Shown one piece after another: positions 1-64,000 of a stretch of DNA of 64,000 nt. The DNA comes from Polaribacter sp. HaHaR_3_91 (GTDB lineage: Bacteria; Bacteroidota; Bacteroidia; Flavobacteriales; Flavobacteriaceae), in the NCBI RefSeq assembly GCF_019278525.1, contig NZ_CP058986.1:2142001-2206000 (forward strand), in the 5' to 3' direction. Both the position numbers and the translations under genes were made by a program. The notes under the pieces are model-generated. The model did not search any database, had not been told where the DNA came from, and saw nothing but the letters and a program-made list of their open reading frames with translations. The first letter of the stretch is position 1. Each line of letters opens with the position of its first letter.

Positions 1-444
1 GCAAGAGGTATCGATGTACCAGAAATGAGTTTCATCATTCATTATGAATTGCCACAAGCAGTAGAAGAATTTACACATAGAAATGGACGTACAGCAAGAG
101 TTTCTGCAGAAGGAACAGCCTTTGTTTTAAAATGGAAAGACGAACGTTTACCAGATTTTATTAAGCATGCTGATTTACAAGACATTTCTAAACAAGCAGT
201 AAGAAGTCCTGTTTTTTGGGAAACCTTATTTATTTCTGGAGGTAGAAAAGACAAGATTTCGAAAGGAGATATTGCTGGTTTGTTTATAAAACAAGGAAAA
301 TTAAGCAAAGAACAGCTAGGGGCCATTGAGTTAAAACAAGATTGTGCTTTTGTAGCAGTACCATCAACATTAACTGCAGAATTAATTGAGAAATTAAACA
401 ATTCTCGTTTAAAAAAGAAAAAAGTACGTATTTACGAAGTGTAA
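1..444 (+). CDS. DEAD-box ATP-dependent RNA helicase, C-terminal part (5' truncated)
   Basis: Reading frame 1 is open from the first base and ends at the TAA at 442-444, so only the C-terminal ~147 residues are present. The visible part begins with helicase motif V (ARGID) and then a motif VI variant, HRNGRTAR, where HRIGRTGR is usual. It ends in a ~75-residue basic domain resembling the DbpA RNA-binding domain ([15 protein letters not shown], then a Lys-rich tail). The family unwinds RNA, and DbpA-type members act on 23S rRNA during ribosome assembly. That specific role is inferred only from the C-terminal domain. The next gene starts 4 bp downstream, so the two are probably co-transcribed. 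Confidence 0.9.
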
Positions 445-448
445 AAAT

Positions 449-1984
449 ATGAGTAATAAAGAATTAAATACAGAAGTAAATTCGTGCATCAATACCCTTC
501 AAAAATTATTGGAGGATACGAATCAACTTTTTGAATTGCCTGAGGAGCAAAGAGTCGCGCTTTTTAAAGTTGCTGGCGAATTATCTCGTCCAAACAGAGA
601 TGAATTTCAGCGTAGACGTAAAGACGCTAAAAAAGCGGCAAAACGTAAAATGATTGAAAGCGATAAACACGCTAGAAAATCTACCGGAATACGTTCTGCA
701 AGAGAAGCTGCATTATTTGTTGCACCAAAATTATTAGGAGCAGCAGAATTAAATGAAGATACACCAGAATTAGAATCGCCAAGAAATTGTTATGTCTGTA
801 AAACGGTTTTTACCAAATTGCATCATTTTTATGACACAATGTGTACCGAATGTGGAGATTTAAATTATGCAAAACGGTTTCAAACGACAGATTTAAAAGG
901 TCAAGTAGCAGTAATTACAGGTTCTCGTTTAAAAATCGGATATCATATTACCTTAATGTGTTTGCGTTCTGGAGCAACAGTTGTGGCAACAACACGTTTT
1001 CCTGCAGATTCTGCAATTCGTTTTTCTAAAGAAGAAGATTATAAAGATTGGAGTCATCGTTTACACATTCATGGCTTAGATTTAAGACACATACCAAGTG
1101 TAGAAATTTTCTGTAATTATATAGAACAAAAATACGATCGATTAGATATTTTAATCAACAATGCTGCACAAACGGTAAGACGTCCGTCTGGTTTTTATTT
1201 CCATTTAATGGAAAATGAAAAGAAACCAATTGACCAATTACCAAAATTGGCACAGACTTTATTACAAGATCACGAAAGTTGTTTAGAAGAATTGGCGGAT
1301 TTAAGTGTCTCTACTGCTAAAACGGATAAAAATAATGTTTTGCCAGTTACTTGGCACGGACCAGAACCAGGAATTGGTTTAAGAAATTCAGCAGAATTAT
1401 CTCAAATTCCGTATAGTTTTGACAATTCATTACAAACTGCAGAAGTTTTTCCGGAAGGCGAATTAGATGCAGATTTACAACAAGTAGATTTAAGAAAAAC
1501 CAATAGTTGGCGTTTAAAATTAGGCGAAATAGAAACTACAGAAATGGTAGAAGTACAGTTGGTAAATGCTGTTGCACCGTTTGTGTTATGTAATCGTTTG
1601 TCTAATTTAATGATGAAAGAAAATACGGGTAAAAAGCATATTATCAATGTAACTGCGATGGAAGGGAAGTTCCATCGATTTAAAAAGGTAGACAGACATC
1701 CACATACAAATATGGCCAAAGCAGCCTTAAATATGTTAACACATACGTCTGCTTCAACATTTGCAAAGAAAGGTATTTATATGAATGCAGTTGATACTGG
1801 TTGGGTTACAGATGAAGATCCTGCAGAATTGTCTAAGCATAAAGTAGAAACGCACGATTTTCAGCCACCATTAGATATTGTAGATGGTGCCGCAAGAGTG
1901 ATGGACCCATTAATTGATGGAATTAATACTGGTAAACATTGGTCTGGTAAATTCTTAAAAGATTATTTTCCGATAGATTGGTAG
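449..1984 (+). CDS. SDR-family oxidoreductase with N-terminal zinc-ribbon-like extension
   Basis: This 511-residue protein is about twice the usual SDR length. Residues 1-110 are charged and predicted helical. Two CxxC pairs (C114/C117 and C132/C135) then look like a zinc knuckle. The Rossmann domain begins near residue 149, with the cofactor loop TGSRLKIG (157-164) and NNAA (237-240). About 150 residues separate NNAA from the usual active-site region, far more than in classical SDRs. Where YxxxK is expected the sequence reads HTNMAKAAL, so the Lys (K424) is kept but the catalytic Tyr position is Thr. The usual Ser is also Thr (T402). NAD(P) binding is likely. The substrate is unknown, and catalysis must be altered or absent. 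Confidence 0.8.
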
Positions 1985-2023
1985 TTTTTATATTATAAAA
2001 TAACAAGTAGAATAAAATTTAAA

Positions 2024-2066
2024 AAGGAATACGTATGGTCTAAAATCATAAGTATTCCTTTTTTTT
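2024..2066 (+). terminator. Rho-independent terminator after the SDR gene
   Basis: The 9-bp stem AAGGAATAC / GTATTCCTT (2024-2032 with 2052-2060) is followed by a run of T. It lies ~40 bp after the SDR stop codon. Confidence 0.8.
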
Positions 2067-2169
2067 ATTATTGATTATAGATCTTTTTTTGTAAATATCA
2101 AACTAAAATAGTAACTTAGGAGAGTTACTTTTCTGTAACATTATTTATAAACCATTAAAACTTATAATT

Positions 2170-2436
2170 ATGTTAGCATTTAGAACCGAAATTAGAAACT
2201 CACCAAGAGAACAAACTTTAAAAATTTATTTAAGCGATACGTCATTTGTTGTAGGATTAAAGAATCTCCTAGAAAACATAAAAGGGGTTCGTATTGTAGA
2301 AGTACAAGAAAGTTTTAGTAGAAATAGGGTAGCAGAAAATGTAACGATTTACAGAAAAGAAAAGCACTCTATAAACGCTTTAAAGGAAAAAGTAGATACT
2401 TTTTTAGGTATTTATTTTGAGAAGATAATAGTGTAA
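2170..2436 (+). CDS. Small protein of unknown function (88 aa)
   Basis: I do not recognise this protein. It has no signal peptide, membrane segment or Cys motif. The pattern of a beta-like stretch (LKIYLS), a helix (VVGLKNLLENI), a beta-like stretch (VRIVEVQES), another (NVTIYRK) and a final helix suggests a small ferredoxin-like alpha/beta fold. The gene stands alone after a terminator. A short hairpin, AGTAAC/GTTACT, lies at 2109-2128 in its leader. The start ATG is the only one in frame near the beginning of the open stretch. Confidence 0.65.
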   Translation: MLAFRTEIRNSPREQTLKIYLSDTSFVVGLKNLLENIKGVRIVEVQESFSRNRVAENVTIYRKEKHSINALKEKVDTFLGIYFEKIIV

Positions 2437-2524
2437 TACTACTTTTTAAAGACTGTATTTATAGGTATATCATTCTTCGGAATAAAAATTTAATAAAAAA
2501 ACAGAAAAGAAAACAATTATAAGG

Positions 2525-2554
2525 TTGTATATCAGAAAAATGGAACCATCTTTG
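2525..2554 (+). promoter_or_regulatory. Bacteroidota-type promoter of the cold-shock gene
   Basis: TTG at 2525-2527 is followed after 19 bp by CATCTTTG (2547-2554), one base off the TAnnTTTG -7 consensus. The predicted leader to the ATG is about 30 nt. Confidence 0.6.
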
Positions 2555-2590
2555 CAATACAATTAGTATTATAAATTTAACAACATTATT

Positions 2591-2782
2591 ATGAGTAAAG
2601 GTACAGTAAAGTTTTTCAACGACACAAAAGGTTTTGGTTTTATCACTGAAGAAGGAGTAAGCAAAGATCATTTTGTACACGTTTCTGGTTTAATTGATGA
2701 AATTAGAGAAGGTGACGAAGTTGAATTCGATTTACAAGAAGGAAACAAAGGTTTAAACGCGGTTAACGTAAAAGTTATCTAA
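2591..2782 (+). CDS. cspA: Cold-shock protein, CspA family
   Basis: This 63-residue protein is a single cold-shock domain: an OB-fold that binds single-stranded RNA and DNA and acts as an RNA chaperone in the cytoplasm. It begins GTVKFFNDTKGFGFI, with RNP1 at KGFGFI (13-18) and RNP2 at HFVHVS (27-32; IFVHFS is more usual). The length is normal for flavobacterial Csp proteins. It is monocistronic, with its own promoter and a strong terminator. Whether it is cold-induced or constitutive cannot be told from the sequence. Confidence 0.95.
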   Translation: MSKGTVKFFNDTKGFGFITEEGVSKDHFVHVSGLIDEIREGDEVEFDLQEGNKGLNAVNVKVI

Positions 2783-2803
2783 GAAATATACTTAAAGTTT
2801 TAT

Positions 2804-2837
2804 AAAAGCCCATCAATTAATTGATGGGCTTTTTTTT
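2804..2837 (+). terminator. Strong terminator of the cold-shock gene
   Basis: A near-perfect inverted repeat, AAAGCCCATCAATT / AATTGATGGGCTTT, is followed by a T run, 22 bp after the stop codon. Confidence 0.9.
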
Positions 2838-2892
2838 GTGTCATTATTTTTGAATTGACCTTTAATAAAATATACGATAGTTATTAAGGATT

Positions 2893-2926
2893 AAAAAAAA
2901 AGGCTCGTAATTAGCGAGCCTTTTTT
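2893..2926 (-). terminator. Terminator of the amidohydrolase operon
   Basis: The stem GGCTCG / CGAGCC (2902-2907 with 2915-2920) is flanked by A and T runs. It sits 3 bp beyond the minus-strand stop codon at 2930. Confidence 0.85.
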
Positions 2927-2929
2927 AAA

Positions 2930-4228
2930 TTATTTGGTTTTGTATTTATTAGAATAGCGTTTCCAAAGTTTTGTTTGGTGTGTTTCTAGGCTAATTTTTC
3001 TACCTTGTATAAAAGCATCCGTTAAAATGTTTCCTCTCATGTCTAAAGCATCACCTTCAGAAACAAATAAGGTTGCATCTTTACCAACTTCTAAGGTTCC
3101 AACCATATCATCAATACCTAAAATCTTTGCAGAATTAGAAGTTAATAATTGCAATGCTACTTCTTTATCTAATCCGAAAGCAGCAAATGTACCTGCGTAA
3201 AACGGAAGGTTTCTAGTATTCATTCTTTCCATTTGACCTTCCATACCAAGGGCAACAACAACACCTTTATCTGTTAAGTTTTTTGCAATTGTGTACGTAT
3301 AATCATAAGCATCGTCCTCATTTTCTGGATTTCTGTGTGGTCTTTCTAAAACAACTGCTATGTTATTTTTAACTAATAAATCTGCTACTTTATCAGCTTC
3401 ATCACCATGAACAATTACAATGTTTTTGATGCCCAATTCTTTAATAATTGTGATAGCATCTGTAATTTCTTTTTGGCCGTTTACATGAATAAATAATTTC
3501 TTACTTCCCTCAAATAAACCTTTTGTAGCTTCATAAGGTAAATGCATTTTATTTTTATCACTTGCTAAATAGGTTTTAGCATTTGCAAAATAAGATTGAA
3601 TATCATTTATTTTTTTAGGATACTCTTTATCTGGTCTTAAAGCAGGATCTTCTCCTAGCCACCATCTTCCGCTTGTAAAACTAGTTGGCCAGTTTATGTG
3701 AATTGCATCGTCTGTTTTTATACTAGCATCTTCCCAATTCCAAGCATCTAATTGCACCACAGAAGATGTACCTGAAATTGTACCACCTCTAGGTGTAATT
3801 TGGGCCATTAAAACACCATTTGGACGCATAGATTCTACCACTTTACTCTCTGCATTATAGGCAACCAAACTTCTAATATGTGGGTTATTTGCTCCAATCT
3901 CATCTTCATCATCACTTGCTTTTACAGCATCTATTTCTACCAAACCTATAGAGGCATTTGTCGCAATAAAACCAGGATACACATGTTTACCCTTGGCATT
4001 AATGACGGTTCCTCTTCTGGCTATTTTTGCATTTGCATTTCCAACAAATACAATTTTTCCATTGCTAAACATTACTAAAGCATTTTCTATAATTTTTCCA
4101 TTTCCTAAATGTGCTGTTGCACCTTCTATAGAATAATCTGTAGTTTGTTTGTCTGCGGGCGTTTGTTGCGCAATGCTATTTCCTACTAAGAAGAAAAATA
4201 GCAAACTATATATTATTTTTTTCATCAT
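2930..4228 (-). CDS. Exported amidohydrolase-family protein with degenerate metal site
   Basis: This 432-residue protein has a Sec signal peptide (MMKKIIYSLLFFFLVGNSIAQ), so it is probably periplasmic. The amidohydrolase fold shows in the N-terminal beta sandwich and GKHVYPGFI, and in a C-terminal LTSNSAKILGIDDMVGTLEVGKDATLFV stretch typical of imidazolonepropionase-like members. The metal-binding HxH that should follow PGxID is replaced (PGFIATNASIGL). A single His remains in IVHGDEADK. It may therefore be catalytically weak or structural. It lies 9 bp downstream of the larger amidohydrolase gene, almost certainly in one operon, so the two products may form a complex. The substrate is unknown. 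Confidence 0.85.
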   Translation of the reverse strand: MMKKIIYSLLFFFLVGNSIAQQTPADKQTTDYSIEGATAHLGNGKIIENALVMFSNGKIVFVGNANAKIARRGTVINAKGKHVYPGFIATNASIGLVEIDAVKASDDEDEIGANNPHIRSLVAYNAESKVVESMRPNGVLMAQITPRGGTISGTSSVVQLDAWNWEDASIKTDDAIHINWPTSFTSGRWWLGEDPALRPDKEYPKKINDIQSYFANAKTYLASDKNKMHLPYEATKGLFEGSKKLFIHVNGQKEITDAITIIKELGIKNIVIVHGDEADKVADLLVKNNIAVVLERPHRNPENEDDAYDYTYTIAKNLTDKGVVVALGMEGQMERMNTRNLPFYAGTFAAFGLDKEVALQLLTSNSAKILGIDDMVGTLEVGKDATLFVSEGDALDMRGNILTDAFIQGRKISLETHQTKLWKRYSNKYKTK

Positions 4229-4237
4229 TATTTAGTT

Positions 4238-7195
4238 TTATATTTCTTCTAATGTATCGCAGTGAAAATTTCTATCTTTTCTTTTTGCTGGAATTTGGGT
4301 TTTTGCTCCTCCCATTTTTTCCTGCAACATCATATTGATTAATTTGCTCTTTTCTTGCTTAATAGCTTCACGTTTTTTGATATCTTCATTTCTATCAAAA
4401 AACACTTTTCCTTCAATAATTGTTTTTTCAACTTTAGCATAAATAGACATTGGGTGATGGCTCCATAAAACAACATCTGCATCTTTACCTACTTTAATAC
4501 TACCAACACGATCATCAATATGTAATAATTTTGCAGGGTTAATAGTAACCATATTCCAAGCTTCTAATTCTGTCATTCCACCATACTTTACTGTTTTTGC
4601 TGCTTCTTGATTTAGTCTTCTAGACATTTCTCTGTCATCAGAATTAATAGCAACAGTAAGACCTTCATTGTGCATAATTGCTGCATTGTATGGTATTGCG
4701 TCGTTTACTTCGTATTTATATGCCCACCAATCTGAAAATGTTGAAGCACCAATATTGCGATCTTTCATCTTATCAGCAACTTTATAACCTTCTAAAATAT
4801 GTGTAAATGTATTTATTTTGAAGCCCATTTTATCGGCAACATTCATTAACATATTAATTTCAGATTGTACATAAGAGTGACAAGAAATATGACGTTCTCC
4901 GTGTAAAATCTCAACCAAAGTTTCCATTTCTGTATCTATTCTATACGGTTTTCCACTTTTCTTTAAAGCATCATATTCATGAGCTCTTGTAAAATAATCT
5001 GTAAAAACTTGTTCTACACCCATTCTTGTTTGCGGAAAACGTGTTCCATTTGTATGACGAGATTGTTTTACATTTTCACCTAAAGCAAATTTTATAAATT
5101 TAGGAGAATTTTTATAAATCATCTCATCTGCATTTTCTCCCCATTTTAGTTTGATAATTGCAGAACGACCACCAATAGGGTTTGCAGAACCGTGTAAAAT
5201 TTGAGAAGTAGTAGTTCCTCCAGAAATGTTTCTGTAAATGTTTATGTCATTAGGATCAATTACATCTTCCATTGTAACTTCTGCAGATGAGTTTTGAGCA
5301 CCTTCGTTTACAGCAGAAGCTGCAATATGAGAATGTTCATCTACAATACCAGCTGTTAAATGCTTGCCTGTTCCGTCAATTTCTGTAGCTCCTCTAGCAC
5401 TTAAATTAGAACCAATCTTTTCTATTTTTCCGTCTTTTAAAAGGACATCTGTTTTTTCTAAAATACCTTCTTTTTCACTGGTCCAAACAGTTACATTTTT
5501 AACTAAGATTGTCTCTGTTTTAGGTTGAATATAATTACCGAATCCTATATTAGGATAACTTACTGGAACTACTGTAATTGCTTTTTCTTCTTCGTTTTTT
5601 TCTTTTTTTGAAACTTCCTCTTTTTGAACCTTTTTACTGGCAGACCAATAGGTTTTATTTCCTTCAGTATCAAAAGCATCACCTTGCATTATGTTAGAAG
5701 CATTAACAATTTTACCTAGCATTCTTGTAAAATGTTCGTCATCGTTTAATGTGATAGAAATCCAATCATCACTATATGAAAATTTAGACTTAATTTTTTT
5801 ATCATCAATTTTAATAGTTCCTGTTTGCTTAGCTCCTTTACCTGTAATTGATAAATTGTAGTTTTTGTTATTTACAGATAACATATAATCACCTGTAATA
5901 TCTTTAATATTCATGTTGTTAACTACATTTTTAGCTCCCTGAACCCAGTTTTCATAAATGGTAGTTTTAGTATCAAAAACATCGCCAGACGTAATAATAA
6001 AGTTTGCATAACTCCCTGTATTTAAGTTTCCAATTGTGGTGTTACCAATTATAGTTGCAGGAATTGTAGTTAATGCAGCTAAAGCTTTTTCTTTATCAAA
6101 ACCGTATTTTATAGCTTTCTGTAGGTTTTTATGAAACGTATTTACAGATTTTAAAGTGTGTGTTGTCAATGCAAAATTGATTCCGTTTTTAGAAAGTACA
6201 CTTAAATTAGAAGGCGCTTGATTCCATATACGCATGTCTCTTAAAGAAATATGTTGTGCTAATAAAGGATCTGAAACGTCATAAGCATCACTAAAATTAA
6301 TAGGAATTATAAAGTTGGCATTTGTTGCTTTTATGTCATGAATTCTTTCAAATTCGTCTCCGCTACCCACAATTGTGTATTGCACACCAAATTCATCACC
6401 AACTTTATCTGCTCTTAATGCATCTAAAACAGTAGCAGTTTCAAATATTTGAAGTAAACCTTTATTATCGTTAAATGCCTCTAAAGATAAATCTTTATTT
6501 TTCATATTACCTTTTGCATACCAATCTGCATCATTAAAAACTTGGCGTAATAAAGCCATTGCACCCATTCTAGAACTAGGGTAAGCTTGTGTAGATTTAG
6601 CACTTTTATTAAATGATAAATACTGTGCAGATTTAGTGTTTAAAATTCGGTAAGCATCAGAAGTATTCGGGTTTAAGGCTATTAATAATCCGTTTCCTTG
6701 TACAATTCCGTCATTAGAATGTGTGTTTACAACTCCAAAACCAGCATCAATTAAACTCTTTGCTTTTTTGTCATCAAACTTAAAATTACTAATTGGGTTT
6801 GTTTCTGGTCTAATATGATCGTTCCAATAATACCCTTCACGAGTTGGCTCGTATTGTGTTGTTCTATTTCTAGATCTGGGTTGTCTTTCTGGTTTAGAAA
6901 TTCCAAAATCAGAATAAATATCAATAAATGAAGGGTAGATCGTTTTTCCTTCTAAATCGATTGTTTTTGTCCCATTCGGAATTTTAACAGATTTACCAAT
7001 GCTAACAACTTTACCGTCTTTAATTAGTAAAGTTCCTTTTTTTACAATCTTTTTATGCGTTACATAAATAGTAGCATTTGTAAATGCAAAACTGCTGTTT
7101 TCAGTAGTTTTTACTCCGCTATCTGTAGGGAAATATTCTTGCGAATGCATCGAATAAGCCACAAATAAGGAGAAAAATAAGAGTAATTTTCTCAT
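4238..7195 (-). CDS. Exported two-domain amidohydrolase (985 aa)
   Basis: A signal peptide (MRKLLLFFSLFVAYSMHSQ) precedes two amidohydrolase modules. In the first (about residues 40-430), the HxH position reads KTIYPSFIDIYSDFG, without His. The second (about 560-960) keeps HSH in IVDEHSHIAA, His in FTHILEGYK and Asp in AINSDDREMSRR, followed by the TINPAKLLHIDDRVGSI ending. Only the second module therefore looks active. Families of this type hydrolyse cyclic amides or C-terminal peptide bonds; the substrate here is unknown. A charged linker (KKEKNEEEK) separates the modules. The single-domain paralogue follows 9 bp downstream. Confidence 0.88.
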   Translation of the reverse strand: MRKLLLFFSLFVAYSMHSQEYFPTDSGVKTTENSSFAFTNATIYVTHKKIVKKGTLLIKDGKVVSIGKSVKIPNGTKTIDLEGKTIYPSFIDIYSDFGISKPERQPRSRNRTTQYEPTREGYYWNDHIRPETNPISNFKFDDKKAKSLIDAGFGVVNTHSNDGIVQGNGLLIALNPNTSDAYRILNTKSAQYLSFNKSAKSTQAYPSSRMGAMALLRQVFNDADWYAKGNMKNKDLSLEAFNDNKGLLQIFETATVLDALRADKVGDEFGVQYTIVGSGDEFERIHDIKATNANFIIPINFSDAYDVSDPLLAQHISLRDMRIWNQAPSNLSVLSKNGINFALTTHTLKSVNTFHKNLQKAIKYGFDKEKALAALTTIPATIIGNTTIGNLNTGSYANFIITSGDVFDTKTTIYENWVQGAKNVVNNMNIKDITGDYMLSVNNKNYNLSITGKGAKQTGTIKIDDKKIKSKFSYSDDWISITLNDDEHFTRMLGKIVNASNIMQGDAFDTEGNKTYWSASKKVQKEEVSKKEKNEEEKAITVVPVSYPNIGFGNYIQPKTETILVKNVTVWTSEKEGILEKTDVLLKDGKIEKIGSNLSARGATEIDGTGKHLTAGIVDEHSHIAASAVNEGAQNSSAEVTMEDVIDPNDINIYRNISGGTTTSQILHGSANPIGGRSAIIKLKWGENADEMIYKNSPKFIKFALGENVKQSRHTNGTRFPQTRMGVEQVFTDYFTRAHEYDALKKSGKPYRIDTEMETLVEILHGERHISCHSYVQSEINMLMNVADKMGFKINTFTHILEGYKVADKMKDRNIGASTFSDWWAYKYEVNDAIPYNAAIMHNEGLTVAINSDDREMSRRLNQEAAKTVKYGGMTELEAWNMVTINPAKLLHIDDRVGSIKVGKDADVVLWSHHPMSIYAKVEKTIIEGKVFFDRNEDIKKREAIKQEKSKLINMMLQEKMGGAKTQIPAKRKDRNFHCDTLEEI

Positions 7196-7290
7196 ATAAG
7201 TTTGGTTTTTTAATGAATTAAGTTTCTAAAATAATTAGAAGCTTTTTAGAAAATGTTAAAACCAATTATTTTAACATAATTTTAGGAAGA

Positions 7291-8367
7291 TTAAGAAGGA
7301 TTTGCTTCATTAAAATAAGAAATAAATAAATCTACCACATAATTATAAGATTGCACACCTTTATCTTGTTTATTGGCTTTTAAATAGGCATTGTAACCTT
7401 TTTTAACAATTGGCTCAAATGGGTTTTTGTATTGCTGCCAAAATGTATAACTCGCACTAAAATCTTTTAGAATTCCTCTATGAACAGTTTTCCAAAGTTC
7501 TTGGGATAAATTTTGGTCACGTTTTCTTAATTCAGAAATACAATAGCCCAAAGCCATTCTATAACTCGCGTATTTAAAATGAAGATCGTCATTATAATTA
7601 GCTGCTAAAAAACCAACAAAATTAGCTTCGTTTTCTGCAGCAAAACCAATTTGATGTGCCATTTCATGACATGTTGTAGTTGGATAACTTGTTTTTGGAA
7701 GTTTGTCGTTTACCTGAGCTTCACCTGTTAATGGATTCAGATATCCAGCGGTTCCATTATAAGTTTGCAACAAACTCATTAAAGAACTTTTTACAGATTT
7801 ATGTTGATATTCTAACTGTGGAAAATCTTTAGATAAATTATCATAACCAGAAATTGCCATTGTATACATCTCTTTTTGAGAATAAGGATTTTCTACCTTT
7901 AAAGTATCATTTTTTGTAATTTTATAATGATATTCATTTAGTTTTTTAATTACATGTGTTGTTACTTTTTTAAGTTGCTCTGTGGTATATTTTGTTTGTT
8001 GATACTGTAAGTTTTTAGCCAAAGGTTCTCTGTAATAATTCAAGCCCCAAAAAAGATAAAAACAAAAATAAATTACTGATAAAATCGCTGTAAAATGAAG
8101 TAGTTTCTGAATTAAATTTTTAAACCTCGTTTTTATCAACCTAACTATAAAACGAATTAAAATAAAGAGTCCGAAAGCCAATAATACATCACCTACAGAA
8201 AAAGGAATCCAACCTAAAATAATTCTAAAAAATGATGAAATAGGAGGGTAGATTCCGTTTGAATAATATTTTTCTATAAACGGAGCGTTTTTTGCAGCCA
8301 ATTGAATTAATAAAATCTGAACTGGAAGTAAAACTGTAAATATTAAATGTTTTTTTTGAATCTTCAA
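7291..8367 (-). CDS. DUF3810 membrane protein with HExxH motif
   Basis: This 358-residue protein has one hydrophobic segment near the N-terminus (LIFTVLLPVQILLIQLAA) and two more at about 55-75 and 92-112. A soluble domain follows, containing HEMAHQ and, downstream, ENEANFVGF. HExxH plus a later Glu is the gluzincin-type zinc-protease signature, so a membrane-bound metallopeptidase is plausible. The family itself (DUF3810) has no established function. The gene is on the minus strand, 95 bp upstream of the amidohydrolase operon, and divergent from dnaB. Confidence 0.85.
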   Translation of the reverse strand: MKIQKKHLIFTVLLPVQILLIQLAAKNAPFIEKYYSNGIYPPISSFFRIILGWIPFSVGDVLLAFGLFILIRFIVRLIKTRFKNLIQKLLHFTAILSVIYFCFYLFWGLNYYREPLAKNLQYQQTKYTTEQLKKVTTHVIKKLNEYHYKITKNDTLKVENPYSQKEMYTMAISGYDNLSKDFPQLEYQHKSVKSSLMSLLQTYNGTAGYLNPLTGEAQVNDKLPKTSYPTTTCHEMAHQIGFAAENEANFVGFLAANYNDDLHFKYASYRMALGYCISELRKRDQNLSQELWKTVHRGILKDFSASYTFWQQYKNPFEPIVKKGYNAYLKANKQDKGVQSYNYVVDLFISYFNEANPS

Positions 8368-8581
8368 GGATACTTTTTTGTGTAAATATGCGTTTATATA
8401 TATTCAAATAAGAGGGTGTTCTAGTTTAAAAAAGCCCAATTTAATTGTAAAAATAAGATTTCATTTTGGAAGTTGACTGGTTATTAACAAGATAATAACA
8501 ATTTTGTTTACAATAAATGTTTACAAATTAAAGCAAAGTTTAACAGACCAATTTCAACCTAAAAAAAGTACATTTGTAGCC

Positions 8582-10099
8582 ATGGAAAAAACGACTCCTG
8601 TTACGGGTAAAAAGATAGATAAATCAAGGTTAGTACAACTTGAGAAAGGGAAGATTCCGCCGCAGGCAGTGGAATTAGAAGAAGCTGTGTTGGGTGCAAT
8701 GATGATTGATAAAAAAGGTATTGACGATGTTATAGACATCTTAAGTGCCGATGCTTTTTACGATCAGAAGCACCAAGATATTTACGCAACTATTTACGAA
8801 TTATTTCAAAATTCTGAACCAATTGACCTTTTAACTGTATCTAACTTGTTAAAAAAGAATGGAAAATTAGAATTTGTTGGTGGAGATTTCTTTTTAATTC
8901 GTTTAACTCAAAAAGTGGCATCTTCTGCACACATAGAGTTCCATGCTAGAATTATTTTACAAAAATTTATTCAGCGTAGATTAATTTCAATTTCTAGTGA
9001 AATTATAGAAAATGCGTATGATGAAAGTACCGATGTATTTGACTTATTAGATGATGCAGAGGCAAAACTGTTTGAAGTTACCCAAGGAAATTTAAAAAAG
9101 AGTTCTGAAGATGCAGGATCTTTAGTAAAACAAGCCTTAGCTAAGATTCAAGAAATTGGTAATCAAGAAGGAATGTCTGGTTTGGCAACTGGTTTTACCA
9201 AATTAGATGCATTAACTTCTGGTTGGCAACCATCCGATTTAGTTATTATAGCTGCACGTCCTGGTATGGGGAAGACAGCATTTGTAATTTCGATGGCGAA
9301 AAACATGGCGATTGATTTTGGTCATGGTGTTGCTGTGTTCTCATTAGAGATGTCTTCTGTGCAGTTAATTACACGTATGATTTCTTCGGAAACAGGCTTA
9401 ACATCAGAAAAATTAAGAAAAGGAAACTTAGAACCACACGAATGGGAACAGTTAAACGTAAAAGTAAAACGTTTGTCTGATGCGCCTATTTTTATTGATG
9501 ATACACCGTCTCTTTCTGTATTTGATTTACGAGCAAAAGCACGAAGATTGGTGTCGCAACACGGAGTTAGAATTATTGTAATTGATTATTTACAATTAAT
9601 GACTGCTGGTGGAAAATCTAATGGAAATCGTGAACAAGAAATCTCTATGATTTCTAGAAACTTAAAAGCTTTAGCAAAAGAATTAGAAGTGCCAGTAATT
9701 GCACTTTCTCAGTTATCTCGTGCGGTAGAAACTCGTGGAGGATCTAAAAGACCTTTACTTTCTGATTTACGTGAATCTGGAGCAATTGAGCAAGATGCCG
9801 ATATTGTATCGTTTATTTTCCGTCCGGAATACTACGGAATGACAGAATGGGATGATGATGATCATTCACCATGTGAAGGACAAGGAGAATTTATTGTAGC
9901 AAAACACAGAAATGGTGGTTTAGAAAATATCCGATTAAAATTTACGGGGCATTTGGCAAAATTCTCAGATTTAGAAGAAGGATTTAGTAGTGAATTCCAA
10001 TCATCTATGAATGCAGATTTCCCTGAAGATCCTTTTGCAGGACAAGGTGGAGTAGATCCAAAAGATGCTTTTGGAGGTGCTGATGATGTTCCTTTTTAA
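8582..10099 (+). CDS. dnaB: Replicative DNA helicase DnaB
   Basis: DnaB is the hexameric 5'-3' helicase that unwinds DNA at the replication fork. The 505-residue protein has the N-terminal helical domain (from PPQAVELEEAVLGAMMID) and a RecA-like ATPase domain with Walker A ARPGMGKTA near residues 224-233, Walker B IIVIDYLQLM and the SQLSRAVE segment. It ends in an acidic tail (DPKDAFGGADDVPF). I start it at ATG 8582. An open extension to 8504 adds 26 residues that look non-conserved, and TACATTTG at 8569-8576 could be a -7 element within that extension. No intein is visible. Confidence 0.95.
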   Translation: MEKTTPVTGKKIDKSRLVQLEKGKIPPQAVELEEAVLGAMMIDKKGIDDVIDILSADAFYDQKHQDIYATIYELFQNSEPIDLLTVSNLLKKNGKLEFVGGDFFLIRLTQKVASSAHIEFHARIILQKFIQRRLISISSEIIENAYDESTDVFDLLDDAEAKLFEVTQGNLKKSSEDAGSLVKQALAKIQEIGNQEGMSGLATGFTKLDALTSGWQPSDLVIIAARPGMGKTAFVISMAKNMAIDFGHGVAVFSLEMSSVQLITRMISSETGLTSEKLRKGNLEPHEWEQLNVKVKRLSDAPIFIDDTPSLSVFDLRAKARRLVSQHGVRIIVIDYLQLMTAGGKSNGNREQEISMISRNLKALAKELEVPVIALSQLSRAVETRGGSKRPLLSDLRESGAIEQDADIVSFIFRPEYYGMTEWDDDDHSPCEGQGEFIVAKHRNGGLENIRLKFTGHLAKFSDLEEGFSSEFQSSMNADFPEDPFAGQGGVDPKDAFGGADDVPF

Positions 10100-10125
10100 A
10101 ACATAAAGAATTTATAATATTATAG

Positions 10126-10166
10126 AAATACACAATTGCTTTAAAGTAATTGTGTATTTTAGTTTT
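10126..10166 (+). terminator. Terminator after dnaB
   Basis: The 12-bp arms AAATACACAATT / AATTGTGTATTT (10126-10137 with 10148-10159) are followed by T-rich sequence. The hairpin lies 27 bp after the dnaB stop and just before the next gene. Confidence 0.75.
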
Positions 10167-10171
10167 TAGAT

Positions 10172-11431
10172 ATGAAAAAACTCCTCACAATCTTAACATT
10201 TCTCTTAATATCAAACTCAATTTGGGCATCATTTATTTATATCCCTATGAGCCATGATAACCAAGTAAACCACTTAAAATCATACGGAATTGTCTATTTT
10301 TCTTTAGAAGCAGGTTTAAAATCTAAATGGTTATTAAATTATGATGGAGGTGCTTTTTTAATTGAAAACAATAAAATTGCAGAAAATGAATGTAAAATAC
10401 GTGGTGTTTCTTATCAAATAATTTCGGATGCAAAAGCACAATTAATATTACAAGAAATTTCATCACCATCTTCTAATCAAGATGCTATAATTTTAGAAAA
10501 AGCACCAAAAATAGTAGTCTATTCCCCAGAAGATAAAATGCCTTGGGACGATGCTGTTACAATGGTTTTAACGTATGCTGAGATTCCGTTTGATGTGATT
10601 TATGATAAAGAAGTTTTAGAAGATAAACTACTATTATATGAGTGGTTGCATTTACATCACGAAGATTTTACGGGGCAATATGGTAAGTTTTACGGTTCTT
10701 TTAGAACTGCCCCTTGGTATTTAGAAGCTAAGAAAAATTCAGAAAAAAAAGCTTTAGAATTAGGGTTTTCTAAGGTTTCTGAAGAGAAATTAGCTGTTGC
10801 AAAAAAAATAAGAGATTATGTAATTGGTGGTGGTTTTATGTTTGCCATGTGTTCTGCAACCGATAGTTTTGATATTGCTTTATCTGCAGAAGGAGTAGAT
10901 ATTGCCGAAGCAATGTTTGATGGAGATGCTTCTGACTTAAACTATCAATCGAAAATAAATTATAATAAAACCTTTGCTTTTAAAGACTTTCAATTGGTTA
11001 AAAACCCAAGAACGTACGAGTTTTCTAATATAGATACGACTGATAAGCGAATAATTCCTAAAACTTCAGATTATTTTTCTTTAGGTGAGTTTTCTGCAAA
11101 ATGGGATCCAGTGCCAACGATGTTAACACAAAATCATACTGTTTTAGTAAAAGGGTTTATGGGGCAAACTACGGCGTTTAATAGAAATACGATTAAATCT
11201 AATGTATTGGTTTTAGGTGAAAATAAAACCAATAGAGAAGCTCGTTATATTCATGGAACTAAAGGAAAAGGAATGTTTACTTTTTATGGAGGTCATGATC
11301 CAGAAGATTATTCACACAGAGTAAACGATCCAAAAACGGAATTAGATTTACACCCAACTTCACCAGGTTATCGCTTAATTTTAAATAATGTGTTGTTTCC
11401 TGCTGCAAAGAAAAAGAAACAAAAAACATAG
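10172..11431 (+). CDS. Exported protein of the family often labelled 'asparagine synthetase B' in flavobacteria
   Basis: The 419-residue protein has a signal peptide (MKKLLTILTFLLISNSIWA). None of the hallmarks of real asparagine synthetase are present: there is no N-terminal Cys nucleophile and no PP-loop SGGxDS. A class-I glutamine-amidotransferase or ThuA-like alpha/beta fold fits better: a strand IVVYSPED near the start, an elbow-like GGGFMFAMCSATDSFD at about 218-233 and HGTKGKGMFTFYGGHDPED near the C-terminus. The C-terminus is very basic (KKKKQKT). It is upstream of the transketolase gene, but a separate promoter lies between them. Its function is unknown. Confidence 0.7.
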   Translation: MKKLLTILTFLLISNSIWASFIYIPMSHDNQVNHLKSYGIVYFSLEAGLKSKWLLNYDGGAFLIENNKIAENECKIRGVSYQIISDAKAQLILQEISSPSSNQDAIILEKAPKIVVYSPEDKMPWDDAVTMVLTYAEIPFDVIYDKEVLEDKLLLYEWLHLHHEDFTGQYGKFYGSFRTAPWYLEAKKNSEKKALELGFSKVSEEKLAVAKKIRDYVIGGGFMFAMCSATDSFDIALSAEGVDIAEAMFDGDASDLNYQSKINYNKTFAFKDFQLVKNPRTYEFSNIDTTDKRIIPKTSDYFSLGEFSAKWDPVPTMLTQNHTVLVKGFMGQTTAFNRNTIKSNVLVLGENKTNREARYIHGTKGKGMFTFYGGHDPEDYSHRVNDPKTELDLHPTSPGYRLILNNVLFPAAKKKKQKT

Positions 11432-11511
11432 ATTTTTATCATTTTAAAATTCTTCTTTTCATAAAATATCATTTTAATTGATCATAAAGCTGTTTTTGCT
11501 TACAATTAATC

Positions 11512-11542
11512 TTGTAAGTTGCTATTAAAAAAATTACTTTTG
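11512..11542 (+). promoter_or_regulatory. Promoter of the transketolase N-subunit gene
   Basis: TTG (11512-11514), 20 bp, then TACTTTTG (11535-11542) is an exact match to the Bacteroidota promoter consensus. It lies 20 bp before the ATG. Confidence 0.7.
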
Positions 11543-11561
11543 TCCAAATTAAAATAACAAA

Positions 11562-12407
11562 ATGCCAACAACACAACAATTACAAGATTTTACGCAACAA
11601 GTTCGTAGAGATATATTACGCATGGTTCATAAAGTTAACTCTGGTCACCCAGGTGGTTCTTTAGGATGTGCAGAATTTATTACTTGCTTATATCAAGAAG
11701 TAATGGACTATTCTACAGATTTTACAATGGACGGAAAGAATGAAGATTTATTCTTCCTTTCAAACGGACATATTTCTCCAGTATTTTATAGTGTTTTGGC
11801 GCATAGTGGATTTTTCCCAGTAGAAGAATTATCAACTTTTAGATTGTTGAATTCTCGTTTACAAGGTCACCCAACTACGCATGAAGGTTTACCTGGTGTA
11901 AGAATTGCTTCTGGATCTTTAGGTCAAGGAATGTCTAATGCTTTAGGTGCTGCACAAGCAAAAAAGTTAAATGGAGACGATAAAATAGTATATAGTTTAC
12001 ATGGTGATGGTGAATTGCAAGAAGGACAGAACTGGGAAGCGATTATGTACGCATCAGCAAAAAAAGTAGACAACATTATTTGTACAATCGATTTAAACAA
12101 AAAACAAATTGACGGGACTACAGATGAAGTTTTAGCAATGGGAAGCATTAGAGCTAAATTTGAAGCTTTTGATTGGGACGTTATTGATGTTGAGAAAGGG
12201 AATGATATTGAGGCGATTTTAGCTGGTTTAGCTGAAGCGAAAGCATTAACAGGAAAAGGAAAACCAGTTTGTATTTTATTACATACAGAAATGGGGAATG
12301 GTGTAGATTTTATGATGCATACACATGCTTGGCATGGTAAAGCACCAAGTGATGAGCAGTTAGAAAATGCATTAGCTCAAAATCCTGCAACTTTAGGAGA
12401 TTACTAA
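11562..12407 (+). CDS. Transketolase, N-terminal (thiamine-diphosphate-binding) subunit
   Basis: This 281-residue protein corresponds to the N-terminal third-to-half of transketolase, as in the split two-gene enzymes. It shows the transketolase opening (VNSGHPGGSLG), GHISPVFYSVLA, and the thiamine-diphosphate motif starting GDGELQEGQNWEA and ending IDLNKKQIDG. Together with a C-terminal subunit it would transfer two-carbon units in the pentose phosphate pathway. The expected C-terminal subunit gene is not downstream: a terminator and bshA follow instead. It may be elsewhere in the genome. Confidence 0.92.
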   Translation: MPTTQQLQDFTQQVRRDILRMVHKVNSGHPGGSLGCAEFITCLYQEVMDYSTDFTMDGKNEDLFFLSNGHISPVFYSVLAHSGFFPVEELSTFRLLNSRLQGHPTTHEGLPGVRIASGSLGQGMSNALGAAQAKKLNGDDKIVYSLHGDGELQEGQNWEAIMYASAKKVDNIICTIDLNKKQIDGTTDEVLAMGSIRAKFEAFDWDVIDVEKGNDIEAILAGLAEAKALTGKGKPVCILLHTEMGNGVDFMMHTHAWHGKAPSDEQLENALAQNPATLGDY

Positions 12408-12443
12408 AAAATTAGCATCTTTAGATTCTAAAATTAATATATT

Positions 12444-12479
12444 AAAAAAGCTTTTCGATCTAATTGAAAAGCTTTTTTT
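12444..12479 (+). terminator. Terminator after the transketolase N-subunit
   Basis: AAAAAAGCTTTTC / GAAAAGCTTTTTT pair across a 9-nt loop and end in a T run. This closes the transcription unit as a single gene. Confidence 0.9.
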
Positions 12480-12585
12480 ATGCTTTTATTTTGATTTCGA
12501 ATGTAAGAATAGAAGTATATTTACAACTAATGAATAATATTTATGGATCTTTTACTGTAAATCATTTAATATTTCAAAAAATTAT

Positions 12586-13719
12586 ATGAAAATAGGAATT
12601 GTTTGTTACCCAACATTTGGGGGAAGTGGAGTAGTAGCTACAGAGTTAGGAATGGCTTTAGCAGATAAAGGACATGAAGTTCATTTTATCACATATAACC
12701 AACCGGTTCGTTTAGATTTTTTAACCCATAACTTACATTTTCACCAAGTAGTAATTGAAGAATATCCTCTTTTTGAATATCAACCTTATGAATTAGCATT
12801 GTCTAGTAAAATGGTAGAAGTTGTTCAAGAATATGACTTAGAAGTTTTACATGTACATTACGCAATACCACATGCGTGTGCTGCATATATGGCAAAGCAA
12901 ATGTTAAAGGAAAAAGGTTTAGATGTTAGAGTTGTTACTACTTTACATGGAACTGATATTACTTTAGTAGGTAGTCACCCTACATATAAAACAGCTGTAG
13001 AGTTTAGTATTAATAATTCTGATGTAGTTACTGCGGTTTCTAACAATTTAAAAGAAACCACAAATACATTATTTAATATCACTAAAGATATAAAAGTGAT
13101 ATATAATTTTATTGATGTAGAAAAGTATGATAATGCACATGATACTGAATGTAATAGAATAGCAATTGCTAAACCACACGAACGTATTTTAACGCATATT
13201 AGTAATTTTAGACCTGTAAAAAGAGTAGAGGATGTGATTAAGATTTTTCACGAAGTTCAGAAAGAAATTCCTTCTAAATTATTATTAGTTGGTGAAGGAC
13301 CAGAAAGAATAAATGCTGAGAACTTAGTAAATAAATTAAAAATTTCTAAGGATGTACTTTTCTTAGGAAATAGTTCTGAAGTAGCTAAAGTTTTGTGTTA
13401 TTCTGATATCTTTTTATTACCATCTCAAACAGAGAGTTTTGGTTTAGCAGCATTAGAAGCTATGGCAGCAAAAACACCTGTAATTTCTACTAATACAGGA
13501 GGATTACCAGAAGTTAATATACATGGAGTTACCGGTTATTTAAGCAATTTAGGAGATGTAACGGATATGGCAAAAAACGCAATATCTATTTTAAAAGATG
13601 ATAAAACCTTAGAAAAGTTTAAAAATAACGCAAGAGAACATACTAAAAGGTTTTCATTAGAAAATATACTACCGGTTTATGAAGAAATTTATAAATCTTG
13701 TTATAAAAATAAAGTTTAA
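12586..13719 (+). CDS. bshA: BshA, N-acetyl-alpha-D-glucosaminyl L-malate synthase
   Basis: BshA is a GT4 glycosyltransferase that joins UDP-GlcNAc to L-malate, the first step of bacillithiol synthesis in the cytoplasm. The 377-residue length fits. Diagnostic stretches are the N-terminal MKIGIVCYPTFGGSGVVATE, HVHYAIPHACAAYMAK, TTLHGTDITLVG and the nucleotide-sugar-binding Glu motif PSQTESFGLAALEAMA. The other bacillithiol genes (bshB, bshC) are not in the window. It is transcribed alone between two terminators. Confidence 0.95.
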   Translation: MKIGIVCYPTFGGSGVVATELGMALADKGHEVHFITYNQPVRLDFLTHNLHFHQVVIEEYPLFEYQPYELALSSKMVEVVQEYDLEVLHVHYAIPHACAAYMAKQMLKEKGLDVRVVTTLHGTDITLVGSHPTYKTAVEFSINNSDVVTAVSNNLKETTNTLFNITKDIKVIYNFIDVEKYDNAHDTECNRIAIAKPHERILTHISNFRPVKRVEDVIKIFHEVQKEIPSKLLLVGEGPERINAENLVNKLKISKDVLFLGNSSEVAKVLCYSDIFLLPSQTESFGLAALEAMAAKTPVISTNTGGLPEVNIHGVTGYLSNLGDVTDMAKNAISILKDDKTLEKFKNNAREHTKRFSLENILPVYEEIYKSCYKNKV

Positions 13720-13726
13720 TAAAATG

Positions 13727-13760
13727 AAAAAGCTCAAACCAATTAATGTTTGAGCTTTTT
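13727..13760. terminator. Bidirectional terminator between bshA and the DUF937 gene
   Basis: AAAAAGCTCAAAC / GTTTGAGCTTTTT (13727-13739 with 13748-13760) has A and T runs on both sides. It lies between convergent genes and can serve both. Confidence 0.9.
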
Positions 13761-13782
13761 ATCTTTTATAATTTAATGAGTC

Positions 13783-14421
13783 TTATTTTCCAAAAAGCCC
13801 ACCTAACATACTACCAATTCCTCCAGAATTTTTATTATCACCACCTAAAAGCATTCCAGCAACATCATCTACAACACTACCATCTCCGTCTGCATCTAAT
13901 ATTTTTTCTAAGAAACTTTGTTCGTTAGCTGCATCGCTACCACCTAACATTCCGCCCAATAAACCTCCTAATCCAGAAGAATCTGTAACGTTGTTTTCTT
14001 TAGATTTTTTTGCTAAAACACCCATTAATATTGGTGCAGCTACTTTTAAAATGTTTGCAACAGAACCAGCATCTAAACCAGATTTCTGACCAATGACTTG
14101 CTCAACACCTTGTTGTTTACTTCCTAAAATATGTCCTAAAATTCCAGCACCATCTTGTTTTACACTTTCGTCTACACCTCCATCAAATAAACCACCAAGA
14201 TTGTCTAAAATACTACCATCATGTTTACCAGATAGAGCACCCATTAATCCAGCAGCACCTTCTGGTGTAGCGGAGTTTCTCTCCATAGCTTTCATTAACA
14301 CTGGTAAAGCCATTGTTAAAACACTACTTGTTTTACTTGTGTCATTTCCTGTTGACCCAGAAACTCCTGAGATTATTTGTTTTCCTAAATCACTATTTAA
14401 TATGTCTAAAATACCTGCCAT
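13783..14421 (-). CDS. DUF937 domain-containing protein
   Basis: The 212-residue protein is rich in Gly, Leu and Met. It contains a DUF937 domain (MAGILDILNSDLGKQII, then VLTMALPVLMKAMERN and ILKVAAPILMGVLAK). The low-complexity C-terminus has repeated GGMLGG segments around DADGDGSVVDDV, which resembles a single EF-hand or dockerin-like calcium loop. No signal peptide or membrane span is clear. The family has no established function. It is convergent with bshA and transcribed alone. Confidence 0.85.
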   Translation of the reverse strand: MAGILDILNSDLGKQIISGVSGSTGNDTSKTSSVLTMALPVLMKAMERNSATPEGAAGLMGALSGKHDGSILDNLGGLFDGGVDESVKQDGAGILGHILGSKQQGVEQVIGQKSGLDAGSVANILKVAAPILMGVLAKKSKENNVTDSSGLGGLLGGMLGGSDAANEQSFLEKILDADGDGSVVDDVAGMLLGGDNKNSGGIGSMLGGLFGK

Positions 14422-14542
14422 TTTATGTTTTTAATAATTAATATGAATCTTTTCTAAAAATTATGACACAATATACAAATAAAGTCACATATACTTTAAT
14501 TTTTTTTTTACCTTTCAAAATCTTAATTTTTTAAACTATTTA

Positions 14543-15871
14543 ATGAAAAAACTAGCATTACACTGGAAGATTTTAATTGGTATGGTTCTTGGAATTCTTT
14601 TCGGTTTCATCATGAACTCTGTTGAAGGAGGTAAAGGTTTTGTTACAGATTGGATAAAACCATTTGGTACCATTTTTATAAACTTATTAAAACTAATTGC
14701 AGTACCCCTAATTTTGGCCTCTTTAATTAAAGGAATTTCTGATTTAAAAGATATTTCTAAAATTAAAAAAATGGGAATTAGAACTATGGTTATCTACATG
14801 TTAACCACATTGGTTGCTATTGTAATTGGCTTAGGTATTGTTAATGTGGTAAAACCAGGAGCAGGTATGTCTGCAGACACTATAGAGAAGATAAAGGTTA
14901 AATATGAAACATCTTCTGATGTTGTAGATAAATTAACAAAAGCAAGTGCACAAAGTAATACAGGACCACTACAGTCTTTAGTCGATATTTTTCCGAGTAA
15001 TATTTTTACATCATTAAGTGATGCAAGTATGCTTCAAATTATCTTTTTTGCACTATTTGTCGGCGTTTCTCTATTATTAATTCCAGAGAAAAAAGCAAAA
15101 CCATTAATGAACTTCTTTGATTCCTTAAATGAAGTTGTCATGAAAATGGTAGATTTAATTATGCTTTTTGCTCCGTATGCAGTATTTGCGCTATTATCAA
15201 ATGTTATTATTGCTTTTGATGATACAGAAATCCTTTTAAAACTTTTAGTCTATGCACTTTGTGTAGTTGGAGGTTTATTATTGATGATAGGATTCTATCT
15301 AATTTTAGTGAGTGTTTATACAAAAAAATCACCTCTTTGGTTTTTAAAACAAATAAGTCCGGCGCAATTATTAGCATTTTCAACAAGTTCTAGCGCTGCA
15401 ACCTTACCAGTAACTATGGAAAGGGTAGAAGAACATTTAGGTGTAGATCCAGAAGTAGCTGGTTTTGTTTTACCAGTAGGAGCCACTATTAATATGGATG
15501 GTACAAGTTTGTACCAAGCCATTGCAGCAGTTTTTATTATGCAAGTAATATGGCCAGAAGGACTTACATTTTCTAATCAGCTTGTTATTGTAGCCACGGC
15601 TTTATTAGCTTCCATTGGTTCTGCAGCTGTACCTAGTGCAGGTATGGTTATGTTGGTTATTGTTTTAGAATCTATAGGTTTTCCAGCGGAATTATTACCA
15701 ATTGGATTGGCGCTTATTTTTGCTGTAGACAGGCCTTTAGATATGATGAGAACCACTGTAAATGTAACGGGAGATGCTACTGTAGCTATGATAATTGCTA
15801 AGTCGTTAGATAAATTACATGATGATCCTAAACCGAAAGATTGGGATGATAATTATGAAGATGTAAAGTAG
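14543..15871 (+). CDS. Dicarboxylate/amino acid:cation symporter (DAACS family)
   Basis: The 442-residue inner-membrane protein has about eight membrane helices and the two re-entrant hairpins of the GltPh-type fold. The signature Ser-rich loop AFSTSSSAATLPVTMERV is followed by PVGATINMDGTSLYQ (the cation- and substrate-binding NMDGT) and SAAVPSAGMVMLV. The helix 8 segment DRPLDMMRTTVNVTGDA carries the substrate-binding Asp/Thr/Asn. The family imports glutamate, aspartate or C4-dicarboxylates with Na+ or H+; which substrate is used cannot be told. The N-terminus MKKLALHWKILIGMVLG is typical and supports the start. Confidence 0.92.
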   Translation: MKKLALHWKILIGMVLGILFGFIMNSVEGGKGFVTDWIKPFGTIFINLLKLIAVPLILASLIKGISDLKDISKIKKMGIRTMVIYMLTTLVAIVIGLGIVNVVKPGAGMSADTIEKIKVKYETSSDVVDKLTKASAQSNTGPLQSLVDIFPSNIFTSLSDASMLQIIFFALFVGVSLLLIPEKKAKPLMNFFDSLNEVVMKMVDLIMLFAPYAVFALLSNVIIAFDDTEILLKLLVYALCVVGGLLLMIGFYLILVSVYTKKSPLWFLKQISPAQLLAFSTSSSAATLPVTMERVEEHLGVDPEVAGFVLPVGATINMDGTSLYQAIAAVFIMQVIWPEGLTFSNQLVIVATALLASIGSAAVPSAGMVMLVIVLESIGFPAELLPIGLALIFAVDRPLDMMRTTVNVTGDATVAMIIAKSLDKLHDDPKPKDWDDNYEDVK

Positions 15872-15902
15872 TTTTATATAACTTTTCTAATTCTTTAATA
15901 CG

Positions 15903-16754
15903 ATGATGTCCTTAAAAATATCAAAACCGATAGTTTCCGTAGCTTGGTTACAAGAGCATTTAGATCATAAAAATCTGATTATTTTAGATTGTACGATTCC
16001 AAAAGTTACAGAAAAGTCTAATGCCGTTAATTCTGATGAAAAGTTACAGATTAAAGGCGCTATTTTTTTTGATATTAAAAACACTTTTTCAGATGTAAAC
16101 GGAAAATTTCCGAACACCATTTTATCTCCAAAAGAATTTGAATATAAAGCACAAGAATTAGGTATTAATAATAATAGTCTTATTGTTTGTTATGACGATT
16201 TAGGAGTATATTCTTCACCAAGAGTTTGGTGGATGTTTCAATTAATGGGATTTACAAACGTTGCTGTTTTAGATGGAGGTTTACCTAAATGGATAGAACA
16301 TAAATATCCTATTGAAAAACAACAAAATAATTCACGTTCAAAAGGTAATTTTAAGACTAATTATCAATCAGGAAAAATAAAATTTACAAACGATATTTTG
16401 AGTGCAATTAATAATAAAACTATTTTAATTGCAGATGCACGCTCTAAAGGTCGTTTTAATAGTACTGAATCAGAACCAAGAAGTGATGTAAAAGGAGGTC
16501 ATATTCCTAATTCTGTAAGTTTGCCTTTTAGTGAGATAATAGAAAATGGGACTTTTAAGTCTGAAGAAGCATTAAAGGTTATTTTTAATGAAATAAACCC
16601 AAAAAAGAAACCTTTTATTTTTTCTTGCGGAACAGGAATCACTGCATCTGTGTTGGCTTTGGGCGCAGAAATATCAGGATCTAAAAACTATGCTGTTTAT
16701 GATGGTTCTTGGACAGAGTGGGGAAGTACGGAGAATTTACCAATAGAAATTTAA
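15903..16754 (+). CDS. sseA: Two-domain rhodanese, 3-mercaptopyruvate sulfurtransferase type
   Basis: The protein has 283 residues (282 from the second ATG). Two rhodanese domains are visible: an inactive first domain (ILDCTIPKV...IFFDIKNTFSD) and a catalytic second domain (IADARSKGRF...GGHIPNSVSLPF). The active-site Cys is C242 in SCGTGITAS. CG(S/T)GxT is the loop of 3-mercaptopyruvate sulfurtransferases, while thiosulfate rhodaneses usually have CRxGx(R/T). It moves sulfur from mercaptopyruvate to thiophilic acceptors in the cytoplasm. The next gene starts 10 bp downstream in the same unit. Confidence 0.92.
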   Translation: MMSLKISKPIVSVAWLQEHLDHKNLIILDCTIPKVTEKSNAVNSDEKLQIKGAIFFDIKNTFSDVNGKFPNTILSPKEFEYKAQELGINNNSLIVCYDDLGVYSSPRVWWMFQLMGFTNVAVLDGGLPKWIEHKYPIEKQQNNSRSKGNFKTNYQSGKIKFTNDILSAINNKTILIADARSKGRFNSTESEPRSDVKGGHIPNSVSLPFSEIIENGTFKSEEALKVIFNEINPKKKPFIFSCGTGITASVLALGAEISGSKNYAVYDGSWTEWGSTENLPIEI

Positions 16755-16764
16755 AATAAACATT

Positions 16765-17091
16765 ATGAACATCAATTGGACAAAAGAAGAATTTCAAACT
16801 TATGTATTGTTGTACGCGGCACAAAGTAATTATATAGAAACCGAATCTGAAAGTGAATATATTTTATCGAAAGTAAATGAAACTTTATTTAATCGGATTC
16901 ATACAGAGATTGTACATGATAATGATTATCAATCTATGGAAAAAATTAAAACGTATTTAGCTGAAAATAAATATACAGATATTGAAAAAGAAAATCTTTT
17001 AAAAGATATAAAAAATGTCTTTTTTGCAGATGGTTCTGTAGATGTTTTAGAACGAAATGTATTTCTCTTATTGAAAAAAATTATAGCATAA
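16765..17091 (+). CDS. Small TerB-like helical protein (108 aa)
   Basis: This short soluble protein is predicted all-helical. Its C-terminal stretch FFADGSVDVLERNVFLLLKKI resembles the ADGxxxxxE helix pair of TerB-like domains. The N-terminus (WTKEEFQTYVLLYAAQSN) looks like the first helices of the same fold. It has no Cys, signal or membrane segment. It probably shares a transcript with the sulfurtransferase gene (10-bp gap). The function is unknown and the TerB assignment is a weak resemblance. Confidence 0.7.
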   Translation: MNINWTKEEFQTYVLLYAAQSNYIETESESEYILSKVNETLFNRIHTEIVHDNDYQSMEKIKTYLAENKYTDIEKENLLKDIKNVFFADGSVDVLERNVFLLLKKIIA

Positions 17092-17095
17092 AATT

Positions 17096-17127
17096 AAAAA
17101 AGCTTCACAATTTGTGAAGCTTTTTTA
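17096..17127. terminator. Bidirectional terminator before fahA
   Basis: AAGCTTCACAAA / TTTGTGAAGCTT is a perfect stem with A and T runs on the two sides. It lies between convergent genes. Confidence 0.9.
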
Positions 17128-17149
17128 ATTTTATATAAAGACTTAAATT

Positions 17150-18427
17150 CTATTTAGCAGGTAGAATTTTACCTACACATTCTCCAAAACCAATACGTAC
17201 TTTATCATTTTTACAATGTGCACGCATAATTACAGTATCGTTATCATTTATAAATTTACGCTCTGTACCATCGTTTAACTTAATTGGGTTTTGTCCTCGC
17301 CAAGTTAACTCTAACATAGAACCGTAACTATCTTTTGTTGGACCAGAAATAGTACCAGATCCCATTAAATCTCCAGCTTCTACAGGACAACCATTCACAG
17401 TATGATGTGCCAATTGCTGTGCCATAGTCCAATACATGTATTTAAAATTAGAATTAGAAACGATGGTTTCTTTTCCATTTTCTGGTTGTATACCAACTTG
17501 TAAATGAATATCGTAACTTCCTTTTCCTTTTTGTTTTAAATACGGTAATGGCTCATGTACTTGTTTAGGGCTTTCTACTCTAAAAGGCTCTAAAGCATCT
17601 AATGTTACAATCCAAGGAGATATGGTAGATGCAAAACTTTTTCCTAAAAATGGGCCTAATGGTACATATTCCCAAGCTTGAATGTCTCTTGCAGACCAAT
17701 CGTTAAATTGCACCAATCCAAATATATATTCTTCCGTTTCTTCAATCGGAATTCTATCACCTAAAACGTTTGCATCTGTGGTTATAAATGCCATTTCTAG
17801 CTCAAAATCTAATAATTGAGAAGGACCAAAACCAGGAGTATTACTTCCTTCTTCAGGTTTTGTTTGTCCGTAAGGTCTTCTAATTTTTGTTCCTGATGGC
17901 ACTATCGAAGAACTTCTACCGTGGTAACCTATAGGTATGTGTAACCAATTTGGTAGCAATGCATTTTCTGGATCTCTAAACAAAGAACCTACATTGGTAG
18001 CGTGTTCTTTACTTGCATAAAAATCTGTATAATCACCTACAGCAACAGGTATTAACATTTCTACTTCGTCCATTCTAAAGATTATTTTATCTTTATGATT
18101 GGCATTATCTCTTAAAGTTCCATTGGTAACATCAAAAACTTCAGCAATTCTGTTTCTAACCAAACGCCAAGTTTTACGACCATCCGCAATAAAATCATTT
18201 AAATTATCTTGTAGAAAAATATCATCAGTTAATGGTATCCCTTCAAAATAACCTAATTGATGAAAAGCACCTAAATCTATAGCAAAATTTCCAATTCTAC
18301 TACCAATAGTAATAATATCATCTCTTGTTATGAAAACACCAAAGGGAATGTTTTGAATAGGGAAGTCTGAATCTTTGTCTACTTTTAACCAAGATTTTCT
18401 ATTAGGATTATTTGCTGTTATGATCAT
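17150..18427 (-). CDS. fahA: Fumarylacetoacetase
   Basis: FahA hydrolyses fumarylacetoacetate to fumarate and acetoacetate, the last step of tyrosine/homogentisate breakdown. The 425-residue length fits the full bacterial/eukaryotic-type enzyme. Motifs include the N-terminal FGVFITRDDIITIGSRIG, the metal-binding DFYASKEHATNVG, PIGYHGRSSSIVPSGT, FELEMAFI and VQFNDWSARDIQAWEYVPLGPFLGKS, which carries metal and catalytic residues. It appears to be a single-gene unit on the minus strand, divergent from glyA. Other tyrosine-catabolism genes are not adjacent. Confidence 0.96.
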   Translation of the reverse strand: MIITANNPNRKSWLKVDKDSDFPIQNIPFGVFITRDDIITIGSRIGNFAIDLGAFHQLGYFEGIPLTDDIFLQDNLNDFIADGRKTWRLVRNRIAEVFDVTNGTLRDNANHKDKIIFRMDEVEMLIPVAVGDYTDFYASKEHATNVGSLFRDPENALLPNWLHIPIGYHGRSSSIVPSGTKIRRPYGQTKPEEGSNTPGFGPSQLLDFELEMAFITTDANVLGDRIPIEETEEYIFGLVQFNDWSARDIQAWEYVPLGPFLGKSFASTISPWIVTLDALEPFRVESPKQVHEPLPYLKQKGKGSYDIHLQVGIQPENGKETIVSNSNFKYMYWTMAQQLAHHTVNGCPVEAGDLMGSGTISGPTKDSYGSMLELTWRGQNPIKLNDGTERKFINDNDTVIMRAHCKNDKVRIGFGECVGKILPAK

Positions 18428-18591
18428 TCTTTTGAAATTTATTTTTCATCAAACCTACATAATTTTTTTTATTTTAAAATAAAAAAACAATTAAAAACGC
18501 ATTTTTAACAGTACATTTTTAATAAATATACAATTATAATAAATAATGATAAAATATAGTTAAAACATGTTTTTTACAAATTTGATTTTAT

Positions 18592-18599
18592 TATTTTTG
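18592..18599 (+). promoter_or_regulatory. Likely -7 element of the glyA promoter
   Basis: TATTTTTG matches TAnnTTTG and lies 26 bp before the glyA ATG. No clear TTG is seen at the expected -33 spacing, so this is a partial match. Confidence 0.4.
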
Positions 18600-18625
18600 A
18601 TGCTTCTTTAAAAACAACAACAACA

Positions 18626-19900
18626 ATGCAAATAGACAATCAAATTTTTGACCTTATACAGGAAGAAAAAGAAAGACAGTTAAATGGATTAGAATTAATC
18701 GCTTCAGAAAACTTTGTAAGTGATGATGTTATGAGAGCCCAAGGTTCTATTTTAACTAATAAATACGCTGAAGGATATCCTGGTAAAAGATATTATGGAG
18801 GTTGTGAAGTAGTTGATGTTATTGAGCAGATTGCTATAGACAGAGCAAAGGAATTATTTGGTGCAGAATATGTAAATGTTCAACCACACTCAGGTTCTCA
18901 AGCAAATACAGCTGTTTATGCTGCTTGTTTAAAACCAGGTGATACCGTTTTAGGATTTGATTTATCTCATGGGGGGCATTTAACTCATGGTTCTCCGGTA
19001 AACTTTTCTGGAAAATTATACAATCCTGTTTTTTACGGAGTTGTTAAAGAAACTGGAATTATAGATTACGATCATTTAGCTGCACAAGCTAAAGAGCACA
19101 AGCCAAAATTAATTATTGCTGGTGCTTCTGCGTATTCTAGAGATATCGATTTTAAGAAATTTAGAGAAGTTGCGGATAGTGTTGGAGCTATTTTAATGGC
19201 AGACATTTCTCATCCTGCTGGTTTAATTGCTAAAGGAATTTTAAATGATCCAATTCCTCATTGTCATATTGTTACTACAACTACACACAAAACGTTACGT
19301 GGACCAAGAGGTGGTATGATTATGATTGGTAAAGATTTTGACAATCCTTTTGGAGAAACTTTAAAAAATGGTAATCCTAAAAAGATGTCTACTTTAATTA
19401 ATTCTTCTGTTTTCCCTGGAAACCAAGGTGGACCTTTAGAGCACGTTATTGCTGCTAAAGCAGTTGCTTTTGGAGAGGCTTTAACAGATGAGTTTTTAGA
19501 ATATCAATTACAAGTAAAAGCAAATGCTGCAGAAATGGCTAAAGAATTTGTTGCAAAAGGATATGATATTATCTCTGGAGGAACAGACAACCACTGTATG
19601 CTAATAGATTTACGTAATAAAAACATTTCTGGTAAAGATGCAGAAATTGCATTAGGAAAAGCAGATATTACTGTAAACAAAAACATGGTTCCTTTTGATG
19701 ATAAAAGCCCATTTGTAACTTCAGGGATCCGTATTGGAACTGCTGCAATTACTACTCGTGGTTTAGAAGAAGAGGATATGAAAGCTGTTGTTAATTTTAT
19801 TGATGAAGCTATTATAAACGCTGCAAATGAAGATGCTTTACACAAAATTGGTGAGCGTGTTGCGCACATGATGAGTGCAAGAAGATTATTCGTAATGTAG
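18626..19900 (+). CDS. glyA: Serine hydroxymethyltransferase
   Basis: GlyA is the PLP enzyme that interconverts serine and glycine and supplies one-carbon units on tetrahydrofolate. The 424-residue protein shows LIASENFVS, the [13 protein letters not shown] segment, the nucleotide/PLP region HSGSQAN, and the PLP-binding Lys K222 in [27 protein letters not shown] near the C-terminus binds substrate carboxylate. The start has a leader rich in AAC repeats with no clear Shine-Dalgarno, as is common in Bacteroidota. It is monocistronic. Confidence 0.97.
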
Positions 19901-20000
19901 AAGGCAATGCCTTCTTTACATAAGGTATATAATGATCATATTAGTTCGAGTGATTTTGTTTTTAACAAAATAGTGTCGACAACTTATTTGAATACATATA

Positions 20001-20035
20001 AAAAAAGCATCAAGTTAATTCTTGATGCTTTTTTA
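20001..20035 (+). terminator. Terminator after glyA
   Basis: AAAAAAGCATCAAG / CTTGATGCTTTTTT with a 6-nt loop, ~100 bp after the stop codon. A second, weaker hairpin (GAAGGC/GCCTTC, 19900-19914) overlaps the stop itself. The stronger hairpin could also serve the convergent CsbD gene. Confidence 0.85.
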
Positions 20036-20060
20036 GTTTTAAATATATTATAAAGTTGTT

Positions 20061-20252
20061 TTACCAGCTTTTTACTTCTTTTTCTATGGCTTCACGAGTT
20101 TCACCATATTTTTCTTGGATTTCTCCAACTAGTTTATCAAAAGAACCTTCTGCTTCCGTACTCTCATCATTGGTAATACGACCATATTTTTCTTTAAATT
20201 CTCCTTTTATTTGTTTCCAATTTCCTTTTGTTGTATCCGAGTTCATATTCAT
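20061..20252 (-). CDS. CsbD family stress protein
   Basis: The 63-residue hydrophilic protein has the CsbD pattern: KGNWKQIKGEFKEKYGRIT followed by EGSFDKLVGEIQEKYGETRE. CsbD-like proteins are small, helical and commonly induced by general stress; their molecular role is not established. Translation may start at the first ATG or at the MNSD two codons later. A perfect 6-bp-arm palindrome (20262-20276) lies just upstream. The gene sits next to another small charged protein on the same strand. Confidence 0.88.
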   Translation of the reverse strand: MNMNSDTTKGNWKQIKGEFKEKYGRITNDESTEAEGSFDKLVGEIQEKYGETREAIEKEVKSW

Positions 20253-20261
20253 TTCATTTAT

Positions 20262-20276
20262 GTACTACAATAGTAC
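20262..20276. promoter_or_regulatory. Palindrome upstream of the CsbD gene
   Basis: GTACTA-CAA-TAGTAC is a perfect inverted repeat 10 bp before the CsbD start codon. It could be an operator or a leader hairpin. The regulator is unknown. Confidence 0.35.
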
Positions 20277-20359
20277 TGGTTAATAATAGTGTAAATTTAG
20301 AAAGATTTATAATTGCTTATGAATGCTATCTATTAAAATTTTGACTCATTAGATAAAAG

Positions 20360-20575
20360 TTATTCTTTTTCTGAACTTTTAATTTTTCCAGCAATTTCAT
20401 CTGCATCATCAGTAGCACTCTGTATTTGGTTTTTTAATTCATCTTTCTCTTTTTTCTTATCAATTTCTGCTACGATACTTTCTTTTTTGTTATCTGAATC
20501 TTTTTCATTCTTTTCATCTGTTTTTACGGTTCCTTTTAAAGGATGTAAACCTCTTTCGTGTTTTATAACTGACAT
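20360..20575 (-). CDS. Small highly charged protein of unknown function (71 aa)
   Basis: The protein consists mostly of Lys, Glu and Asp. It has a short N-terminal motif MSVIKHERGLHPLKGTVK and then a long charged, probably disordered or coiled-coil stretch (SDNKKESIVAEIDKKKEKDEL) ending in QSATDDADEIAGKIKSSEKE. It has no Cys, signal or membrane segment. Its position between the CsbD and RmuC genes, and its composition, suggest a stress-related hydrophilic protein, but this is inference. The frame is clear and the ATG is well placed. Confidence 0.6.
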   Translation of the reverse strand: MSVIKHERGLHPLKGTVKTDEKNEKDSDNKKESIVAEIDKKKEKDELKNQIQSATDDADEIAGKIKSSEKE

Positions 20576-20667
20576 ATTTTTTAGTTTTTTAGGTTAATAC
20601 TCACTTCAAAAGTAAAAAATAAGTAAATTTCAGCTTAACTACATTCGGTTAAATAATAACGCATTAG

Positions 20668-22017
20668 CTATTCATCAACTTCATTAGCACGTTTAATAAT
20701 GTTCTCTGGGATAGCCTTTTTAGCTTTAGCACCCATTTTTTTTAACTTTTCTACAGAAGTAATTAAGTTTCCTCTACCTTCAAAAAGCTTATTCATTGCA
20801 TTTGAGTATTCATTTTTACTGTCGTCAATTCGTTTACCAATTCCAACTAAATCACCTAATAAACCATTAAACTTGTCATATAAAGCACCAGCTTGTCTTG
20901 CAATTTCTAAAGCATTTCTTTGTTGTTTTTCATTATTCCACATAGAATCTATGGTTCTTAAAGTTGCTAAAAGAGTAGTAGGAGTAACAATCACAATATT
21001 TTTTTCAAATGCTTTATTGTATAAGTGATTATCAGAATTTATGGCAACAGCAAAAGCAGGCTCTATGGGAATGAAAAGTAAGACAAAATCTGGAGATTCA
21101 ATTTTATAAATATCTTCATATTTTTTTTCTGATAATTGATGTACATGTCTTTGAAGTGATGCCACATGCTCTTTTAAAAACTGTGCTTTTAAGGTTTCAT
21201 CTTCTTCATTTATAAACTGCTCATAAGCCGTTAAAGAAACCTTAGAATCTACAATCATTTTTTTATTATCTGGTAAATGAATCACCACATCGGGTAGAAT
21301 TCTCTTACCATCTTCATTGGTGAAGCTTTGCTGTACATAATACTCTCTATCTTTCTCTAATCCAGATTTTTCTAAAACTCTTTCTAATACTAATTCCCCC
21401 CAATTACCTTGCATTTTATTATCGCCTTTTAAGGCCTTGGTAAGATTTAATGTTTCTTTACTCATTTGTTGGTTTAGCTCTTTTAAACCTAAAATTTGCT
21501 GACGTAAAGCAGCATGATAATCGATACTTTCCTTATGTGTTTTATCTACTTTATCTTCAAAAACTTTAATTTTTTCTTGCAGTGGATTTAAGATAATTTT
21601 TAAGTTTTCTTGATTTTGTTGGGTAAATTTGGTTGACTTTTCTTCTAAAATTTTATTCGCTAAAACCTCAAAATTATTGGTAAATTTATCCTGTAATTTT
21701 TCGACTTCGTTTTTATTATGCGCTAGTTTTTCCTCAACATTTTTGAATTCTGTTTCTAAACGTGTTTTATCCGAAATTAAAGTTTCTTTTTCTTTTTGCA
21801 CGTATCTCAGTTCACCTTGCAAATCATCGATTGTAATTTCTGTATTTTTAAGTGTTTCATTTAGTTTAGAAATTTCAAATTCTAATACAGATTTTTCCTT
21901 TTCAGAAACTCCTTTTGCTTTTTCAAATTTTAATTTGGTTAATAGTTTACCTATTAAGAATCCTACAGGGCTAGATATCAGTGCAATTAAGAAGTAAATT
22001 ATCATTTCGTTCATCAT
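20668..22017 (-). CDS. rmuC: RmuC family protein (DNA recombination protein)
   Basis: The 449-residue protein has an N-terminal membrane anchor (MIIYFLIALISSPVGFLIGKLL) and a long coiled coil to about residue 170. The C-terminal RmuC nuclease-like domain includes NWGELVLERVLEKSGLEKDREYYVQ, ILPDVVIHLPDNKKMIVDSKVSL and FVLLFIPIEPAFAVAI. RmuC limits sequence inversions between short repeats; the fold belongs to the PD-(D/E)xK-like nucleases, and DVV...VDSK matches that site. Two or three close ATGs exist at the start (MMNEM); the first gives a normal length. Confidence 0.93.
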   Translation of the reverse strand: MMNEMIIYFLIALISSPVGFLIGKLLTKLKFEKAKGVSEKEKSVLEFEISKLNETLKNTEITIDDLQGELRYVQKEKETLISDKTRLETEFKNVEEKLAHNKNEVEKLQDKFTNNFEVLANKILEEKSTKFTQQNQENLKIILNPLQEKIKVFEDKVDKTHKESIDYHAALRQQILGLKELNQQMSKETLNLTKALKGDNKMQGNWGELVLERVLEKSGLEKDREYYVQQSFTNEDGKRILPDVVIHLPDNKKMIVDSKVSLTAYEQFINEEDETLKAQFLKEHVASLQRHVHQLSEKKYEDIYKIESPDFVLLFIPIEPAFAVAINSDNHLYNKAFEKNIVIVTPTTLLATLRTIDSMWNNEKQQRNALEIARQAGALYDKFNGLLGDLVGIGKRIDDSKNEYSNAMNKLFEGRGNLITSVEKLKKMGAKAKKAIPENIIKRANEVDE

Positions 22018-22084
22018 ATCAAATTAAGTTCATAAATTTATCATTTTAAACGCTAACAAAAAACTTCTAAATCAGCATTTTTTA

Positions 22085-22639
22085 ATGCTATCTTTATATA
22101 TGAAAACAATTGCAAGGTTTATATTATTTACCATATTAGGATGGAAACTAGAAAACGATTTTCCTAAAGAGCCTAAGAAATACGTTGTTATTGCTGCACC
22201 GCATACCAGTTGGTTAGATTTTCCGATTGCAATATTATCTAGAATGTCTTCGGGTACTATGGTTCATTTTATAGGTAAATCTTCACTTTTTAAAGGTCCG
22301 TTTGGTTTTATATTTAAAGCTTTAGGAGGCACACCTGTAGACAGAAGTAAGAGTACAAATATGGTAGATGCCGTTATTGATGTGTTTAACAATAAGGAAG
22401 AATTCAGGTTAGGAATTTCGCCTGAAGGAACAAGAAAAAAAGTAGATAAATGGAAAACAGGGTTCTACTATATTGCAAAAGGAGCGAATGTTCCTATTGT
22501 TATGGCAACCTTAGACTTTAAAAATAAGAAGATAAAAATATCTAAACCTTATTATGCCACAGCAAGTATAGATGCTGATTTTGAGGTGTTTCACTCTTTT
22601 TTTAAAGACGTAAAAGGGAAAAACCCTGAATTATTTTAA
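22085..22639 (+). CDS. PlsC-like 1-acyl-glycerol-3-phosphate acyltransferase
   Basis: The 184-residue membrane-associated acyltransferase shows HTSWLD (HX4D, H40 and D45), GTPVDRSKS (the phosphate-binding Arg block) and SPEGTRKKVDKWKTGFY (EGTR at 114-117), then VPIVMATLDF. The family esterifies lysophosphatidic acid or related acceptors in phospholipid synthesis. The protein is short for PlsC and resembles the compact 'lysophospholipid acyltransferase' members, so the exact acceptor is open. The start could be M1 or M6 (22100). It is divergent from rmuC. Confidence 0.9.
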   Translation: MLSLYMKTIARFILFTILGWKLENDFPKEPKKYVVIAAPHTSWLDFPIAILSRMSSGTMVHFIGKSSLFKGPFGFIFKALGGTPVDRSKSTNMVDAVIDVFNNKEEFRLGISPEGTRKKVDKWKTGFYYIAKGANVPIVMATLDFKNKKIKISKPYYATASIDADFEVFHSFFKDVKGKNPELF

Positions 22640-22642
22640 TTA

Positions 22643-22674
22643 TTTGGTTGGTTTTATAAAAAAGTTTATATTTG
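22643..22674 (+). promoter_or_regulatory. Promoter of a candidate small RNA
   Basis: TTTG (22643-22646), 20 bp, then TATATTTG (22667-22674) matches the Bacteroidota consensus. No open frame follows it on the plus strand before a strong terminator. Confidence 0.6.
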
Positions 22675-22680
22675 TGTGTT

Positions 22681-22789
22681 ACATATAATTATTGATAGAG
22701 ATTAGGGGCTTTATTTTTAAGAAATATGTTACGCAAATAGTATCATGCTATGATATGGAGTCTTCAGGATACTGAAGACTCTTTTTTTT
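22681..22789 (+). ncRNA. Candidate intergenic small RNA (~110 nt)
   Basis: A consensus promoter, a ~75-nt non-coding stretch and an intrinsic terminator lie together in the gap after the acyltransferase gene. Within the stretch, TATCAT/ATGATA form a tight hairpin (about 22741-22755), and ACATAT near 22680 can pair with ATATGT near 22730. No start codon with a credible frame is present. The size and placement resemble small regulatory RNAs, possibly the 6S-like RNAs of the phylum, but I cannot confirm a family. Confidence 0.5.
22758..22789 (+). terminator. Strong terminator ending the candidate small RNA
   Basis: GAGTCTTCAG / CTGAAGACTC is a perfect 10-bp stem with a 4-nt loop followed by eight T residues. 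It abuts the minus-strand pepT stop codon. Confidence 0.92.
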
Positions 22790-24029
22790 ATACAAATTTC
22801 ACAGAAATTTTTTCTGCAATACCTATAATTACTTCTGTTGCTTTCACCATAGATTCTACAGGTACATACTCATATCTACCATGAAAATTATGTCCGCCAG
22901 CAAAAATATTAGGACAAGGCAAACCTTTAAATGATAATTGAGAACCATCTGTCCCACCACGAATCGCTTTAATTAAAGGTGTAATTCCCAAATCTGTCAT
23001 TACTTCTTCTGCAATATCTACAATATGCATTACTGGAGTAATTTTTTCTTTCATATTAAAGTATTGATCTTTAATCGTTACTTCAATTAAGTCTTGATTG
23101 TATCTTGTATTAAAATCTAACGCAATTTTGTGCATTAAACTTTTTCTCTTTTCAAATAAATCTAAATCATGATCTCTTACGATGTATTCTAAAACAGTTT
23201 TTTCTACATTTCCATTGATATCATGTAAATGAAAAAAACCTTCATAACCTTCTGTTCTTTGCGGAATCTCGTTTGTTGGAAGTGCTGTAATAAATTCATT
23301 AGCAATTAGCATAGAGTTTATCATTTTACCTTTTGCATATCCTGGATGTACAATTTTACCAGTAATGGTTATTATTGCCCCGGCAGCATTAAAATTCTCA
23401 TATTCTAATTCTCCAATCTGACTTCCATCCATGGTGTATGCCCATTCTGCACCAAATTTATCAACATCAAACATGTGTGCGCCTTTACCAACTTCTTCAT
23501 CTGGAGTAAAGCAAATTCTAATTTTACCATGTTTAATTTCTGGATGCTGAATTAGGTATTCCATCGCGGTTACAATTTCTGTAACTCCGGCTTTATCATC
23601 TGCACCTAAAAGGGTAGTACCATCCGTTGTAATAATCGTTTGACCTTTATATTGTAATAAATCATCAAAATAATCTGGCGATAAAACGATGTTTTCCTCT
23701 ACATTTAAAATAATATTATTGCCTTGATAGTTTTCTACAATTTGAGGTTTTACATTTTTACCTGAAAAATCTGGACTCGTATCTATATGTGCTACAAAAC
23801 CAATGGTTGGCACTTCATAATCTAAATTACTTGGTAGAGTTGCCATGATGTAGCAATTGGCATCTAAATCTACCTCTTTCATACCAATTTGTTTTAGCTC
23901 ATCCACTAATACATTGGCTAAATCCCATTGTTTTTCGGTACTCGGAAAAGCAGGATTGTTAGGATCTGACTCTGTGTCTATAGTTACGTATTTTATAAAT
24001 CTATCGGTAATATGTTGTTTTTCAATCAT
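22788..24029 (-). CDS. pepT: Peptidase T (tripeptide aminopeptidase)
   Basis: This M20-family dizinc aminopeptidase removes the N-terminal residue from tripeptides in the cytoplasm. The 413-residue length is normal. Metal and catalytic motifs are visible: HIDTSPD (first His and Asp), LLGADDKAGVTEI (bridging Asp), FTPDEEVGKGA (catalytic and metal Glu), AYTMDGSQIGELEYE and IRGGTDGSQLSFKGLPCPNIFAGGHNFHGRYE at the C-terminus. The start overlaps the end of the upstream lipoprotein gene by 8 bp, indicating translational coupling. Confidence 0.96.
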   Translation of the reverse strand: MIEKQHITDRFIKYVTIDTESDPNNPAFPSTEKQWDLANVLVDELKQIGMKEVDLDANCYIMATLPSNLDYEVPTIGFVAHIDTSPDFSGKNVKPQIVENYQGNNIILNVEENIVLSPDYFDDLLQYKGQTIITTDGTTLLGADDKAGVTEIVTAMEYLIQHPEIKHGKIRICFTPDEEVGKGAHMFDVDKFGAEWAYTMDGSQIGELEYENFNAAGAIITITGKIVHPGYAKGKMINSMLIANEFITALPTNEIPQRTEGYEGFFHLHDINGNVEKTVLEYIVRDHDLDLFEKRKSLMHKIALDFNTRYNQDLIEVTIKDQYFNMKEKITPVMHIVDIAEEVMTDLGITPLIKAIRGGTDGSQLSFKGLPCPNIFAGGHNFHGRYEYVPVESMVKATEVIIGIAEKISVKFV

Positions 24030-24588
24030 TTTGTTGAATATTTTTAATTTTTTTCATTAATGCAAGTGCGTCGCATAATCTTTTGTTAACTAAAGAATCG
24101 CCATAAACTTCCGCCTTTGCAAGTATAAAATTCTGGTCGTTTATTTTTATAAATAAGTGGCAAACTTGGTATTCAAACTTTCTTTTTTTTCCTTTTGAAA
24201 CGGTGTAATAAGAAGGTTTTTCTAAAAAAGTAGTCTCTTCAGATTTTATTTTGATGAGATTTTTTGATAGATCTTCTTGCTCTCGTTCTAGTTTAAAAGA
24301 CGTATCAAAATTAATGTTTTTATTGATAAATGTAACATCTAAAAGCAAAGTTTCTGTTAATTGTTTTGTAGTGTCTGCTGTGTAAATAGAAGATTGTAAA
24401 TCGTCATAATACAAATTCGTTTTCCATGTATTTGGTATCTCTAAAGAAAACAAATTTTTAACGTCTTTTACTTCTTCTAAATTGTTAAAAGTAGTGGCGT
24501 TACAATTAAAGTACTTGCTAATTTCTGTTTGATTTGAACAGGAAACAAAGAGAAGTGAAGTAATTAGTATTAAAAGGATATTTTTCAT
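24022..24588 (-). CDS. Putative lipoprotein of unknown function
   Basis: The 188-residue protein has a lipoprotein signal (MKNILLILITSLLFVSC) with the lipobox FVSC, so it should be anchored in the envelope. The mature part includes LFSLEIPNTWKTNLYYDD, a pattern seen in PsbP/DUF-type beta-sandwich lipoproteins that begin with a 'xFxxxxPxxW' stretch. I cannot assign a family. It lies between tesA (42 bp upstream) and pepT (8-bp overlap) on the same strand and is probably co-transcribed with both. Confidence 0.75.
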   Translation of the reverse strand: MKNILLILITSLLFVSCSNQTEISKYFNCNATTFNNLEEVKDVKNLFSLEIPNTWKTNLYYDDLQSSIYTADTTKQLTETLLLDVTFINKNINFDTSFKLEREQEDLSKNLIKIKSEETTFLEKPSYYTVSKGKKRKFEYQVCHLFIKINDQNFILAKAEVYGDSLVNKRLCDALALMKKIKNIQQND

Positions 24589-24630
24589 AAAAATATTTAG
24601 AAATATTAAAATGTATATTTTAGAAACACT

Positions 24631-25368
24631 TTATTTTAAAATTGGTTTTAAAACAGTCCAAACATTTTTAGCCAATATTTGATGTCCTTCTTTTGTAGGA
24701 TGAATACCATCTTTTTGATTTAAATCTGAAATACCTCCTACATTTTCTAACAAGAAAGGAACTAAATATAAATCGTTTTTTGTTGCCAAATCAGGAAACA
24801 TATTTTTAAATTCAGTAGTATATTCTTGTCCCATATTTGGTGGAATTTGCATTCCGGCTAACACAATAATTGTTTCTGGATATTTCTTTTTTACAGCATC
24901 TATAATATCTTGCAAATTTTCTTTAGACTGCTTTAATGGCACACCTCTTAAACCATCATTTGCACCTAATTCTAATATAAAAATGGTTGGTTTTTGATTT
25001 AGTACCCAATCGATTCTATTTTTTCCACCAGATGTAGTTTCTCCACTCACGCCAGAATTTACAATGCTATAATTCAATTGTAAAGAGTCTATTTTCTGTT
25101 GAATAATTCCTGGAAAAGCATCGTTAACATCATCTAAACCATAGCCTGCAGTTAAACTATCACCAAAAAAAACAATTGTTTTTAAATTACTATTTTCGGT
25201 CTGATTGATTTCAGTATTAGGAGTCGTTGTTTCTGCATTTGTTGTTTTTTTAGAAGCATCTTGTTTGCAAGAGAATATGAATATCAGTAAAAAAATGCAA
25301 CAAAATTTTAAGAAAACCTTTTGAGATAAATTGTTGATATGTATGAGCAATTGATTATTTTTCAACAT
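24631..25368 (-). CDS. tesA: Arylesterase / thioesterase I family SGNH hydrolase
   Basis: This GDSL/SGNH esterase is homologous to E. coli TesA (acyl-CoA thioesterase I/protease I/lysophospholipase L1). All four blocks are present: FFGDSLTAGYG (Ser), GVSGETTSGG (Gly), ELGANDGLRG (Asn) and KDGIHPTKEGH (catalytic Asp/His). A hydrophobic signal ending in IFSC suggests a lipoprotein. The 245-residue ORF starts only 33 bp from the divergent ybbA-like gene, so the true start may be slightly inside. Divergence from ybbA-ybbP matches the E. coli arrangement. Confidence 0.93.
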   Translation of the reverse strand: MLKNNQLLIHINNLSQKVFLKFCCIFLLIFIFSCKQDASKKTTNAETTTPNTEINQTENSNLKTIVFFGDSLTAGYGLDDVNDAFPGIIQQKIDSLQLNYSIVNSGVSGETTSGGKNRIDWVLNQKPTIFILELGANDGLRGVPLKQSKENLQDIIDAVKKKYPETIIVLAGMQIPPNMGQEYTTEFKNMFPDLATKNDLYLVPFLLENVGGISDLNQKDGIHPTKEGHQILAKNVWTVLKPILK

Positions 25369-25401
25369 CGGAATATTTTAGTAAGAAATTAAATAAAAGT
25401 A

Positions 25402-26097
25402 ATGTCAAATATATTAAAGATTAATGATTTAGAGAAAACTTATACCAGTGGTTCTAAAAAATTAACAGTAATTAGCAATATCTCTTTTGAAGTAGAAAAA
25501 GGAAGTATTTTTTCTATTGTAGGGCCTTCTGGAAGTGGAAAAACGACTTTATTGGGGTTGTGTGCAGGTTTAGATTACCCAACTGCTGGAACTATTGAGT
25601 TGTGCGGCACTTCTTTACAAGATTTAAATGAAGATGAACGTGCTGCATTACGGAACAAAGAAGTCGGCTTTATTTTTCAGAATTTTCAATTATTACCTAC
25701 ATTAACAGCTTTAGAAAACGTGATTGTTCCTTTAGAGTTACAAGGCGAAAAAAATGCAGCTAAATTTGGAACCGCATTGTTAGAAAAAGTAGGTTTATCA
25801 GATCGTTTACATCATTATCCATCGCAATTATCTGGAGGAGAGCAGCAAAGAGTAGCTTTGGCAAGGGCTTTTTCTAACAGACCTTCTATTTTATTTGCAG
25901 ATGAACCAACGGGTAATTTAGATGAAGAAACAGGTGAAAAGGTCATTCAATTACTGTTTGAATTGAACAAAGAAGCGGGCACGACTTTAATTATTATTAC
26001 ACACGATTTAGATTTAGCTAACAGAACACAACAGATTTTACGATTAAAAGGTGGTAAGATTATTTCTAACGAAAAAACCAACACTATTAATGCGTAA
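25402..26097 (+). CDS. ybbA: ABC transporter ATP-binding protein, YbbA/LolD type
   Basis: The 231-residue ATPase shows Walker A GPSGSGKTT, Q-loop FIFQNFQLLP, signature LSGGEQQRVALARAF, Walker B ILFADEPTGNLD and the H-loop ITHD. The LDEETG stretch after Walker B is typical of the LolD/MacB/YbbA group. It pairs with the FtsX-like permease gene, whose ATG overlaps this stop codon (ATGCGTAA). With YbbP it forms a mechanotransmission-type ABC complex of unsettled function in the inner membrane. The gene symbol is assigned from family plus the conserved tesA-ybbA-ybbP order. Confidence 0.9.
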   Translation: MSNILKINDLEKTYTSGSKKLTVISNISFEVEKGSIFSIVGPSGSGKTTLLGLCAGLDYPTAGTIELCGTSLQDLNEDERAALRNKEVGFIFQNFQLLPTLTALENVIVPLELQGEKNAAKFGTALLEKVGLSDRLHHYPSQLSGGEQQRVALARAFSNRPSILFADEPTGNLDEETGEKVIQLLFELNKEAGTTLIIITHDLDLANRTQQILRLKGGKIISNEKTNTINA

Positions 26098-28627
26098 AAT
26101 GACATCAAAAGTAAATTTTAAGTGGCTATTAAAAATGGCTTGGAGAGACGGAAAAGCAAGCCTTTCTAGGTTGATGCTTTTTATGGCATCTATCATTTTA
26201 GGTATTGCAGCTGTAGTTTCCATTCAGTTATTTAGTGACAATTTAAAGCAAAACATAAAGCTACAGTCGAAATCCTTAATGGGAGCCGATTTTATTATTG
26301 ATAGTAAACAAATACCTTCTAAAAAAGTACAAGCTATTATAGATTCTTTAGGCGCAGATGCATCTGAAGTCAATTTTGTGTCTATGGCTGCTTTTCCTAA
26401 AAATAATGGGACAAAATTAGTAAAGGTTAGAGCTATGGAAGGTGATTTTCCGTTTTACGGAGATTTATCTACGGAACCTGAAAATGCTGGTAAAAAATAT
26501 CAAGAATTGGGAGGTGCTTTGGTAGATGCTACCTTGCTTTTACAATATAACATAAACCCTGGAGATTCTATTAAGTTAGGTAAAACTACGTTTAAAATTA
26601 TTGGTGCTTTAAAATCAATTCCGGGTAGTACAGCAATTTCTTCTTCTGTGGCACCAACGGTTTTAATTCCGTTTCGTTTTGTTGAAGAAACTGGATTGTT
26701 ACAATTAGGAAGTAGAAAAGAATATCAGTACTTTTTTGAAGCTCCTACAATGGATTTAGTCACTTTAGAAAACAAAACAGATCCTATTCTTAAGGCAGAA
26801 AATGCTGATTTAGATACGCATACAAGTACCAGTGAGCGATTGGGTAGAAGGTATGATAATGTAAGTCGATTTTTAAATTTAGTTGCTTTTATTGCACTTT
26901 TATTGGGGTGTATTGGTATTGCGAGCTCTGTACATATTTATATTAAGGAAAAACTAAAAAATGTAGCTGTTTTAAAATGTTTAGGAGCTTCTAGAAAACA
27001 AACTTTTTTAATTTATTTAACCCAAATTATTGGCATTGGGTTGATTGGCGGTTTAATTGGTGCTGTTATTGGAGTTAGTTTACAATATGCTTTTCCGTAT
27101 CTCTTACAAGATTTTTTACCTTTTGATGTTGCCATTTCAATTTCTGCTCAACCTATAATAATGGGCGTTGCTTTAGGTGTTTTAATGTCCGTTTTATTTG
27201 CATTATTACCCTTGTTAGGTACTTGGTACGTATCTCCTTTAGAAGTTTTAAGAGGTTCTGAAGATAATTTACAAAAACCTAAAAAAGCACGAATTGCAGT
27301 AGTATTGGCAATTTTACTTTTCATTTATTTGTTTTCTTTTTGGATGTTAAAAGATGCCGTAAACGGATTGATTTTTACCGCAGGTATTTTTATCACTTTT
27401 GCAATTATGGCAGGTGTTGCTAATCTTTTCATCAAATTGATTAAAAAATTCTTCCCAAGTTCTTGGGGATATACAAAACGTCAAAGTCTATTGAATTTAT
27501 TTAGACCCAATAATCAAACGATGGTACTTGTTTTAGCGATTGGATTGGGGACTTTTCTAATAAGTACGTTATACTTTACGAAGGATATTTTACTAGCAAA
27601 AACATCCATAGAAAATAAAAAGAATGATGCGAATATTATTCTAATGGATGTTCAACAAAAGCAAGAAACGGCTATTTTAGAAACTTTTACTAGCAAAGGA
27701 TTGGAAGTAATTGATAACATACCAATTATTACCATGCGTATGCAAAGTATTCATGGTAAAACGGTAAATGAGATTCGGAAAGATTCTATTATTAAAATGA
27801 AAAAATGGATCTTAAACAGAGAATTTAGAGTTACCTACAGAGAAGAATTAGCAGAAACCGAAGAAATTATAGAAGGTCAGTGGACAGGAAAAATGATTCA
27901 AGGAGTACCAATTAATATTTCTATTTCCGATAATTTTGCTGAAGATGCCAATTTAAAAATTGGAGATCCAATTGTTTTCAACATTCAAGGTGTGTTGATG
28001 GAAACCATCGTGGGAAGCATCAGAAAAGTAGATTGGAGTAGTATGAAAGTCAATTTTATGATTTTGTTTCCAACGGGAGTTTTAGAAAATGCACCTCAAT
28101 TTAATGTAATGACTACCCATGTGCCAAATAAAGAAGGTTCTGCGGAATTACAGAGAGCGTTAGTGCAAGAATTTCCGAATGTTACTATTTTAGATTTACG
28201 TCAGGTTTTTACCATTGTAGAAGATATTTTAGATAAAATCTCTTGGATCATTAATTTTATGGCGTTTTTTAGCATTTTAACAGGTTTTATTGTGTTGATT
28301 GGTTCCGTTAGAAATAGTAAATACCAACGAATTAAAGAAAGTGTACTGTTAAGAACATTAGGTGCAAAAAGCAAACAAATTTTACAAATTACGGCCTTAG
28401 AATATGTCTATCTAGGAGTTTTGGGTAGTTTAACGGGTATTTTATTGTCTTTAATTGGTAGTCAATTATTAGCCACCTTTATATTTAAAGAACCGTTTAT
28501 ACCATCTGCAATTCCGTTTTTAGTTTTTCTCCCAGGAATTACATTTTTAGTAGTTGTAATTGGTTTGAGTAATTTAAAATCGGTTTTAAAAAGTCCGCCA
28601 TTGGAAGTGTTGAGGAAAGAAGTTTAA
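26090..28627 (+). CDS. ybbP: FtsX-like ABC permease, YbbP type
   Basis: The ~845-residue inner-membrane protein has an N-terminal anchor (LSRLMLFMASIILGIAAVVSIQLF) and a periplasmic domain. Two FtsX-type permease units follow, near residues 250-380 (LLGCIGIASSVHIYIKEKLKNVAVLKCLGASR) and 720-840 (FIVLIGSVRNSKYQRIKESVLLRTLGAKSKQ). This duplicated layout is that of YbbP. I start it at ATG 26090, which overlaps the ybbA stop; ATG 26099 is an alternative. The open frame upstream to 26051 lies inside ybbA and is rejected. Confidence 0.9.
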   Translation: MRKMTSKVNFKWLLKMAWRDGKASLSRLMLFMASIILGIAAVVSIQLFSDNLKQNIKLQSKSLMGADFIIDSKQIPSKKVQAIIDSLGADASEVNFVSMAAFPKNNGTKLVKVRAMEGDFPFYGDLSTEPENAGKKYQELGGALVDATLLLQYNINPGDSIKLGKTTFKIIGALKSIPGSTAISSSVAPTVLIPFRFVEETGLLQLGSRKEYQYFFEAPTMDLVTLENKTDPILKAENADLDTHTSTSERLGRRYDNVSRFLNLVAFIALLLGCIGIASSVHIYIKEKLKNVAVLKCLGASRKQTFLIYLTQIIGIGLIGGLIGAVIGVSLQYAFPYLLQDFLPFDVAISISAQPIIMGVALGVLMSVLFALLPLLGTWYVSPLEVLRGSEDNLQKPKKARIAVVLAILLFIYLFSFWMLKDAVNGLIFTAGIFITFAIMAGVANLFIKLIKKFFPSSWGYTKRQSLLNLFRPNNQTMVLVLAIGLGTFLISTLYFTKDILLAKTSIENKKNDANIILMDVQQKQETAILETFTSKGLEVIDNIPIITMRMQSIHGKTVNEIRKDSIIKMKKWILNREFRVTYREELAETEEIIEGQWTGKMIQGVPINISISDNFAEDANLKIGDPIVFNIQGVLMETIVGSIRKVDWSSMKVNFMILFPTGVLENAPQFNVMTTHVPNKEGSAELQRALVQEFPNVTILDLRQVFTIVEDILDKISWIINFMAFFSILTGFIVLIGSVRNSKYQRIKESVLLRTLGAKSKQILQITALEYVYLGVLGSLTGILLSLIGSQLLATFIFKEPFIPSAIPFLVFLPGITFLVVVIGLSNLKSVLKSPPLEVLRKEV

Positions 28628-28678
28628 TCGAACATAGATAAAACCTAGTTTATTAGTTTTAAAATATAAAAATAACTG

Positions 28679-30088
28679 ATGAAAGTACACCATGCTACCT
28701 ATTATAAACAGACTAAAAATTTTGTACTCTACAGCCTGTTGTTAGCCTGTTTTTTTACTCCAATATCAATTGTGAGTCAGGTAATTACGGAGGGTGTTAC
28801 CAATGCTACAGAAGTAATAGATACTTCTGTCAAAAATCCTTTAGACCAAAAAACGGTTGAGCAACTAGAAATTACTTATCCAAGGTTTAAAGCACCAGTT
28901 TATAATAGCGGAAAAGAAAGTTATTCAATTAAGGAAGTACCGAGTCCAAGAGGCAAAGGAATTATTGGAAATGTATCTGATCCATATGATTATATTGATG
29001 CTTCTTCAGAAATTCAAATAAATCGATTATTATTTGAGTTAGAACAAAAATCATCTGTAGAAGTTGCAGTAGTTGTGGTTCCGAGCATTGGTAAAGAAAT
29101 ACCTAAACAATTTGCTGTAGATCTTTTCGAATTATGGGGTATTGGTAAAGCAGATACAGACAACGGATTGCTAATTTTAACGGTAATGGACCAGCGGAGA
29201 ACAGAGTTTGAGGTTGGTTATGGTCTAGAACCAATTTTAACGGATGCTGTTTGTTATCGCATTGGCGTAAATGAAATTGTGCCTAATTTTAAGAATGGAA
29301 ATTATGGTGAAGGGTTGGTAAATTCGGTGGTTAGAATACGTGAGTTTTTAGACAATCCACAAGTTATTCAGGAAGTCTACGGTACTAGTATTGTACATCA
29401 AAAAGATGAAGGTTATCAGTGGTATCATTATTTGTTAATTGGTTATGCTTTTGTTTGTATATTATTTTTTGTGTGGTATTACGGTGTAATATTTCAAACA
29501 CAAGTATCTAAAGACGATTTTTATGACAAGTATAATCGATTGGACGAATTTAAATTAGGTTGTCTTATCTATTTATTTCCAATTCCAATACTTTTCATTT
29601 CTAAATTGGTAAAAAAACGCTTGCAAGAATATCGTACAGCTCCTCGTTATAGTAAAGTGAATGGAGAATTATTACATCTAAAAAACGAATGGACAGAAAA
29701 TGAATTTTTAGAAGCTGCTCAAATTTTAGAAGAAAACCTCAAATCTACTCGTTACGATGTTTGGGTAACGGAAGACCAAAGTGATATTTTAATTTTAGAA
29801 TACGAAGGAATTAATAGCAGGAAGTATAGTGATTGCACAAAATGTGGTTATAAAACGTACGGAAAAAAATCATCTAAACTTATAAAAGCTGCAACTTATG
29901 CATCTGCAGGTGAGCGCGTTGATTTTTATGAATGTAGGAATTGTAATTATCAAGATGAAAAGAAGGTAGTTCTCGCTAAAAAAGTAAGACAGACTTCCTC
30001 ATCTTCTGGTTCTTCGTCATCTTTTTCTTCGTCATCAAGTTTTGGAGGCGGTAGTTCTGGTGGTGGTGGAGCGGGTGTTAGTTGGTAA
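28679..30088 (+). CDS. TPM-domain membrane protein with zinc ribbon and Ser/Gly-rich tail
   Basis: The 469-residue protein has a signal-like N-terminus, then a TPM domain at about residues 100-240 (DYIDASSEIQINRLLFELEQ, VEVAVVVVPSIG, DNGLLILTVMDQRRTEFEVGYGLE). A membrane helix lies near 252-270 and a second hydrophobic stretch near 295-310. After a cytoplasmic-looking part comes a zinc ribbon of two CxxC pairs (CTKCGYK and CRNCNYQ), then a low-complexity Ser tail and GGGSSGGGGAGVSW, the typical TPM C-terminus. TPM proteins are linked to membrane-protein and photosystem repair or phosphatase activity; the role here is unknown. Confidence 0.88.
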   Translation: MKVHHATYYKQTKNFVLYSLLLACFFTPISIVSQVITEGVTNATEVIDTSVKNPLDQKTVEQLEITYPRFKAPVYNSGKESYSIKEVPSPRGKGIIGNVSDPYDYIDASSEIQINRLLFELEQKSSVEVAVVVVPSIGKEIPKQFAVDLFELWGIGKADTDNGLLILTVMDQRRTEFEVGYGLEPILTDAVCYRIGVNEIVPNFKNGNYGEGLVNSVVRIREFLDNPQVIQEVYGTSIVHQKDEGYQWYHYLLIGYAFVCILFFVWYYGVIFQTQVSKDDFYDKYNRLDEFKLGCLIYLFPIPILFISKLVKKRLQEYRTAPRYSKVNGELLHLKNEWTENEFLEAAQILEENLKSTRYDVWVTEDQSDILILEYEGINSRKYSDCTKCGYKTYGKKSSKLIKAATYASAGERVDFYECRNCNYQDEKKVVLAKKVRQTSSSSGSSSSFSSSSSFGGGSSGGGGAGVSW

Positions 30089-30191
30089 TCATTTACATCA
30101 TAAAAAGGGTTCGAATATTTCGATTTTTATTATCTTGCACGGTTTTAATTAGATACTTTAATTCAATCAAAATCAGTTTAAATTAAAATTT

Positions 30192-32816
30192 ATGAGGTCC
30201 TTTTTATTATTTATATTTCTAAGTACAACTCTCTGTTTATCTGCTCAGAAAATATACAACGGAAAAGTTATTGATACCAATAACTCACCACTAGAAGACG
30301 TAAATGTTATTATCGAAGGTACATCAACAGGAACTATTACAGATAACAGTGGTAATTTTTCTGTTTCTAGCAATAATGAAAACGCAATTTTAGTTTTTTC
30401 TGCATTAGGGTTTAAAACTCAGAAACAACAAGGAGGACGAAACTTAGCAATTGTTTTACAAGAATCATCAGAGATTCTTTCGGAAGTTGTACTGGTAGGA
30501 ACAAGAAATCCAAGACAAACGAAATTAGAAACTCCAGTAGCGGTAGATATTGTAGATGTGTCTAAAATTAAATTAACAAGTGCACAAACTACGGCGAATG
30601 ATTTGCTAGCGAATTTAGTACCTTCATTCAATTCTAATCGCCAATCTTCTTCGGACGGAACAGAACATGTAGATCCTGCTTCTTTAAGAGGTTTAGGTCC
30701 AGATCAAGTTTTGGTACTTATCAACGGAAAAAGAAGACACACGACCTCGTTATTAAATAATCAAAACACGGTTGGTAACGGATCTGTTGGTACAGATTTA
30801 TCTTCGATACCTTCAGCTGCTATCGATAGAATTGAAGTACTTAGAGATGGAGCTGCTGCTCAATACGGATCTGATGCTATTGCAGGGGTCATCAATATTA
30901 TTTTAAAGAAAAATACAGGTTTAGAGGTTGGTACTACTTATGGTTTAACTTCGGAAGGCGATGGAGAGACTTTTAATTTAAATGTAAATTATGGTACCAA
31001 AATTGGCAATAAAGGTGGTTTTATAAACCTTACGGCAGAATTTAACGATAGAGGTAAAACAAGTAGAAGTCAAAATCATAATTTGGTTATTTATGACCAG
31101 TCTGATTTAGGCAATTTCTTTGCGTATGATTTTTCTAATGATGGTGCCAGAGAACGTGATAACGAATTGATTAATGCTGCTGGTTTAACTCGTGATGATT
31201 TTAATTTTCAAATTGGAGATGCGGCTATAACCAATACCCAGGTTTTTGTAAACCTTGAACTTCCTACGAATGAAAATGATACTTTTTACGCAGCAGGTGG
31301 TGGAAACTATAGAACGGGTAATGGTTTTGGTTTTAGAAGATTACCTTCAGAAGGTCATGTTTTAGAGTTATATCCAAACGGGTTTCAACCCATGTTAGAA
31401 TCTACAGTTGTCGATCTTTCTTTAATTGCAGGTTATAAAACAAAACTTGGTGAATGGGATTTTGATTTGAGTAATACCAATGGTTACAATCAATTTGATT
31501 ATGGCATTTCTAATACTGTAAATGATGCATTGGGCATTAATAGTCCGACTTCTTTTGATGCAGGTGGACATACCTTTTTACAAAATACCGTAAACTTAGA
31601 CTTTTCTAAATTTGATGATACTATCATGAGCGGACTTGGTTTGGCTTTTGGTGCTGAATACAGATACGAGAATTATACGATTTATGCAGGAGAAGAAGGT
31701 TCGTATATTGGCAATGGAGCAAATTCATTTCCAGGTTTTGCACCGAATAATGAAGTAGATGAGCAAAGATCTTCTGTAGGAATATATGCAGATGTTGAGC
31801 TTAATTTTACTGACAAATTCTTAGTTGATGTAGCTGGTAGATTCGAAAATTATAATGATTTTGGGAACACCATTAACGGAAAAATAGCAGCAAGATATAA
31901 ATTAACAGATGCTGTTGTTTTAAGAGGTGCATTTGGAACTGGATTTAGAGCGCCATCTTTACAACAACAATATTTTAATAATATCGCTACCGATTTGGTT
32001 GACGGAAACCTTATTAATGGAGGTACGTTTAGAAACGATAGTGAAATTGCTCAGACTTTAGGTATTCCTGAATTAAAAGAAGAAACTTCTACAAGTATAA
32101 GTCTTGGTTTAACAGCTAAGGTTACCAATAATTTTCAAATTACTTTAGATGCTTATAAAGTTGATATTGACGATAGAATTATTTATACAGGTAGTTTAGG
32201 TAATGATGTTTATGGTGATGAAATATCAGAATTACAAGATATTCTTAAGCCACTAGGTGTTTCTTCTGCACGTTTTTTTACCAATGCAATTAATACATCC
32301 ACTGCAGGTGTAGATTTGGTAATGAATTATAAAGTATCTTTAAATGAAGGTGCTTTAAACTTTTCTTTATTGTACAACCATAATGAAACGGAAGTAGACG
32401 ATACACTTAATAATGTTCCGGACATTTTTGTAGGTCAAGAAGATGTGTATTTTGGTGCTCAAGAAAAAAGTTTAATTGAATCTAATAATCCTCAGGACAA
32501 AGCAATATTTACGGTCGATTTAACAAAAAATAAGTTTGGCGTAATGTTAAGAAACACGTATTGGGGAGAAATAACTAGAAATGGTTTTCCTTTTGGAGGC
32601 ACTCAATTACATTCAGGAAAAGTGACTACAGACTTAACAGGCTCTTACAATATCAATGATAATCTTTCTTTAACAGTTGGAGCAAATAATTTATTTGATG
32701 TATTGCCAGATGAACAAATTTATGACAACAGTTATTTTGGTGTATTTAAATATGCATCGGTTCAAATGGGAACAACGGGAGCATTTTATTTTGCAAGATT
32801 AAACTACAAAATATAA
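30192..32816 (+). CDS. TonB-dependent outer-membrane receptor with carboxypeptidase-regulatory domain
   Basis: The 874-residue protein has a signal peptide (MRSFLLFIFLSTTLCLSAQ), then a CarboxypepD-reg-like beta domain at about 20-100 (YNGKVIDTNNSPLEDVNVIIEG...LVFSALGFKTQ). The plug domain contains LRGLGPDQVLVLINGKRRH and IDRIEVLRDGAAAQYGSDAIAGVINI, and is followed by a 22-strand-type barrel ending in a C-terminal aromatic-rich strand (FYFARLNYKI). It imports a large or scarce ligand across the outer membrane using TonB energy. No SusD partner follows; instead an amino-acid permease gene starts 34 bp downstream, hinting at an amino-acid or peptide-derived ligand. Confidence 0.93.
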   Translation: MRSFLLFIFLSTTLCLSAQKIYNGKVIDTNNSPLEDVNVIIEGTSTGTITDNSGNFSVSSNNENAILVFSALGFKTQKQQGGRNLAIVLQESSEILSEVVLVGTRNPRQTKLETPVAVDIVDVSKIKLTSAQTTANDLLANLVPSFNSNRQSSSDGTEHVDPASLRGLGPDQVLVLINGKRRHTTSLLNNQNTVGNGSVGTDLSSIPSAAIDRIEVLRDGAAAQYGSDAIAGVINIILKKNTGLEVGTTYGLTSEGDGETFNLNVNYGTKIGNKGGFINLTAEFNDRGKTSRSQNHNLVIYDQSDLGNFFAYDFSNDGARERDNELINAAGLTRDDFNFQIGDAAITNTQVFVNLELPTNENDTFYAAGGGNYRTGNGFGFRRLPSEGHVLELYPNGFQPMLESTVVDLSLIAGYKTKLGEWDFDLSNTNGYNQFDYGISNTVNDALGINSPTSFDAGGHTFLQNTVNLDFSKFDDTIMSGLGLAFGAEYRYENYTIYAGEEGSYIGNGANSFPGFAPNNEVDEQRSSVGIYADVELNFTDKFLVDVAGRFENYNDFGNTINGKIAARYKLTDAVVLRGAFGTGFRAPSLQQQYFNNIATDLVDGNLINGGTFRNDSEIAQTLGIPELKEETSTSISLGLTAKVTNNFQITLDAYKVDIDDRIIYTGSLGNDVYGDEISELQDILKPLGVSSARFFTNAINTSTAGVDLVMNYKVSLNEGALNFSLLYNHNETEVDDTLNNVPDIFVGQEDVYFGAQEKSLIESNNPQDKAIFTVDLTKNKFGVMLRNTYWGEITRNGFPFGGTQLHSGKVTTDLTGSYNINDNLSLTVGANNLFDVLPDEQIYDNSYFGVFKYASVQMGTTGAFYFARLNYKI

Positions 32817-32850
32817 TTAGATATTTCTGAAAAGGAAATAACCAAAGTTC

Positions 32851-34140
32851 ATGAAAGGTAAACACAAAATAGGTTGGAAGACAGCAGCAGCTTTGGTTAT
32901 TTCCAATATGATTGGTACTGGAGTTTTTACCAGTTTAGGGTATCAATTAACTGATATTCAAAATACATGGAGTATCGTGCTAATTTGGTTGTTAGGTGGT
33001 TTATTTGCTTTAATTGGTGCATTAACTTATGCCGAATTAGGTACAAATTTTGATGATTCTGGTGGAGATTACGTATTTCTATCTAAATTAATTCATCCAA
33101 TTGTTGGGTATATTTACGCTTGGGTTTCCTTAACTGTTGGTTTTTCGGCTCCGATTGCTATTTCTGTAATGGCTATGAAAAGCTATTTAAATCCTATAAA
33201 TCCAACTATATTTAACGATTGGTTCGGTATTTTGGTGATTTTAATATTGACTGCAATTCACTCTATAAGCGTTGGGCAAAGCGGAAAATTTCAAAACATT
33301 TCTACAGGTGTTAAAATTGGTTTTGTACTAATATTAATCATACTCGGTTTTAGTTTTGTACCTGCGCAAGATGTAACCGCTATAGATCTTAGTAATTCTT
33401 GGCAAGACGAAATATTATTACCTGGTTTTGCTGTTTCACTATTATATGTAACATATGCATATACAGGTTGGAATTCTGCCGCATACATCGTGGATGAAAT
33501 TGATGATGCAAGAAGAAATTTACCAAAAGCTTTACTATTCGGAACTGCATTAGTCACCATAATTTACGTACTGTTGCAAGTTGTATTTTTAAAACATGCG
33601 TCTGTAGATCAACTTTCTGGTAAGGTGGAAGTCGCTTTTATTTCTTTTAAAAACATCTTTGGCACAGAAGGAGGGAACTGGGTGAGTTACTTAATTGCCA
33701 TACAACTTATTGCAACTGTAAGCGGTTATCTTTGGATTGGTTCTAGAATAACATTTGCAATGGCTAAAGATCATTCTTTTTGGAGGAAAATAGCCGTTAA
33801 AAACAAAAACGGAATACCAGTAAGAGCTTTGTGGTTACAAGCAGGAATAAGTATTGTATTAACGCTTACAGGTACTTTTGAGCAAGTTCTTTTATATGCT
33901 AGTTTCTTATTACAATTAATGGGAACCTTAACCGTTGCTTCTATATTTTGGTTAAAAGGAAGAAAAGGAGCTTTTAAGAGTCCGTTAAAACCATTTCTAC
34001 AAATTGTTTTTGTGGTTTTTAGTGTATGGATATTAGGGTATATGTTAATGGAAAAACCGAAAGAAAGTGCCATCGGGTTGTTGTTTGTATTAACTGGTAT
34101 TGTAACGTACTTCTTTTCTGACAGAACAAATAAACAGTAA
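32851..34140 (+). CDS. APC-family amino acid permease
   Basis: The 429-residue inner-membrane protein has about 12 helices. The APC signature is at the N-terminus, KTAAALVISNMIGTGVFTSLG, with the unwound TM1 GTG, followed by GGLFALIGALTYAELG (TM2) and FAVSLLYVTYAYTGWNSAAYIVDEIDD (TM6 region). The family imports or exchanges amino acids with protons or other amino acids; the substrate is not determinable. It is close behind the TonB receptor gene, so the two may form an outer-plus-inner membrane uptake route. A weak hairpin (GAGTT/AACTC near 34155) follows. Confidence 0.9.
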   Translation: MKGKHKIGWKTAAALVISNMIGTGVFTSLGYQLTDIQNTWSIVLIWLLGGLFALIGALTYAELGTNFDDSGGDYVFLSKLIHPIVGYIYAWVSLTVGFSAPIAISVMAMKSYLNPINPTIFNDWFGILVILILTAIHSISVGQSGKFQNISTGVKIGFVLILIILGFSFVPAQDVTAIDLSNSWQDEILLPGFAVSLLYVTYAYTGWNSAAYIVDEIDDARRNLPKALLFGTALVTIIYVLLQVVFLKHASVDQLSGKVEVAFISFKNIFGTEGGNWVSYLIAIQLIATVSGYLWIGSRITFAMAKDHSFWRKIAVKNKNGIPVRALWLQAGISIVLTLTGTFEQVLLYASFLLQLMGTLTVASIFWLKGRKGAFKSPLKPFLQIVFVVFSVWILGYMLMEKPKESAIGLLFVLTGIVTYFFSDRTNKQ

Positions 34141-34368
34141 TTCTTATTGTAAAAGAGTTCATTAAAACTCAAATATTTTTTATCAATTATATTAAAATAA
34201 ATTTTATAAACATCATATAATATAGAATTTATATAACTTTATTTAAAGTTTTAGTTTAATATTTAAAAATATTATATATTCATCAGCTTTAAGAATTCTA
34301 ACTTTGGAAAAGTTGCAAAATAGGGGTAAAATATGATGTATTTAACGTGTGTTTGTAAGTCTTAACAT

Positions 34369-34719
34369 TTATATATTAACACCAACACTTTTATCTTTTT
34401 CAAGCACAGAAAAACCCCAATCTGCTATAGATTGTACAACCGGAATTAGAGTTTTACCAAAATAGGTTAATGAATATGATACTTTTAAAGGGGCTTTAGA
34501 GGTAAAAACGGTTCTATTAATAATACCATCCTCCTCCAAAGCTTTTAATTGTAGACTTAAGGTTCTTTCTGTAACTGTTGGCATTTCCTTTCTTAATTCA
34601 TTGTAGCGAAGTGCAGTGTTTCGTAAATGAAATAAAATAACCGTTTTCCATTTACCACCAATCATTCCCATAGTTAAACTTGCGCAACAAGGATATTCTT
34701 TTCCTTTATATGTGTACAT
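34369..34719 (-). CDS. HxlR-family winged-helix transcriptional regulator
   Basis: The 116-residue regulator carries the HxlR signature CxxxxxMxxIGGKWKxxIL (CASLTMGMIGGKWKTVILF), RYNELRKEMPTVTERTLSLQLKALEEDGII (recognition helix) and VSYSLTYFGKTLIPVVQSIADWG. Adjacent Cys residues C11 and C12 could sense electrophiles or redox stress, as in YodB/HypR-type members. It is divergent from a nitroreductase gene, a common pairing in which HxlR represses the reductase. Its promoter (34746-34776) overlaps repeated ACTATACT elements, suggesting autoregulation. Confidence 0.93.
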   Translation of the reverse strand: MYTYKGKEYPCCASLTMGMIGGKWKTVILFHLRNTALRYNELRKEMPTVTERTLSLQLKALEEDGIINRTVFTSKAPLKVSYSLTYFGKTLIPVVQSIADWGFSVLEKDKSVGVNI

Positions 34720-34745
34720 AAGGCTGTAATTTTTTTTTGAACCAA

Positions 34746-34776
34746 CAAAGATATAATACTATACTAAGGTATACAA
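34746..34776 (-). promoter_or_regulatory. Promoter of the hxlR-type gene
   Basis: On the minus strand TTG (34776-34774), 20 bp, TATCTTTG (34753-34746) fits the Bacteroidota consensus exactly. Confidence 0.65.
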
Positions 34777-34792
34777 CTATACTTTTTATAGT
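34758..34792. promoter_or_regulatory. Candidate HxlR operator: repeated ACTATACT
   Basis: ACTATACT occurs at 34758-34765 and 34776-34783, 18 bp apart, and the second copy forms an inverted repeat with TATAGT at 34787-34792. A GTATAC lies between (34769-34774). The array overlaps the hxlR promoter spacer. Confidence 0.45.
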
Positions 34793-34880
34793 AAATTTAA
34801 CATTTGATTTAAGTAATTGTATTTTAGTTGTTTAAGCGTATTTTATAAGAGGGTTTGGGTACTATCCTTTTTGACCGTTC

Positions 34881-34911
34881 TTGTGAGATACAAATGCTCT
34901 GTATACTTTTG
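34881..34911 (+). promoter_or_regulatory. Promoter of the nitroreductase gene
   Basis: TTG (34881-34883), 20 bp, TACTTTTG (34904-34911). Its position inside the open stretch upstream of 34949 shows that the gene starts at 34949. Confidence 0.7.
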
Positions 34912-34948
34912 TCACTGTAAAAATGATAGTAAAATAAAAAAATATAAT

Positions 34949-35614
34949 ATGAACTTACAAGAAACATTAAACTGGAGATACACCACTAAGGAATTTGATC
35001 CAACCAAGAAAATATCTGATGCAGATATGGTGCAAGTTAAAAATTTACTAAGAATGAGTCCTTCAAGTGTAAACCTTCAACCTTGGCATTTTATTATTGC
35101 AGAAACTACCGAAGGAAAAGCACGTATGGCAAAGGGAACGAAAGGTTTTTTTCATTTTAACGAACCAAAAGTGGTAAACGCTTCTGCAGTTGTTTTATTC
35201 TGTTCAAAAACAAGTGAAGGTGCAGATGATGCTTATTTTAAACACCTTTTAGAGTTACAGAATAAAGATGGAAGATTCCCAAATGAAGACGTCAAAAATG
35301 GTATGTATGGAGCAATGAATGCTTTTGCAAACATTCATAAATATGACTTAAAAGACTATCAACATTGGATGGAAAAACAAGTATACTTAAACATTGGAAG
35401 CTTTTTATTAGGAGTTGCAAGTTTAGGAATAGATGCAACAGCAATGGAGGGTATTGATGTAAAAGCATTAGATGAAGAATTCGGATTAAGAGAAAAAGGT
35501 TTCACTTCTTTAGTAGCTGTTTCTTTGGGCTATAGAACTGAATCTGATTTTAATTCAACAGAAAAAACACCAAAATCTAGATTGGCTGAAAGTGAGATTT
35601 TTACGGTAATATAA
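34949..35614 (+). CDS. NfsB-like NAD(P)H nitroreductase
   Basis: The 221-residue flavoprotein begins MNLQETLNWRYTTKEFDP, with the FMN-binding RYTTKEFD and MSPSSVNLQPWHFIIAE segments. MEKQVYLNIGSFLLGVASLGIDATAMEG, near the C-terminal half, forms the dimer interface and FMN site of NfsB/dihydropteridine reductase-like enzymes. It reduces nitro compounds or quinones by two electrons. An in-frame open extension to 34817 is excluded because the consensus promoter lies within it. The divergent HxlR regulator probably controls it. Confidence 0.92.
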   Translation: MNLQETLNWRYTTKEFDPTKKISDADMVQVKNLLRMSPSSVNLQPWHFIIAETTEGKARMAKGTKGFFHFNEPKVVNASAVVLFCSKTSEGADDAYFKHLLELQNKDGRFPNEDVKNGMYGAMNAFANIHKYDLKDYQHWMEKQVYLNIGSFLLGVASLGIDATAMEGIDVKALDEEFGLREKGFTSLVAVSLGYRTESDFNSTEKTPKSRLAESEIFTVI

Positions 35615-35814
35615 ACTTTTAGGATATTATAGAATAAATGAACCTACAAGTATTTTTTTTGGAGCTTCTTAAAATTCGTTATAAAAAATATATACAGTTA
35701 CAGAAACATTATTTGCATAGGAAATAACGGTAATTTTAAGTCGAATAAACAGTATAAGTATCTGCTTTTTACTAATAAAATCTTTTGATCATAAATTAAA
35801 ATTAAGCGTATTAT

Positions 35815-35857
35815 AAAACCAATTAAATAAATTACAAGTTATTTAGTTGGTTTTTTT
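35815..35857. terminator. Terminator between the nitroreductase and zur-like genes
   Basis: AAAACCAATTAAATAA / TTATTTAGTTGGTTTT is a long stem with one mismatch and a T run on the plus strand. It sits at the end of the minus-strand Fur-family gene. The 200 bp between it and the nitroreductase hold no clear gene. Confidence 0.6.
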
Positions 35858-36236
35858 ATCCAATACATTCTTCACATTTCCCTTGTATAAGCACCTGGGA
35901 AAAAGCTATTTGTCTGTTCTCTATTTTAGGAATAACAACTTTTACTTGTAAGCATTCTACTTTACCGCAACTTAGACATTGAAAATGCGGATGCACATCT
36001 TTGTGCTCTGTAGCTGAACATCCGGTACATTTAGCATACCACTTAAGTCCATCTTTACCAAGAAAAGAATGCAAAACACCATCATCTTCTAGCTTATCTA
36101 AAATACGATATATCGTTGTTTTGTTAAATTCAGTATCTAATTGATTTATTAGCATTTTTGCAGAAATAGCTACAGAACTGTTTTTAAACTCATTAAGTAA
36201 TACTTCTACAGCCTTTGTTTTTCTAATAATTCCCAT
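35856..36236 (-). CDS. Fur-family repressor, probably the zinc sensor Zur
   Basis: The 126-residue protein starts at ATG 36236; an upstream in-frame ATG at 36254 lies inside the operator. It has a winged helix (KTTIYRILDKLEDDGVLH) and a metal-rich C-terminal half: C70, C73, H78, H82, H84, C87, C90, C95, then C121/C124. CLSC (87-90) with CEEC (121-124) is the structural zinc site of Fur proteins. I call it Zur-like because the divergent genes are the classic zinc-starvation set (COG0523 GTPases, FolE, zinc-sparing phosphatase). Fur or PerR specificity cannot be excluded from sequence alone. Confidence 0.85.
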   Translation of the reverse strand: MGIIRKTKAVEVLLNEFKNSSVAISAKMLINQLDTEFNKTTIYRILDKLEDDGVLHSFLGKDGLKWYAKCTGCSATEHKDVHPHFQCLSCGKVECLQVKVVIPKIENRQIAFSQVLIQGKCEECIG

Positions 36237-36240
36237 ATAA

Positions 36241-36271
36241 CAAATATAGTGCAACTTAGTTGTAATAACAA
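36241..36271 (-). promoter_or_regulatory. Promoter of the zur-like gene
   Basis: On the minus strand TTG (36271-36269), 20 bp, TATATTTG (36248-36241). The palindrome at 36250-36264 fills the spacer, implying autorepression. Confidence 0.65.
36250..36264. promoter_or_regulatory. Zur-like operator box 1
   Basis: TGCAACTTAGTTGTA is a 15-bp imperfect palindrome. It covers the spacer of the zur-like promoter and overlaps the -33 TTG of the opposite promoter. Confidence 0.7.
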
Positions 36272-36289
36272 ATTTATTATTTACATTTG
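36260..36289 (+). promoter_or_regulatory. Promoter of the putative zinc operon
   Basis: TTG (36260-36262), 19 bp, TACATTTG (36282-36289), an exact consensus match. Box 1 overlaps the -33 element and box 2 overlaps the -7 element. Confidence 0.75.
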
Positions 36290-36302
36290 CAACTCAGTTG
36301 TA
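36288..36302. promoter_or_regulatory. Zur-like operator box 2
   Basis: TGCAACTCAGTTGTA is identical to box 1 except for the central base and lies 38 bp from it, centre to centre. It covers the start-site region of the plus-strand promoter. Confidence 0.7.
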
Positions 36303-36316
36303 TTAATAAAATAGTA

Positions 36317-36721
36317 ATGATTATTTCAAAACAAAAATCCGATAGCATTGGTGCTATAGCAAGTTCTCTTTGTCTTATACATTGTGCTGCTACTCCCTTA
36401 TTGTTTATAGTGCAAGCAGGCGCATCAGCTTGTTGCAGTACGACACCTGTTTGGTGGAAATTTATAGATTATTTCTTTTTAGTAATCTCCTTTTTTGCCA
36501 TTTATAGATCTACGGAAACTACTACAAATACCTGGATGAAACCTGCTTTGTGGTTTAGTTGGTTGCTACTGTTTATTGTGATTATCAATGAAAAAATAGC
36601 ATTGCTTTCTATACCAGAAAGCGCAATTTATATACCAGCAATTGCACTAATTATTTTACATACCTATAATAGAAAATATTGCCAGTGTAAAACCGATAAA
36701 TGTTGTACAAATGAAAAATAA
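36317..36721 (+). CDS. MerC-domain membrane protein
   Basis: The 134-residue protein has four hydrophobic segments. The MerC signature SSLCLIHCAATPLL holds C19 and C23 in the first helix. MerC carries Hg(II) across the inner membrane; family members next to zinc regulators are likely to bind or move zinc instead (inference). A further CC pair follows the first helix, and the C-terminus is Cys-rich (YCQCKTDKCC). ATG 36317 is chosen because the promoter's predicted start site (~36296) lies after the upstream TTG codon. It overlaps folE by 11 bp. Confidence 0.82.
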   Translation: MIISKQKSDSIGAIASSLCLIHCAATPLLFIVQAGASACCSTTPVWWKFIDYFFLVISFFAIYRSTETTTNTWMKPALWFSWLLLFIVIINEKIALLSIPESAIYIPAIALIILHTYNRKYCQCKTDKCCTNEK

Positions 36722-37376
36722 AAAACAAATAGAAATTGTAGGTGACAATCATTTCTCATCAAGTATAAGAACACCTTTACGTGCAGATGCTTTTGATAAA
36801 AGTGATGAAGAAAAAATAGAAAACATCCAGTATCATTTTAAAAAGATCATGGAAGAAATGGGGTTAGATTTAACTGATGATAGTTTATCTGGCACCCCAT
36901 ATCGTGTTGCTAAAATGTATGTAAAAGAGTTGTTTTATGGCTTAAACCCTATAAACAAACCTAAACTATCCACTTTTGAAAATAAATATGGGTATAATAA
37001 AATGTTAGTAGAACAAAATATTACGATAGACTCTGCTTGCGAACATCACTTTTTGCCAATAATAGGGTATGCAAATGTGGCATATGTTCCTAAAGACAAA
37101 GTAATCGGTTTGTCTAAGATAAATCGGTTGGTAGATTATTATGCACGCCGTCCGCAAGTACAAGAAAGACTAGTACTTCAAATTTTGAACGATTTACAAA
37201 CTATTTTAGGTACTAAAGATGTAATTGTTTCGGTGACAGCAAAACACCTTTGTGTTTCTTCTAGAGGTATCAAAGATCAAAGCAGTTTTACAACCACTTT
37301 AGAATATGGAGGTTGTTTTACTGAAACAGAAAAACGTAACGATTTCTTAAAGATCATCGCTCAAGAAAAAATATAA
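36711..37376 (+). CDS. folE: GTP cyclohydrolase I (FolE type)
   Basis: FolE turns GTP into dihydroneopterin triphosphate, the first step of folate and pterin synthesis. The 221-residue protein has the zinc ligands C110 and H113 (CEHHFLPIIGYANVAYVP) and C181 (KHLCVSSRGI), and the GTP-binding segments GLSKINRLVDYYARRPQVQERL and QSSFTTTLEYGG. It is therefore the zinc-using type I enzyme, not the zinc-independent FolE2 type. SSRGIKDQSS replaces the more usual MRGVxKxxS. It overlaps the MerC-like gene by 11 bp, so the two are translationally coupled. Confidence 0.93.
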   Translation: MKNKKQIEIVGDNHFSSSIRTPLRADAFDKSDEEKIENIQYHFKKIMEEMGLDLTDDSLSGTPYRVAKMYVKELFYGLNPINKPKLSTFENKYGYNKMLVEQNITIDSACEHHFLPIIGYANVAYVPKDKVIGLSKINRLVDYYARRPQVQERLVLQILNDLQTILGTKDVIVSVTAKHLCVSSRGIKDQSSFTTTLEYGGCFTETEKRNDFLKIIAQEKI

Positions 37377-37428
37377 TTTAGCTTTTAATTAATTACGAAT
37401 TAATAATTATTTAACGCAAGAATGTAAT

Positions 37429-39102
37429 ATGGAATATAATCGAAGAAAATTTATATCTTTTATTGGTAAAGCAGGAGTAGGTTTAGCGGTTGCACCTCAG
37501 TTTTTAGTAAGTTGTGGCAATACAACAACTCCTGCAAAAGGAATTGATGTTATGTCTGATGACCAATTTAAAACTTTAAAAAATTTGGTTTTAGAAGGAT
37601 TATTGCCTTCGGATAAAGACGATTTATTATTAGCCAATGGATTAGAGTATCATTCCATCATTAAATGGGGAGAAAGCATTAATAATACTGATACTTTTGG
37701 ATTCAATAATGATTTTATCTGTTTTATCCCTTTGGATGAAAACAACCCTAAAGACGGTTTATTATGGGTAAATCATGAATATATAAATCCGTTTTTTGTT
37801 TCTGATTTTAATAAATCCGAAGAAAATAAAACACCAAAAACAAAAGAGCAAGTAGATAAAGAAATGTACAATGTTGGTGGCAGTATTGTACGAATAAAAG
37901 AGGAAAATGGCATTTGGAAAGTTGTTGAAAATGATCCTCATAACAGACGTATTACATCCCAAACCCCCATGACGCTAAATTGGGATACTCCAATTAAAGA
38001 AGCGACTACCGTATTTGGAACAAATAGTAATTGTTCTGGAGGAATTACACCATGGAAAACATTTATTACCTGCGAAGAAAACTATGATGCCTGTTTTGGA
38101 GAAACAGCATATGATGAAAATAACAATCCTTCTCATCGAGCAAGTGAATACGGATGGGAAACGTTTTATAACTATCCACCGGAGCATTATGGTTGGGTAG
38201 TTGAAGTAAATCCAAAAGACGGAACTGCACAAAAACATATCGCCTTAGGGCGTTTTGCACACGAATGTTGTACACTTTACGAACTAGAAGATAAACGTGT
38301 TGTTGCATATACTGGTGATGATCATAACGATGAACATCTGTATAAATTTATCTCTTCTAAACCAGGTTCTTTAAAAGAAGGAGCACTTTATGTGGCTGAT
38401 ACCATCAACGGAAAATGGTTGGCTATGGATTGGGAGAATCAACCGATTTTAAAAAGTAAATTCAAAGACCAAACAGAAGTTTTAATTAGAGCTAGAGAAG
38501 CTGCAAAACTAATTGGAGCTACTGCATTAAACAGACCTGAAGACATAGAAATAGATCCTATTACCGGAAACATTTTTGTCTCCTTAACAAATAACAAACC
38601 AAAAGGCGATTTCCATGGGTCAATTTTAAAAATTGAAGAAACAAATGGTGCTTTTGATTCGCTAACCTTTAAAGCAGAAACATACAAAGCAGGAGGAGAG
38701 GAACCAGGGTTTTCTTGTCCGGATAACTTAGCATTTGATTTAGCAGGGAATCTTTGGATGACATCAGACATGTCTGGAAGCGCAATGAATAAAGCTGATA
38801 CACCGTATTTACCTTTTAAAAATAACAGTTTATTTGTAATTCCGAGATACGGAAAAGACGCTGGAAAAGTAATTAGAGTTGCCACTGCACCAAATGATGC
38901 AGAGTTAACAGGTCCTTGGTTTTCTCCTGATGGTAAAACACTGTTTTTAAGTGTTCAACATCCTGGTGAACAAACAAAAGATTTAAGCAACCCAACGAGT
39001 ACTTGGCCTTTTGATAAAGACGATATACCGAAACCAGCAGTGGTAGCAATTACAGGAAATTTAATAGAAAAAATGAATAAATTAAATTTACTAGAAGTAT
39101 AA
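37429..39102 (+). CDS. PhoX-family phosphatase (DUF839), Tat-exported lipoprotein
   Basis: The 557-residue protein begins with a twin-arginine signal (YNRRKFISFIG) that ends in a lipobox-like FLVSC (C29), so it is exported folded. Family segments are SNCSGGITPWKTFITCEENY, GRFAHECC, TGDDHNDEHLYKFIS, RPEDIEIDPITGNIFVSLTNN, CPDNLAFDLAGNLWMTSDMSGS and [18 protein letters not shown]. PhoX phosphatases use iron and calcium, not zinc, to release phosphate from organic esters. That fits a role replacing zinc alkaline phosphatase in a zinc-starvation operon. The gene lies 52 bp after folE with no terminator between. Confidence 0.88.
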   Translation: MEYNRRKFISFIGKAGVGLAVAPQFLVSCGNTTTPAKGIDVMSDDQFKTLKNLVLEGLLPSDKDDLLLANGLEYHSIIKWGESINNTDTFGFNNDFICFIPLDENNPKDGLLWVNHEYINPFFVSDFNKSEENKTPKTKEQVDKEMYNVGGSIVRIKEENGIWKVVENDPHNRRITSQTPMTLNWDTPIKEATTVFGTNSNCSGGITPWKTFITCEENYDACFGETAYDENNNPSHRASEYGWETFYNYPPEHYGWVVEVNPKDGTAQKHIALGRFAHECCTLYELEDKRVVAYTGDDHNDEHLYKFISSKPGSLKEGALYVADTINGKWLAMDWENQPILKSKFKDQTEVLIRAREAAKLIGATALNRPEDIEIDPITGNIFVSLTNNKPKGDFHGSILKIEETNGAFDSLTFKAETYKAGGEEPGFSCPDNLAFDLAGNLWMTSDMSGSAMNKADTPYLPFKNNSLFVIPRYGKDAGKVIRVATAPNDAELTGPWFSPDGKTLFLSVQHPGEQTKDLSNPTSTWPFDKDDIPKPAVVAITGNLIEKMNKLNLLEV

Positions 39103-39125
39103 ATCAGCGTAAGCGTTTTTACAAT

Positions 39126-40031
39126 ATGGAAGCAATTATTACCATTGTCGGCTTTTTGGGATCAGGGAAAACTACTTTATTAAACTATTTAATAGATCGT
39201 TTTACTGAAAAAGAATGGAATCCTTTTGTGATCTTAAATGATTATGAAAATGCCAATATGGATGTACAGCAGTTTCTAGATAAAGTAAATAACAAACATA
39301 TAAAAGCGCTTACCGGAAGTTGTATTTGTTGCAGTGGCATACATGAACTTAGAAATTATGTAAACGGAATTCCTATTAGAAAAAACGGAATTACTTTAAT
39401 TGAAGCCAACGGAACATCAGATGCATGTACGCTTATGGAGTTTTTAGGAGTAGGTGTAAACAATCGGTTTTTACCACCTATACAAATCTCTGTGGTAGAT
39501 GTACTAAATTGGCAAAAACGTGGTGAACACAATGATTTAGAAGCGAATCAAATACAGGTATCCTCTTTAATTGTGTTGACACATCTTGATGGAGCTTCAG
39601 AACATAGGAAGGAATTGGTAATTAAAGACTTAAAAAAACACAACCCTTTTGCTAAAATTATCGCTATGGAGAAGCTAGATGTGGAGTTGTTACCCATTCT
39701 TTTACCTTCTAAAAATGTGGTTGATAAATTAGCGCATCAAAAAGCACATTGGTCTTCTTGTTCTATAGATTTACCTGTTTTACCTTCTAAAGAGTGCATA
39801 GATCTTATATGTAATCAGTTGCCTAAGAGTATACTTAGAGTTAAAGGTTGTGTACAAATAGCTAAAGAAACAAATTACACTTATTTTGAAAGAACTCCAG
39901 ACGGAAAAATATTTGTAAGACCTTTTAAAGGCGTGCCAATAACAGGAACTAAATTACTAACTATTGGTGCTGGTAGTGAACCTGCTGTTTTAGAACAAGC
40001 GATTGCAAATAGCTTAAATATCTTCAATTAA
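39126..40031 (+). CDS. COG0523 GTPase, small variant
   Basis: This 301-residue G3E-family GTPase has Walker [10 protein letters not shown] (9-17) and the metal-binding CxCC motif SCICCSG (C66, C68, C69). Walker B-like [14 protein letters not shown] follows. Where NKxD is expected it reads LTHLDG, an unusual guanine-specificity motif. A divergent C-terminal domain follows. COG0523 proteins are GTP-driven metallochaperones, and the zinc-related ones are Zur-regulated. It is 23 bp after phoX and 47 bp before a second, larger COG0523 gene. Confidence 0.85.
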
Positions 40032-40078
40032 TTACGATAACCTTCATAAATAATCCCAATTCTAAATATAAAATAATA

Positions 40079-41290
40079 ATGATAAAAGGAATTAAAAAAT
40101 TACCAGTAACTGTTTTAAGTGGATTTTTAGGAGCTGGTAAAACCACATTATTAAATCATATTTTGCATAACAAAGAAGGGTTAAAAGTAGCTGTTATTGT
40201 AAATGATATGAGTGAGGTGAATATAGACGCTCAGTTTCTAGAAAATGAAAACACACTTTCTAGAACCGAAGAAAAGTTAGTCGAAATGTCTAACGGATGT
40301 ATTTGCTGTACTTTACGAGAAGATTTAATGATTGAGGTTGAAAAACTAGCTGCTCAAAATAAATTTGATTATTTACTTATAGAAAGCACCGGAATTAGTG
40401 AACCGATTCCTGTTGCTCAAACTTTTACATTTGAAAGTGAAGATGGTAAAATAGATTTAAGCAAGTTTAGCTATATAGATACGATGGTTACGGTGGTAGA
40501 TGCTTTTAATTTCTTAAAAGATTTTTCTAGTGCAGATTATTTAGCCACAAGAGAGTTGACGAATATAGAAGGAGACGATAGAACTATTGTAAACCTGTTA
40601 ACAGACCAAATTGAATTTGCAAACGTAATTATTTTGAATAAAATAGATTTAGTTACTGAAGAACAAGTAGCAACGCTGCATGCAATTATTCAAAAATTAA
40701 ATCCTGAAGCAAGTATTATTACCACACAAAACTCTAAAGTTGTAATAGAAAGCGTTTTAAACACGGGGTTATTTGATTATGAAAAAGCAGAAGCTTCTGC
40801 AGGTTGGTTAAAAGAATTAGAAAATGAGCACGTGCCAGAAACGGAAGAATACGGAATTAACTCTCTCGTTTATAGGAGTAAAAAACCATTTCATCCAGCG
40901 CGATTTTTAAACTATTTAAATACAGATTTTCCTCAGAATATTATAAGAAGTAAAGGGCTTTTTTGGTTAGCCTCTAGGTCTGACCAAGCTTTACTTTGGA
41001 GTTCCGCAGGAGGATCTTGTAAAGCAGACTCTGCAGGTGTTTGGTGGGCATCAATGTCTTTTGGAGAACGCATTAGTTCTGCTGTTTTTGTAGAAAATAA
41101 AGACGATATAGAAAAAGGTTGGGACGCCATATATGGAGACCGTAAAATAGAATTAGTTTTTATTGGTCAATATTTAGAGAAAGAAGCCATAATCGCTCAA
41201 TTAAACACTTGTTTATTAACTGATAAAGAAATAGAAACATGGAAAACTAAATCATTTCCGCAAGAAGATCAATGGCCAATAACACAATAA
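40079..41290 (+). CDS. COG0523 GTPase, ZigA/YciC-like zinc chaperone candidate
   Basis: The 403-residue protein has Walker [10 protein letters not shown] (15-23), CxCC in [12 protein letters not shown] (C74, C76, C77), [17 protein letters not shown] and a standard NKxD (ILNKIDLV). The C-terminal CobW domain has [15 protein letters not shown] and ends in a region rich in Trp and Gly ([12 protein letters not shown]). The length and C-terminus match the YciC/ZigA group, which delivers zinc to client enzymes when zinc is scarce. A likely client is FolE, encoded in the same run. The ABC genes start 22 bp downstream. Confidence 0.9.
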
Positions 41291-41312
41291 AAACATCACT
41301 AAAATAAATCAC

Positions 41313-42023
41313 ATGATTAAAACAGAAAAACTGACAAAGAAATATGGAGATTTTGTTGCCTTAAATGAATTATCCTTACAGGTAAAACCAGGCGAAATAT
41401 ATTGTCTTTTAGGTGCTAATGGAGCGGGAAAATCTACCACTATAAATTTATTGTTAGGTTTTCTAAAAGCAACTTCTGGTACATCATTGATTAATGGAAT
41501 AGATGTTGAAAAGAACAATTTAGAAACCAAAAAAGACATCTCTTATATTCCCGAAAACTTAATATTGTACCCAACATTGAACGCTGTAGAAAATCTTGAT
41601 TACTTTTCTGGTATCGGTGGTCAGAATTTAAAAAAGGAACAGTTAGAATCTCTTTTAACACAAGCTGGTTTACAATCGGATGCTTTTTACAAACGCACCA
41701 ATGCTTTTTCTAAGGGAATGCGACAAAAAGTAGGGATTGCTATTGCACTTGCTAAACAGGCAAAAGTACTTTTGTTAGATGAACCAACCTCTGGTTTAGA
41801 TCCTAAAGCAAGTAACGAATTTGGTTTATTACTACAAGAACTTAAAAAGAAAAATGTAGCTATTTTAATGGCTACTCACGATCTTTTTAGAGCAAAAGAA
41901 ATCGCTACAAATATAGGGATTATGAAAAACGGACAATTGTTAGAACAATTTGTTTCTAAAGACATTTCTTTATCAGAATTAGAGAAAGTATATCTTAAAA
42001 CCATGATTGTAAATACGCCGTAA
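41313..42023 (+). CDS. ABC-2 type transporter ATP-binding protein
   Basis: The 236-residue ATPase has Walker A GANGAGKST, Q-loop SYIPENL, an atypical signature SKGMRQKVGIAIAL, Walker B VLLLDEPTSGLDP and H-loop ATHD. The SKGMRQK signature is typical of ABC-2 exporters of the NosF/CcmA-like group. It lies 2 bp before the first of two DUF3526 permease genes and must energise them. The substrate is unknown. Confidence 0.92.
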   Translation: MIKTEKLTKKYGDFVALNELSLQVKPGEIYCLLGANGAGKSTTINLLLGFLKATSGTSLINGIDVEKNNLETKKDISYIPENLILYPTLNAVENLDYFSGIGGQNLKKEQLESLLTQAGLQSDAFYKRTNAFSKGMRQKVGIAIALAKQAKVLLLDEPTSGLDPKASNEFGLLLQELKKKNVAILMATHDLFRAKEIATNIGIMKNGQLLEQFVSKDISLSELEKVYLKTMIVNTP

Positions 42024-42025
42024 AA

Positions 42026-43435
42026 ATGATTAAAAAAACAATTATAAAAGAAATCCAAGAGCTCTTTAGAGATGGTCGTGTTAAACTTTCTGGAATTATT
42101 GTATTGTTATTATTGCTTGTTTCGGTTTGGATAAGCAGAAATCAATATAAAAAATCGATTGGAGAAGTAGCATCAGCAAAAACAGAAGAACGTGCTGTTT
42201 GGGAAAATCAGGGAGAGAAAAATCCGCATTCTGCGGCACATTATGGTAATTATGTATTTAAACCTAAACATCCACTTTCGTTATTAGATCAAGGGGTTAA
42301 TAAATACACAGGTACTTCTATTTTTTTAGAAGCACACAAACGTAATGAAGCACAATATAGTAGTGTTGCAGACCAAACAGGTTTGGCGCGTTTTGGAGTG
42401 CTTTCACCAGATTTTATTTTACTATTTATCTTACCGCTTTTAATTATTTTAATAGGATATAATAGTGTTACCAAAGAAAGAGAAATGGAAACTATGGCTT
42501 TATTAAAGAGTCAGGGTATGGTATATTGGAAAATGATTTTAGGAAAGTGGGTCTCTATTTTTCTGCCTATTTTTATTCTTACAACCTTATTATTTGTGCT
42601 TTCGGGTATGGTACTCTCATTTATAGAAGGCTATACATCGTTTAGTTGGCTTTCTTTAGGTTTATTGCTATTGATCTATTTATTTTATTATACTGTATTT
42701 ATCAATATTGTACTTTTTATTTCTATTCAAGTTAAAAAATCGAGTGTGTCGCTTGTTGTCGCATTGGGTGTTTGGATTATCTCTTGCTTAGTAGCGCCAA
42801 AAGTTGCTAGTAATTTTGCGGAATCAAAATATCCATATCCAACTCATCAAGAATTTGCGACTACTATTTCTGATGCTAAAAAAGAAGGGTTAGACGGACA
42901 TAACCCTTGGAGTGAAGCTTCTAAACAATTAGAAAAAGACGTGTTATTAGAATATGGTGTGGATAGTTTAAACCAACTTCCTTTTAATTTTATTGCGTAT
43001 CGTATGCAAAAAGGAGAGGAGTATCAAGCTAGTATATATAAAAAGCATTATGCTGTTTTAAAGGCACAGTTTCAAAAGCAAGTAGCTACGTACAATACAC
43101 TTTCTGTTATTTCACCGTTTCTTTCTGCTCGATTTTTATCTATGGGAATTGCTCGTACGGATTATCAATCTCATTGGGATTTTGCTGATGCTTCTGAAAG
43201 TTATAGAATTGAAACACAAAAGTTTTTAAATGATAATTACGCGAATAACACAAGTTATATGGAGCGTGGTTATTTAGCAAAATCAGATACTTGGAAAAAC
43301 CTTCCGAAGTTTGAGTACGAGCATGTAAACTTAAGTACTGTTTTAAAACAACAGAAAATTAGTATGCTTATTTTATTGGCTTGGGTATTGTTTACCACCT
43401 CTTTATTATTCGTTTTTAACCGTAAAAAAAATTAA
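42026..43435 (+). CDS. ABC permease with DUF3526 domain, first of two
   Basis: The 469-residue membrane protein has one N-terminal helix (GIIVLLLLLVSVWIS), a ~100-residue periplasmic part, a block of five helices (about 130-270), a second large periplasmic part and a C-terminal helix. After the helices comes a segment NFAESKYPYPTHQEFATTI, typical of DUF3526 permeases. TKEREMETMALLKSQGMVYWKMILGKW is the cytoplasmic coupling region. It likely pairs with the next permease as a heterodimer. Spacing to neighbours is 2 and 7 bp. Confidence 0.87.
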   Translation: MIKKTIIKEIQELFRDGRVKLSGIIVLLLLLVSVWISRNQYKKSIGEVASAKTEERAVWENQGEKNPHSAAHYGNYVFKPKHPLSLLDQGVNKYTGTSIFLEAHKRNEAQYSSVADQTGLARFGVLSPDFILLFILPLLIILIGYNSVTKEREMETMALLKSQGMVYWKMILGKWVSIFLPIFILTTLLFVLSGMVLSFIEGYTSFSWLSLGLLLLIYLFYYTVFINIVLFISIQVKKSSVSLVVALGVWIISCLVAPKVASNFAESKYPYPTHQEFATTISDAKKEGLDGHNPWSEASKQLEKDVLLEYGVDSLNQLPFNFIAYRMQKGEEYQASIYKKHYAVLKAQFQKQVATYNTLSVISPFLSARFLSMGIARTDYQSHWDFADASESYRIETQKFLNDNYANNTSYMERGYLAKSDTWKNLPKFEYEHVNLSTVLKQQKISMLILLAWVLFTTSLLFVFNRKKN

Positions 43436-43442
43436 CTATCGC

Positions 43443-44870
43443 ATGCTGTACTATAATTTTAAATATGAATTAAAAATACTTCTGCGCAGTCGTTGGATAC
43501 AGTTGATTAGTATTCTTTTATTGGGTTTATTTGTTTTTGCTGCTTTTAATGGCGAAAATAAAGTAGAAAAAAGGAAAGTAAATATTTCGAAAGCAAGAAC
43601 TGAAGTGCAAGCTTCAGATAAAAACATGCTAGCTGTTTTAGATTCTTTGGAAAACGGAATGAATGTGCATGTGTCTCGTTATAAAATTCCGACGAGCCCA
43701 ATTTCTATTGGAAATTACTACCCTAGAGTTGCTGCAATGGATCCTAATGATATGGGCTTTTTAGCTGTAGGACAAAGTGATATTTTTACGCATTATGTAT
43801 TGCCAACCGTATTTGGAGATGATTTTGCACTGAATTTCACCGAAATGACCAGTCCAATTCAGTTGCTTTTTGGAAGTTTCGATTTAATGTTTGTCATCGT
43901 TTATTTACTTCCGTTGCTTATTATAGCATTTTCTTACAATGTTTTATCCGAAGAAAAAGAAAGAGGTACTTTACGTTTGTTGGCATCACAACCGATCTCT
44001 ATTAGAAAATGGGTATTGCAAAAATTAGCCATGCGCTTGTTTTGTTTGTTTGTCATTATTATTGTGGTATCCGCCATTGTATTTGGTTTTTTCGCTAATG
44101 TACCTTTTATAAGTTTCCTTTCGTTTTTAGCCCTGGTATTTTGTTATATGCTATTTTGGTTTAGTTTGGCTTTTGCTATTAATATTAGTAGCTCTAAATC
44201 TGCAAAAAACGCTTTGTCTCTTTTAGGATTATGGATTGTTTTTGTATTGCTAATGCCTTCTATTATCAGTCAGACCGGAGATATTTTTTATCCAATTCCG
44301 CCAAGAACAGAAATGATTAGTGAAATACGCGAACACAAAGCAGCAGCTACTAAAAAGCAAGATCAAATATTAGATAACTTTTTAAGAGATCACCCCGAAT
44401 ATGCTGTAAATGATCCATCTCAAGCGCGTTCGTTTTGGCACGGATATATTGCTTCTCAGCAATTAATTAAAGAAGAATTGGAACCACTTTTCTCTGATTA
44501 TGAAGATAAATTAAAAAAACAACAATCTTGGGTATCTAAATTTCAATGGATATCTCCAGCAATTATTACGCAAAGTGCCTTAGGTACTATGGCAGGTACT
44601 ACAAAAGAAGATTATAACAATTACCAAAATCAAGTGTATCAATTTGCTGCAGATTGGCGTAATTATTTTGTTCCTTTATTGTACAACAACAAAACGTTTA
44701 ATAAAACGATGTATAAGGAATTACCAACATTTACGTATGCGCCTAAAAAAGATCATTCTTTACTTTATGCCATTGTTGGTTTGTTACTAATTTCTGTGGT
44801 TGTTATTGCCATTACCATGTTTAGTTATACCATCAATTTAAAAAGAAAAGGAATGGTATTGATGCAATAA
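43443..44870 (+). CDS. ABC permease with DUF3526 domain, second of two
   Basis: The 475-residue paralogue of the preceding protein has the same layout: N-terminal helix (WIQLISILLLGLFVFAAF), an extracytoplasmic part, a five-helix block with the coupling motif SEEKERGTLRLLASQPISIRKWVLQKLAMR, then SQTGDIFYPIPPRTEMI and a long extracytoplasmic segment before the last helix. Tandem DUF3526 permeases with one ATPase occur in Bacteroidota, some near TonB receptors; their cargo is not established. A 47-bp gap without a terminator leads to the next ABC genes. Confidence 0.87.
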   Translation: MLYYNFKYELKILLRSRWIQLISILLLGLFVFAAFNGENKVEKRKVNISKARTEVQASDKNMLAVLDSLENGMNVHVSRYKIPTSPISIGNYYPRVAAMDPNDMGFLAVGQSDIFTHYVLPTVFGDDFALNFTEMTSPIQLLFGSFDLMFVIVYLLPLLIIAFSYNVLSEEKERGTLRLLASQPISIRKWVLQKLAMRLFCLFVIIIVVSAIVFGFFANVPFISFLSFLALVFCYMLFWFSLAFAINISSSKSAKNALSLLGLWIVFVLLMPSIISQTGDIFYPIPPRTEMISEIREHKAAATKKQDQILDNFLRDHPEYAVNDPSQARSFWHGYIASQQLIKEELEPLFSDYEDKLKKQQSWVSKFQWISPAIITQSALGTMAGTTKEDYNNYQNQVYQFAADWRNYFVPLLYNNKTFNKTMYKELPTFTYAPKKDHSLLYAIVGLLLISVVVIAITMFSYTINLKRKGMVLMQ

Positions 44871-44917
44871 TGATGTCAATTAAAAATATAAAGTAAAAGT
44901 GTCATAAACACATTAAA

Positions 44918-45547
44918 ATGCTAAAAACAAGTAGTCTTACTTTTCAATATAATAAAAATGATCGTATTTTTAGTTTTCCTGATATCGCTTTAGATAAAAA
45001 CGAAAACTTACTCGTTATAGGAAAATCGGGTATTGGTAAGACTACTTTTTTACATTTATTGGCAGGATTATTAGAACCTGTAAATGGGACTGTTGTAGTT
45101 AATGATATCGATATTAATGCATTGTCTAACCACAAATTAGATGCTTTTAGAGGGGAGAATATCGGACTTGTATTTCAGAAAAAATATGCAATTCAAGCTT
45201 TAAATGTATTTCAAAACCTACAAGCGAGGCTTTTATTTAGTAAAAAACCGATTAATCATAAGGAAATAGAAGTTTTATTAGCGCAATTAGGTTTATCTGA
45301 ATTTAAAAAAAGTAGCATAAAAACACTTAGTGAAGGCCAATTACAACGTTTAGGTATTGCTTTAGCAGTGATTCATAAACCTAAAATTATTTTAGCAGAT
45401 GAACCTACTTCTAGTTTAGACGATGAAAATTGTGAAATTGTGATGAATTTACTCCTGAAACAAGCAAAGCAAACTGGAGCGAATTTAATTGTAATTACAC
45501 ATGATCAGAGAGTAAAACCGTTCTTTAATAAAACCGTTTTATTATGA
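44918..45547 (+). CDS. ABC ATP-binding protein, LolD-like
   Basis: This compact 209-residue ATPase shows Walker A GKSGIGKTT, Q-loop VFQKKYAIQALNVFQNL, signature LSEGQLQRLGIALAV (LSEGQ in place of LSGGQ), Walker B IILADEPTSSLD and H-loop ITHDQR. LolD/MacB-type proteins work with FtsX-like permeases by mechanotransmission and not by classical transport. Its stop overlaps the ATG of the His-rich permease gene by 4 bp (ATGA), so the pair is tightly coupled. Confidence 0.9.
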   Translation: MLKTSSLTFQYNKNDRIFSFPDIALDKNENLLVIGKSGIGKTTFLHLLAGLLEPVNGTVVVNDIDINALSNHKLDAFRGENIGLVFQKKYAIQALNVFQNLQARLLFSKKPINHKEIEVLLAQLGLSEFKKSSIKTLSEGQLQRLGIALAVIHKPKIILADEPTSSLDDENCEIVMNLLLKQAKQTGANLIVITHDQRVKPFFNKTVLL

Positions 45548-46773
45548 AAATCTGGAGTATAAGTCTACATAATATAAAATCGAAACCTTTATATACTTTT
45601 TTAAGTGTCTTTATTTTGACGCTAAGTATTGCTCTTTTAATAGGAATTCAACAATTAAAAAACGCTTTTAAAAACCAAATTGAAAACAATGTAGGAAATA
45701 TCGATTTAGTAATAGGAGCAAAGGGAAGTCCGTTACAATTGGTGCTGGCTTCGATATTGCATTTAGACAATCCTACTGGAAATATTTCTTATGAAGAAGC
45801 CAAAAAAATTGGCAAGCATCCAATGATACAATCTGCCATACCTATTTCTTATGGCGATAATTACAAAGGATATAGAATTGTAGGAACTACCAAAGACTAT
45901 TTTGGTATTTACAAGGCGGAATTAGAAAAAGGAAGATTTGTATCAGCCTCTATGGAAGTTGTTTTAGGAGCTACTGTGGCAGCACAATTACATTTAAATA
46001 TTGGTGATACTTTTTTAAGTTCTCACGGTTTGGTAGAAAATAGTTTAGATGTGCATCAAGATGCAATAACTGTAGTTGGAATATTAAAGCCTACACAAAA
46101 AGTTATTGATCGTTTATTGATTACTAATTTAGAAAGCATTTGGGATGTACATCATCATGAAGAGGAAAAACATGAAGAACATGCAGCAGGGCATCATGAT
46201 GAACACGATGTACACCACGAGGAAAATAAAGAAATCACCTCTTTATTAGTTCGTTTTAAAAGTAAAAGAGCACTTGTAAGCATGCCTAGAAAAATAAATA
46301 AAGACACCAATATGCAATCTGCATTGCCTGCTTATGAACTGAATAAACTACAGGAATATACAAACATTGGTTTTAAAACCATTTCAGGAATCGCTTATTT
46401 AATTTTAGTAATTTCTTGTCTCACAATTTTTACGAGTTTGTATAAAATGGTAAAAGAACGTGCTTTTGATTTGGCTATTTTGCGTACCTACGGAGCTAGT
46501 AATTTTCAATTGGTGCAAATGGTTTTATATGAAGCACTAACTATTGTATTTACAGCCTTTTTATTGGGTTTTCTGTTTGTTAAAACAGTCTTCTTTTTTA
46601 CACTAATTAGCATGCAAACTAATTATCAGCAAGATGTACTGCAAGCATTGCCTTTTAAAGATTTATTACAAATAGCAAGCCTCATTTTTACAATGATAAT
46701 TGTATCGGTTGTATTGGCTATTTATCCTATTATAAAAATGAATATTTCAACAATTTTAAGTAATGAAAAATAA
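45544..46773 (+). CDS. FtsX/MacB-like ABC permease with His-rich metal-binding loop
   Basis: The 409-residue protein has four helices in the LolC/E layout: one N-terminal helix (PLYTFLSVFILTLSIALLIGI), a periplasmic domain and three C-terminal helices. The periplasmic domain contains an insertion at about residues 201-228 with ten His and many Glu/Asp (VHHHEEEKHEEHAAGHHDEH). Such loops bind Zn(II) or Ni(II) and are typical of zinc carriers. It overlaps the preceding ATPase gene and the following DUF3299-like gene. In the context of a Zur-like repressor I infer periplasmic zinc handling or import. Confidence 0.88.
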   Translation: MKIWSISLHNIKSKPLYTFLSVFILTLSIALLIGIQQLKNAFKNQIENNVGNIDLVIGAKGSPLQLVLASILHLDNPTGNISYEEAKKIGKHPMIQSAIPISYGDNYKGYRIVGTTKDYFGIYKAELEKGRFVSASMEVVLGATVAAQLHLNIGDTFLSSHGLVENSLDVHQDAITVVGILKPTQKVIDRLLITNLESIWDVHHHEEEKHEEHAAGHHDEHDVHHEENKEITSLLVRFKSKRALVSMPRKINKDTNMQSALPAYELNKLQEYTNIGFKTISGIAYLILVISCLTIFTSLYKMVKERAFDLAILRTYGASNFQLVQMVLYEALTIVFTAFLLGFLFVKTVFFFTLISMQTNYQQDVLQALPFKDLLQIASLIFTMIIVSVVLAIYPIIKMNISTILSNEK

Positions 46774-47200
46774 ACAATTACTTCTTGTTTTGCTTTTCTG
46801 TAGCTTTTATGGTTACAGTCAACAAGAAATTACTTGGCAAGATTTAGCAGCAGTAACGTATACAGATAAATTTTTTACAGAATATAATGAAACTTTTATG
46901 TATCCTACTTTTTTACCGTCTGTAAAGGCGTTAGATGGAAAACAAATTACTATTAAAGGGTATTTTTTAAATATTGCTCCAGAAGAAAATATTTACATAT
47001 TATCTAAAGGACCTATGTCTTCTTGTTTTTTTTGTGGAGAAGGTGGTCCAGAAACTGCAGTAGAACTTTATTTTAAGAACAAACCAAATTTTAAAACAGA
47101 TAAAATTGTAACCGTAACAGGTGTTTTAAAGTTAAATAGAGACGATGTGGAGCATTTTAATTATATTTTAAGAGAATGTACAGGTAAATTAATAGAATAA
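46763..47200 (+). CDS. Exported DUF3299-like protein with CxxC
   Basis: The 145-residue protein has a signal peptide (MKNKQLLLVLLFCSFYGYSQ) and a small beta-rich domain: LDGKQITIKGYFLNI, then ENIYILSKGPMSSCFFCGEGGPETAVEL, and IVTVTGVLKLN, which resembles an OB fold. C88 and C91 form a CxxC that could bind metal. I believe it belongs to the DUF3299 group, known to me next to FtsX-type ABC genes in zinc-regulated operons of gamma-proteobacteria (zrg-like); this is from memory of the family. Overlap with the permease gene (11 bp) supports a joint function. Confidence 0.75.
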   Translation: MKNKQLLLVLLFCSFYGYSQQEITWQDLAAVTYTDKFFTEYNETFMYPTFLPSVKALDGKQITIKGYFLNIAPEENIYILSKGPMSSCFFCGEGGPETAVELYFKNKPNFKTDKIVTVTGVLKLNRDDVEHFNYILRECTGKLIE

Positions 47201-47242
47201 AAAAAGGATACTATTTTTTAAATTATTAGCTTTCGGCCTTAT

Positions 47243-47998
47243 ATGAAAACCATGAAATTATTACATTTTATTTGCGGTCTACTGCTTGTAGTTTCTTGCA
47301 AAAAAGCCGATCAGCAACTCACAAAAATAACGGCTAAAAACATTGCTATAGACATTACATTTGTACCATCTACAAAAATAACAAATCTCATAGCACCTTA
47401 TAAAGAACAACTTACCGGTGATATGCAAGAAACCTTAACGTATACACCTATAAAGTTAACCAAGCAAAATATTGGCAGACAAAGTACTTTAGGCAACCTA
47501 TTGGCAGATATGTGTGTAGCAGTGGCAAACCCACTTTTTAAAGAGAAAACTAATAATTCTATCGATTTTTCGATGTTTAATAGTGGCGGAATTCGTGCGA
47601 GCATTCCGGCAGGAAACATCACCAAAGAACACGCATTTAAATTAATGCCATTCGATAATGAATTGGTTGTTGCTACCCTTACAGGTGATAAAATAAAAGA
47701 ATTAGTTACCTATTTTATAAAAAACAGCGCCGCACATCCTTTGTCTAAAAATATAGAACTTACCATTACAGGAGACACGTATACATTACTAATTAATGGC
47801 AAGCCATTGGATAAAAAGAATACCTATACTGTATTAACTTCAGATTATTTACAAGATGGAGGCGATAAAATGAACTTTTTTAAAAATCCTGTAGCATTAA
47901 CTGTATTAGATTACAAAATGAGAGATGCTATTATAGATTACTTTAAAAAAGTAGATACATTACAAACTACCATTGATAACCGTGTAAAACTGAACTAA
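47243..47998 (+). CDS. 5'-nucleotidase C-terminal-domain lipoprotein
   Basis: The 251-residue lipoprotein has signal LLHFICGLLLVVSC. It corresponds to the C-terminal, substrate-binding domain of UshA-type 5'-nucleotidases: GRQSTLGNLLADMCVAVA, FSMFNSGGIRASIPAGNITKEHAFKLMPFDNELV and SDYLQDGGDKMNFFKNP. It lacks the metallophosphatase half, which is encoded by the next gene; the two genes share one base. The products probably assemble to hydrolyse nucleotides or sugar nucleotides outside the cytoplasm. Confidence 0.9.
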   Translation: MKTMKLLHFICGLLLVVSCKKADQQLTKITAKNIAIDITFVPSTKITNLIAPYKEQLTGDMQETLTYTPIKLTKQNIGRQSTLGNLLADMCVAVANPLFKEKTNNSIDFSMFNSGGIRASIPAGNITKEHAFKLMPFDNELVVATLTGDKIKELVTYFIKNSAAHPLSKNIELTITGDTYTLLINGKPLDKKNTYTVLTSDYLQDGGDKMNFFKNPVALTVLDYKMRDAIIDYFKKVDTLQTTIDNRVKLN

Positions 47999-48912
47999 TG
48001 AAAAGAAGAGATTTTATAAAACGTACAGGAGCCTTTTCTACTATGGCCTTAGTTGGTGGTATTACATTACCGTCTTTTATTGCAAAAAAACAAAGACATA
48101 TTACTATTTTACACACCAATGATACGCACAGTCATATAGAACCTTTTAAAGCCAACCACAACAGATTTCCGAATGGAGGAGGAGTAGCAAGACGCGCTAC
48201 CTTGATAGAACAAATACGAAAAGAAAATGAAAACACCTTGTTATTAGATGCTGGTGATATTTTTCAAGGAACGCCTTATTTTAATTATTTTGGAGGAGAA
48301 TTGGAGTTTAAGTTGATGAGTATCTTAAAATATGATGTCGCTACAATTGGTAATCATGATTTTGACAATTCTATAGAAGGATTGTACAAACAATTACCAA
48401 ACGCTAAGTTCGATTTTGTTTCTGCCAATTACGATTTTAAAAATACAGTGTTAGATACGCATGTGAAACCTTATAAAATACTGCATAAAGACGGACTTAA
48501 AATAGGTGTTTTTGGTTTGGGGATTGAGTTAGAAGGTTTGGTAGGTAAGAAGATGTACAAAGAAACCGGTTATTTAAATCCGATTGAAATTACACAAGAT
48601 ATTACACGTCAATTAAAGCAAGAAGAACAATGCGATTTGATTATTTGTTTATCGCATTTAGGATATTATTATAAAAGCAATCCAGATAAAGTTTCAGATT
48701 TAACACTAGCGAAGGCTACTAAAGACATCGATTTAATTATTGGCGGTCATACCCATATTTTTTTACCAAAACCAACCATTGTAAAAAATGCAGACGGAAA
48801 AAATACTTTGGTCAACCAAGTAGGAGCTTATGGTGTAAACTTAGGACGTATTGATTTTTATTTTGATGAAGATGCAAATAAAACTGCAAAAGGAACTACT
48901 ATTTTGGTGTAA
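47998..48912 (+). CDS. 5'-nucleotidase, metallophosphatase-domain protein
   Basis: The 304-residue protein has a twin-arginine-like signal (MKRRDFIKRTGAFS). All dimetal phosphoesterase motifs are present: LHTNDTHSHI, LDAGDIFQGTP, TIGNHDFDN, IICLSHLGYY and IGGHTHIF. It is the catalytic half of a UshA-type 5'-nucleotidase, whose substrate-binding half is the preceding gene (1-bp overlap). It is the last gene of the long same-strand run. A GCAAACC/GGTTTGC inverted repeat (48921-48970) lies in the 3' region but has no T run. Confidence 0.92.
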   Translation: MKRRDFIKRTGAFSTMALVGGITLPSFIAKKQRHITILHTNDTHSHIEPFKANHNRFPNGGGVARRATLIEQIRKENENTLLLDAGDIFQGTPYFNYFGGELEFKLMSILKYDVATIGNHDFDNSIEGLYKQLPNAKFDFVSANYDFKNTVLDTHVKPYKILHKDGLKIGVFGLGIELEGLVGKKMYKETGYLNPIEITQDITRQLKQEEQCDLIICLSHLGYYYKSNPDKVSDLTLAKATKDIDLIIGGHTHIFLPKPTIVKNADGKNTLVNQVGAYGVNLGRIDFYFDEDANKTAKGTTILV

Positions 48913-49165
48913 TTAACATTGCAAACCCGAAATACTTTATTTTCAGATTGTTACTCTTATAAAGGTTTGCTAATCTAACAAAGCAACAAGTTCTGAACAT
49001 TAAATTAAAGCATAAAACTGAAAAAAAAACAAAATATTTTTAGGTCATTTATGAAAACTTTGTATATTCGCACACCTTAAGAAAACAAGGTAGTTCTTTA
49101 CAACAAAATCTGATGTTATTTGGTTTACTTTTACAACAGATTTGTAAGAAAAAAATAAGTAAAAA

Positions 49166-49247
49166 GGGGAGATACTCAAGCGGCCAACGAGGACGGACTG
49201 TAACTCCGTTGACTACGTCTTCGCAGGTTCGAATCCTGCTCTCCCCA
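49166..49247 (+). tRNA. tRNA-Tyr (anticodon GTA)
   Basis: The acceptor stem GGGGAGA / TCTCCCC closes an 82-nt class II tRNA with a long variable arm. The anticodon stem-loop is ACGGA-CTGTAAC-TCCGT with GTA at 49200-49202. The T arm is GCAGG-TTCGAAT-CCTGC. The 3' CCA is not encoded (ACAA follows). A possible promoter -7 variant, TATATTCG, lies at 49063-49070. Confidence 0.95.
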
Positions 49248-49908
49248 CAATTACTTTCCTCTTTAAAATGAATTAAATTCCTTCTTAATTTTCAGCATTA
49301 AACCGTTTACATTACTTCTTATTTTTAACATTTTAACCATCAATATTCAATTATTCTGTACTAGATTTTTTTTTATCTAAAACCAGTTAAATACTTATTT
49401 TTATACCTCTAAAAATTAGACAAGACGTTTTTAAATGTTTTAAAAAATAGATCAAGTATTTTAAAGGCTCGGGAAATTGGTGAAAGAATTATATCAAAAA
49501 TGAAAAAATTTATTGATGTATTTGTTATAGGAATGACTGCGTAATTTATAAACTTAAATAATTATTACTTCCTGTAGAATCGCATATTTGAAAATTATTT
49601 AACCATTATACCGAATATTCAATTCTAGTGCCAACTAGAAAAACAGATTTGGTGTTATTTCTTATATTATTTATTGTTGGATTGAATCCATAACATTTAT
49701 ACTACAATCATAGAACACAATTAACTTTAAATATTAAAATATTATCGTAAAATTGCATTAAATAAATATGTATTATAATTTATATTATGTTAAATAGGTT
49801 TTTAAAGAACATACAATCCTCTCTTTAAATTGGTAAATTATATAAATACAGCTATTAAGTATAAAACAGCTGTTTTTGTAAAATTTGATAAAACTAAGAA
49901 CTAAAAGA
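49248..49908. other. Gene-free AT-rich stretch
   Basis: I see no credible gene in these ~660 bp. There are scattered stops in all frames and only very short open stretches. One open segment (stop-bounded, ~45 codons, ending ...MKKFIDVFVIGMTA at ~49544) has protein-like composition but no proper start, and could be a relic. A weak hairpin with a T run (ACAGCT/AGCTGT, 49848-49878) lies just before the convergent RDD gene. Confidence 0.6.
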
Positions 49909-50721
49909 TTACATATTCTGTGTGTAGAAATTATAGTCCTTTAAAACAACATCTAAGAACTCTTTATCTGTTTTGTGAATAGATTTTATTCCGGTGACTT
50001 CTAAAACTTTAGAGCGAAGTTTTATTAAGGTTTTAAAATCGTTATATTTCTTTGCTGAATTAAACGTGTTTTTAATAATACGAACATCATTGTCAGACAG
50101 TTTAATAACATTCGGATACGTTGGTACATAAGCATTTGAAATATTTTCTAAGATGGTTTCAGAAAACTGTACATCATCCTTTAGGTAAACAACAACCGTA
50201 TTAGCAATGATATCGCCAAAACGTTGTTGATTATCTGTGAATAATATCAATAAAAAACCAATCATTTTTCCAAAGAAAAAAAGCAACATTAATAAAGCTA
50301 CTTCATCATCTAATCCTAATGAAGCCACATAAACAAATAGTAATGTAAAAAGGTTAAAATCTACCACTCTTAAAAACCAACGGATGATGAAATCTGTTGT
50401 AGAAGGTTTAAAACCATCAATATTAATTACCTTTAAATGGAATAATTTTTTACCTACTGTTTGTCCGTTTAAGAGTATTTCTGAATACAAAGAATAAAAG
50501 GTAACTGGCAGAAAAATGAGTACATCTATGGCACGTAAAGACCAAGAATCTCCTTCCAATGCGGTTTGAAACATTCTAAAATCTAAAATTTCAATGGCAA
50601 AATAGAGATATGCAAATTTTATAACATTATCTACTCCAAATGCAAATAGCCTTTGGCCAACATTTGCAAGGGTAAAATTGATGTTTACATTTTGTGCTGT
50701 TTTTATTTGGAGTCTTTTCAT
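49909..50721 (-). CDS. RDD-family membrane protein
   Basis: The 270-residue protein starts MKRLQIKTAQNVNINFTLANVGQRLFAFGVDNVIKFAYLY; the 47 codons open upstream have no family resemblance. RDD domain features are RLFAFGVDN (Arg and Asp), NGQTVGKKLFHLKVI and RWFLRVVDF, with four or five membrane helices. The C-terminal ~90 residues are soluble. RDD proteins have no single function; some are Na+/H+ antiporter-like. It is divergent by only 22 bp from the SpoIIM-like gene and belongs by context with that cluster. Confidence 0.88.
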   Translation of the reverse strand: MKRLQIKTAQNVNINFTLANVGQRLFAFGVDNVIKFAYLYFAIEILDFRMFQTALEGDSWSLRAIDVLIFLPVTFYSLYSEILLNGQTVGKKLFHLKVINIDGFKPSTTDFIIRWFLRVVDFNLFTLLFVYVASLGLDDEVALLMLLFFFGKMIGFLLILFTDNQQRFGDIIANTVVVYLKDDVQFSETILENISNAYVPTYPNVIKLSDNDVRIIKNTFNSAKKYNDFKTLIKLRSKVLEVTGIKSIHKTDKEFLDVVLKDYNFYTQNM

Positions 50722-50743
50722 GCAATGGTTAAATTCGCTCTGT

Positions 50744-51709
50744 ATGAGAGAGGTCGCTTTTATAAAGCAAAATAAAGAAAAATGGCTCGAATTTGAACAA
50801 GGTTTTTCAAATAAAGAGAAAAAAAGTCCAGATGACATTGCAAACTTGCATATAAAAATCATGAACGATTTGGTATATGCACAAACCTATTATCCTAAAA
50901 GTAAAGTTACTCAGTATTTAAATAAGTTGGCAAAGTCTAGTTTTGACAAGGTTTATCACTCAAAAAGACGCAACAAAAATGTTTTATTGTATTTCTTTTT
51001 TGATAAAGTACCACTACTCGCCTACCAATACAGAAAATATATTTATCTCTCTTTTATTGTCTTTTTTGCTTGTTTTTTCATCGGTTTGTTATCAACATTA
51101 AACGATACTTCATTTGCAAGACAGATTTTAGGAAACAATTATATAGATCAAACCTTAGAAAATATAGAAAGTGGCGATGCCATGGCAATTTATAAAGGAG
51201 GTAGCAATTGGGGTACTTTTATTGGTATTTACGATAATAACCAACGTGTTGGATTAAAAATGTTCTTATCTGGGTTATTTATAGGTATTGGTACTGGTTT
51301 TTACGTGGTATATAATGCTATAATGGTGGCTGTTTTTCAAGCATTCTTTTATCAAAATAATAGTTTGTTCGACAGTTTAAAAGGAATTTGGATTCATGGT
51401 ACCTATGAGATTTTTAGCATGATCATAGAAGCAGCAGCAGGATATATTATTGGCGCTAGTATTTTGTTTCCAGGAGCATACAAACGTTTCGAATCCTTTA
51501 AAATAGGTATGAAAGCAGCGTTTTATATTTTTATAAGCACCATTCCGTTTACCTTAGCAGCAGCTTTTTTAGAAGGTTATATTACCCGATATTCTAATAT
51601 TATGCCTACCGTTTTGTGTTTTGCAATCATTGGTTTTAGCTTAGCTACTATTAGTTATTACTACTTAATTTTACCTTTTAAGGTAGCTAATAAACATCAA
51701 TTACGTTAA
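50744..51709 (+). CDS. SpoIIM-family (stage II sporulation protein M-like) membrane protein
   Basis: The 321-residue protein starts MREVAFIKQNKEKWLEFEQG, the usual N-terminus of flavobacterial members. The frame is open further upstream, but that part overlaps the RDD gene. A helical soluble N-terminus (1-100) precedes about six membrane segments, with GGSNWGTFIGIYDNNQRVGLKMFLSGLFIGIG and IWIHGTYEIFSMIIEAAAGYIIG in the core. The organism class does not sporulate, so the name reflects only the fold. Its gene leads a conserved DUF4129/DUF4350/MoxR/DUF58 cluster; the stop codon touches the next start. Confidence 0.9.
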   Translation: MREVAFIKQNKEKWLEFEQGFSNKEKKSPDDIANLHIKIMNDLVYAQTYYPKSKVTQYLNKLAKSSFDKVYHSKRRNKNVLLYFFFDKVPLLAYQYRKYIYLSFIVFFACFFIGLLSTLNDTSFARQILGNNYIDQTLENIESGDAMAIYKGGSNWGTFIGIYDNNQRVGLKMFLSGLFIGIGTGFYVVYNAIMVAVFQAFFYQNNSLFDSLKGIWIHGTYEIFSMIIEAAAGYIIGASILFPGAYKRFESFKIGMKAAFYIFISTIPFTLAAAFLEGYITRYSNIMPTVLCFAIIGFSLATISYYYLILPFKVANKHQLR

Positions 51710-52428
51710 TGCAAAAAAAGGTATTTCTTTTCGTCTTAATTTTTACTTCCATTAGTTTTGGACAGGTTGATAATGACCGTCTTATTTTATTTGAAAAAGA
51801 CACTGTTCATTATGACAATTCTATTGAGTATGCCCAAAAAAGAGCGTTTACAGAAAATATAAAAGAAAAGTATAACGACAAAGAGTTTCAATATACAGAA
51901 GAAGAAATTGAAGAGACAGAGCCAGAAAAACCTTCTGCAGGAGAATCTGCATTTGTTGGAGCCTTTTTATTTTTTATCAGTACTATTTTTCCTTTTTTAT
52001 TAGGGGGTATTATCATATTTATTATTTTAAAAACCTTATTAGGTACAGAAACCAATTTTTGGAATTTTAAAAAATCTAAAAAGATAGTGGCCAAAAAACT
52101 GATTTATGAAGATGAAGATATTCATGAAACAGATATTGACGGATTGTTACAAAATGCTATTCAAGATAAAGAATATCGATTGGCTATTCGTTATTATTAT
52201 TTATCGGTTTTAAAAACACTATCAGACAAGAAACTGATAGATTATCATAAAGATAAAACAAATTCAGAATACCTTTTTGAAATTGAAAATACCGCTACAA
52301 GAACTGATTTTTCATATTTATCGTATGTCTATTCTTATGTATGGTATGGAGATTTTCCGATAGACGAAACCAATTTTAAATTGGCAGAAAGCAAGTATCA
52401 ATCTTTTAAAAACACTTTAAAAAAATGA
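51709..52428 (+). CDS. DUF4129-domain membrane protein
   Basis: The 239-residue protein has a signal peptide (MQKKVFLFVLIFTSISFG), an acidic linker (FQYTEEEIEETEPEKPS), one strong membrane helix (about 90-108) and a cytoplasmic C-terminal domain (AIRYYYLSVLKTLSDKKLIDYHKDKTNSEYL ... YVWYGDFPI) characteristic of DUF4129. This family often accompanies MoxR/DUF58 and transglutaminase genes. It shares one base with the upstream gene and overlaps the next by 4 bp, so all are one transcript. Confidence 0.85.
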   Translation: MQKKVFLFVLIFTSISFGQVDNDRLILFEKDTVHYDNSIEYAQKRAFTENIKEKYNDKEFQYTEEEIEETEPEKPSAGESAFVGAFLFFISTIFPFLLGGIIIFIILKTLLGTETNFWNFKKSKKIVAKKLIYEDEDIHETDIDGLLQNAIQDKEYRLAIRYYYLSVLKTLSDKKLIDYHKDKTNSEYLFEIENTATRTDFSYLSYVYSYVWYGDFPIDETNFKLAESKYQSFKNTLKK

Positions 52429-53633
52429 TACTACAACATTTAAAAAAATACGCTCCTCTCCTGCTCTTGTTTCTACTAATTGGTTGTAATAAAACAGATT
52501 GGAACGAGAATTTTAAAGAGAAAGAGAAAAGTCCGTTTGGCAATTATATTATTTATAATGAATCTGAAACGCTGTTTAAGAATCAAAAAGTAACCTTGTT
52601 AAAGGAAAATATATATGATTATTTAGTTTTTAATTCAGATTTTGATAACACTAAAAAACACAATTATGTTGCCATAAAACATAGTGGTTATAAATTGACA
52701 AATACAGGTGTTACAGAGCTTTTAGACTTTGTAGCTAAAGGAAATAACGTGTTTTTAGCATTTAATAGTTTTAAAGACAGTTTAAAATCCTCTTTAAAAT
52801 TTACTACGAATAATTTAGATAAAGACGTATATGATGTAAAGGGTTTAAAAAAGTTAGAAGGAACTTTTGAATTGAACAACAAAACTTTTTCTAAAACATC
52901 TTTTTCTTTTGATAGAAACATTAGGAGAAACTACTTTTTACAATACAATGAGAACACTACAAGTGTTTTAGGAACCTTTGCGGTTGATGGAGAAAAAGTG
53001 CCTAATTTTATTAAAATCCATTATGGAGAAGGAGCTTTTTACTTACACACACAGCCCATTGCTTTTACCAATTACTATTTGTTAAATAATAAAGAGGAGT
53101 ATGCAGCCAATGTATTTTCGTATTTACCAAATGCAGACGTTATTTGGGATCCGCAGATAAAATCTAGTAAATATGAAGATAAAAAAGAGGATGATAATAA
53201 TGTGTTTAAATTCTTTTTAGAGCATCCAACGTTAACATGGTTTTTATTTGTTTCTTCAATAGGGTTATTGCTGTTTATGCTTTTCAATGCAAGAAGAAAA
53301 CAACGTCCGATTCCTATTATAAAACCCTTACAAAATTCGACAGTAGAATTTACTCAAACTATTGCCAATTTGTATTTAAAAGAACAAGATCATAAGAATT
53401 TAGTTGATAAAAAAATAGCCTACTTTTTAGAGAAGGTTCGTTCTAAATACCTTTTAGATACCAGCAATTTAAATACTGATTTTATAGAAAAATTAGCTTC
53501 TAAATCTGGTAATGATTTGCAAAGAACAAAGTATTTAGTAAACACAATTATTACTTTAAATAAGAAGATGGAATGTCTTGAAGAAGAATTAATTGTATTG
53601 CATAAAATGATAGAAAATTTCTTAAATAAATAA
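52425..53633 (+). CDS. DUF4350-domain lipoprotein/membrane protein
   Basis: The 402-residue protein has a lipoprotein-like signal ending LIGCNK. A GATase1-like alpha/beta domain (DUF4350) follows: YDYLVFNSDFDN, ELLDFVAKGNNVFLAFNSF and IHYGEGAFYLHTQPIAFTNYYLL. A membrane helix near 268-285 (LTWFLFVSSIGLLLFMLF) precedes a cytoplasmic helical tail. Its function is unknown; DUF4350 genes sit with DUF4129, MoxR and DUF58 genes, as here. It overlaps the DUF4129 gene by 4 bp and is 3 bp before moxR. Confidence 0.83.
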   Translation: MILQHLKKYAPLLLLFLLIGCNKTDWNENFKEKEKSPFGNYIIYNESETLFKNQKVTLLKENIYDYLVFNSDFDNTKKHNYVAIKHSGYKLTNTGVTELLDFVAKGNNVFLAFNSFKDSLKSSLKFTTNNLDKDVYDVKGLKKLEGTFELNNKTFSKTSFSFDRNIRRNYFLQYNENTTSVLGTFAVDGEKVPNFIKIHYGEGAFYLHTQPIAFTNYYLLNNKEEYAANVFSYLPNADVIWDPQIKSSKYEDKKEDDNNVFKFFLEHPTLTWFLFVSSIGLLLFMLFNARRKQRPIPIIKPLQNSTVEFTQTIANLYLKEQDHKNLVDKKIAYFLEKVRSKYLLDTSNLNTDFIEKLASKSGNDLQRTKYLVNTIITLNKKMECLEEELIVLHKMIENFLNK

Positions 53634-53636
53634 GAT

Positions 53637-54641
53637 ATGGAAACACCGAATAACGAAGAAGTACAACAAGGTATCTCTTTTGAAAATAGAATTGATTTAT
53701 CTGAATTACAAGAGAGTGTTTTTAAGATAAAAAAAGAACTACAAAAAGTAATTGTAGGTCAAAAAGACATGATGGATTTATTGATCGTTGCACTGCTTGC
53801 AGATGGTCATGTTTTAATAGAAGGTGTACCTGGAGTTGCTAAAACCATTACTGCTAAATTACTAGCAAGAACTATAGATGTTGGCTTTAGTAGAATTCAG
53901 TTTACGCCAGATTTAATGCCTTCAGATATTTTAGGAACTTCGGTTTTTAATGTAAAAACATCTGAATTTGAGTTTAAAAAAGGTCCTATTTTTTCGAGCA
54001 TGATTTTAATTGATGAAATAAACAGAGCGCCTGCAAAAACACAAGCTGCTTTGTTTGAAGTCATGGAAGAAAAGCAAATTACTATAGACGGACAAATATT
54101 TAAGTTACAAGAGCCTTTTGTAGTTTTAGCAACGCAAAACCCTATAGAACAAGAAGGAACGTATAGATTACCTGAAGCACAATTAGATCGCTTTTTATTC
54201 AAGATTAATGTCGATTATCCTAATGCAGACGAGGAGTTACAAATTCTCTTAAAAGAGCAAGCTTTAGAGAATACGACAAAAGCAAGTAAAATTGAAACGG
54301 TTATTTCCGGAGCTAAAATAAATGAATTTAGAAATTTAGTTAACCAGATTAAAATTGAAGAGAACCTATTAAAATACATTGCCAATATTGTGGTGAATAC
54401 TAGAACGAATTCCTTTTTATATTTAGGAGCTTCACCAAGAGCAAGTATTGCAATTTTAGGTGCATCAAAAGCGTTTGCTGCTATTGAAGGACGTGATTTT
54501 GTGACGCCAGAAGATATTAAAAGAGCCACTATACCGGTATTGCAACACAGGGTTATTGTTACACCAGAAAGAGAAATGGAAGGTTTAACAAGTAAACAAA
54601 TTATAGAGCAAATTATTGAAGCGGTGGAAATTCCTAGGTAG
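53637..54641 (+). CDS. MoxR-family AAA+ ATPase
   Basis: The 334-residue ATPase has Walker A EGVPGVAKTITAK, Walker B MILIDEINRAPAK, sensor 1 ATQNPIEQEGTYRLPEAQLDRF (the MoxR signature) and a C-terminal lid domain with GASPRASIAILGASKAFA. MoxR proteins are chaperone-like ATPases that act on VWA/DUF58 proteins and metal-cofactor enzymes. The partner DUF58 gene follows after a 158-bp interval that carries a repeat element, a break in an otherwise gapless operon. Confidence 0.94.
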   Translation: METPNNEEVQQGISFENRIDLSELQESVFKIKKELQKVIVGQKDMMDLLIVALLADGHVLIEGVPGVAKTITAKLLARTIDVGFSRIQFTPDLMPSDILGTSVFNVKTSEFEFKKGPIFSSMILIDEINRAPAKTQAALFEVMEEKQITIDGQIFKLQEPFVVLATQNPIEQEGTYRLPEAQLDRFLFKINVDYPNADEELQILLKEQALENTTKASKIETVISGAKINEFRNLVNQIKIEENLLKYIANIVVNTRTNSFLYLGASPRASIAILGASKAFAAIEGRDFVTPEDIKRATIPVLQHRVIVTPEREMEGLTSKQIIEQIIEAVEIPR

Positions 54642-54726
54642 TGCTTGTTGACCAGTAATCAATTATCCGTAAAAAAAAAGTAGAAAGTCTTCGATAAAGC
54701 GCAGACTGATATTGATAAAAACACGC

Positions 54727-54804
54727 GTCATTACAAGGAACGAAGTAATCTGTTTGTTATTTAGTTCTTTGTTAAGTAGAGATTGCTTCGTACCTCGCAA
54801 TGAC
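54727..54804. repeat. Dispersed inverted-repeat element (GTCATTGCGAGG type)
   Basis: Two 25-bp arms, 54727-54751 (from GTCATTACAAGGAACGAAGT) and 54780-54804 (reverse complement from GTCATTGCGAGGTACGAAGC), face each other across ~28 bp. Only three bases differ between the arms. This type of GTCATTGCGAGG...GAAGCAATCT palindrome is, to my knowledge, scattered between genes in many Bacteroidota genomes. The right arm ends inside the DUF58 gene and supplies its ATG. Confidence 0.8.
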
Positions 54805-56176
54805 AAAAAAAACGAATACAAATAAACAATTACATAAAATATTGAAACATTTTTACAACACTTTATTCTTAAACAATCGATTTTTCTATATTTTAGGAAG
54901 TATCTCAGCTCTTTTTGTGGTTGGTTTTTTCATTCCTTTCTTTTTTGAAGTTTCTAAAATGTTGCTTTTTGTTTTAGTGGTGTTACTATTGGTTGATGTT
55001 TTTATTTTATACAATACAAAAAATGCAATTAAGGTGAATCGCTATTTACCAGAGCGATTATCTAATGGAGATATAAATAAAATATCGATGCAACTGGAAA
55101 GTTTATATGGTTTTAAAGCACATCTTTCTATTATAGAAGAAATTCCATTTCAATTTCAAAAAAGAGATTTTATATTCAATATTGTCCTATCAAAAAAAGA
55201 AGAAAAAACAATTCATTACGATTTAATTCCAACAGAACGAGGTGTTTATTTATTTGGAAATATAAATGTGTACGCCAGTTCTCCGTTGCAATTAGCAACT
55301 AAAAAACACGTTTTAGGAGAAGGAAAAGAAGTAAAATGCTATCCATCTTTTTTAAAGTTGAGAGAATTCGATTTTAAAGCATTTAACAATGATGCTGTTT
55401 CTTACGGAACAAAAAAAGTAAGAAGAATTGGGCATTCTTTAGAATTTGAACAAATTAAAGAATATGTTTCTGGTGATGATATTCGATCTTTAAACTGGAA
55501 AGCCACTGCAAAGAGAAATCAGTTGATGATCAATCAGTATGTAGAAGAAAAATCGCAACCTGTTTATGCTATTATCGATAAAGGTCGTGCCATGCAAATG
55601 CATTTCAATAATTTAAGCCTGTTAGATTATGCAATCAATTCTACATTAGCAATTAGCAATGTTATTTTAAGAAAACAAGACAAAGCAGGTATGTTATCGT
55701 TTTCAACAAAGTTGGAAGATTGGGTGGTTGCAGAAAAAAGAAACTCTCAAATGAGTTTAATTTCGGAAGCATTACATAATATCAAAACAGATTTCTCAGA
55801 ATCGGATTTTAGTACGTTATACGCCGTTGTTAAAAGAAAAATTACACAAAGAAGTTTACTGATTCTTTATACAAATTTTGAAACTATGGATGGTTTAAAG
55901 AGACAACTCCCCTATTTACGGGCGTTGGCTAAAAATCATTTGGTATTGGTGGTCTTTTTTGAAAATATAGCATTAGAAGCTTTAACCACAACACAAAGTG
56001 AAGATGTTTTAGGGGTGTATGATAGTATTATTGCAGAAAAATTTATGTACGAAAAGAAAAGTATTGTTAAAGAACTCAAAAAATACGGAATTCAAGCTGT
56101 TTTAACAAAACCAGAAAACTTAACAGGAGATACCATTAACAAGTATTTAGAGTTAAAATCTAGGGGGTTATTTTAG
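54800..56176 (+). CDS. DUF58-domain protein (MoxR partner)
   Basis: The 458-residue protein has two membrane helices near residues 33-65, then a beta-rich part and the DUF58 core SLEFEQIKEYVSGDDIRSLNWKATAKRNQLMINQYVEEKSQPVYAIID. A degenerate VWA-like domain follows to the end. It is expected to work with the MoxR ATPase encoded upstream. The ATG at 54800 lies in the right arm of the repeat at 54727-54804. An in-frame TTG at 54842 (MKHFYNTLFLNNRFFYILG if used) matches the usual shorter N-terminus and may be the older start. Confidence 0.88.
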   Translation: MTKKTNTNKQLHKILKHFYNTLFLNNRFFYILGSISALFVVGFFIPFFFEVSKMLLFVLVVLLLVDVFILYNTKNAIKVNRYLPERLSNGDINKISMQLESLYGFKAHLSIIEEIPFQFQKRDFIFNIVLSKKEEKTIHYDLIPTERGVYLFGNINVYASSPLQLATKKHVLGEGKEVKCYPSFLKLREFDFKAFNNDAVSYGTKKVRRIGHSLEFEQIKEYVSGDDIRSLNWKATAKRNQLMINQYVEEKSQPVYAIIDKGRAMQMHFNNLSLLDYAINSTLAISNVILRKQDKAGMLSFSTKLEDWVVAEKRNSQMSLISEALHNIKTDFSESDFSTLYAVVKRKITQRSLLILYTNFETMDGLKRQLPYLRALAKNHLVLVVFFENIALEALTTTQSEDVLGVYDSIIAEKFMYEKKSIVKELKKYGIQAVLTKPENLTGDTINKYLELKSRGLF

Positions 56177-56424
56177 GTTAGAAATCATAAATAAAAACGT
56201 TAATGTAGGACAGATATAGATTAAGTTAATCGAGTAATTATTGCTTCTAAAATTCATCACTTTTATGAGTCTTATTTTAGTTACAGATTGTATTATGGAA
56301 AACAATTATGCATAATTAATAAGGACTAACACTTAAAACATGTGTAAAAATAATTAGATTAATGCTGTTGGTAAAGAATAAATAATATATTTGTAAGCTT
56401 ATTAAAAAAACTAAACTTTTTAGA
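56177..56424. other. Intergenic region before the DUF805 pair
   Basis: No gene is seen. TATATTTG at 56386-56393 matches the -7 promoter consensus and lies 32 bp before the first DUF805 gene. A -33 TTG is present only at a short spacing. Confidence 0.45.
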
Positions 56425-56808
56425 GTGAATTGGTATATAAAAGTAATAAAACAGTATTCAGACTTTAAAGGAAGAGCAAGACGTCAGGAATATTGGATGT
56501 TTATTTTAATAAATTCAATTATTTCTATCGGTTTCATGTTTATGGACAAAATTTTTGGTACAAATTACGGAGAATTTGGTGAAGATGGATATCTTGAAAC
56601 GTTCTATAGTTTAGCTGTTTTAGTGCCATATATAGCAGTTACAGTAAGAAGAATGCATGATGTTGGAAAAAGTGGTTGGTATATGTTAATACCATTTTAT
56701 AATTTTTATCTAGCTTGCACAAATAGTGAGAATGGCGAAAATAAATGGGGAGAAAACCCAAAAGGTGAAGGAAATAGCTCAGAAATTAATCAAATAGGTC
56801 AAGAATAG
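56425..56808 (+). CDS. DUF805 membrane protein, first copy (GTG start)
   Basis: The 127-residue inner-membrane protein has the DUF805 pattern: NWYIKVIKQYSDFKGRARRQEYWMF, then two or three helices, VTVRRMHDVGKSGWYMLIP and a polar C-terminus GENKWGENPKGEG. The GTG at 56425 is chosen because NWY at residues 2-4 aligns with the neighbour's MNWY start. The family has no defined function. It is a tandem paralogue of the next gene, 23 bp away, on one transcript. Confidence 0.88.
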   Translation: MNWYIKVIKQYSDFKGRARRQEYWMFILINSIISIGFMFMDKIFGTNYGEFGEDGYLETFYSLAVLVPYIAVTVRRMHDVGKSGWYMLIPFYNFYLACTNSENGENKWGENPKGEGNSSEINQIGQE

Positions 56809-56831
56809 TATAATTATTAAAAATTAAAAAA

Positions 56832-57236
56832 ATGAATTGGTATTTAAAAGTAGTAAAAGAACATTACGCAGATTTTAACGGTAGAGCAAGAAGAGAGGAG
56901 TATTGGATGTTTACATTATTTAATGCAATAATTTCTATTGTAATAAGTGTTGTGTTTGCAGGGATCGGTATTGCTTTAGAATCACCTTTATTAGCAGGTC
57001 TAAGCTATATTTATACTTTGGCTGTTTTAGTACCAAGTTTAGCTGTTCTGGTTAGAAGATTACATGACACCGGAAAAAGTGGTTGGTTCATTTTAATTGG
57101 ACTAATACCTTTAATTGGTGCTATATGGTTATTGGTAATATTATGTACTGATAGTGTTTCTGGTGCAAATAAATGGGGAGAAAACCCTAAGGGAATTGGA
57201 AATAATGCTTCTATAAATGAAATAGGTAGAGAATAA
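56832..57236 (+). CDS. DUF805 membrane protein, second copy
   Basis: The 134-residue paralogue of the preceding protein begins MNWYLKVVKEHYADFNGRARREEYWMF. It has RRLHDTGKSGWFILIGLIP in the last helical hairpin and ends GANKWGENPKGIGNN. Divergence from the first copy is moderate, with identity concentrated in the Arg-rich N-terminus and the HDxGKSGW motif, so the duplication is not recent. It is followed by a strong terminator. Confidence 0.9.
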   Translation: MNWYLKVVKEHYADFNGRARREEYWMFTLFNAIISIVISVVFAGIGIALESPLLAGLSYIYTLAVLVPSLAVLVRRLHDTGKSGWFILIGLIPLIGAIWLLVILCTDSVSGANKWGENPKGIGNNASINEIGRE

Positions 57237-57262
57237 CCCTTTCAAATATTAAAATACAATAG

Positions 57263-57292
57263 AAGGTTGCTTATTTAGCAACCTTTTTTTTT
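57263..57292 (+). terminator. Terminator after the DUF805 pair
   Basis: AAGGTTGC / GCAACCTT with a 7-nt loop and a long T run, 26 bp after the stop codon. Confidence 0.9.
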
Positions 57293-57339
57293 GTTTATTT
57301 TTCTCAACTTTAACCCCTAAATAAAACTACTTTTGCCTT

Positions 57340-58533
57340 GTGAAAATTAGACAAAAATCAGAATCGGAATTTATTATTGTAATGGCCTCATTAATGTCTT
57401 TAGTTGCTTTTGCAATAGACGCATTATTACCTGCTATTTCAGATATTAGTGAAACAATTCATATTATAGACCCAAAAAACAATCAGTTATTTATAACAAT
57501 GATTTTTTTAGGAATTGGTTTTGGGCAACTTATTTCAGGACCATTATCTGATAGTTTTGGTAGAAAACCTATTATCTATGTTGGATTTAGTGTTTTTGTA
57601 CTTGCTAGTTTTATTTGTCTTTTTGCTACTAATTTAGAAATGATGATTGTTGGTCGGTTTTTACAAGGAATTGGCTTATCTGCCCCAAGAACCATAAGTA
57701 TTGCTATGGTTAGAGATCGTTTTAGCGGTAATTACATGGCGAGAGTTATGTCTTTTATTACGGTAATCTTTCTTTTAGTACCTGTTATTGCTCCTGCTTT
57801 AGGTAAAATATTATTAGATGCCTACGGATGGAAATCTATTTTTTACAGTCAGTTAATTATTGGAGTTTTCATTATGCTTTGGGTTTGGAAAAGACAACCT
57901 GAAACTTTAGTGGTAGAAAAAAGAAAGAAATTTAAGTTAGCACTTTTTGTAGAAGGTCTTAAAGAATTTGTAAAGTATAAATATGCTGTAATTTTTACCA
58001 TATTCTCTGGTTTTATTACAGGATCTTTTATGGTATATTTAAGTGCTAGTCAACATATTTTTGTAGAACAATATCAGTTAGAAGAAGAGTTTCCTTTTAT
58101 TTTTGCTTGTTTGGCAATTAGTATTGGAATGGCTACTTTTTTAAATGGGAAGCTCGTAGTAAGAATGGGAATGTTTAAACTAGTTTCCTTTTTTACAATA
58201 ATGTTTACGGTAGTTTCACTAATCTACATTCTCTTTTTTTATGGAGATGCAAATCCTAATATTTATGTTTTATTGATATTTTTTGGCTTGCAGTTCTTTT
58301 CAATCGGATTTTTATTTGGTAATACTAGAGCTTTGGCAATGGAGCCTATAGGACATATTGCAGGTGTTGGAGCAGCTATTAATGGTTTTGTTTCTACTAT
58401 AATGGCAGTACCAATTGCAACTTTTATTGGTAGTTATATTACGGACACCGCTTTACCTCTATTCATTGGTTTTTTTGTTTGTGGTACTATTGCTCTTTTG
58501 TTAATTCTACTTCTAAAGTTAAGGAGAAATTAA
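57340..58533 (+). CDS. Bcr/CflA-family multidrug efflux MFS transporter
   Basis: The 397-residue protein has 12 membrane helices. N-terminal FIIVMASLMSLVAFAIDALLPAISDI is the Bcr/CflA opening. Motif A is GQLISGPLSDSFGRKPIIYVG and motif C lies in the LLVPVIAPALGKILLDAYGWKSIF region. Family members export drugs such as bicyclomycin or chloramphenicol, or sulfonamides and Cys, by proton antiport; the substrate is unknown. The start is GTG at 57340, and TACTTTTG at 57328-57335 just before it would make a nearly leaderless mRNA. ATG 57382 is the alternative. Confidence 0.9.
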   Translation: MKIRQKSESEFIIVMASLMSLVAFAIDALLPAISDISETIHIIDPKNNQLFITMIFLGIGFGQLISGPLSDSFGRKPIIYVGFSVFVLASFICLFATNLEMMIVGRFLQGIGLSAPRTISIAMVRDRFSGNYMARVMSFITVIFLLVPVIAPALGKILLDAYGWKSIFYSQLIIGVFIMLWVWKRQPETLVVEKRKKFKLALFVEGLKEFVKYKYAVIFTIFSGFITGSFMVYLSASQHIFVEQYQLEEEFPFIFACLAISIGMATFLNGKLVVRMGMFKLVSFFTIMFTVVSLIYILFFYGDANPNIYVLLIFFGLQFFSIGFLFGNTRALAMEPIGHIAGVGAAINGFVSTIMAVPIATFIGSYITDTALPLFIGFFVCGTIALLLILLLKLRRN

Positions 58534-58623
58534 TTTTAATAGACGTGTATTTATATAAAAATAGCAGATAAAAATAACCAAATATTAGCTTATCAACTTT
58601 AAAAATTATTATAATATTTTAGT

Positions 58624-59328
58624 ATGGAAATTCCTATAATTTATCAAGATGAGTTTATTATTTGCGTTGCTAAACCTAATAATGTACTTGTACATCATGC
58701 ACATCATTCTAGAAATGTTGCTGATGAAAAATCTCTTTTACAGCTTTTAGATGAACAAGTTGGTGGTAAGTTTTATCCGATTCATCGGTTGGATAGAAAA
58801 ACATCTGGAATTATTCTGTTAGCAAAGGAAACACACTTTGTTTCTAAGTTTCAAGATTTGTTTACTGCTAATGAAATTCAGAAAACGTATTATGGAGTGG
58901 TTCGTGGTTTTTCTCCGGAATCAAAAATTATTGATTCTCCAGTAAAAGGAAGAGATGCGAATGTGCACAAAGAGGCTTTAACACATTTAAGAACTCTAGA
59001 GCAAGTCACTTTAGATATTCCTGTAAAACCGTATGATTCTTCTCGTTATAGCTTGGTAGAATTATCTCCTAAAACAGGAAGAATGCATCAATTACGTGTG
59101 CACTCTAATAAAATAAGTCACCCATTAATTGGTGATACAAAATATGGAGACAAGAATCATGATGTAATGTTTGAGGAAAATTTTGGTTGGAAAAATATGT
59201 TTTTACATGCAGGAAAACTAGAGTTTAAACATCCTTTTACGGAAGAAGAACTTATCTTAAAAGCCTCTTTTCCTGAAGATTGGATTAGCTTATTTAAAGC
59301 TTTTTCTTGGGTAAATCCCATTGGGTAA
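58624..59328 (+). CDS. truC: RluA-family pseudouridine synthase, TruC-like
   Basis: The 234-residue enzyme has the catalytic motif HRLDRKTSGI (D57), KTYYGVVRG and SPKTGRMHQLRVHSNKISHPLIGDTKYGD. It lacks an N-terminal S4 domain, which fits TruC (tRNA pseudouridine 65) more than the rRNA enzymes RluC/D. The TruC assignment also rests on the opening IPIIYQDEFIICVAKPNNVLVHHA. It acts on tRNA in the cytoplasm. It stands alone 90 bp after the exporter gene. Confidence 0.88.
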   Translation: MEIPIIYQDEFIICVAKPNNVLVHHAHHSRNVADEKSLLQLLDEQVGGKFYPIHRLDRKTSGIILLAKETHFVSKFQDLFTANEIQKTYYGVVRGFSPESKIIDSPVKGRDANVHKEALTHLRTLEQVTLDIPVKPYDSSRYSLVELSPKTGRMHQLRVHSNKISHPLIGDTKYGDKNHDVMFEENFGWKNMFLHAGKLEFKHPFTEEELILKASFPEDWISLFKAFSWVNPIG

Positions 59329-59341
59329 AAAAGTTGTTTCG

Positions 59342-59410
59342 CAGAGATTCATAGAGAAAAAGCACAGCGTTTTACGGAGTTTTTTTCAAAAATATCTTTA
59401 TAAATCTCTG
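59342..59410. repeat. Short inverted-repeat element after truC
   Basis: CAGAGATT (59342-59349) and AATCTCTG (59403-59410) face each other across ~53 bp. The interior is rich in AGAGAAAAAGCACAG-like words, which resemble the GCAGAGATTCACAGAG intergenic repeats seen in some flavobacteria. Confidence 0.45.
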
Positions 59411-59418
59411 AGTAATAA

Positions 59419-59604
59419 TTATTGATCTATAGATTGTGCACTAAAACTAGTCAATTCTCCTTCTTCAAAAATTGGTGTAATTTCTATAGGATTACAACAA
59501 ACTTCGCAATCTTCTATGTAGGTTTGCTGGTAGACGCTTTGGTCTAAAATCATTGATATTTCTTCCCAACAATGTGGACATTGAAAAAAATGCTCTACTT
59601 CCAC
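59419..59604 (-). CDS. CPXCG-motif cysteine-rich protein
   Basis: The 61-residue protein has two zinc-finger-like Cys pairs, CPHC (9-12) near the N-terminus and CEVCC (33-37), as in the 'CPXCG motif' family; here the first pair is CPHCW. It is a probable zinc-ribbon protein of unknown role. Its start shares one base with the stop of the reductase gene, so the two are coupled. Confidence 0.88.
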   Translation of the reverse strand: MEVEHFFQCPHCWEEISMILDQSVYQQTYIEDCEVCCNPIEITPIFEEGELTSFSAQSIDQ

Positions 59605-60608
59605 TATTCTATTACTTTTAGCACTAATTTACCTTTTTTATCTCCAGAAAATAGTCTGTTATAGGTTTCTTGAAAATTTTCAATACCCTCATAGATATCT
59701 TCACGAGACTTTAATTTACCTTCTTTTAACCAAAGTGCCATTTGCTTTGCTGCTTTGCCAAAATCTTTTGTATAATCCATAACAACCATACCTTTCATTG
59801 TAGAACGTGTAACTAGTAAAGACAGATAATTACTTGGTCCGGCTACTTTAGATTTGTTGTTGTATTGAGAAATTGCTCCACAAATTACTACGGTTGCTTT
59901 CATGCGCAGCTTGCTTAAAGCGGCGTCCAAAATTTTTCCGCCTACGTTGTCAAAATAAACATCAATTCCTTTTGGGCATTTTTGTTTTAAAGCAGTGTAA
60001 ATGTTTTCGGACTTATAGTCGATTGCGGCATCAAAACCTAGTTCATTTACAATATAATCACATTTTTCTTTACCACCAGCAATACCAATAACTCTACATC
60101 CTTTAATTTTTGCAATCTGCCCAACAATACTACCAACAGCACCTGCAGCGCCTGAAACTAATACAATGTCTCCTTCTTTTACATTCGCTACTTCTAAAAT
60201 ACCAAAATAAGCAGTCATTCCGGGCATACCTAAGATACCGAGATACGCTGGCATTGGAGCTAATTTTTCATCTACCTTAAAACAGCCTTCACCATTTGAA
60301 ACAACATATTGCTGTACGCCTCCCCAACCAGAAACACAATCGCCAATTTGAAAATTAGGATTGTTATTGTTGTTGATTACTTTACCAATAGCACCGGCTC
60401 TCATAACACTATCTAATGCTACTGGTGGAATGTAAGATTTGGTATCGTTCATCCAACCACGCATTGCTGGGTCTAGAGAAATATAATGTTGCTGAATTAA
60501 AATTTCTCCTTCCTCTAAAGCCGGAATTGGATTTTCTTCAAATTGCCAAGTATTTTTGTCAGGTGTTCCTATCGGACGGTTTTTTAAAGTGATTTGTTTG
60601 TTGTTCAT
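59604..60608 (-). CDS. CurA-like NADP-dependent MDR oxidoreductase
   Basis: The 334-residue protein starts MNNKQITLKNRPIGTPDKN; ten extra upstream codons are open but not family-like. It is a zinc-independent medium-chain reductase: ISLDPAMRGWMND near the start, GMPGMTAYFGILEVANVKEGDIVLVSGAAGAVGSIVGQIAK (NADPH-binding GxxGxxG) and YFDNVGGKILDAAL. Relatives (CurA, leukotriene B4 dehydrogenase, YncB) reduce the C=C bond of enones. The substrate here is unknown. Confidence 0.92.
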   Translation of the reverse strand: MNNKQITLKNRPIGTPDKNTWQFEENPIPALEEGEILIQQHYISLDPAMRGWMNDTKSYIPPVALDSVMRAGAIGKVINNNNNPNFQIGDCVSGWGGVQQYVVSNGEGCFKVDEKLAPMPAYLGILGMPGMTAYFGILEVANVKEGDIVLVSGAAGAVGSIVGQIAKIKGCRVIGIAGGKEKCDYIVNELGFDAAIDYKSENIYTALKQKCPKGIDVYFDNVGGKILDAALSKLRMKATVVICGAISQYNNKSKVAGPSNYLSLLVTRSTMKGMVVMDYTKDFGKAAKQMALWLKEGKLKSREDIYEGIENFQETYNRLFSGDKKGKLVLKVIE

Positions 60609-60641
60609 TAGAAGGTATTTAAGATCTAAAAATAGCAAATT

Positions 60642-60996
60642 TTAATAATCTATCAAATTTAAAATCGCTTTTTCTAATCTATTTTTTCCTAAATATTGAT
60701 TTTCTAAATTTTTATCAAACGGAATTAGAGTTCCTAAACTAACGACTCTTTTTACGGGAGTATCTAAGTGTTCAAAACAGTTTTAATTGATTAAAGCTGA
60801 GATATCGCTCAAAATTCTACCAAACAACGAGTCTTCTTGACCGATTCCAGAAAACCATTTAGATATTTTTCCTTGCCTTAAAAGAATCAGTATTTTCTCC
60901 TCGATTTAGCGCGAGGTTTTAGCATGTTTTTATAAGGCTTAATAATGTATCGTTATGAATGGAAGAAGGTTTAATAAAATCAATTTTTGAAGACAT
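60642..60996 (-). pseudogene. Decayed 2-oxo-acid dehydrogenase E1 (alpha-beta fusion) remnant
   Basis: On the minus strand a broken reading frame encodes both ends of a fused branched-chain-type E1 enzyme. The N-terminal part from ATG 60996 gives HNDTLL and, after a frameshift, YKNMLKPR, then after another frameshift IEEKILILLRQGKISKWFSGIGQ. It runs directly into the C-terminal part EDSLFGRILSDISALIN, an in-frame TAA (60783-60785), then NCFEHLDTPVKRVVSLG, TLIPFDKNLENQYLGKNRLE and the stop at 60642. The middle (~500 residues, including the thiamine-diphosphate site) is deleted. It cannot make a working enzyme. Confidence 0.8.
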
Positions 60997-61051
60997 AAAT
61001 TGTAGATTTTATGGTTATGCTAACAAACATACAGATAAAGGGATAATCCAT

Positions 61052-61085
61052 AAAAAAAACCTTATCATTTTACTGATAAGGTTTT
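61052..61085 (-). terminator. Terminator of the lrp-type gene
   Basis: AAAACCTTATCA / TGATAAGGTTTT with a 6-nt loop. Read on the minus strand it ends in a T run (complement of 61052-61059). Confidence 0.85.
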
Positions 61086-61109
61086 AAATGGTATTAAAAA
61101 AAAAGAAGC

Positions 61110-61589
61110 TTACAATTGTTGAAAAATTTCGTGCATCATTCTTTTTTTATCATTGATGCTTTCTTCTAAAGCAATCATTGTTTCTGTTCTATTTACTCCA
61201 GGAATATCGTCTATTCTGTAAATAATATCTTTTGCATCGTTAGTACCTTTTGCTCTTACTTTACAAAAAATATTGTATTTGCCAGCAGTTACATAAGCTA
61301 CAGTAACATTAGGAATGTTTCTTAAATCTGCAATAACATTCTGAGTCATAGAGGTTTTTTCTAGATACACACCTACATGTGCTATGAAAGAATACCCCAT
61401 TTTCTCATAGTTTAAAGTAAGCGTAGATCCTTGAATAATACCCTCATCTTCCATCTTTTTTACACGTACGTGAATGGTACCTGCAGATACTAATAGTTGT
61501 TTTGCAATATCGGTAAAAGGAGTCCTTGCGTTTTCAATTAACACATCTAAAATCTGATGATCAATTTCGTCTAATATAAATTTTTTCAT
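61110..61589 (-). CDS. Lrp/AsnC-family transcriptional regulator
   Basis: The 159-residue protein has an N-terminal helix-turn-helix (DEIDHQILDVLIENARTPFTDIAKQLLVSAGTIHVRVKKMEDEGII) and a C-terminal RAM effector domain (HVGVYLEKTSMTQNVIADL, VAYVTAGKYNIFCKVRA). Lrp-type regulators sense amino acids. The adjacent remains of a branched-chain 2-oxo-acid dehydrogenase gene suggest an old link to amino-acid catabolism, which is inference. TAAATTTG (minus strand, 61624-61617) upstream fits a -7 element. Confidence 0.94.
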   Translation of the reverse strand: MKKFILDEIDHQILDVLIENARTPFTDIAKQLLVSAGTIHVRVKKMEDEGIIQGSTLTLNYEKMGYSFIAHVGVYLEKTSMTQNVIADLRNIPNVTVAYVTAGKYNIFCKVRAKGTNDAKDIIYRIDDIPGVNRTETMIALEESINDKKRMMHEIFQQL

Positions 61590-61665
61590 TTTTTACGTAT
61601 TATTCAAATTACTACGCAAATTTATGATTTTAATTTAATTAAACTAACATAAAACTAACAAATAC

Positions 61666-62724
61666 TTAAACTTTTTTACCTTCGAAAACGATTTCGCAGT
61701 GTCCAATCTTAGAAATTAAACTATTTTCATCTACTTTGTTTAATTTTGAGACAAATTTACCTTCTATTATTTTGTCATCATACTGATATGCAACGTCTTG
61801 TTTTGGATCAGCATATCTATGAATGATATCGTAGAAAATTTTATCATTATTCGGAATATTAAAATATTCCTCGTAATTGATAAATGAAGTTGAATTTGCA
61901 ATGTGATGCAATCCTTGTAATATAGAAAAGAAAGTATATTTTCTCGACTCTTCCCTGTCGTAGTCATCCGGATAATGACCAGATTCAATTAAAATAGTAT
62001 TGTATCCTAATTTTTGAAAATTATCTCCTGTAGCTGTTGGATAAAATTCATCCGTATATCTACCAACAAAATTAGGAATCACGTTTTGTAACATCGCATT
62101 CATACTCACAATCACATCCATGGTAGCTATTCTCCCTTTTGTAAGTCCTCTTGTAATTTCTTCCGAAGGAGCTAAAAAAGAAATCGTTGCAGGGTTTTTG
62201 GTTCCCTCTACGCTAAAAATAGTTCTCTGATCGTGTAGGTTAAAACAAAACTGCGGATTGAAATCTTCTAAAATACTGCGTAAAAGTTTACTTTCCTTTG
62301 CTTCTCTATTTACTGCATCTCTATTAAGATCTACATTATTAGCATTAACTCTAGTGTATGCTAATGCACCATCTGGATTTAACATTGGTATAAAAACCAA
62401 CGTACATTCTTCTAGTATTTTATGAAAAGTACGCTCAGATGAATTTAAGATACAGTTAAAAAGATCAAATAATGCTCTTGTACCTGTGCTTTCGTTTCCG
62501 TGCATTTGAGACCATAATAATATTTTTTTAGAACCCGTACCAATTTTTAATTGATGAATAGGTCTGTCTTCTTCGGATGTACCAATTAGAGAAACTTCAA
62601 ATTTTGAATCGTATTTAGAAAACAAGTTTTCGATGTCTTTATAGGTAATCCATTTTCCTTGTAGTGTGTTTTCTTTTTCTGCGGAATAAATATTTTCTAA
62701 AAAATCGATTGGTAAAGTATTCAT
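61666..62724 (-). CDS. M14-family zinc carboxypeptidase
   Basis: The 352-residue protein has zinc ligands H75 and E78 in SQMHGNESTGTRAL and H164 in FNLHDQRT, the substrate-binding NxR equivalent in VDLNRDAV (R135), and a C-terminal IESGHYPDDYDREESRK with the likely catalytic Glu. No signal peptide is visible, so it is probably cytoplasmic. It resembles the succinylglutamate-desuccinylase/M14 'peptidase' group found widely in flavobacteria. The substrate is not determinable. It lies 76 bp upstream of the lrp-type gene on the same strand. Confidence 0.9.
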   Translation of the reverse strand: MNTLPIDFLENIYSAEKENTLQGKWITYKDIENLFSKYDSKFEVSLIGTSEEDRPIHQLKIGTGSKKILLWSQMHGNESTGTRALFDLFNCILNSSERTFHKILEECTLVFIPMLNPDGALAYTRVNANNVDLNRDAVNREAKESKLLRSILEDFNPQFCFNLHDQRTIFSVEGTKNPATISFLAPSEEITRGLTKGRIATMDVIVSMNAMLQNVIPNFVGRYTDEFYPTATGDNFQKLGYNTILIESGHYPDDYDREESRKYTFFSILQGLHHIANSTSFINYEEYFNIPNNDKIFYDIIHRYADPKQDVAYQYDDKIIEGKFVSKLNKVDENSLISKIGHCEIVFEGKKV

Positions 62725-62887
62725 GGTATGCTGATATTTTTTTCAAAAATAAAGAATTTTTAAAAGTTAACTATCATTTAAATTTAATCATATCCATAAT
62801 TATTTATAAAAAAAGAAGGTTTAAGGATTACATGAATTGTCGTTTTAAAATATTTTTTTATTAAGTAATTGATGATCATTTATGCAT

Positions 62888-62981
62888 TTACAATTGTTAA
62901 TAGTTTACAAGTTACAATTGTAAATTCATTACTTGTTACAAATGTAAATTGAGTTTCGGGACACGTATGTTACTTTTGTAA
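62888..62981. promoter_or_regulatory. Cluster of TTACAATTGTAA operator-like palindromes
   Basis: Copies: TTACAATTGTTA (62888-62899), the perfect TTACAATTGTAA (62912-62923), TTACAAATGTAA (62936-62947) and TTACTTTTGTAA (62970-62981). The first three start exactly 24 bp apart and the last 34 bp later. The last copy overlaps a promoter -7 element. Confidence 0.6.
62949..62978 (+). promoter_or_regulatory. Upstream rightward promoter in the regulatory region
   Basis: TTG (62949-62951), 19 bp, TACTTTTG (62971-62978). It lies ~220 bp before the XRE gene and would give a long leader or a separate small RNA. Confidence 0.55.
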
Positions 62982-63146
62982 ATTGCATTATGTAATCAGT
63001 ACTATTCGTGTTGTTCTCAAGTAAAACTAGATAGCAAAATTCTATATGTTAAATTTAAAATACTATAATTAAGGTATTTATATGATTTACATAAAGTTTT
63101 ACTTTACTATAAATATCGCTATTTAAACTGTTTACAATTATATCTT

Positions 63147-63176
63147 TTGCTGCTATCATTAGATTGTATACATTTG
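63147..63176 (+). promoter_or_regulatory. Promoter of the XRE regulator gene
   Basis: TTG (63147-63149), 19 bp, TACATTTG (63169-63176), 20 bp before the ATG at 63197. Confidence 0.65.
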
Positions 63177-63196
63177 TATAAAGAAACGTTATTACA

Positions 63197-63550
63197 ATGG
63201 TAAACATATCTGAATTTACTACACGATTAAAACAAGTGATGGAATTTCACCAGTTATCTGCCTCTATGTTTGCAGATAAAGTTGGTGTACAGCGTTCCAG
63301 TATTTCCCATATCCTATCCGGAAGAAATAAACCAAGTTTAGATTTTATTCTAAAAGTAACTACAGAATTTAATGATGTAGATATGTATTGGTTGTTAAAC
63401 GGAAAAGGTAGTTTTCCTATAAATGCAGAACCGAAGGCAACTACTGCTCCAACTTTTTTTAATGATACTTCATCTGAAACAGTTGGAAAAAAAATACAGC
63501 GTATTGTCGTTTTTTATTCTGATGGTACTTTTGATGAATATCAGAAATGA
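63197..63550 (+). CDS. XRE-family helix-turn-helix regulator
   Basis: The 117-residue protein has an HTH_3 domain at about residues 5-65: FTTRLKQVMEFHQLSASMFADKVGVQRSSISHILSGRNKPSLDFILKVTTEF, then DMYWLLNGKGSFP. The last ~50 residues are low in conserved features and end in IQRIVVFYSDGTFDEYQK. This form occurs widely in flavobacteria as a single-gene regulator. The palindrome cluster upstream suggests autoregulation. A HipA-like kinase gene follows 77 bp later. Confidence 0.9.
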   Translation: MVNISEFTTRLKQVMEFHQLSASMFADKVGVQRSSISHILSGRNKPSLDFILKVTTEFNDVDMYWLLNGKGSFPINAEPKATTAPTFFNDTSSETVGKKIQRIVVFYSDGTFDEYQK

Positions 63551-63627
63551 TAAAATAAACACAGATTGTTTAAAACAAATTTTCCTTATTAAACTTCAAG
63601 TTATAGAATTAGTATAATTTAGTATTT

Positions 63628-64000
63628 ATGAATACAATTGATATTAGAACCGTAAATGTTGTACAATATTTACAACCTTTAAGAGAAGGCGGATCTTTGC
63701 CTGCAATCGTAAAAGCAGATGATGGTTTTTTATATGTACTTAAGTTTAGAGGTGCAGGCCAAGGTAAAAAAGCATTAATCTCAGAATTTATTGGAGGAGA
63801 ACTTGCTAGAGCAATTGGCTTACATGTACCAGAATTGGTTTTTATGAATTTAGATGATTCTTTTAGTAAAACAGAACCAGATGAAGAAATTCAGGATTTA
63901 TTAAAATTTAGTGTAGGTTTAAATTTAGGATTACATTTCTTATCGAGCGCAATTACGTATGATCCTTTGGTTTCTACTGTAGATACATTAACAGCTTCTA
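63628..64000 (+). CDS. HipA-like kinase-domain protein (3' truncated by window end)
   Basis: Only the first ~124 residues are present, from ATG 63628 to the window end. The sequence opens MNTIDIRTVNVVQYLQPLRE and continues GGSLPAIVKADDGFLYVLKFRGAGQGKKALISE, then FIGGELARAIGLHVPELVF. The nucleotide-binding Gly-rich opening, the VLKF Lys and the Glu in the next helix resemble the N-terminal lobe of HipA-like Ser/Thr kinases (the stand-alone HipA_2-like group). The catalytic loop lies outside the window. Whether it belongs functionally with the XRE gene is open. Confidence 0.8.
   Translation, partial: MNTIDIRTVNVVQYLQPLREGGSLPAIVKADDGFLYVLKFRGAGQGKKALISEFIGGELARAIGLHVPELVFMNLDDSFSKTEPDEEIQDLLKFSVGLNLGLHFLSSAITYDPLVSTVDTLTAS

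Follow-up and report, generated by a model that had tools for sequence, protein, structure and literature searches.

Judged from sequence, this locus is probably the chief operon in a Zur-type regulon with which marine Flavobacteriaceae respond to zinc starvation. Within the window, by which we mean the whole 64,000-nucleotide stretch of Polaribacter sp. HaHaR_3_91 DNA that was analysed, thirteen plus-strand open reading frames extend from 36317 to 48912 with gaps of at most 52 bp, divergently from a Fur-family gene on the minus strand (35856 to 36239), as the sequence-only reading had described. Upstream TTG starts for merC and for the regulator were replaced by likely ATG codons, at 36317 and 36239. 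The features of the locus are these:

35856-36239, minus strand: Zur-like Fur-family repressor, likely start ATG 36239; Pfam FUR (PF01475), 32.1 bits against a cut-off of 23.1
36241-36271, minus strand: promoter-like TTG-N20-TATATTTG of the regulator gene, a sequence match to the flavobacterial-type consensus
36250-36264, no strand: operator 1, TGCAACTTAGTTGTA; takes in the merC-side promoter's TTG, and is 1 bp away from the regulator promoter's TATATTTG
36260-36289, plus strand: promoter-like TTG-N19-TACATTTG of the operon, a sequence match to the same consensus
36288-36302, no strand: operator 2, TGCAACTCAGTTGTA; begins 38 bp after operator 1 begins and shares 2 bases with the end of TACATTTG
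36317-36721, plus strand: gene 1, MerC-family membrane protein (PF03203, 4e-21)
36711-37376, plus strand: gene 2, FolE (GTP cyclohydrolase I), the genome's second copy, zinc ligands kept
37429-39102, plus strand: gene 3, PhoX phosphatase (PF05787, 1.8e-99; PDB 3zwu, 3e-55)
39126-40031, plus strand: gene 4, short COG0523 GTPase without CobW_C (PF02492, 5.9e-25)
40079-41290, plus strand: gene 5, ZigA-like COG0523 GTPase (NCBIfam ZigA equivalog NF038288, 565.2 bits, below the cut-off of 600)
41313-42023, plus strand: gene 6, ABC ATPase (PF00005, 5.6e-33)
42026-43435, plus strand: gene 7, DUF3526 ABC-2 permease (PF12040, 1.9e-27)
43443-44870, plus strand: gene 8, DUF3526 ABC-2 permease (PF12040, 1.1e-27)
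44918-45547, plus strand: gene 9, MacB/LolD-type ATPase (PF00005, 3e-28)
45544-46773, plus strand: gene 10, MacB-type permease with a His-rich loop (PF12704 and PF02687, MacB_PCD and FtsX)
46763-47200, plus strand: gene 11, small protein with a leader, an OB-fold model and a conserved CFFCG segment (alignment of 16; model)
47243-47998, plus strand: gene 12, 5'-nucleotidase C-terminal domain protein (PF02872, 1.5e-26)
47998-48912, plus strand: gene 13, calcineurin-like phosphoesterase, the 5'-nucleotidase N-terminal domain (PF00149, 4.6e-21)

Pfam confirmed the families MerC, GTP_cyclohydroI, PhoX, cobW (in both proposed COG0523 GTPases), ABC_tran (twice) and DUF3526 (twice), and it bore out the split 5'-nucleotidase, whose 5_nucleotid_C and Metallophos domains lie in two genes. 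Gene 5 is classed only as a ZigA-like COG0523 GTPase because its score is under the equivalog cut-off. The zinc ligands of FolE (Cys-His-Cys, in the segments CEHH and HxCxxxRG) are present, and both segments are likewise found in 55 of 56 homologues; a zinc-independent FolE was accordingly rejected, and the retained ligands weigh against the zinc-starvation reading. The sequence-only reading had paired a LolD-like ATPase with a His-rich permease; genes 9 and 10 are indeed an ABC pair, but they appear to be a MacB-type pair divided between two genes, and not simply LolD. Searched against PDB sequences, the permease had no match. A DUF3299 protein is associated with the MacB-type systems PA4063-PA4066 and Zrg, and gene 11 had been given that label. 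We have dropped it: the DUF3299 profile matched nothing in this genome at E 10, although 14 control genomes likewise yielded no match over the cut-off, and nothing at E 1 in 16 homologues of gene 11. Gene 11 has no match in Pfam. Gene 11 is modelled as an OB-fold protein, and in relatives it follows the MacB-type permease.

Within the 77-bp spacer between the divergent genes are two palindromes of 15 bp (TRCAACTNAGTTGYA), at a spacing of 38 bp and placed on both divergent promoters; the promoters under this palindromic operator serve genes whose roles in zinc acquisition or zinc sparing are assigned by family name. Flavobacterial-type promoters follow the consensus TTG-N17-23-TAnnTTTG, which matches the plus strand of the run at 36260 and at two intragenic positions (40338 and 41743), and the whole window at 12 plus-strand and 6 minus-strand positions. 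The 4.2-Mb genome contains the exact operator core, GCAACTNAGTTG, just twice, each time within this spacer. The arrangement is conserved: of 96 distinct related loci, 88 have a site of two mismatches or fewer before the regulator gene (60, 20 and 8 with zero, one and two mismatches), against 3, 1 and 4 of 1264 other upstream windows, and the 38-bp spacing recurs in 60 of 67 paired loci. Here identical 100-bp upstream sequences were counted once, which kept 96 of 101 loci; the loci to which we gave names are the best 80 of 289 found.

Numbers of operator sites proved to be a poor guide to the regulon. At one mismatch or fewer, genomes with the regulator hold 2 to 9 sites and genomes without it 1 to 7 (reversed-pattern controls, 0 to 5 and 0 to 3), and since the two groups overlap, such counts were rejected as proof and the location of the sites was used instead. 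Of the operator sites outside the regulator promoter, those ahead of operon-type genes were 10 of 50 in 16 genomes with the regulator, a part of those that carry it, and 0 of 40 in 16 genomes without it (p 0.0018), where the ten include two weak TonB matches (22% and 38% identity) and sites of G000 and G036 that are not independent because these are close relatives, where the second regulator copy of G039 (promoter site 940403) was scored as a regulator promoter, and where "without" covers 10 genomes with no match and 6 with only a 25-28% paralogue. Elsewhere in relatives, a solitary operator is found before merC-folE, MacB-type ABC genes, a ZnuD-like TonB operon and an iota-carbonic anhydrase gene. 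Because it precedes the same gene families on its own elsewhere, we recognize a dispersed Zur-type regulon, of which the present locus is a version with a single operon of uncommon length. That a divergent Zur-like repressor is in control, the central proposal of the sequence-only reading, is supported by the conserved dual operators on both promoters and by the same operator before the same families, and is further backed by the lack of any such outside site in the 16 genomes without the regulator.

In this genome a related operator accompanies a second locus, which codes for a TonB receptor and two DUF4625 lipoproteins. The best NCBIfam match of this receptor, nearly full length, is ZnuD, at 155.8 bits against a cut-off of 950. 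In favour of the zinc regulon, a set of c6, TonB and DUF4625 genes sits within the regulator's operon in G050; c6 is a His-rich small protein. Against it, a clear operator was not seen at the copies of c6 in G013 (two), G025, G002, G048 and G015.

The regulator itself has the CxxC pairs (structural zinc) and the His and Cys regulatory positions expected of Zur. Residues C71, C74, H83, H85, C88, C91, C96, C122 and C125 are invariant in a 22-row alignment, the pattern CxxC-HxH-CxxC-C occurs in 100 of 102 homologues, and the C-terminal CxxC in 92 of 102. At E 1e-3 its NCBIfam matches are weak and confined to Fur and PerR models, with none to Zur, and when its profile was compared with the PDB the top match was a ferric uptake regulator, followed closely by Zur chains; the regulator's own sequence does not tell Zur from Fur. 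Conceivably, although this is unlikely, what the protein senses is something else, be it iron or haem, manganese, cobalt or peroxide, and the operon answers to that. The matches to Fur and PerR models would suit such a sensor, as would a haem-receptor model that scores just under ZnuD for the TonB receptor (149.3 bits), a ChaN/Tiki-family gene that spans the receptor's operator, and the genome's second Fur-like gene, itself a weak match to the Zur model (27.2 bits; cut-off 167), which is found with a P-type ATPase of zinc/cadmium type. However, a metal-independent carbonic anhydrase, a ZigA-like COG0523 protein and FolE suit zinc, and an iron-starvation regulon would not be expected to turn on PhoX if PhoX uses iron. 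We infer that the regulator senses zinc.

The modules behind the operator have been gained and lost independently. Across the 96 distinct loci, the divergent run contains merC in 77, folE in 51, phoX in 13, nucleotidase genes in 5 and PhoA-type phosphatase genes in 4. Synteny confined to this strain, which the sequence-only reading would have counted against its proposal, is seen for the whole and not for the parts: among these loci the full gene set occurs in this genome only, the next-best locus being that of Polaribacter irgensii (L130), with 9 of 10 module types, whereas regulator, operator, merC, folE and the other modules are found singly elsewhere. An operon devoted mainly to scavenging phosphate and nucleotides, whose metal genes would serve its phosphatases, could explain the company of PhoX and a two-gene 5'-nucleotidase here and the PhoA-type genes in relatives; we consider this very improbable, given that merC and folE turn up in many more of the runs than phoX or nucleotidase genes do and that, of the ten outside sites, the majority have no phosphatase after them.

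We infer that the thirteen genes of this putative zinc-starvation operon are transcribed together. The junctions measure, in order, -11, 52, 23, 47, 22, 2, 7, 47, -4, -11, 42 and -1 bp, and the two terminator-like plus-strand matches within the run, at 36603 and 48055, are both intragenic (on both strands of 34500 to 51000, 12 were found and 7.9 expected). A scan for sigma-70 promoters was uninformative, with 78 found and 81 expected. It is less probable, but a reading of some weight, that the genes form two or more transcription units, the first alone under the operator: modules come and go independently, several have their own operator in relatives, and there is room for starts in the gaps of 47, 47 and 42 bp. 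Against this, no operator of one mismatch or fewer lies inside the run of this genome besides the two at its head, the promoter-form matches within it are intragenic, and the gaps are short.

The cargo of this Zur-type regulon includes enzymes that may economize on zinc. Gene 3 has a twin-arginine-type leader with a lipobox-like Cys (by eye), and the string NCSGG-TPW-TCEE, which we take to be metal-binding, is present in 14 of 15 PhoX homologues, L098 lacking the exact string. The solved member of the PhoX family uses iron and calcium. In tests of 19 genomes with the regulator and 16 without it, PhoX was found in 12 of 19 (nine intact) and 0 of 16, and the iota-carbonic anhydrase in 6 of 19 and 0 of 16; among these 35 genomes both enzymes occur only where the regulator is present. 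In G002 the intact PhoX sits behind a COG0523 gene. The sites before the iota-carbonic anhydrase gene (G079, G071) and before phoX (G079) fit only a relaxed consensus, drawn from the regulator-upstream sites. PhoA as the zinc counterpart of PhoX was only partly supported: PF00245 occurs in 6 of the 19 regulator-carrying genomes, including G000, G036, G037 and G046, which have PhoX, and in 2 of the 16 without the regulator, but five further intact-PhoX genomes (G066, G079, G015, G025, G002) lack it.

The usual partner of the iota-carbonic anhydrase, c11, is modelled with a beta-carbonic-anhydrase fold that lacks a zinc site. Beta-carbonic anhydrases bind zinc through Cys-His-Cys with a GHxxCG segment. 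That site was not found in c11, where only C9 is invariant across 11 rows and residues 63 to 67 follow the pattern S-x-[DKEN]-N-x, in which neither His nor Cys is conserved. The iota-carbonic anhydrase gene was not found in the window's own genome; that of relatives matches PDB 7c5x at 2.7e-78 and NF047901 at 105.6 bits, below the cut-off of 350, and the catalytic Thr, Tyr, His and Ser (KPT..Y, HHSS) given in excerpts of PMC8132391 are present, by pattern, in 12 of 12 homologues.

In the mechanism that we propose, zinc-loaded repressor dimers would occupy both sites and silence the operon together with their own gene, and falling zinc would release them. The MerC-like membrane protein, the two COG0523 GTPases and the MacB-type ABC pair with its small secreted partner may then acquire or allocate zinc, as may the ZnuD-like TonB receptor and two DUF4625 lipoproteins of the second locus; the second FolE and PhoX would lessen zinc demand or back up zinc enzymes, and in relatives a metal-independent iota-carbonic anhydrase may join them under the same operator. 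Two add-on modules, the DUF3526 ABC system and the split 5'-nucleotidase, would serve transport and phosphate release. We suggest, tentatively, that a regulon with the dual 38-bp-spaced operator swaps enzyme chemistries at zinc shortage, bringing in PhoX for phosphate release and the iota-carbonic anhydrase, with its c11 partner, for CO2 hydration.

Co-limitation by zinc and phosphorus, or zinc and carbon, in the sea is usually argued from the metal needs of enzymes. An operator-defined regulon with PhoX and the iota-carbonic anhydrase would offer a genetic switch for testing it in Polaribacter-type bacteria that can be cultured; through an apparent zinc switch ahead of enzymes that seem to replace zinc-dependent ones without using zinc, a shortage of zinc could be linked to the chemistry of phosphorus and CO2, and zinc scarcity would, if this is true, directly set phosphorus and carbon chemistry in marine Flavobacteriaceae. 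Roles would also be suggested for gene 11, c6, the DUF4625 lipoproteins and the c11 protein.

A literature search on flavobacterial Zur regulons, on PhoX in connection with Zur or with zinc limitation, and on iota-carbonic anhydrase and Zur, its scope leaving out subscription papers and preprints, gave nothing on point among the matches listed, and the locus would supply a zinc-starvation regulon for a group in which that search found none described. The operator and the lineage are new, and so is a cargo that spares zinc (PhoX, iota-carbonic anhydrase). Zur regulons with COG0523 proteins, in the parts of the sources consulted (Haas et al. 2009, PMC2770081; Cupriavidus metallidurans, PMC10882993), are alike in their Zur-type repressor, COG0523 GTPases, FolE paralogue and other zinc-enzyme paralogues, including a carbonic anhydrase paralogue (Cam), and an operon with two Zur boxes is also known in C. 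metallidurans, according to excerpts of PMC10882993. The present regulon differs in operator, in lineage, in cargo (PhoX, MerC, DUF3526, DUF4625, iota-carbonic anhydrase) and in a FolE that is zinc-liganded rather than of the metal-promiscuous type. PA4063-PA4066 of Pseudomonas aeruginosa, as presented in excerpts of PMC11481552, and the vibrio Zrg clusters, named among the references of that paper, share a Zur-regulated MacB-type transporter with split ATPase and permease genes and a small neighbour gene. Such a split pair is present here (PF00005; PF12704 with PF02687), although gene 11 has no DUF3299 match and no ZrgA-type gene was seen in the window's operon. The TonB receptor may resemble the zinc-piracy receptor ZnuD, by its best NCBIfam match, at a score far below cut-off. 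The relatives' iota-carbonic anhydrase resembles the described enzyme (COG4337; PMC8132391, in excerpts) in its PDB match and catalytic residues, and is set apart by its position behind a Zur-type operator and by a partner of beta-carbonic-anhydrase fold.

The thirteen same-strand genes that the sequence-only reading had placed opposite a Zur-like repressor gene are indeed present as open reading frames, each joined to the next by an overlap or a small gap. The named families are backed by Pfam for all of them except gene 11. The features of the window are as follows.

35856-36239, divergent from the run: Fur-family regulator gene
36250-36264, in the 77-bp spacer between regulator and merC: operator 1, TGCAACTTAGTTGTA
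36288-36302, same 77-bp spacer: operator 2, TGCAACTCAGTTGTA
36317-48912, plus strand: the putative thirteen-gene operon (merC, folE, phoX, two COG0523 genes, a three-gene DUF3526 ABC set, a MacB-type pair, gene 11, two nucleotidase genes)
40079-41290, plus strand: gene 5; top NCBIfam match ZigA at 565.2 bits, under the cut-off of 600
46763-47200, plus strand: gene 11, no match in a Pfam search
47243-48912, plus strand: 5'-nucleotidase in two genes, domain order reversed
49166: tRNA-Tyr, past the end of the run

Flavobacterial promoters take the form TTG-N17-23-TAnnTTTG, and matches to it on both strands of the spacer point outward. The merC-side match has its TTG within operator 1, and its TACATTTG shares two bases with operator 2; on the regulator side, TATATTTG ends one base away from operator 1. 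Dimers bound at the operators would block both divergent promoters. Both exact copies of the operator core, GCAACTNAGTTG, that the 4.2-Mb genome contains lie within this spacer.

A search of 147 related genomes at E <= 1e-3 gave regulator matches in 82; distant paralogues account for many of the matches. Named loci, the best 80 of 289 from a second collection, are mostly from Flavobacteriaceae, the genera including Polaribacter, Maribacter, Cellulophaga, Tenacibaculum, Aquimarina and Zobellia. Within 150 bp ahead of the regulator, the best site has zero, one or two mismatches in 60, 20 and 8 of 96 distinct loci, against 3, 1 and 4 of 1264 windows upstream of other genes at these loci; for zero-mismatch sites (60/96 versus 3/1264) Fisher's test gives p 3.5e-75, a value that is only descriptive because the loci are related. 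Where a pair is present (summed mismatches <= 4), its sites lie exactly 38 bp apart in 60 of 67 loci.

The divergent runs of the 96 loci contain merC (77), folE (51), COG0523 (26), an ABC ATPase (24), the MacB-type permease (16), gene 11 (14), phoX (13), the small His-rich protein c6 (10) and its TonB receptor (8), iota-carbonic anhydrase (iota-CA; 8), the adjoining family c11 (8), DUF3526 permeases (8), two DUF4625 lipoproteins (6 each), the two nucleotidase genes (5 each) and a PhoA-type phosphatase (4); no divergent run is present at 13 loci. On these counts, regulator, merC and folE form a core around which modules have been gained and lost, and the operon in the window is a long assembly of such modules. 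The block from zigA to gene 11 is absent from G036, whose regulator is 98% identical; in another relative, G037 (locus L047), part of it is inverted and folE lies in two frames, and decay is also seen in G055 (L057), where folE and phoX are interrupted. The split 5'-nucleotidase named in the earlier reading likewise stands, the pair recurring in the run of 5 of the 96 loci, window included; since the gene for the C-terminal domain comes first, the split is not a frameshift. Separately, a ZIP-family transporter gene (PF02535; L059:3011-3688) lies a few genes past merC and is found in the run of 2 of the 96 loci.

Counting every site with <= 1 mismatch outside the regulator's promoter gave 50 in 16 genomes with the regulator and 40 in 16 without it, and these totals by themselves do not distinguish the two groups. 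By position, 10 of the 50 stand immediately ahead of operon-type genes, versus 0 of the 40 (one-sided Fisher p 0.0018).

The ten sites ahead of operon-type genes, by genome, with the genes downstream (the TonB match is weak in two cases)
G080: merC-folE-iotaCA-c11-COG0523 (pair 38 bp apart); c6; merC-ABC-ftsX (38 bp)
G066: TonB receptor; merC-folE-COG0523 (39 bp); iotaCA-c11-phoX (38 bp)
G048: TonB receptor
G036: c6-TonB
G002: iotaCA-c11
Window's own genome: c6-TonB

Counting against a tidy picture, inspection found no clear operator at the c6 copies of G013 (two), G025, G002, G048 and G015. The site in the window's own genome belongs to a second locus (G000:C1:3465500-3475500, L292), ordered ChaN/Tiki-family gene, operator, c6, TonB receptor and two DUF4625 lipoproteins. 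Among NCBIfam models the receptor fits ZnuD best, at 155.8 bits against a cut-off of 950, and a haem-receptor model scores almost as high (149.3). G050 carries the same c6-TonB-DUF4625 set inside the regulator's operon, which links the two loci independently. The ChaN/Tiki-family gene (PF04187; L292:6929-7813) is divergent from c6-TonB and shares its operator region.

Among genomes with the regulator, 12 of 19 have a homologue of the operon's PhoX, against 0 of 16 genomes without it (p 6e-5); three of the homologues are broken or remnant (G055, G010, G039), and the nine intact copies alone give 9/19 versus 0/16 (p 0.0013). The divergent operon holds four of the nine, those of G000, G036, G037 and G046. 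The G025 copy comes after the regulator and zigA, on the same strand as the regulator; the copies of G066, G079 and G015 lie elsewhere, each downstream of an operator-like site, and that of G002 is preceded by a COG0523 gene. Iota-CA shows a similar distribution (6/19 versus 0/16, p 0.017), and all six copies either have an operator-like site upstream, by relaxed consensus only in G079 and G071, or lie inside the regulator's operon; a search of the window's own genome for iota-CA gave no match. The relatives' protein matches PDB 7c5x at 2.7e-78 and the NCBIfam 'metal-independent carbonic anhydrase' model at 105.6 bits, under its cut-off of 350. PMC8132391 describes metal-free activity for iota-CA, with Thr106, Tyr124, His197 and Ser199 important; KPT..Y and HHSS, which by our own mapping we take as their counterparts, occur in all 12 homologues. 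The adjoining c11 family, of about 165 aa (L123:7889-8383, minus strand, and ten homologues, e.g., L107:5457-5954, plus strand), is predicted by structural modelling to adopt a beta-CA fold; sequence searches gave no credible match, and the zinc site of beta-CA is not conserved in the eleven sequences.

The window's genome has two copies of folE. That the operon copy encodes a zinc-free isozyme was rejected, since CEHH and HxCxxxRG are kept, as they are in 55 of 56 homologues. Supply of client proteins by COG0523 GTPases has been proposed for ZagA and ZigA, and by analogy we read the operon FolE as a putative back-up supplied in this way. In one of the 56, the operon FolE of L097 (ori 10855-11520), Tyr replaces the third zinc-ligand Cys (KHLYVSSRG).

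Neither NCBIfam models nor PDB profile matches separate Zur from Fur for the regulator's own sequence. That it would respond to zinc we infer from its cargo, from the likeness of linked proteins to ZigA and ZnuD, and from the presence/absence pattern. Another Fur-like gene of the same genome (L293:4350-4769; C1:2945849-2946268), 28% identical to the regulator, matches the Zur model weakly, unlike the regulator; it lies between an efflux gene set, which includes an RND efflux protein, and the gene for a heavy-metal (zinc/cadmium-type) P-type ATPase, and is possibly a metal-excess regulator.

Genes 9 and 10 form a split MacB-like pair, as in Pseudomonas aeruginosa PA4063-PA4066, which PMC11481552 describes as Zur-regulated and as a proposed exporter of a pyochelin-cobalt complex. 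By analogy the block may work in the same way; we did not assign genes 9-11 to that type, because a search for the DUF3299 profile found none in this genome or in 16 homologues of gene 11; the DUF3299-like label of the earlier reading is not supported. Among the literature matches listed, we found neither a Zur-type regulon of this kind in Flavobacteriia nor PhoX or iota-CA within one. In Proteobacteria, Zur regulons are already known that include COG0523 genes, paralogues of FolE and a paralogous carbonic anhydrase (PMC2770081); to that set the putative flavobacterial regulon would add PhoX and iota-CA.
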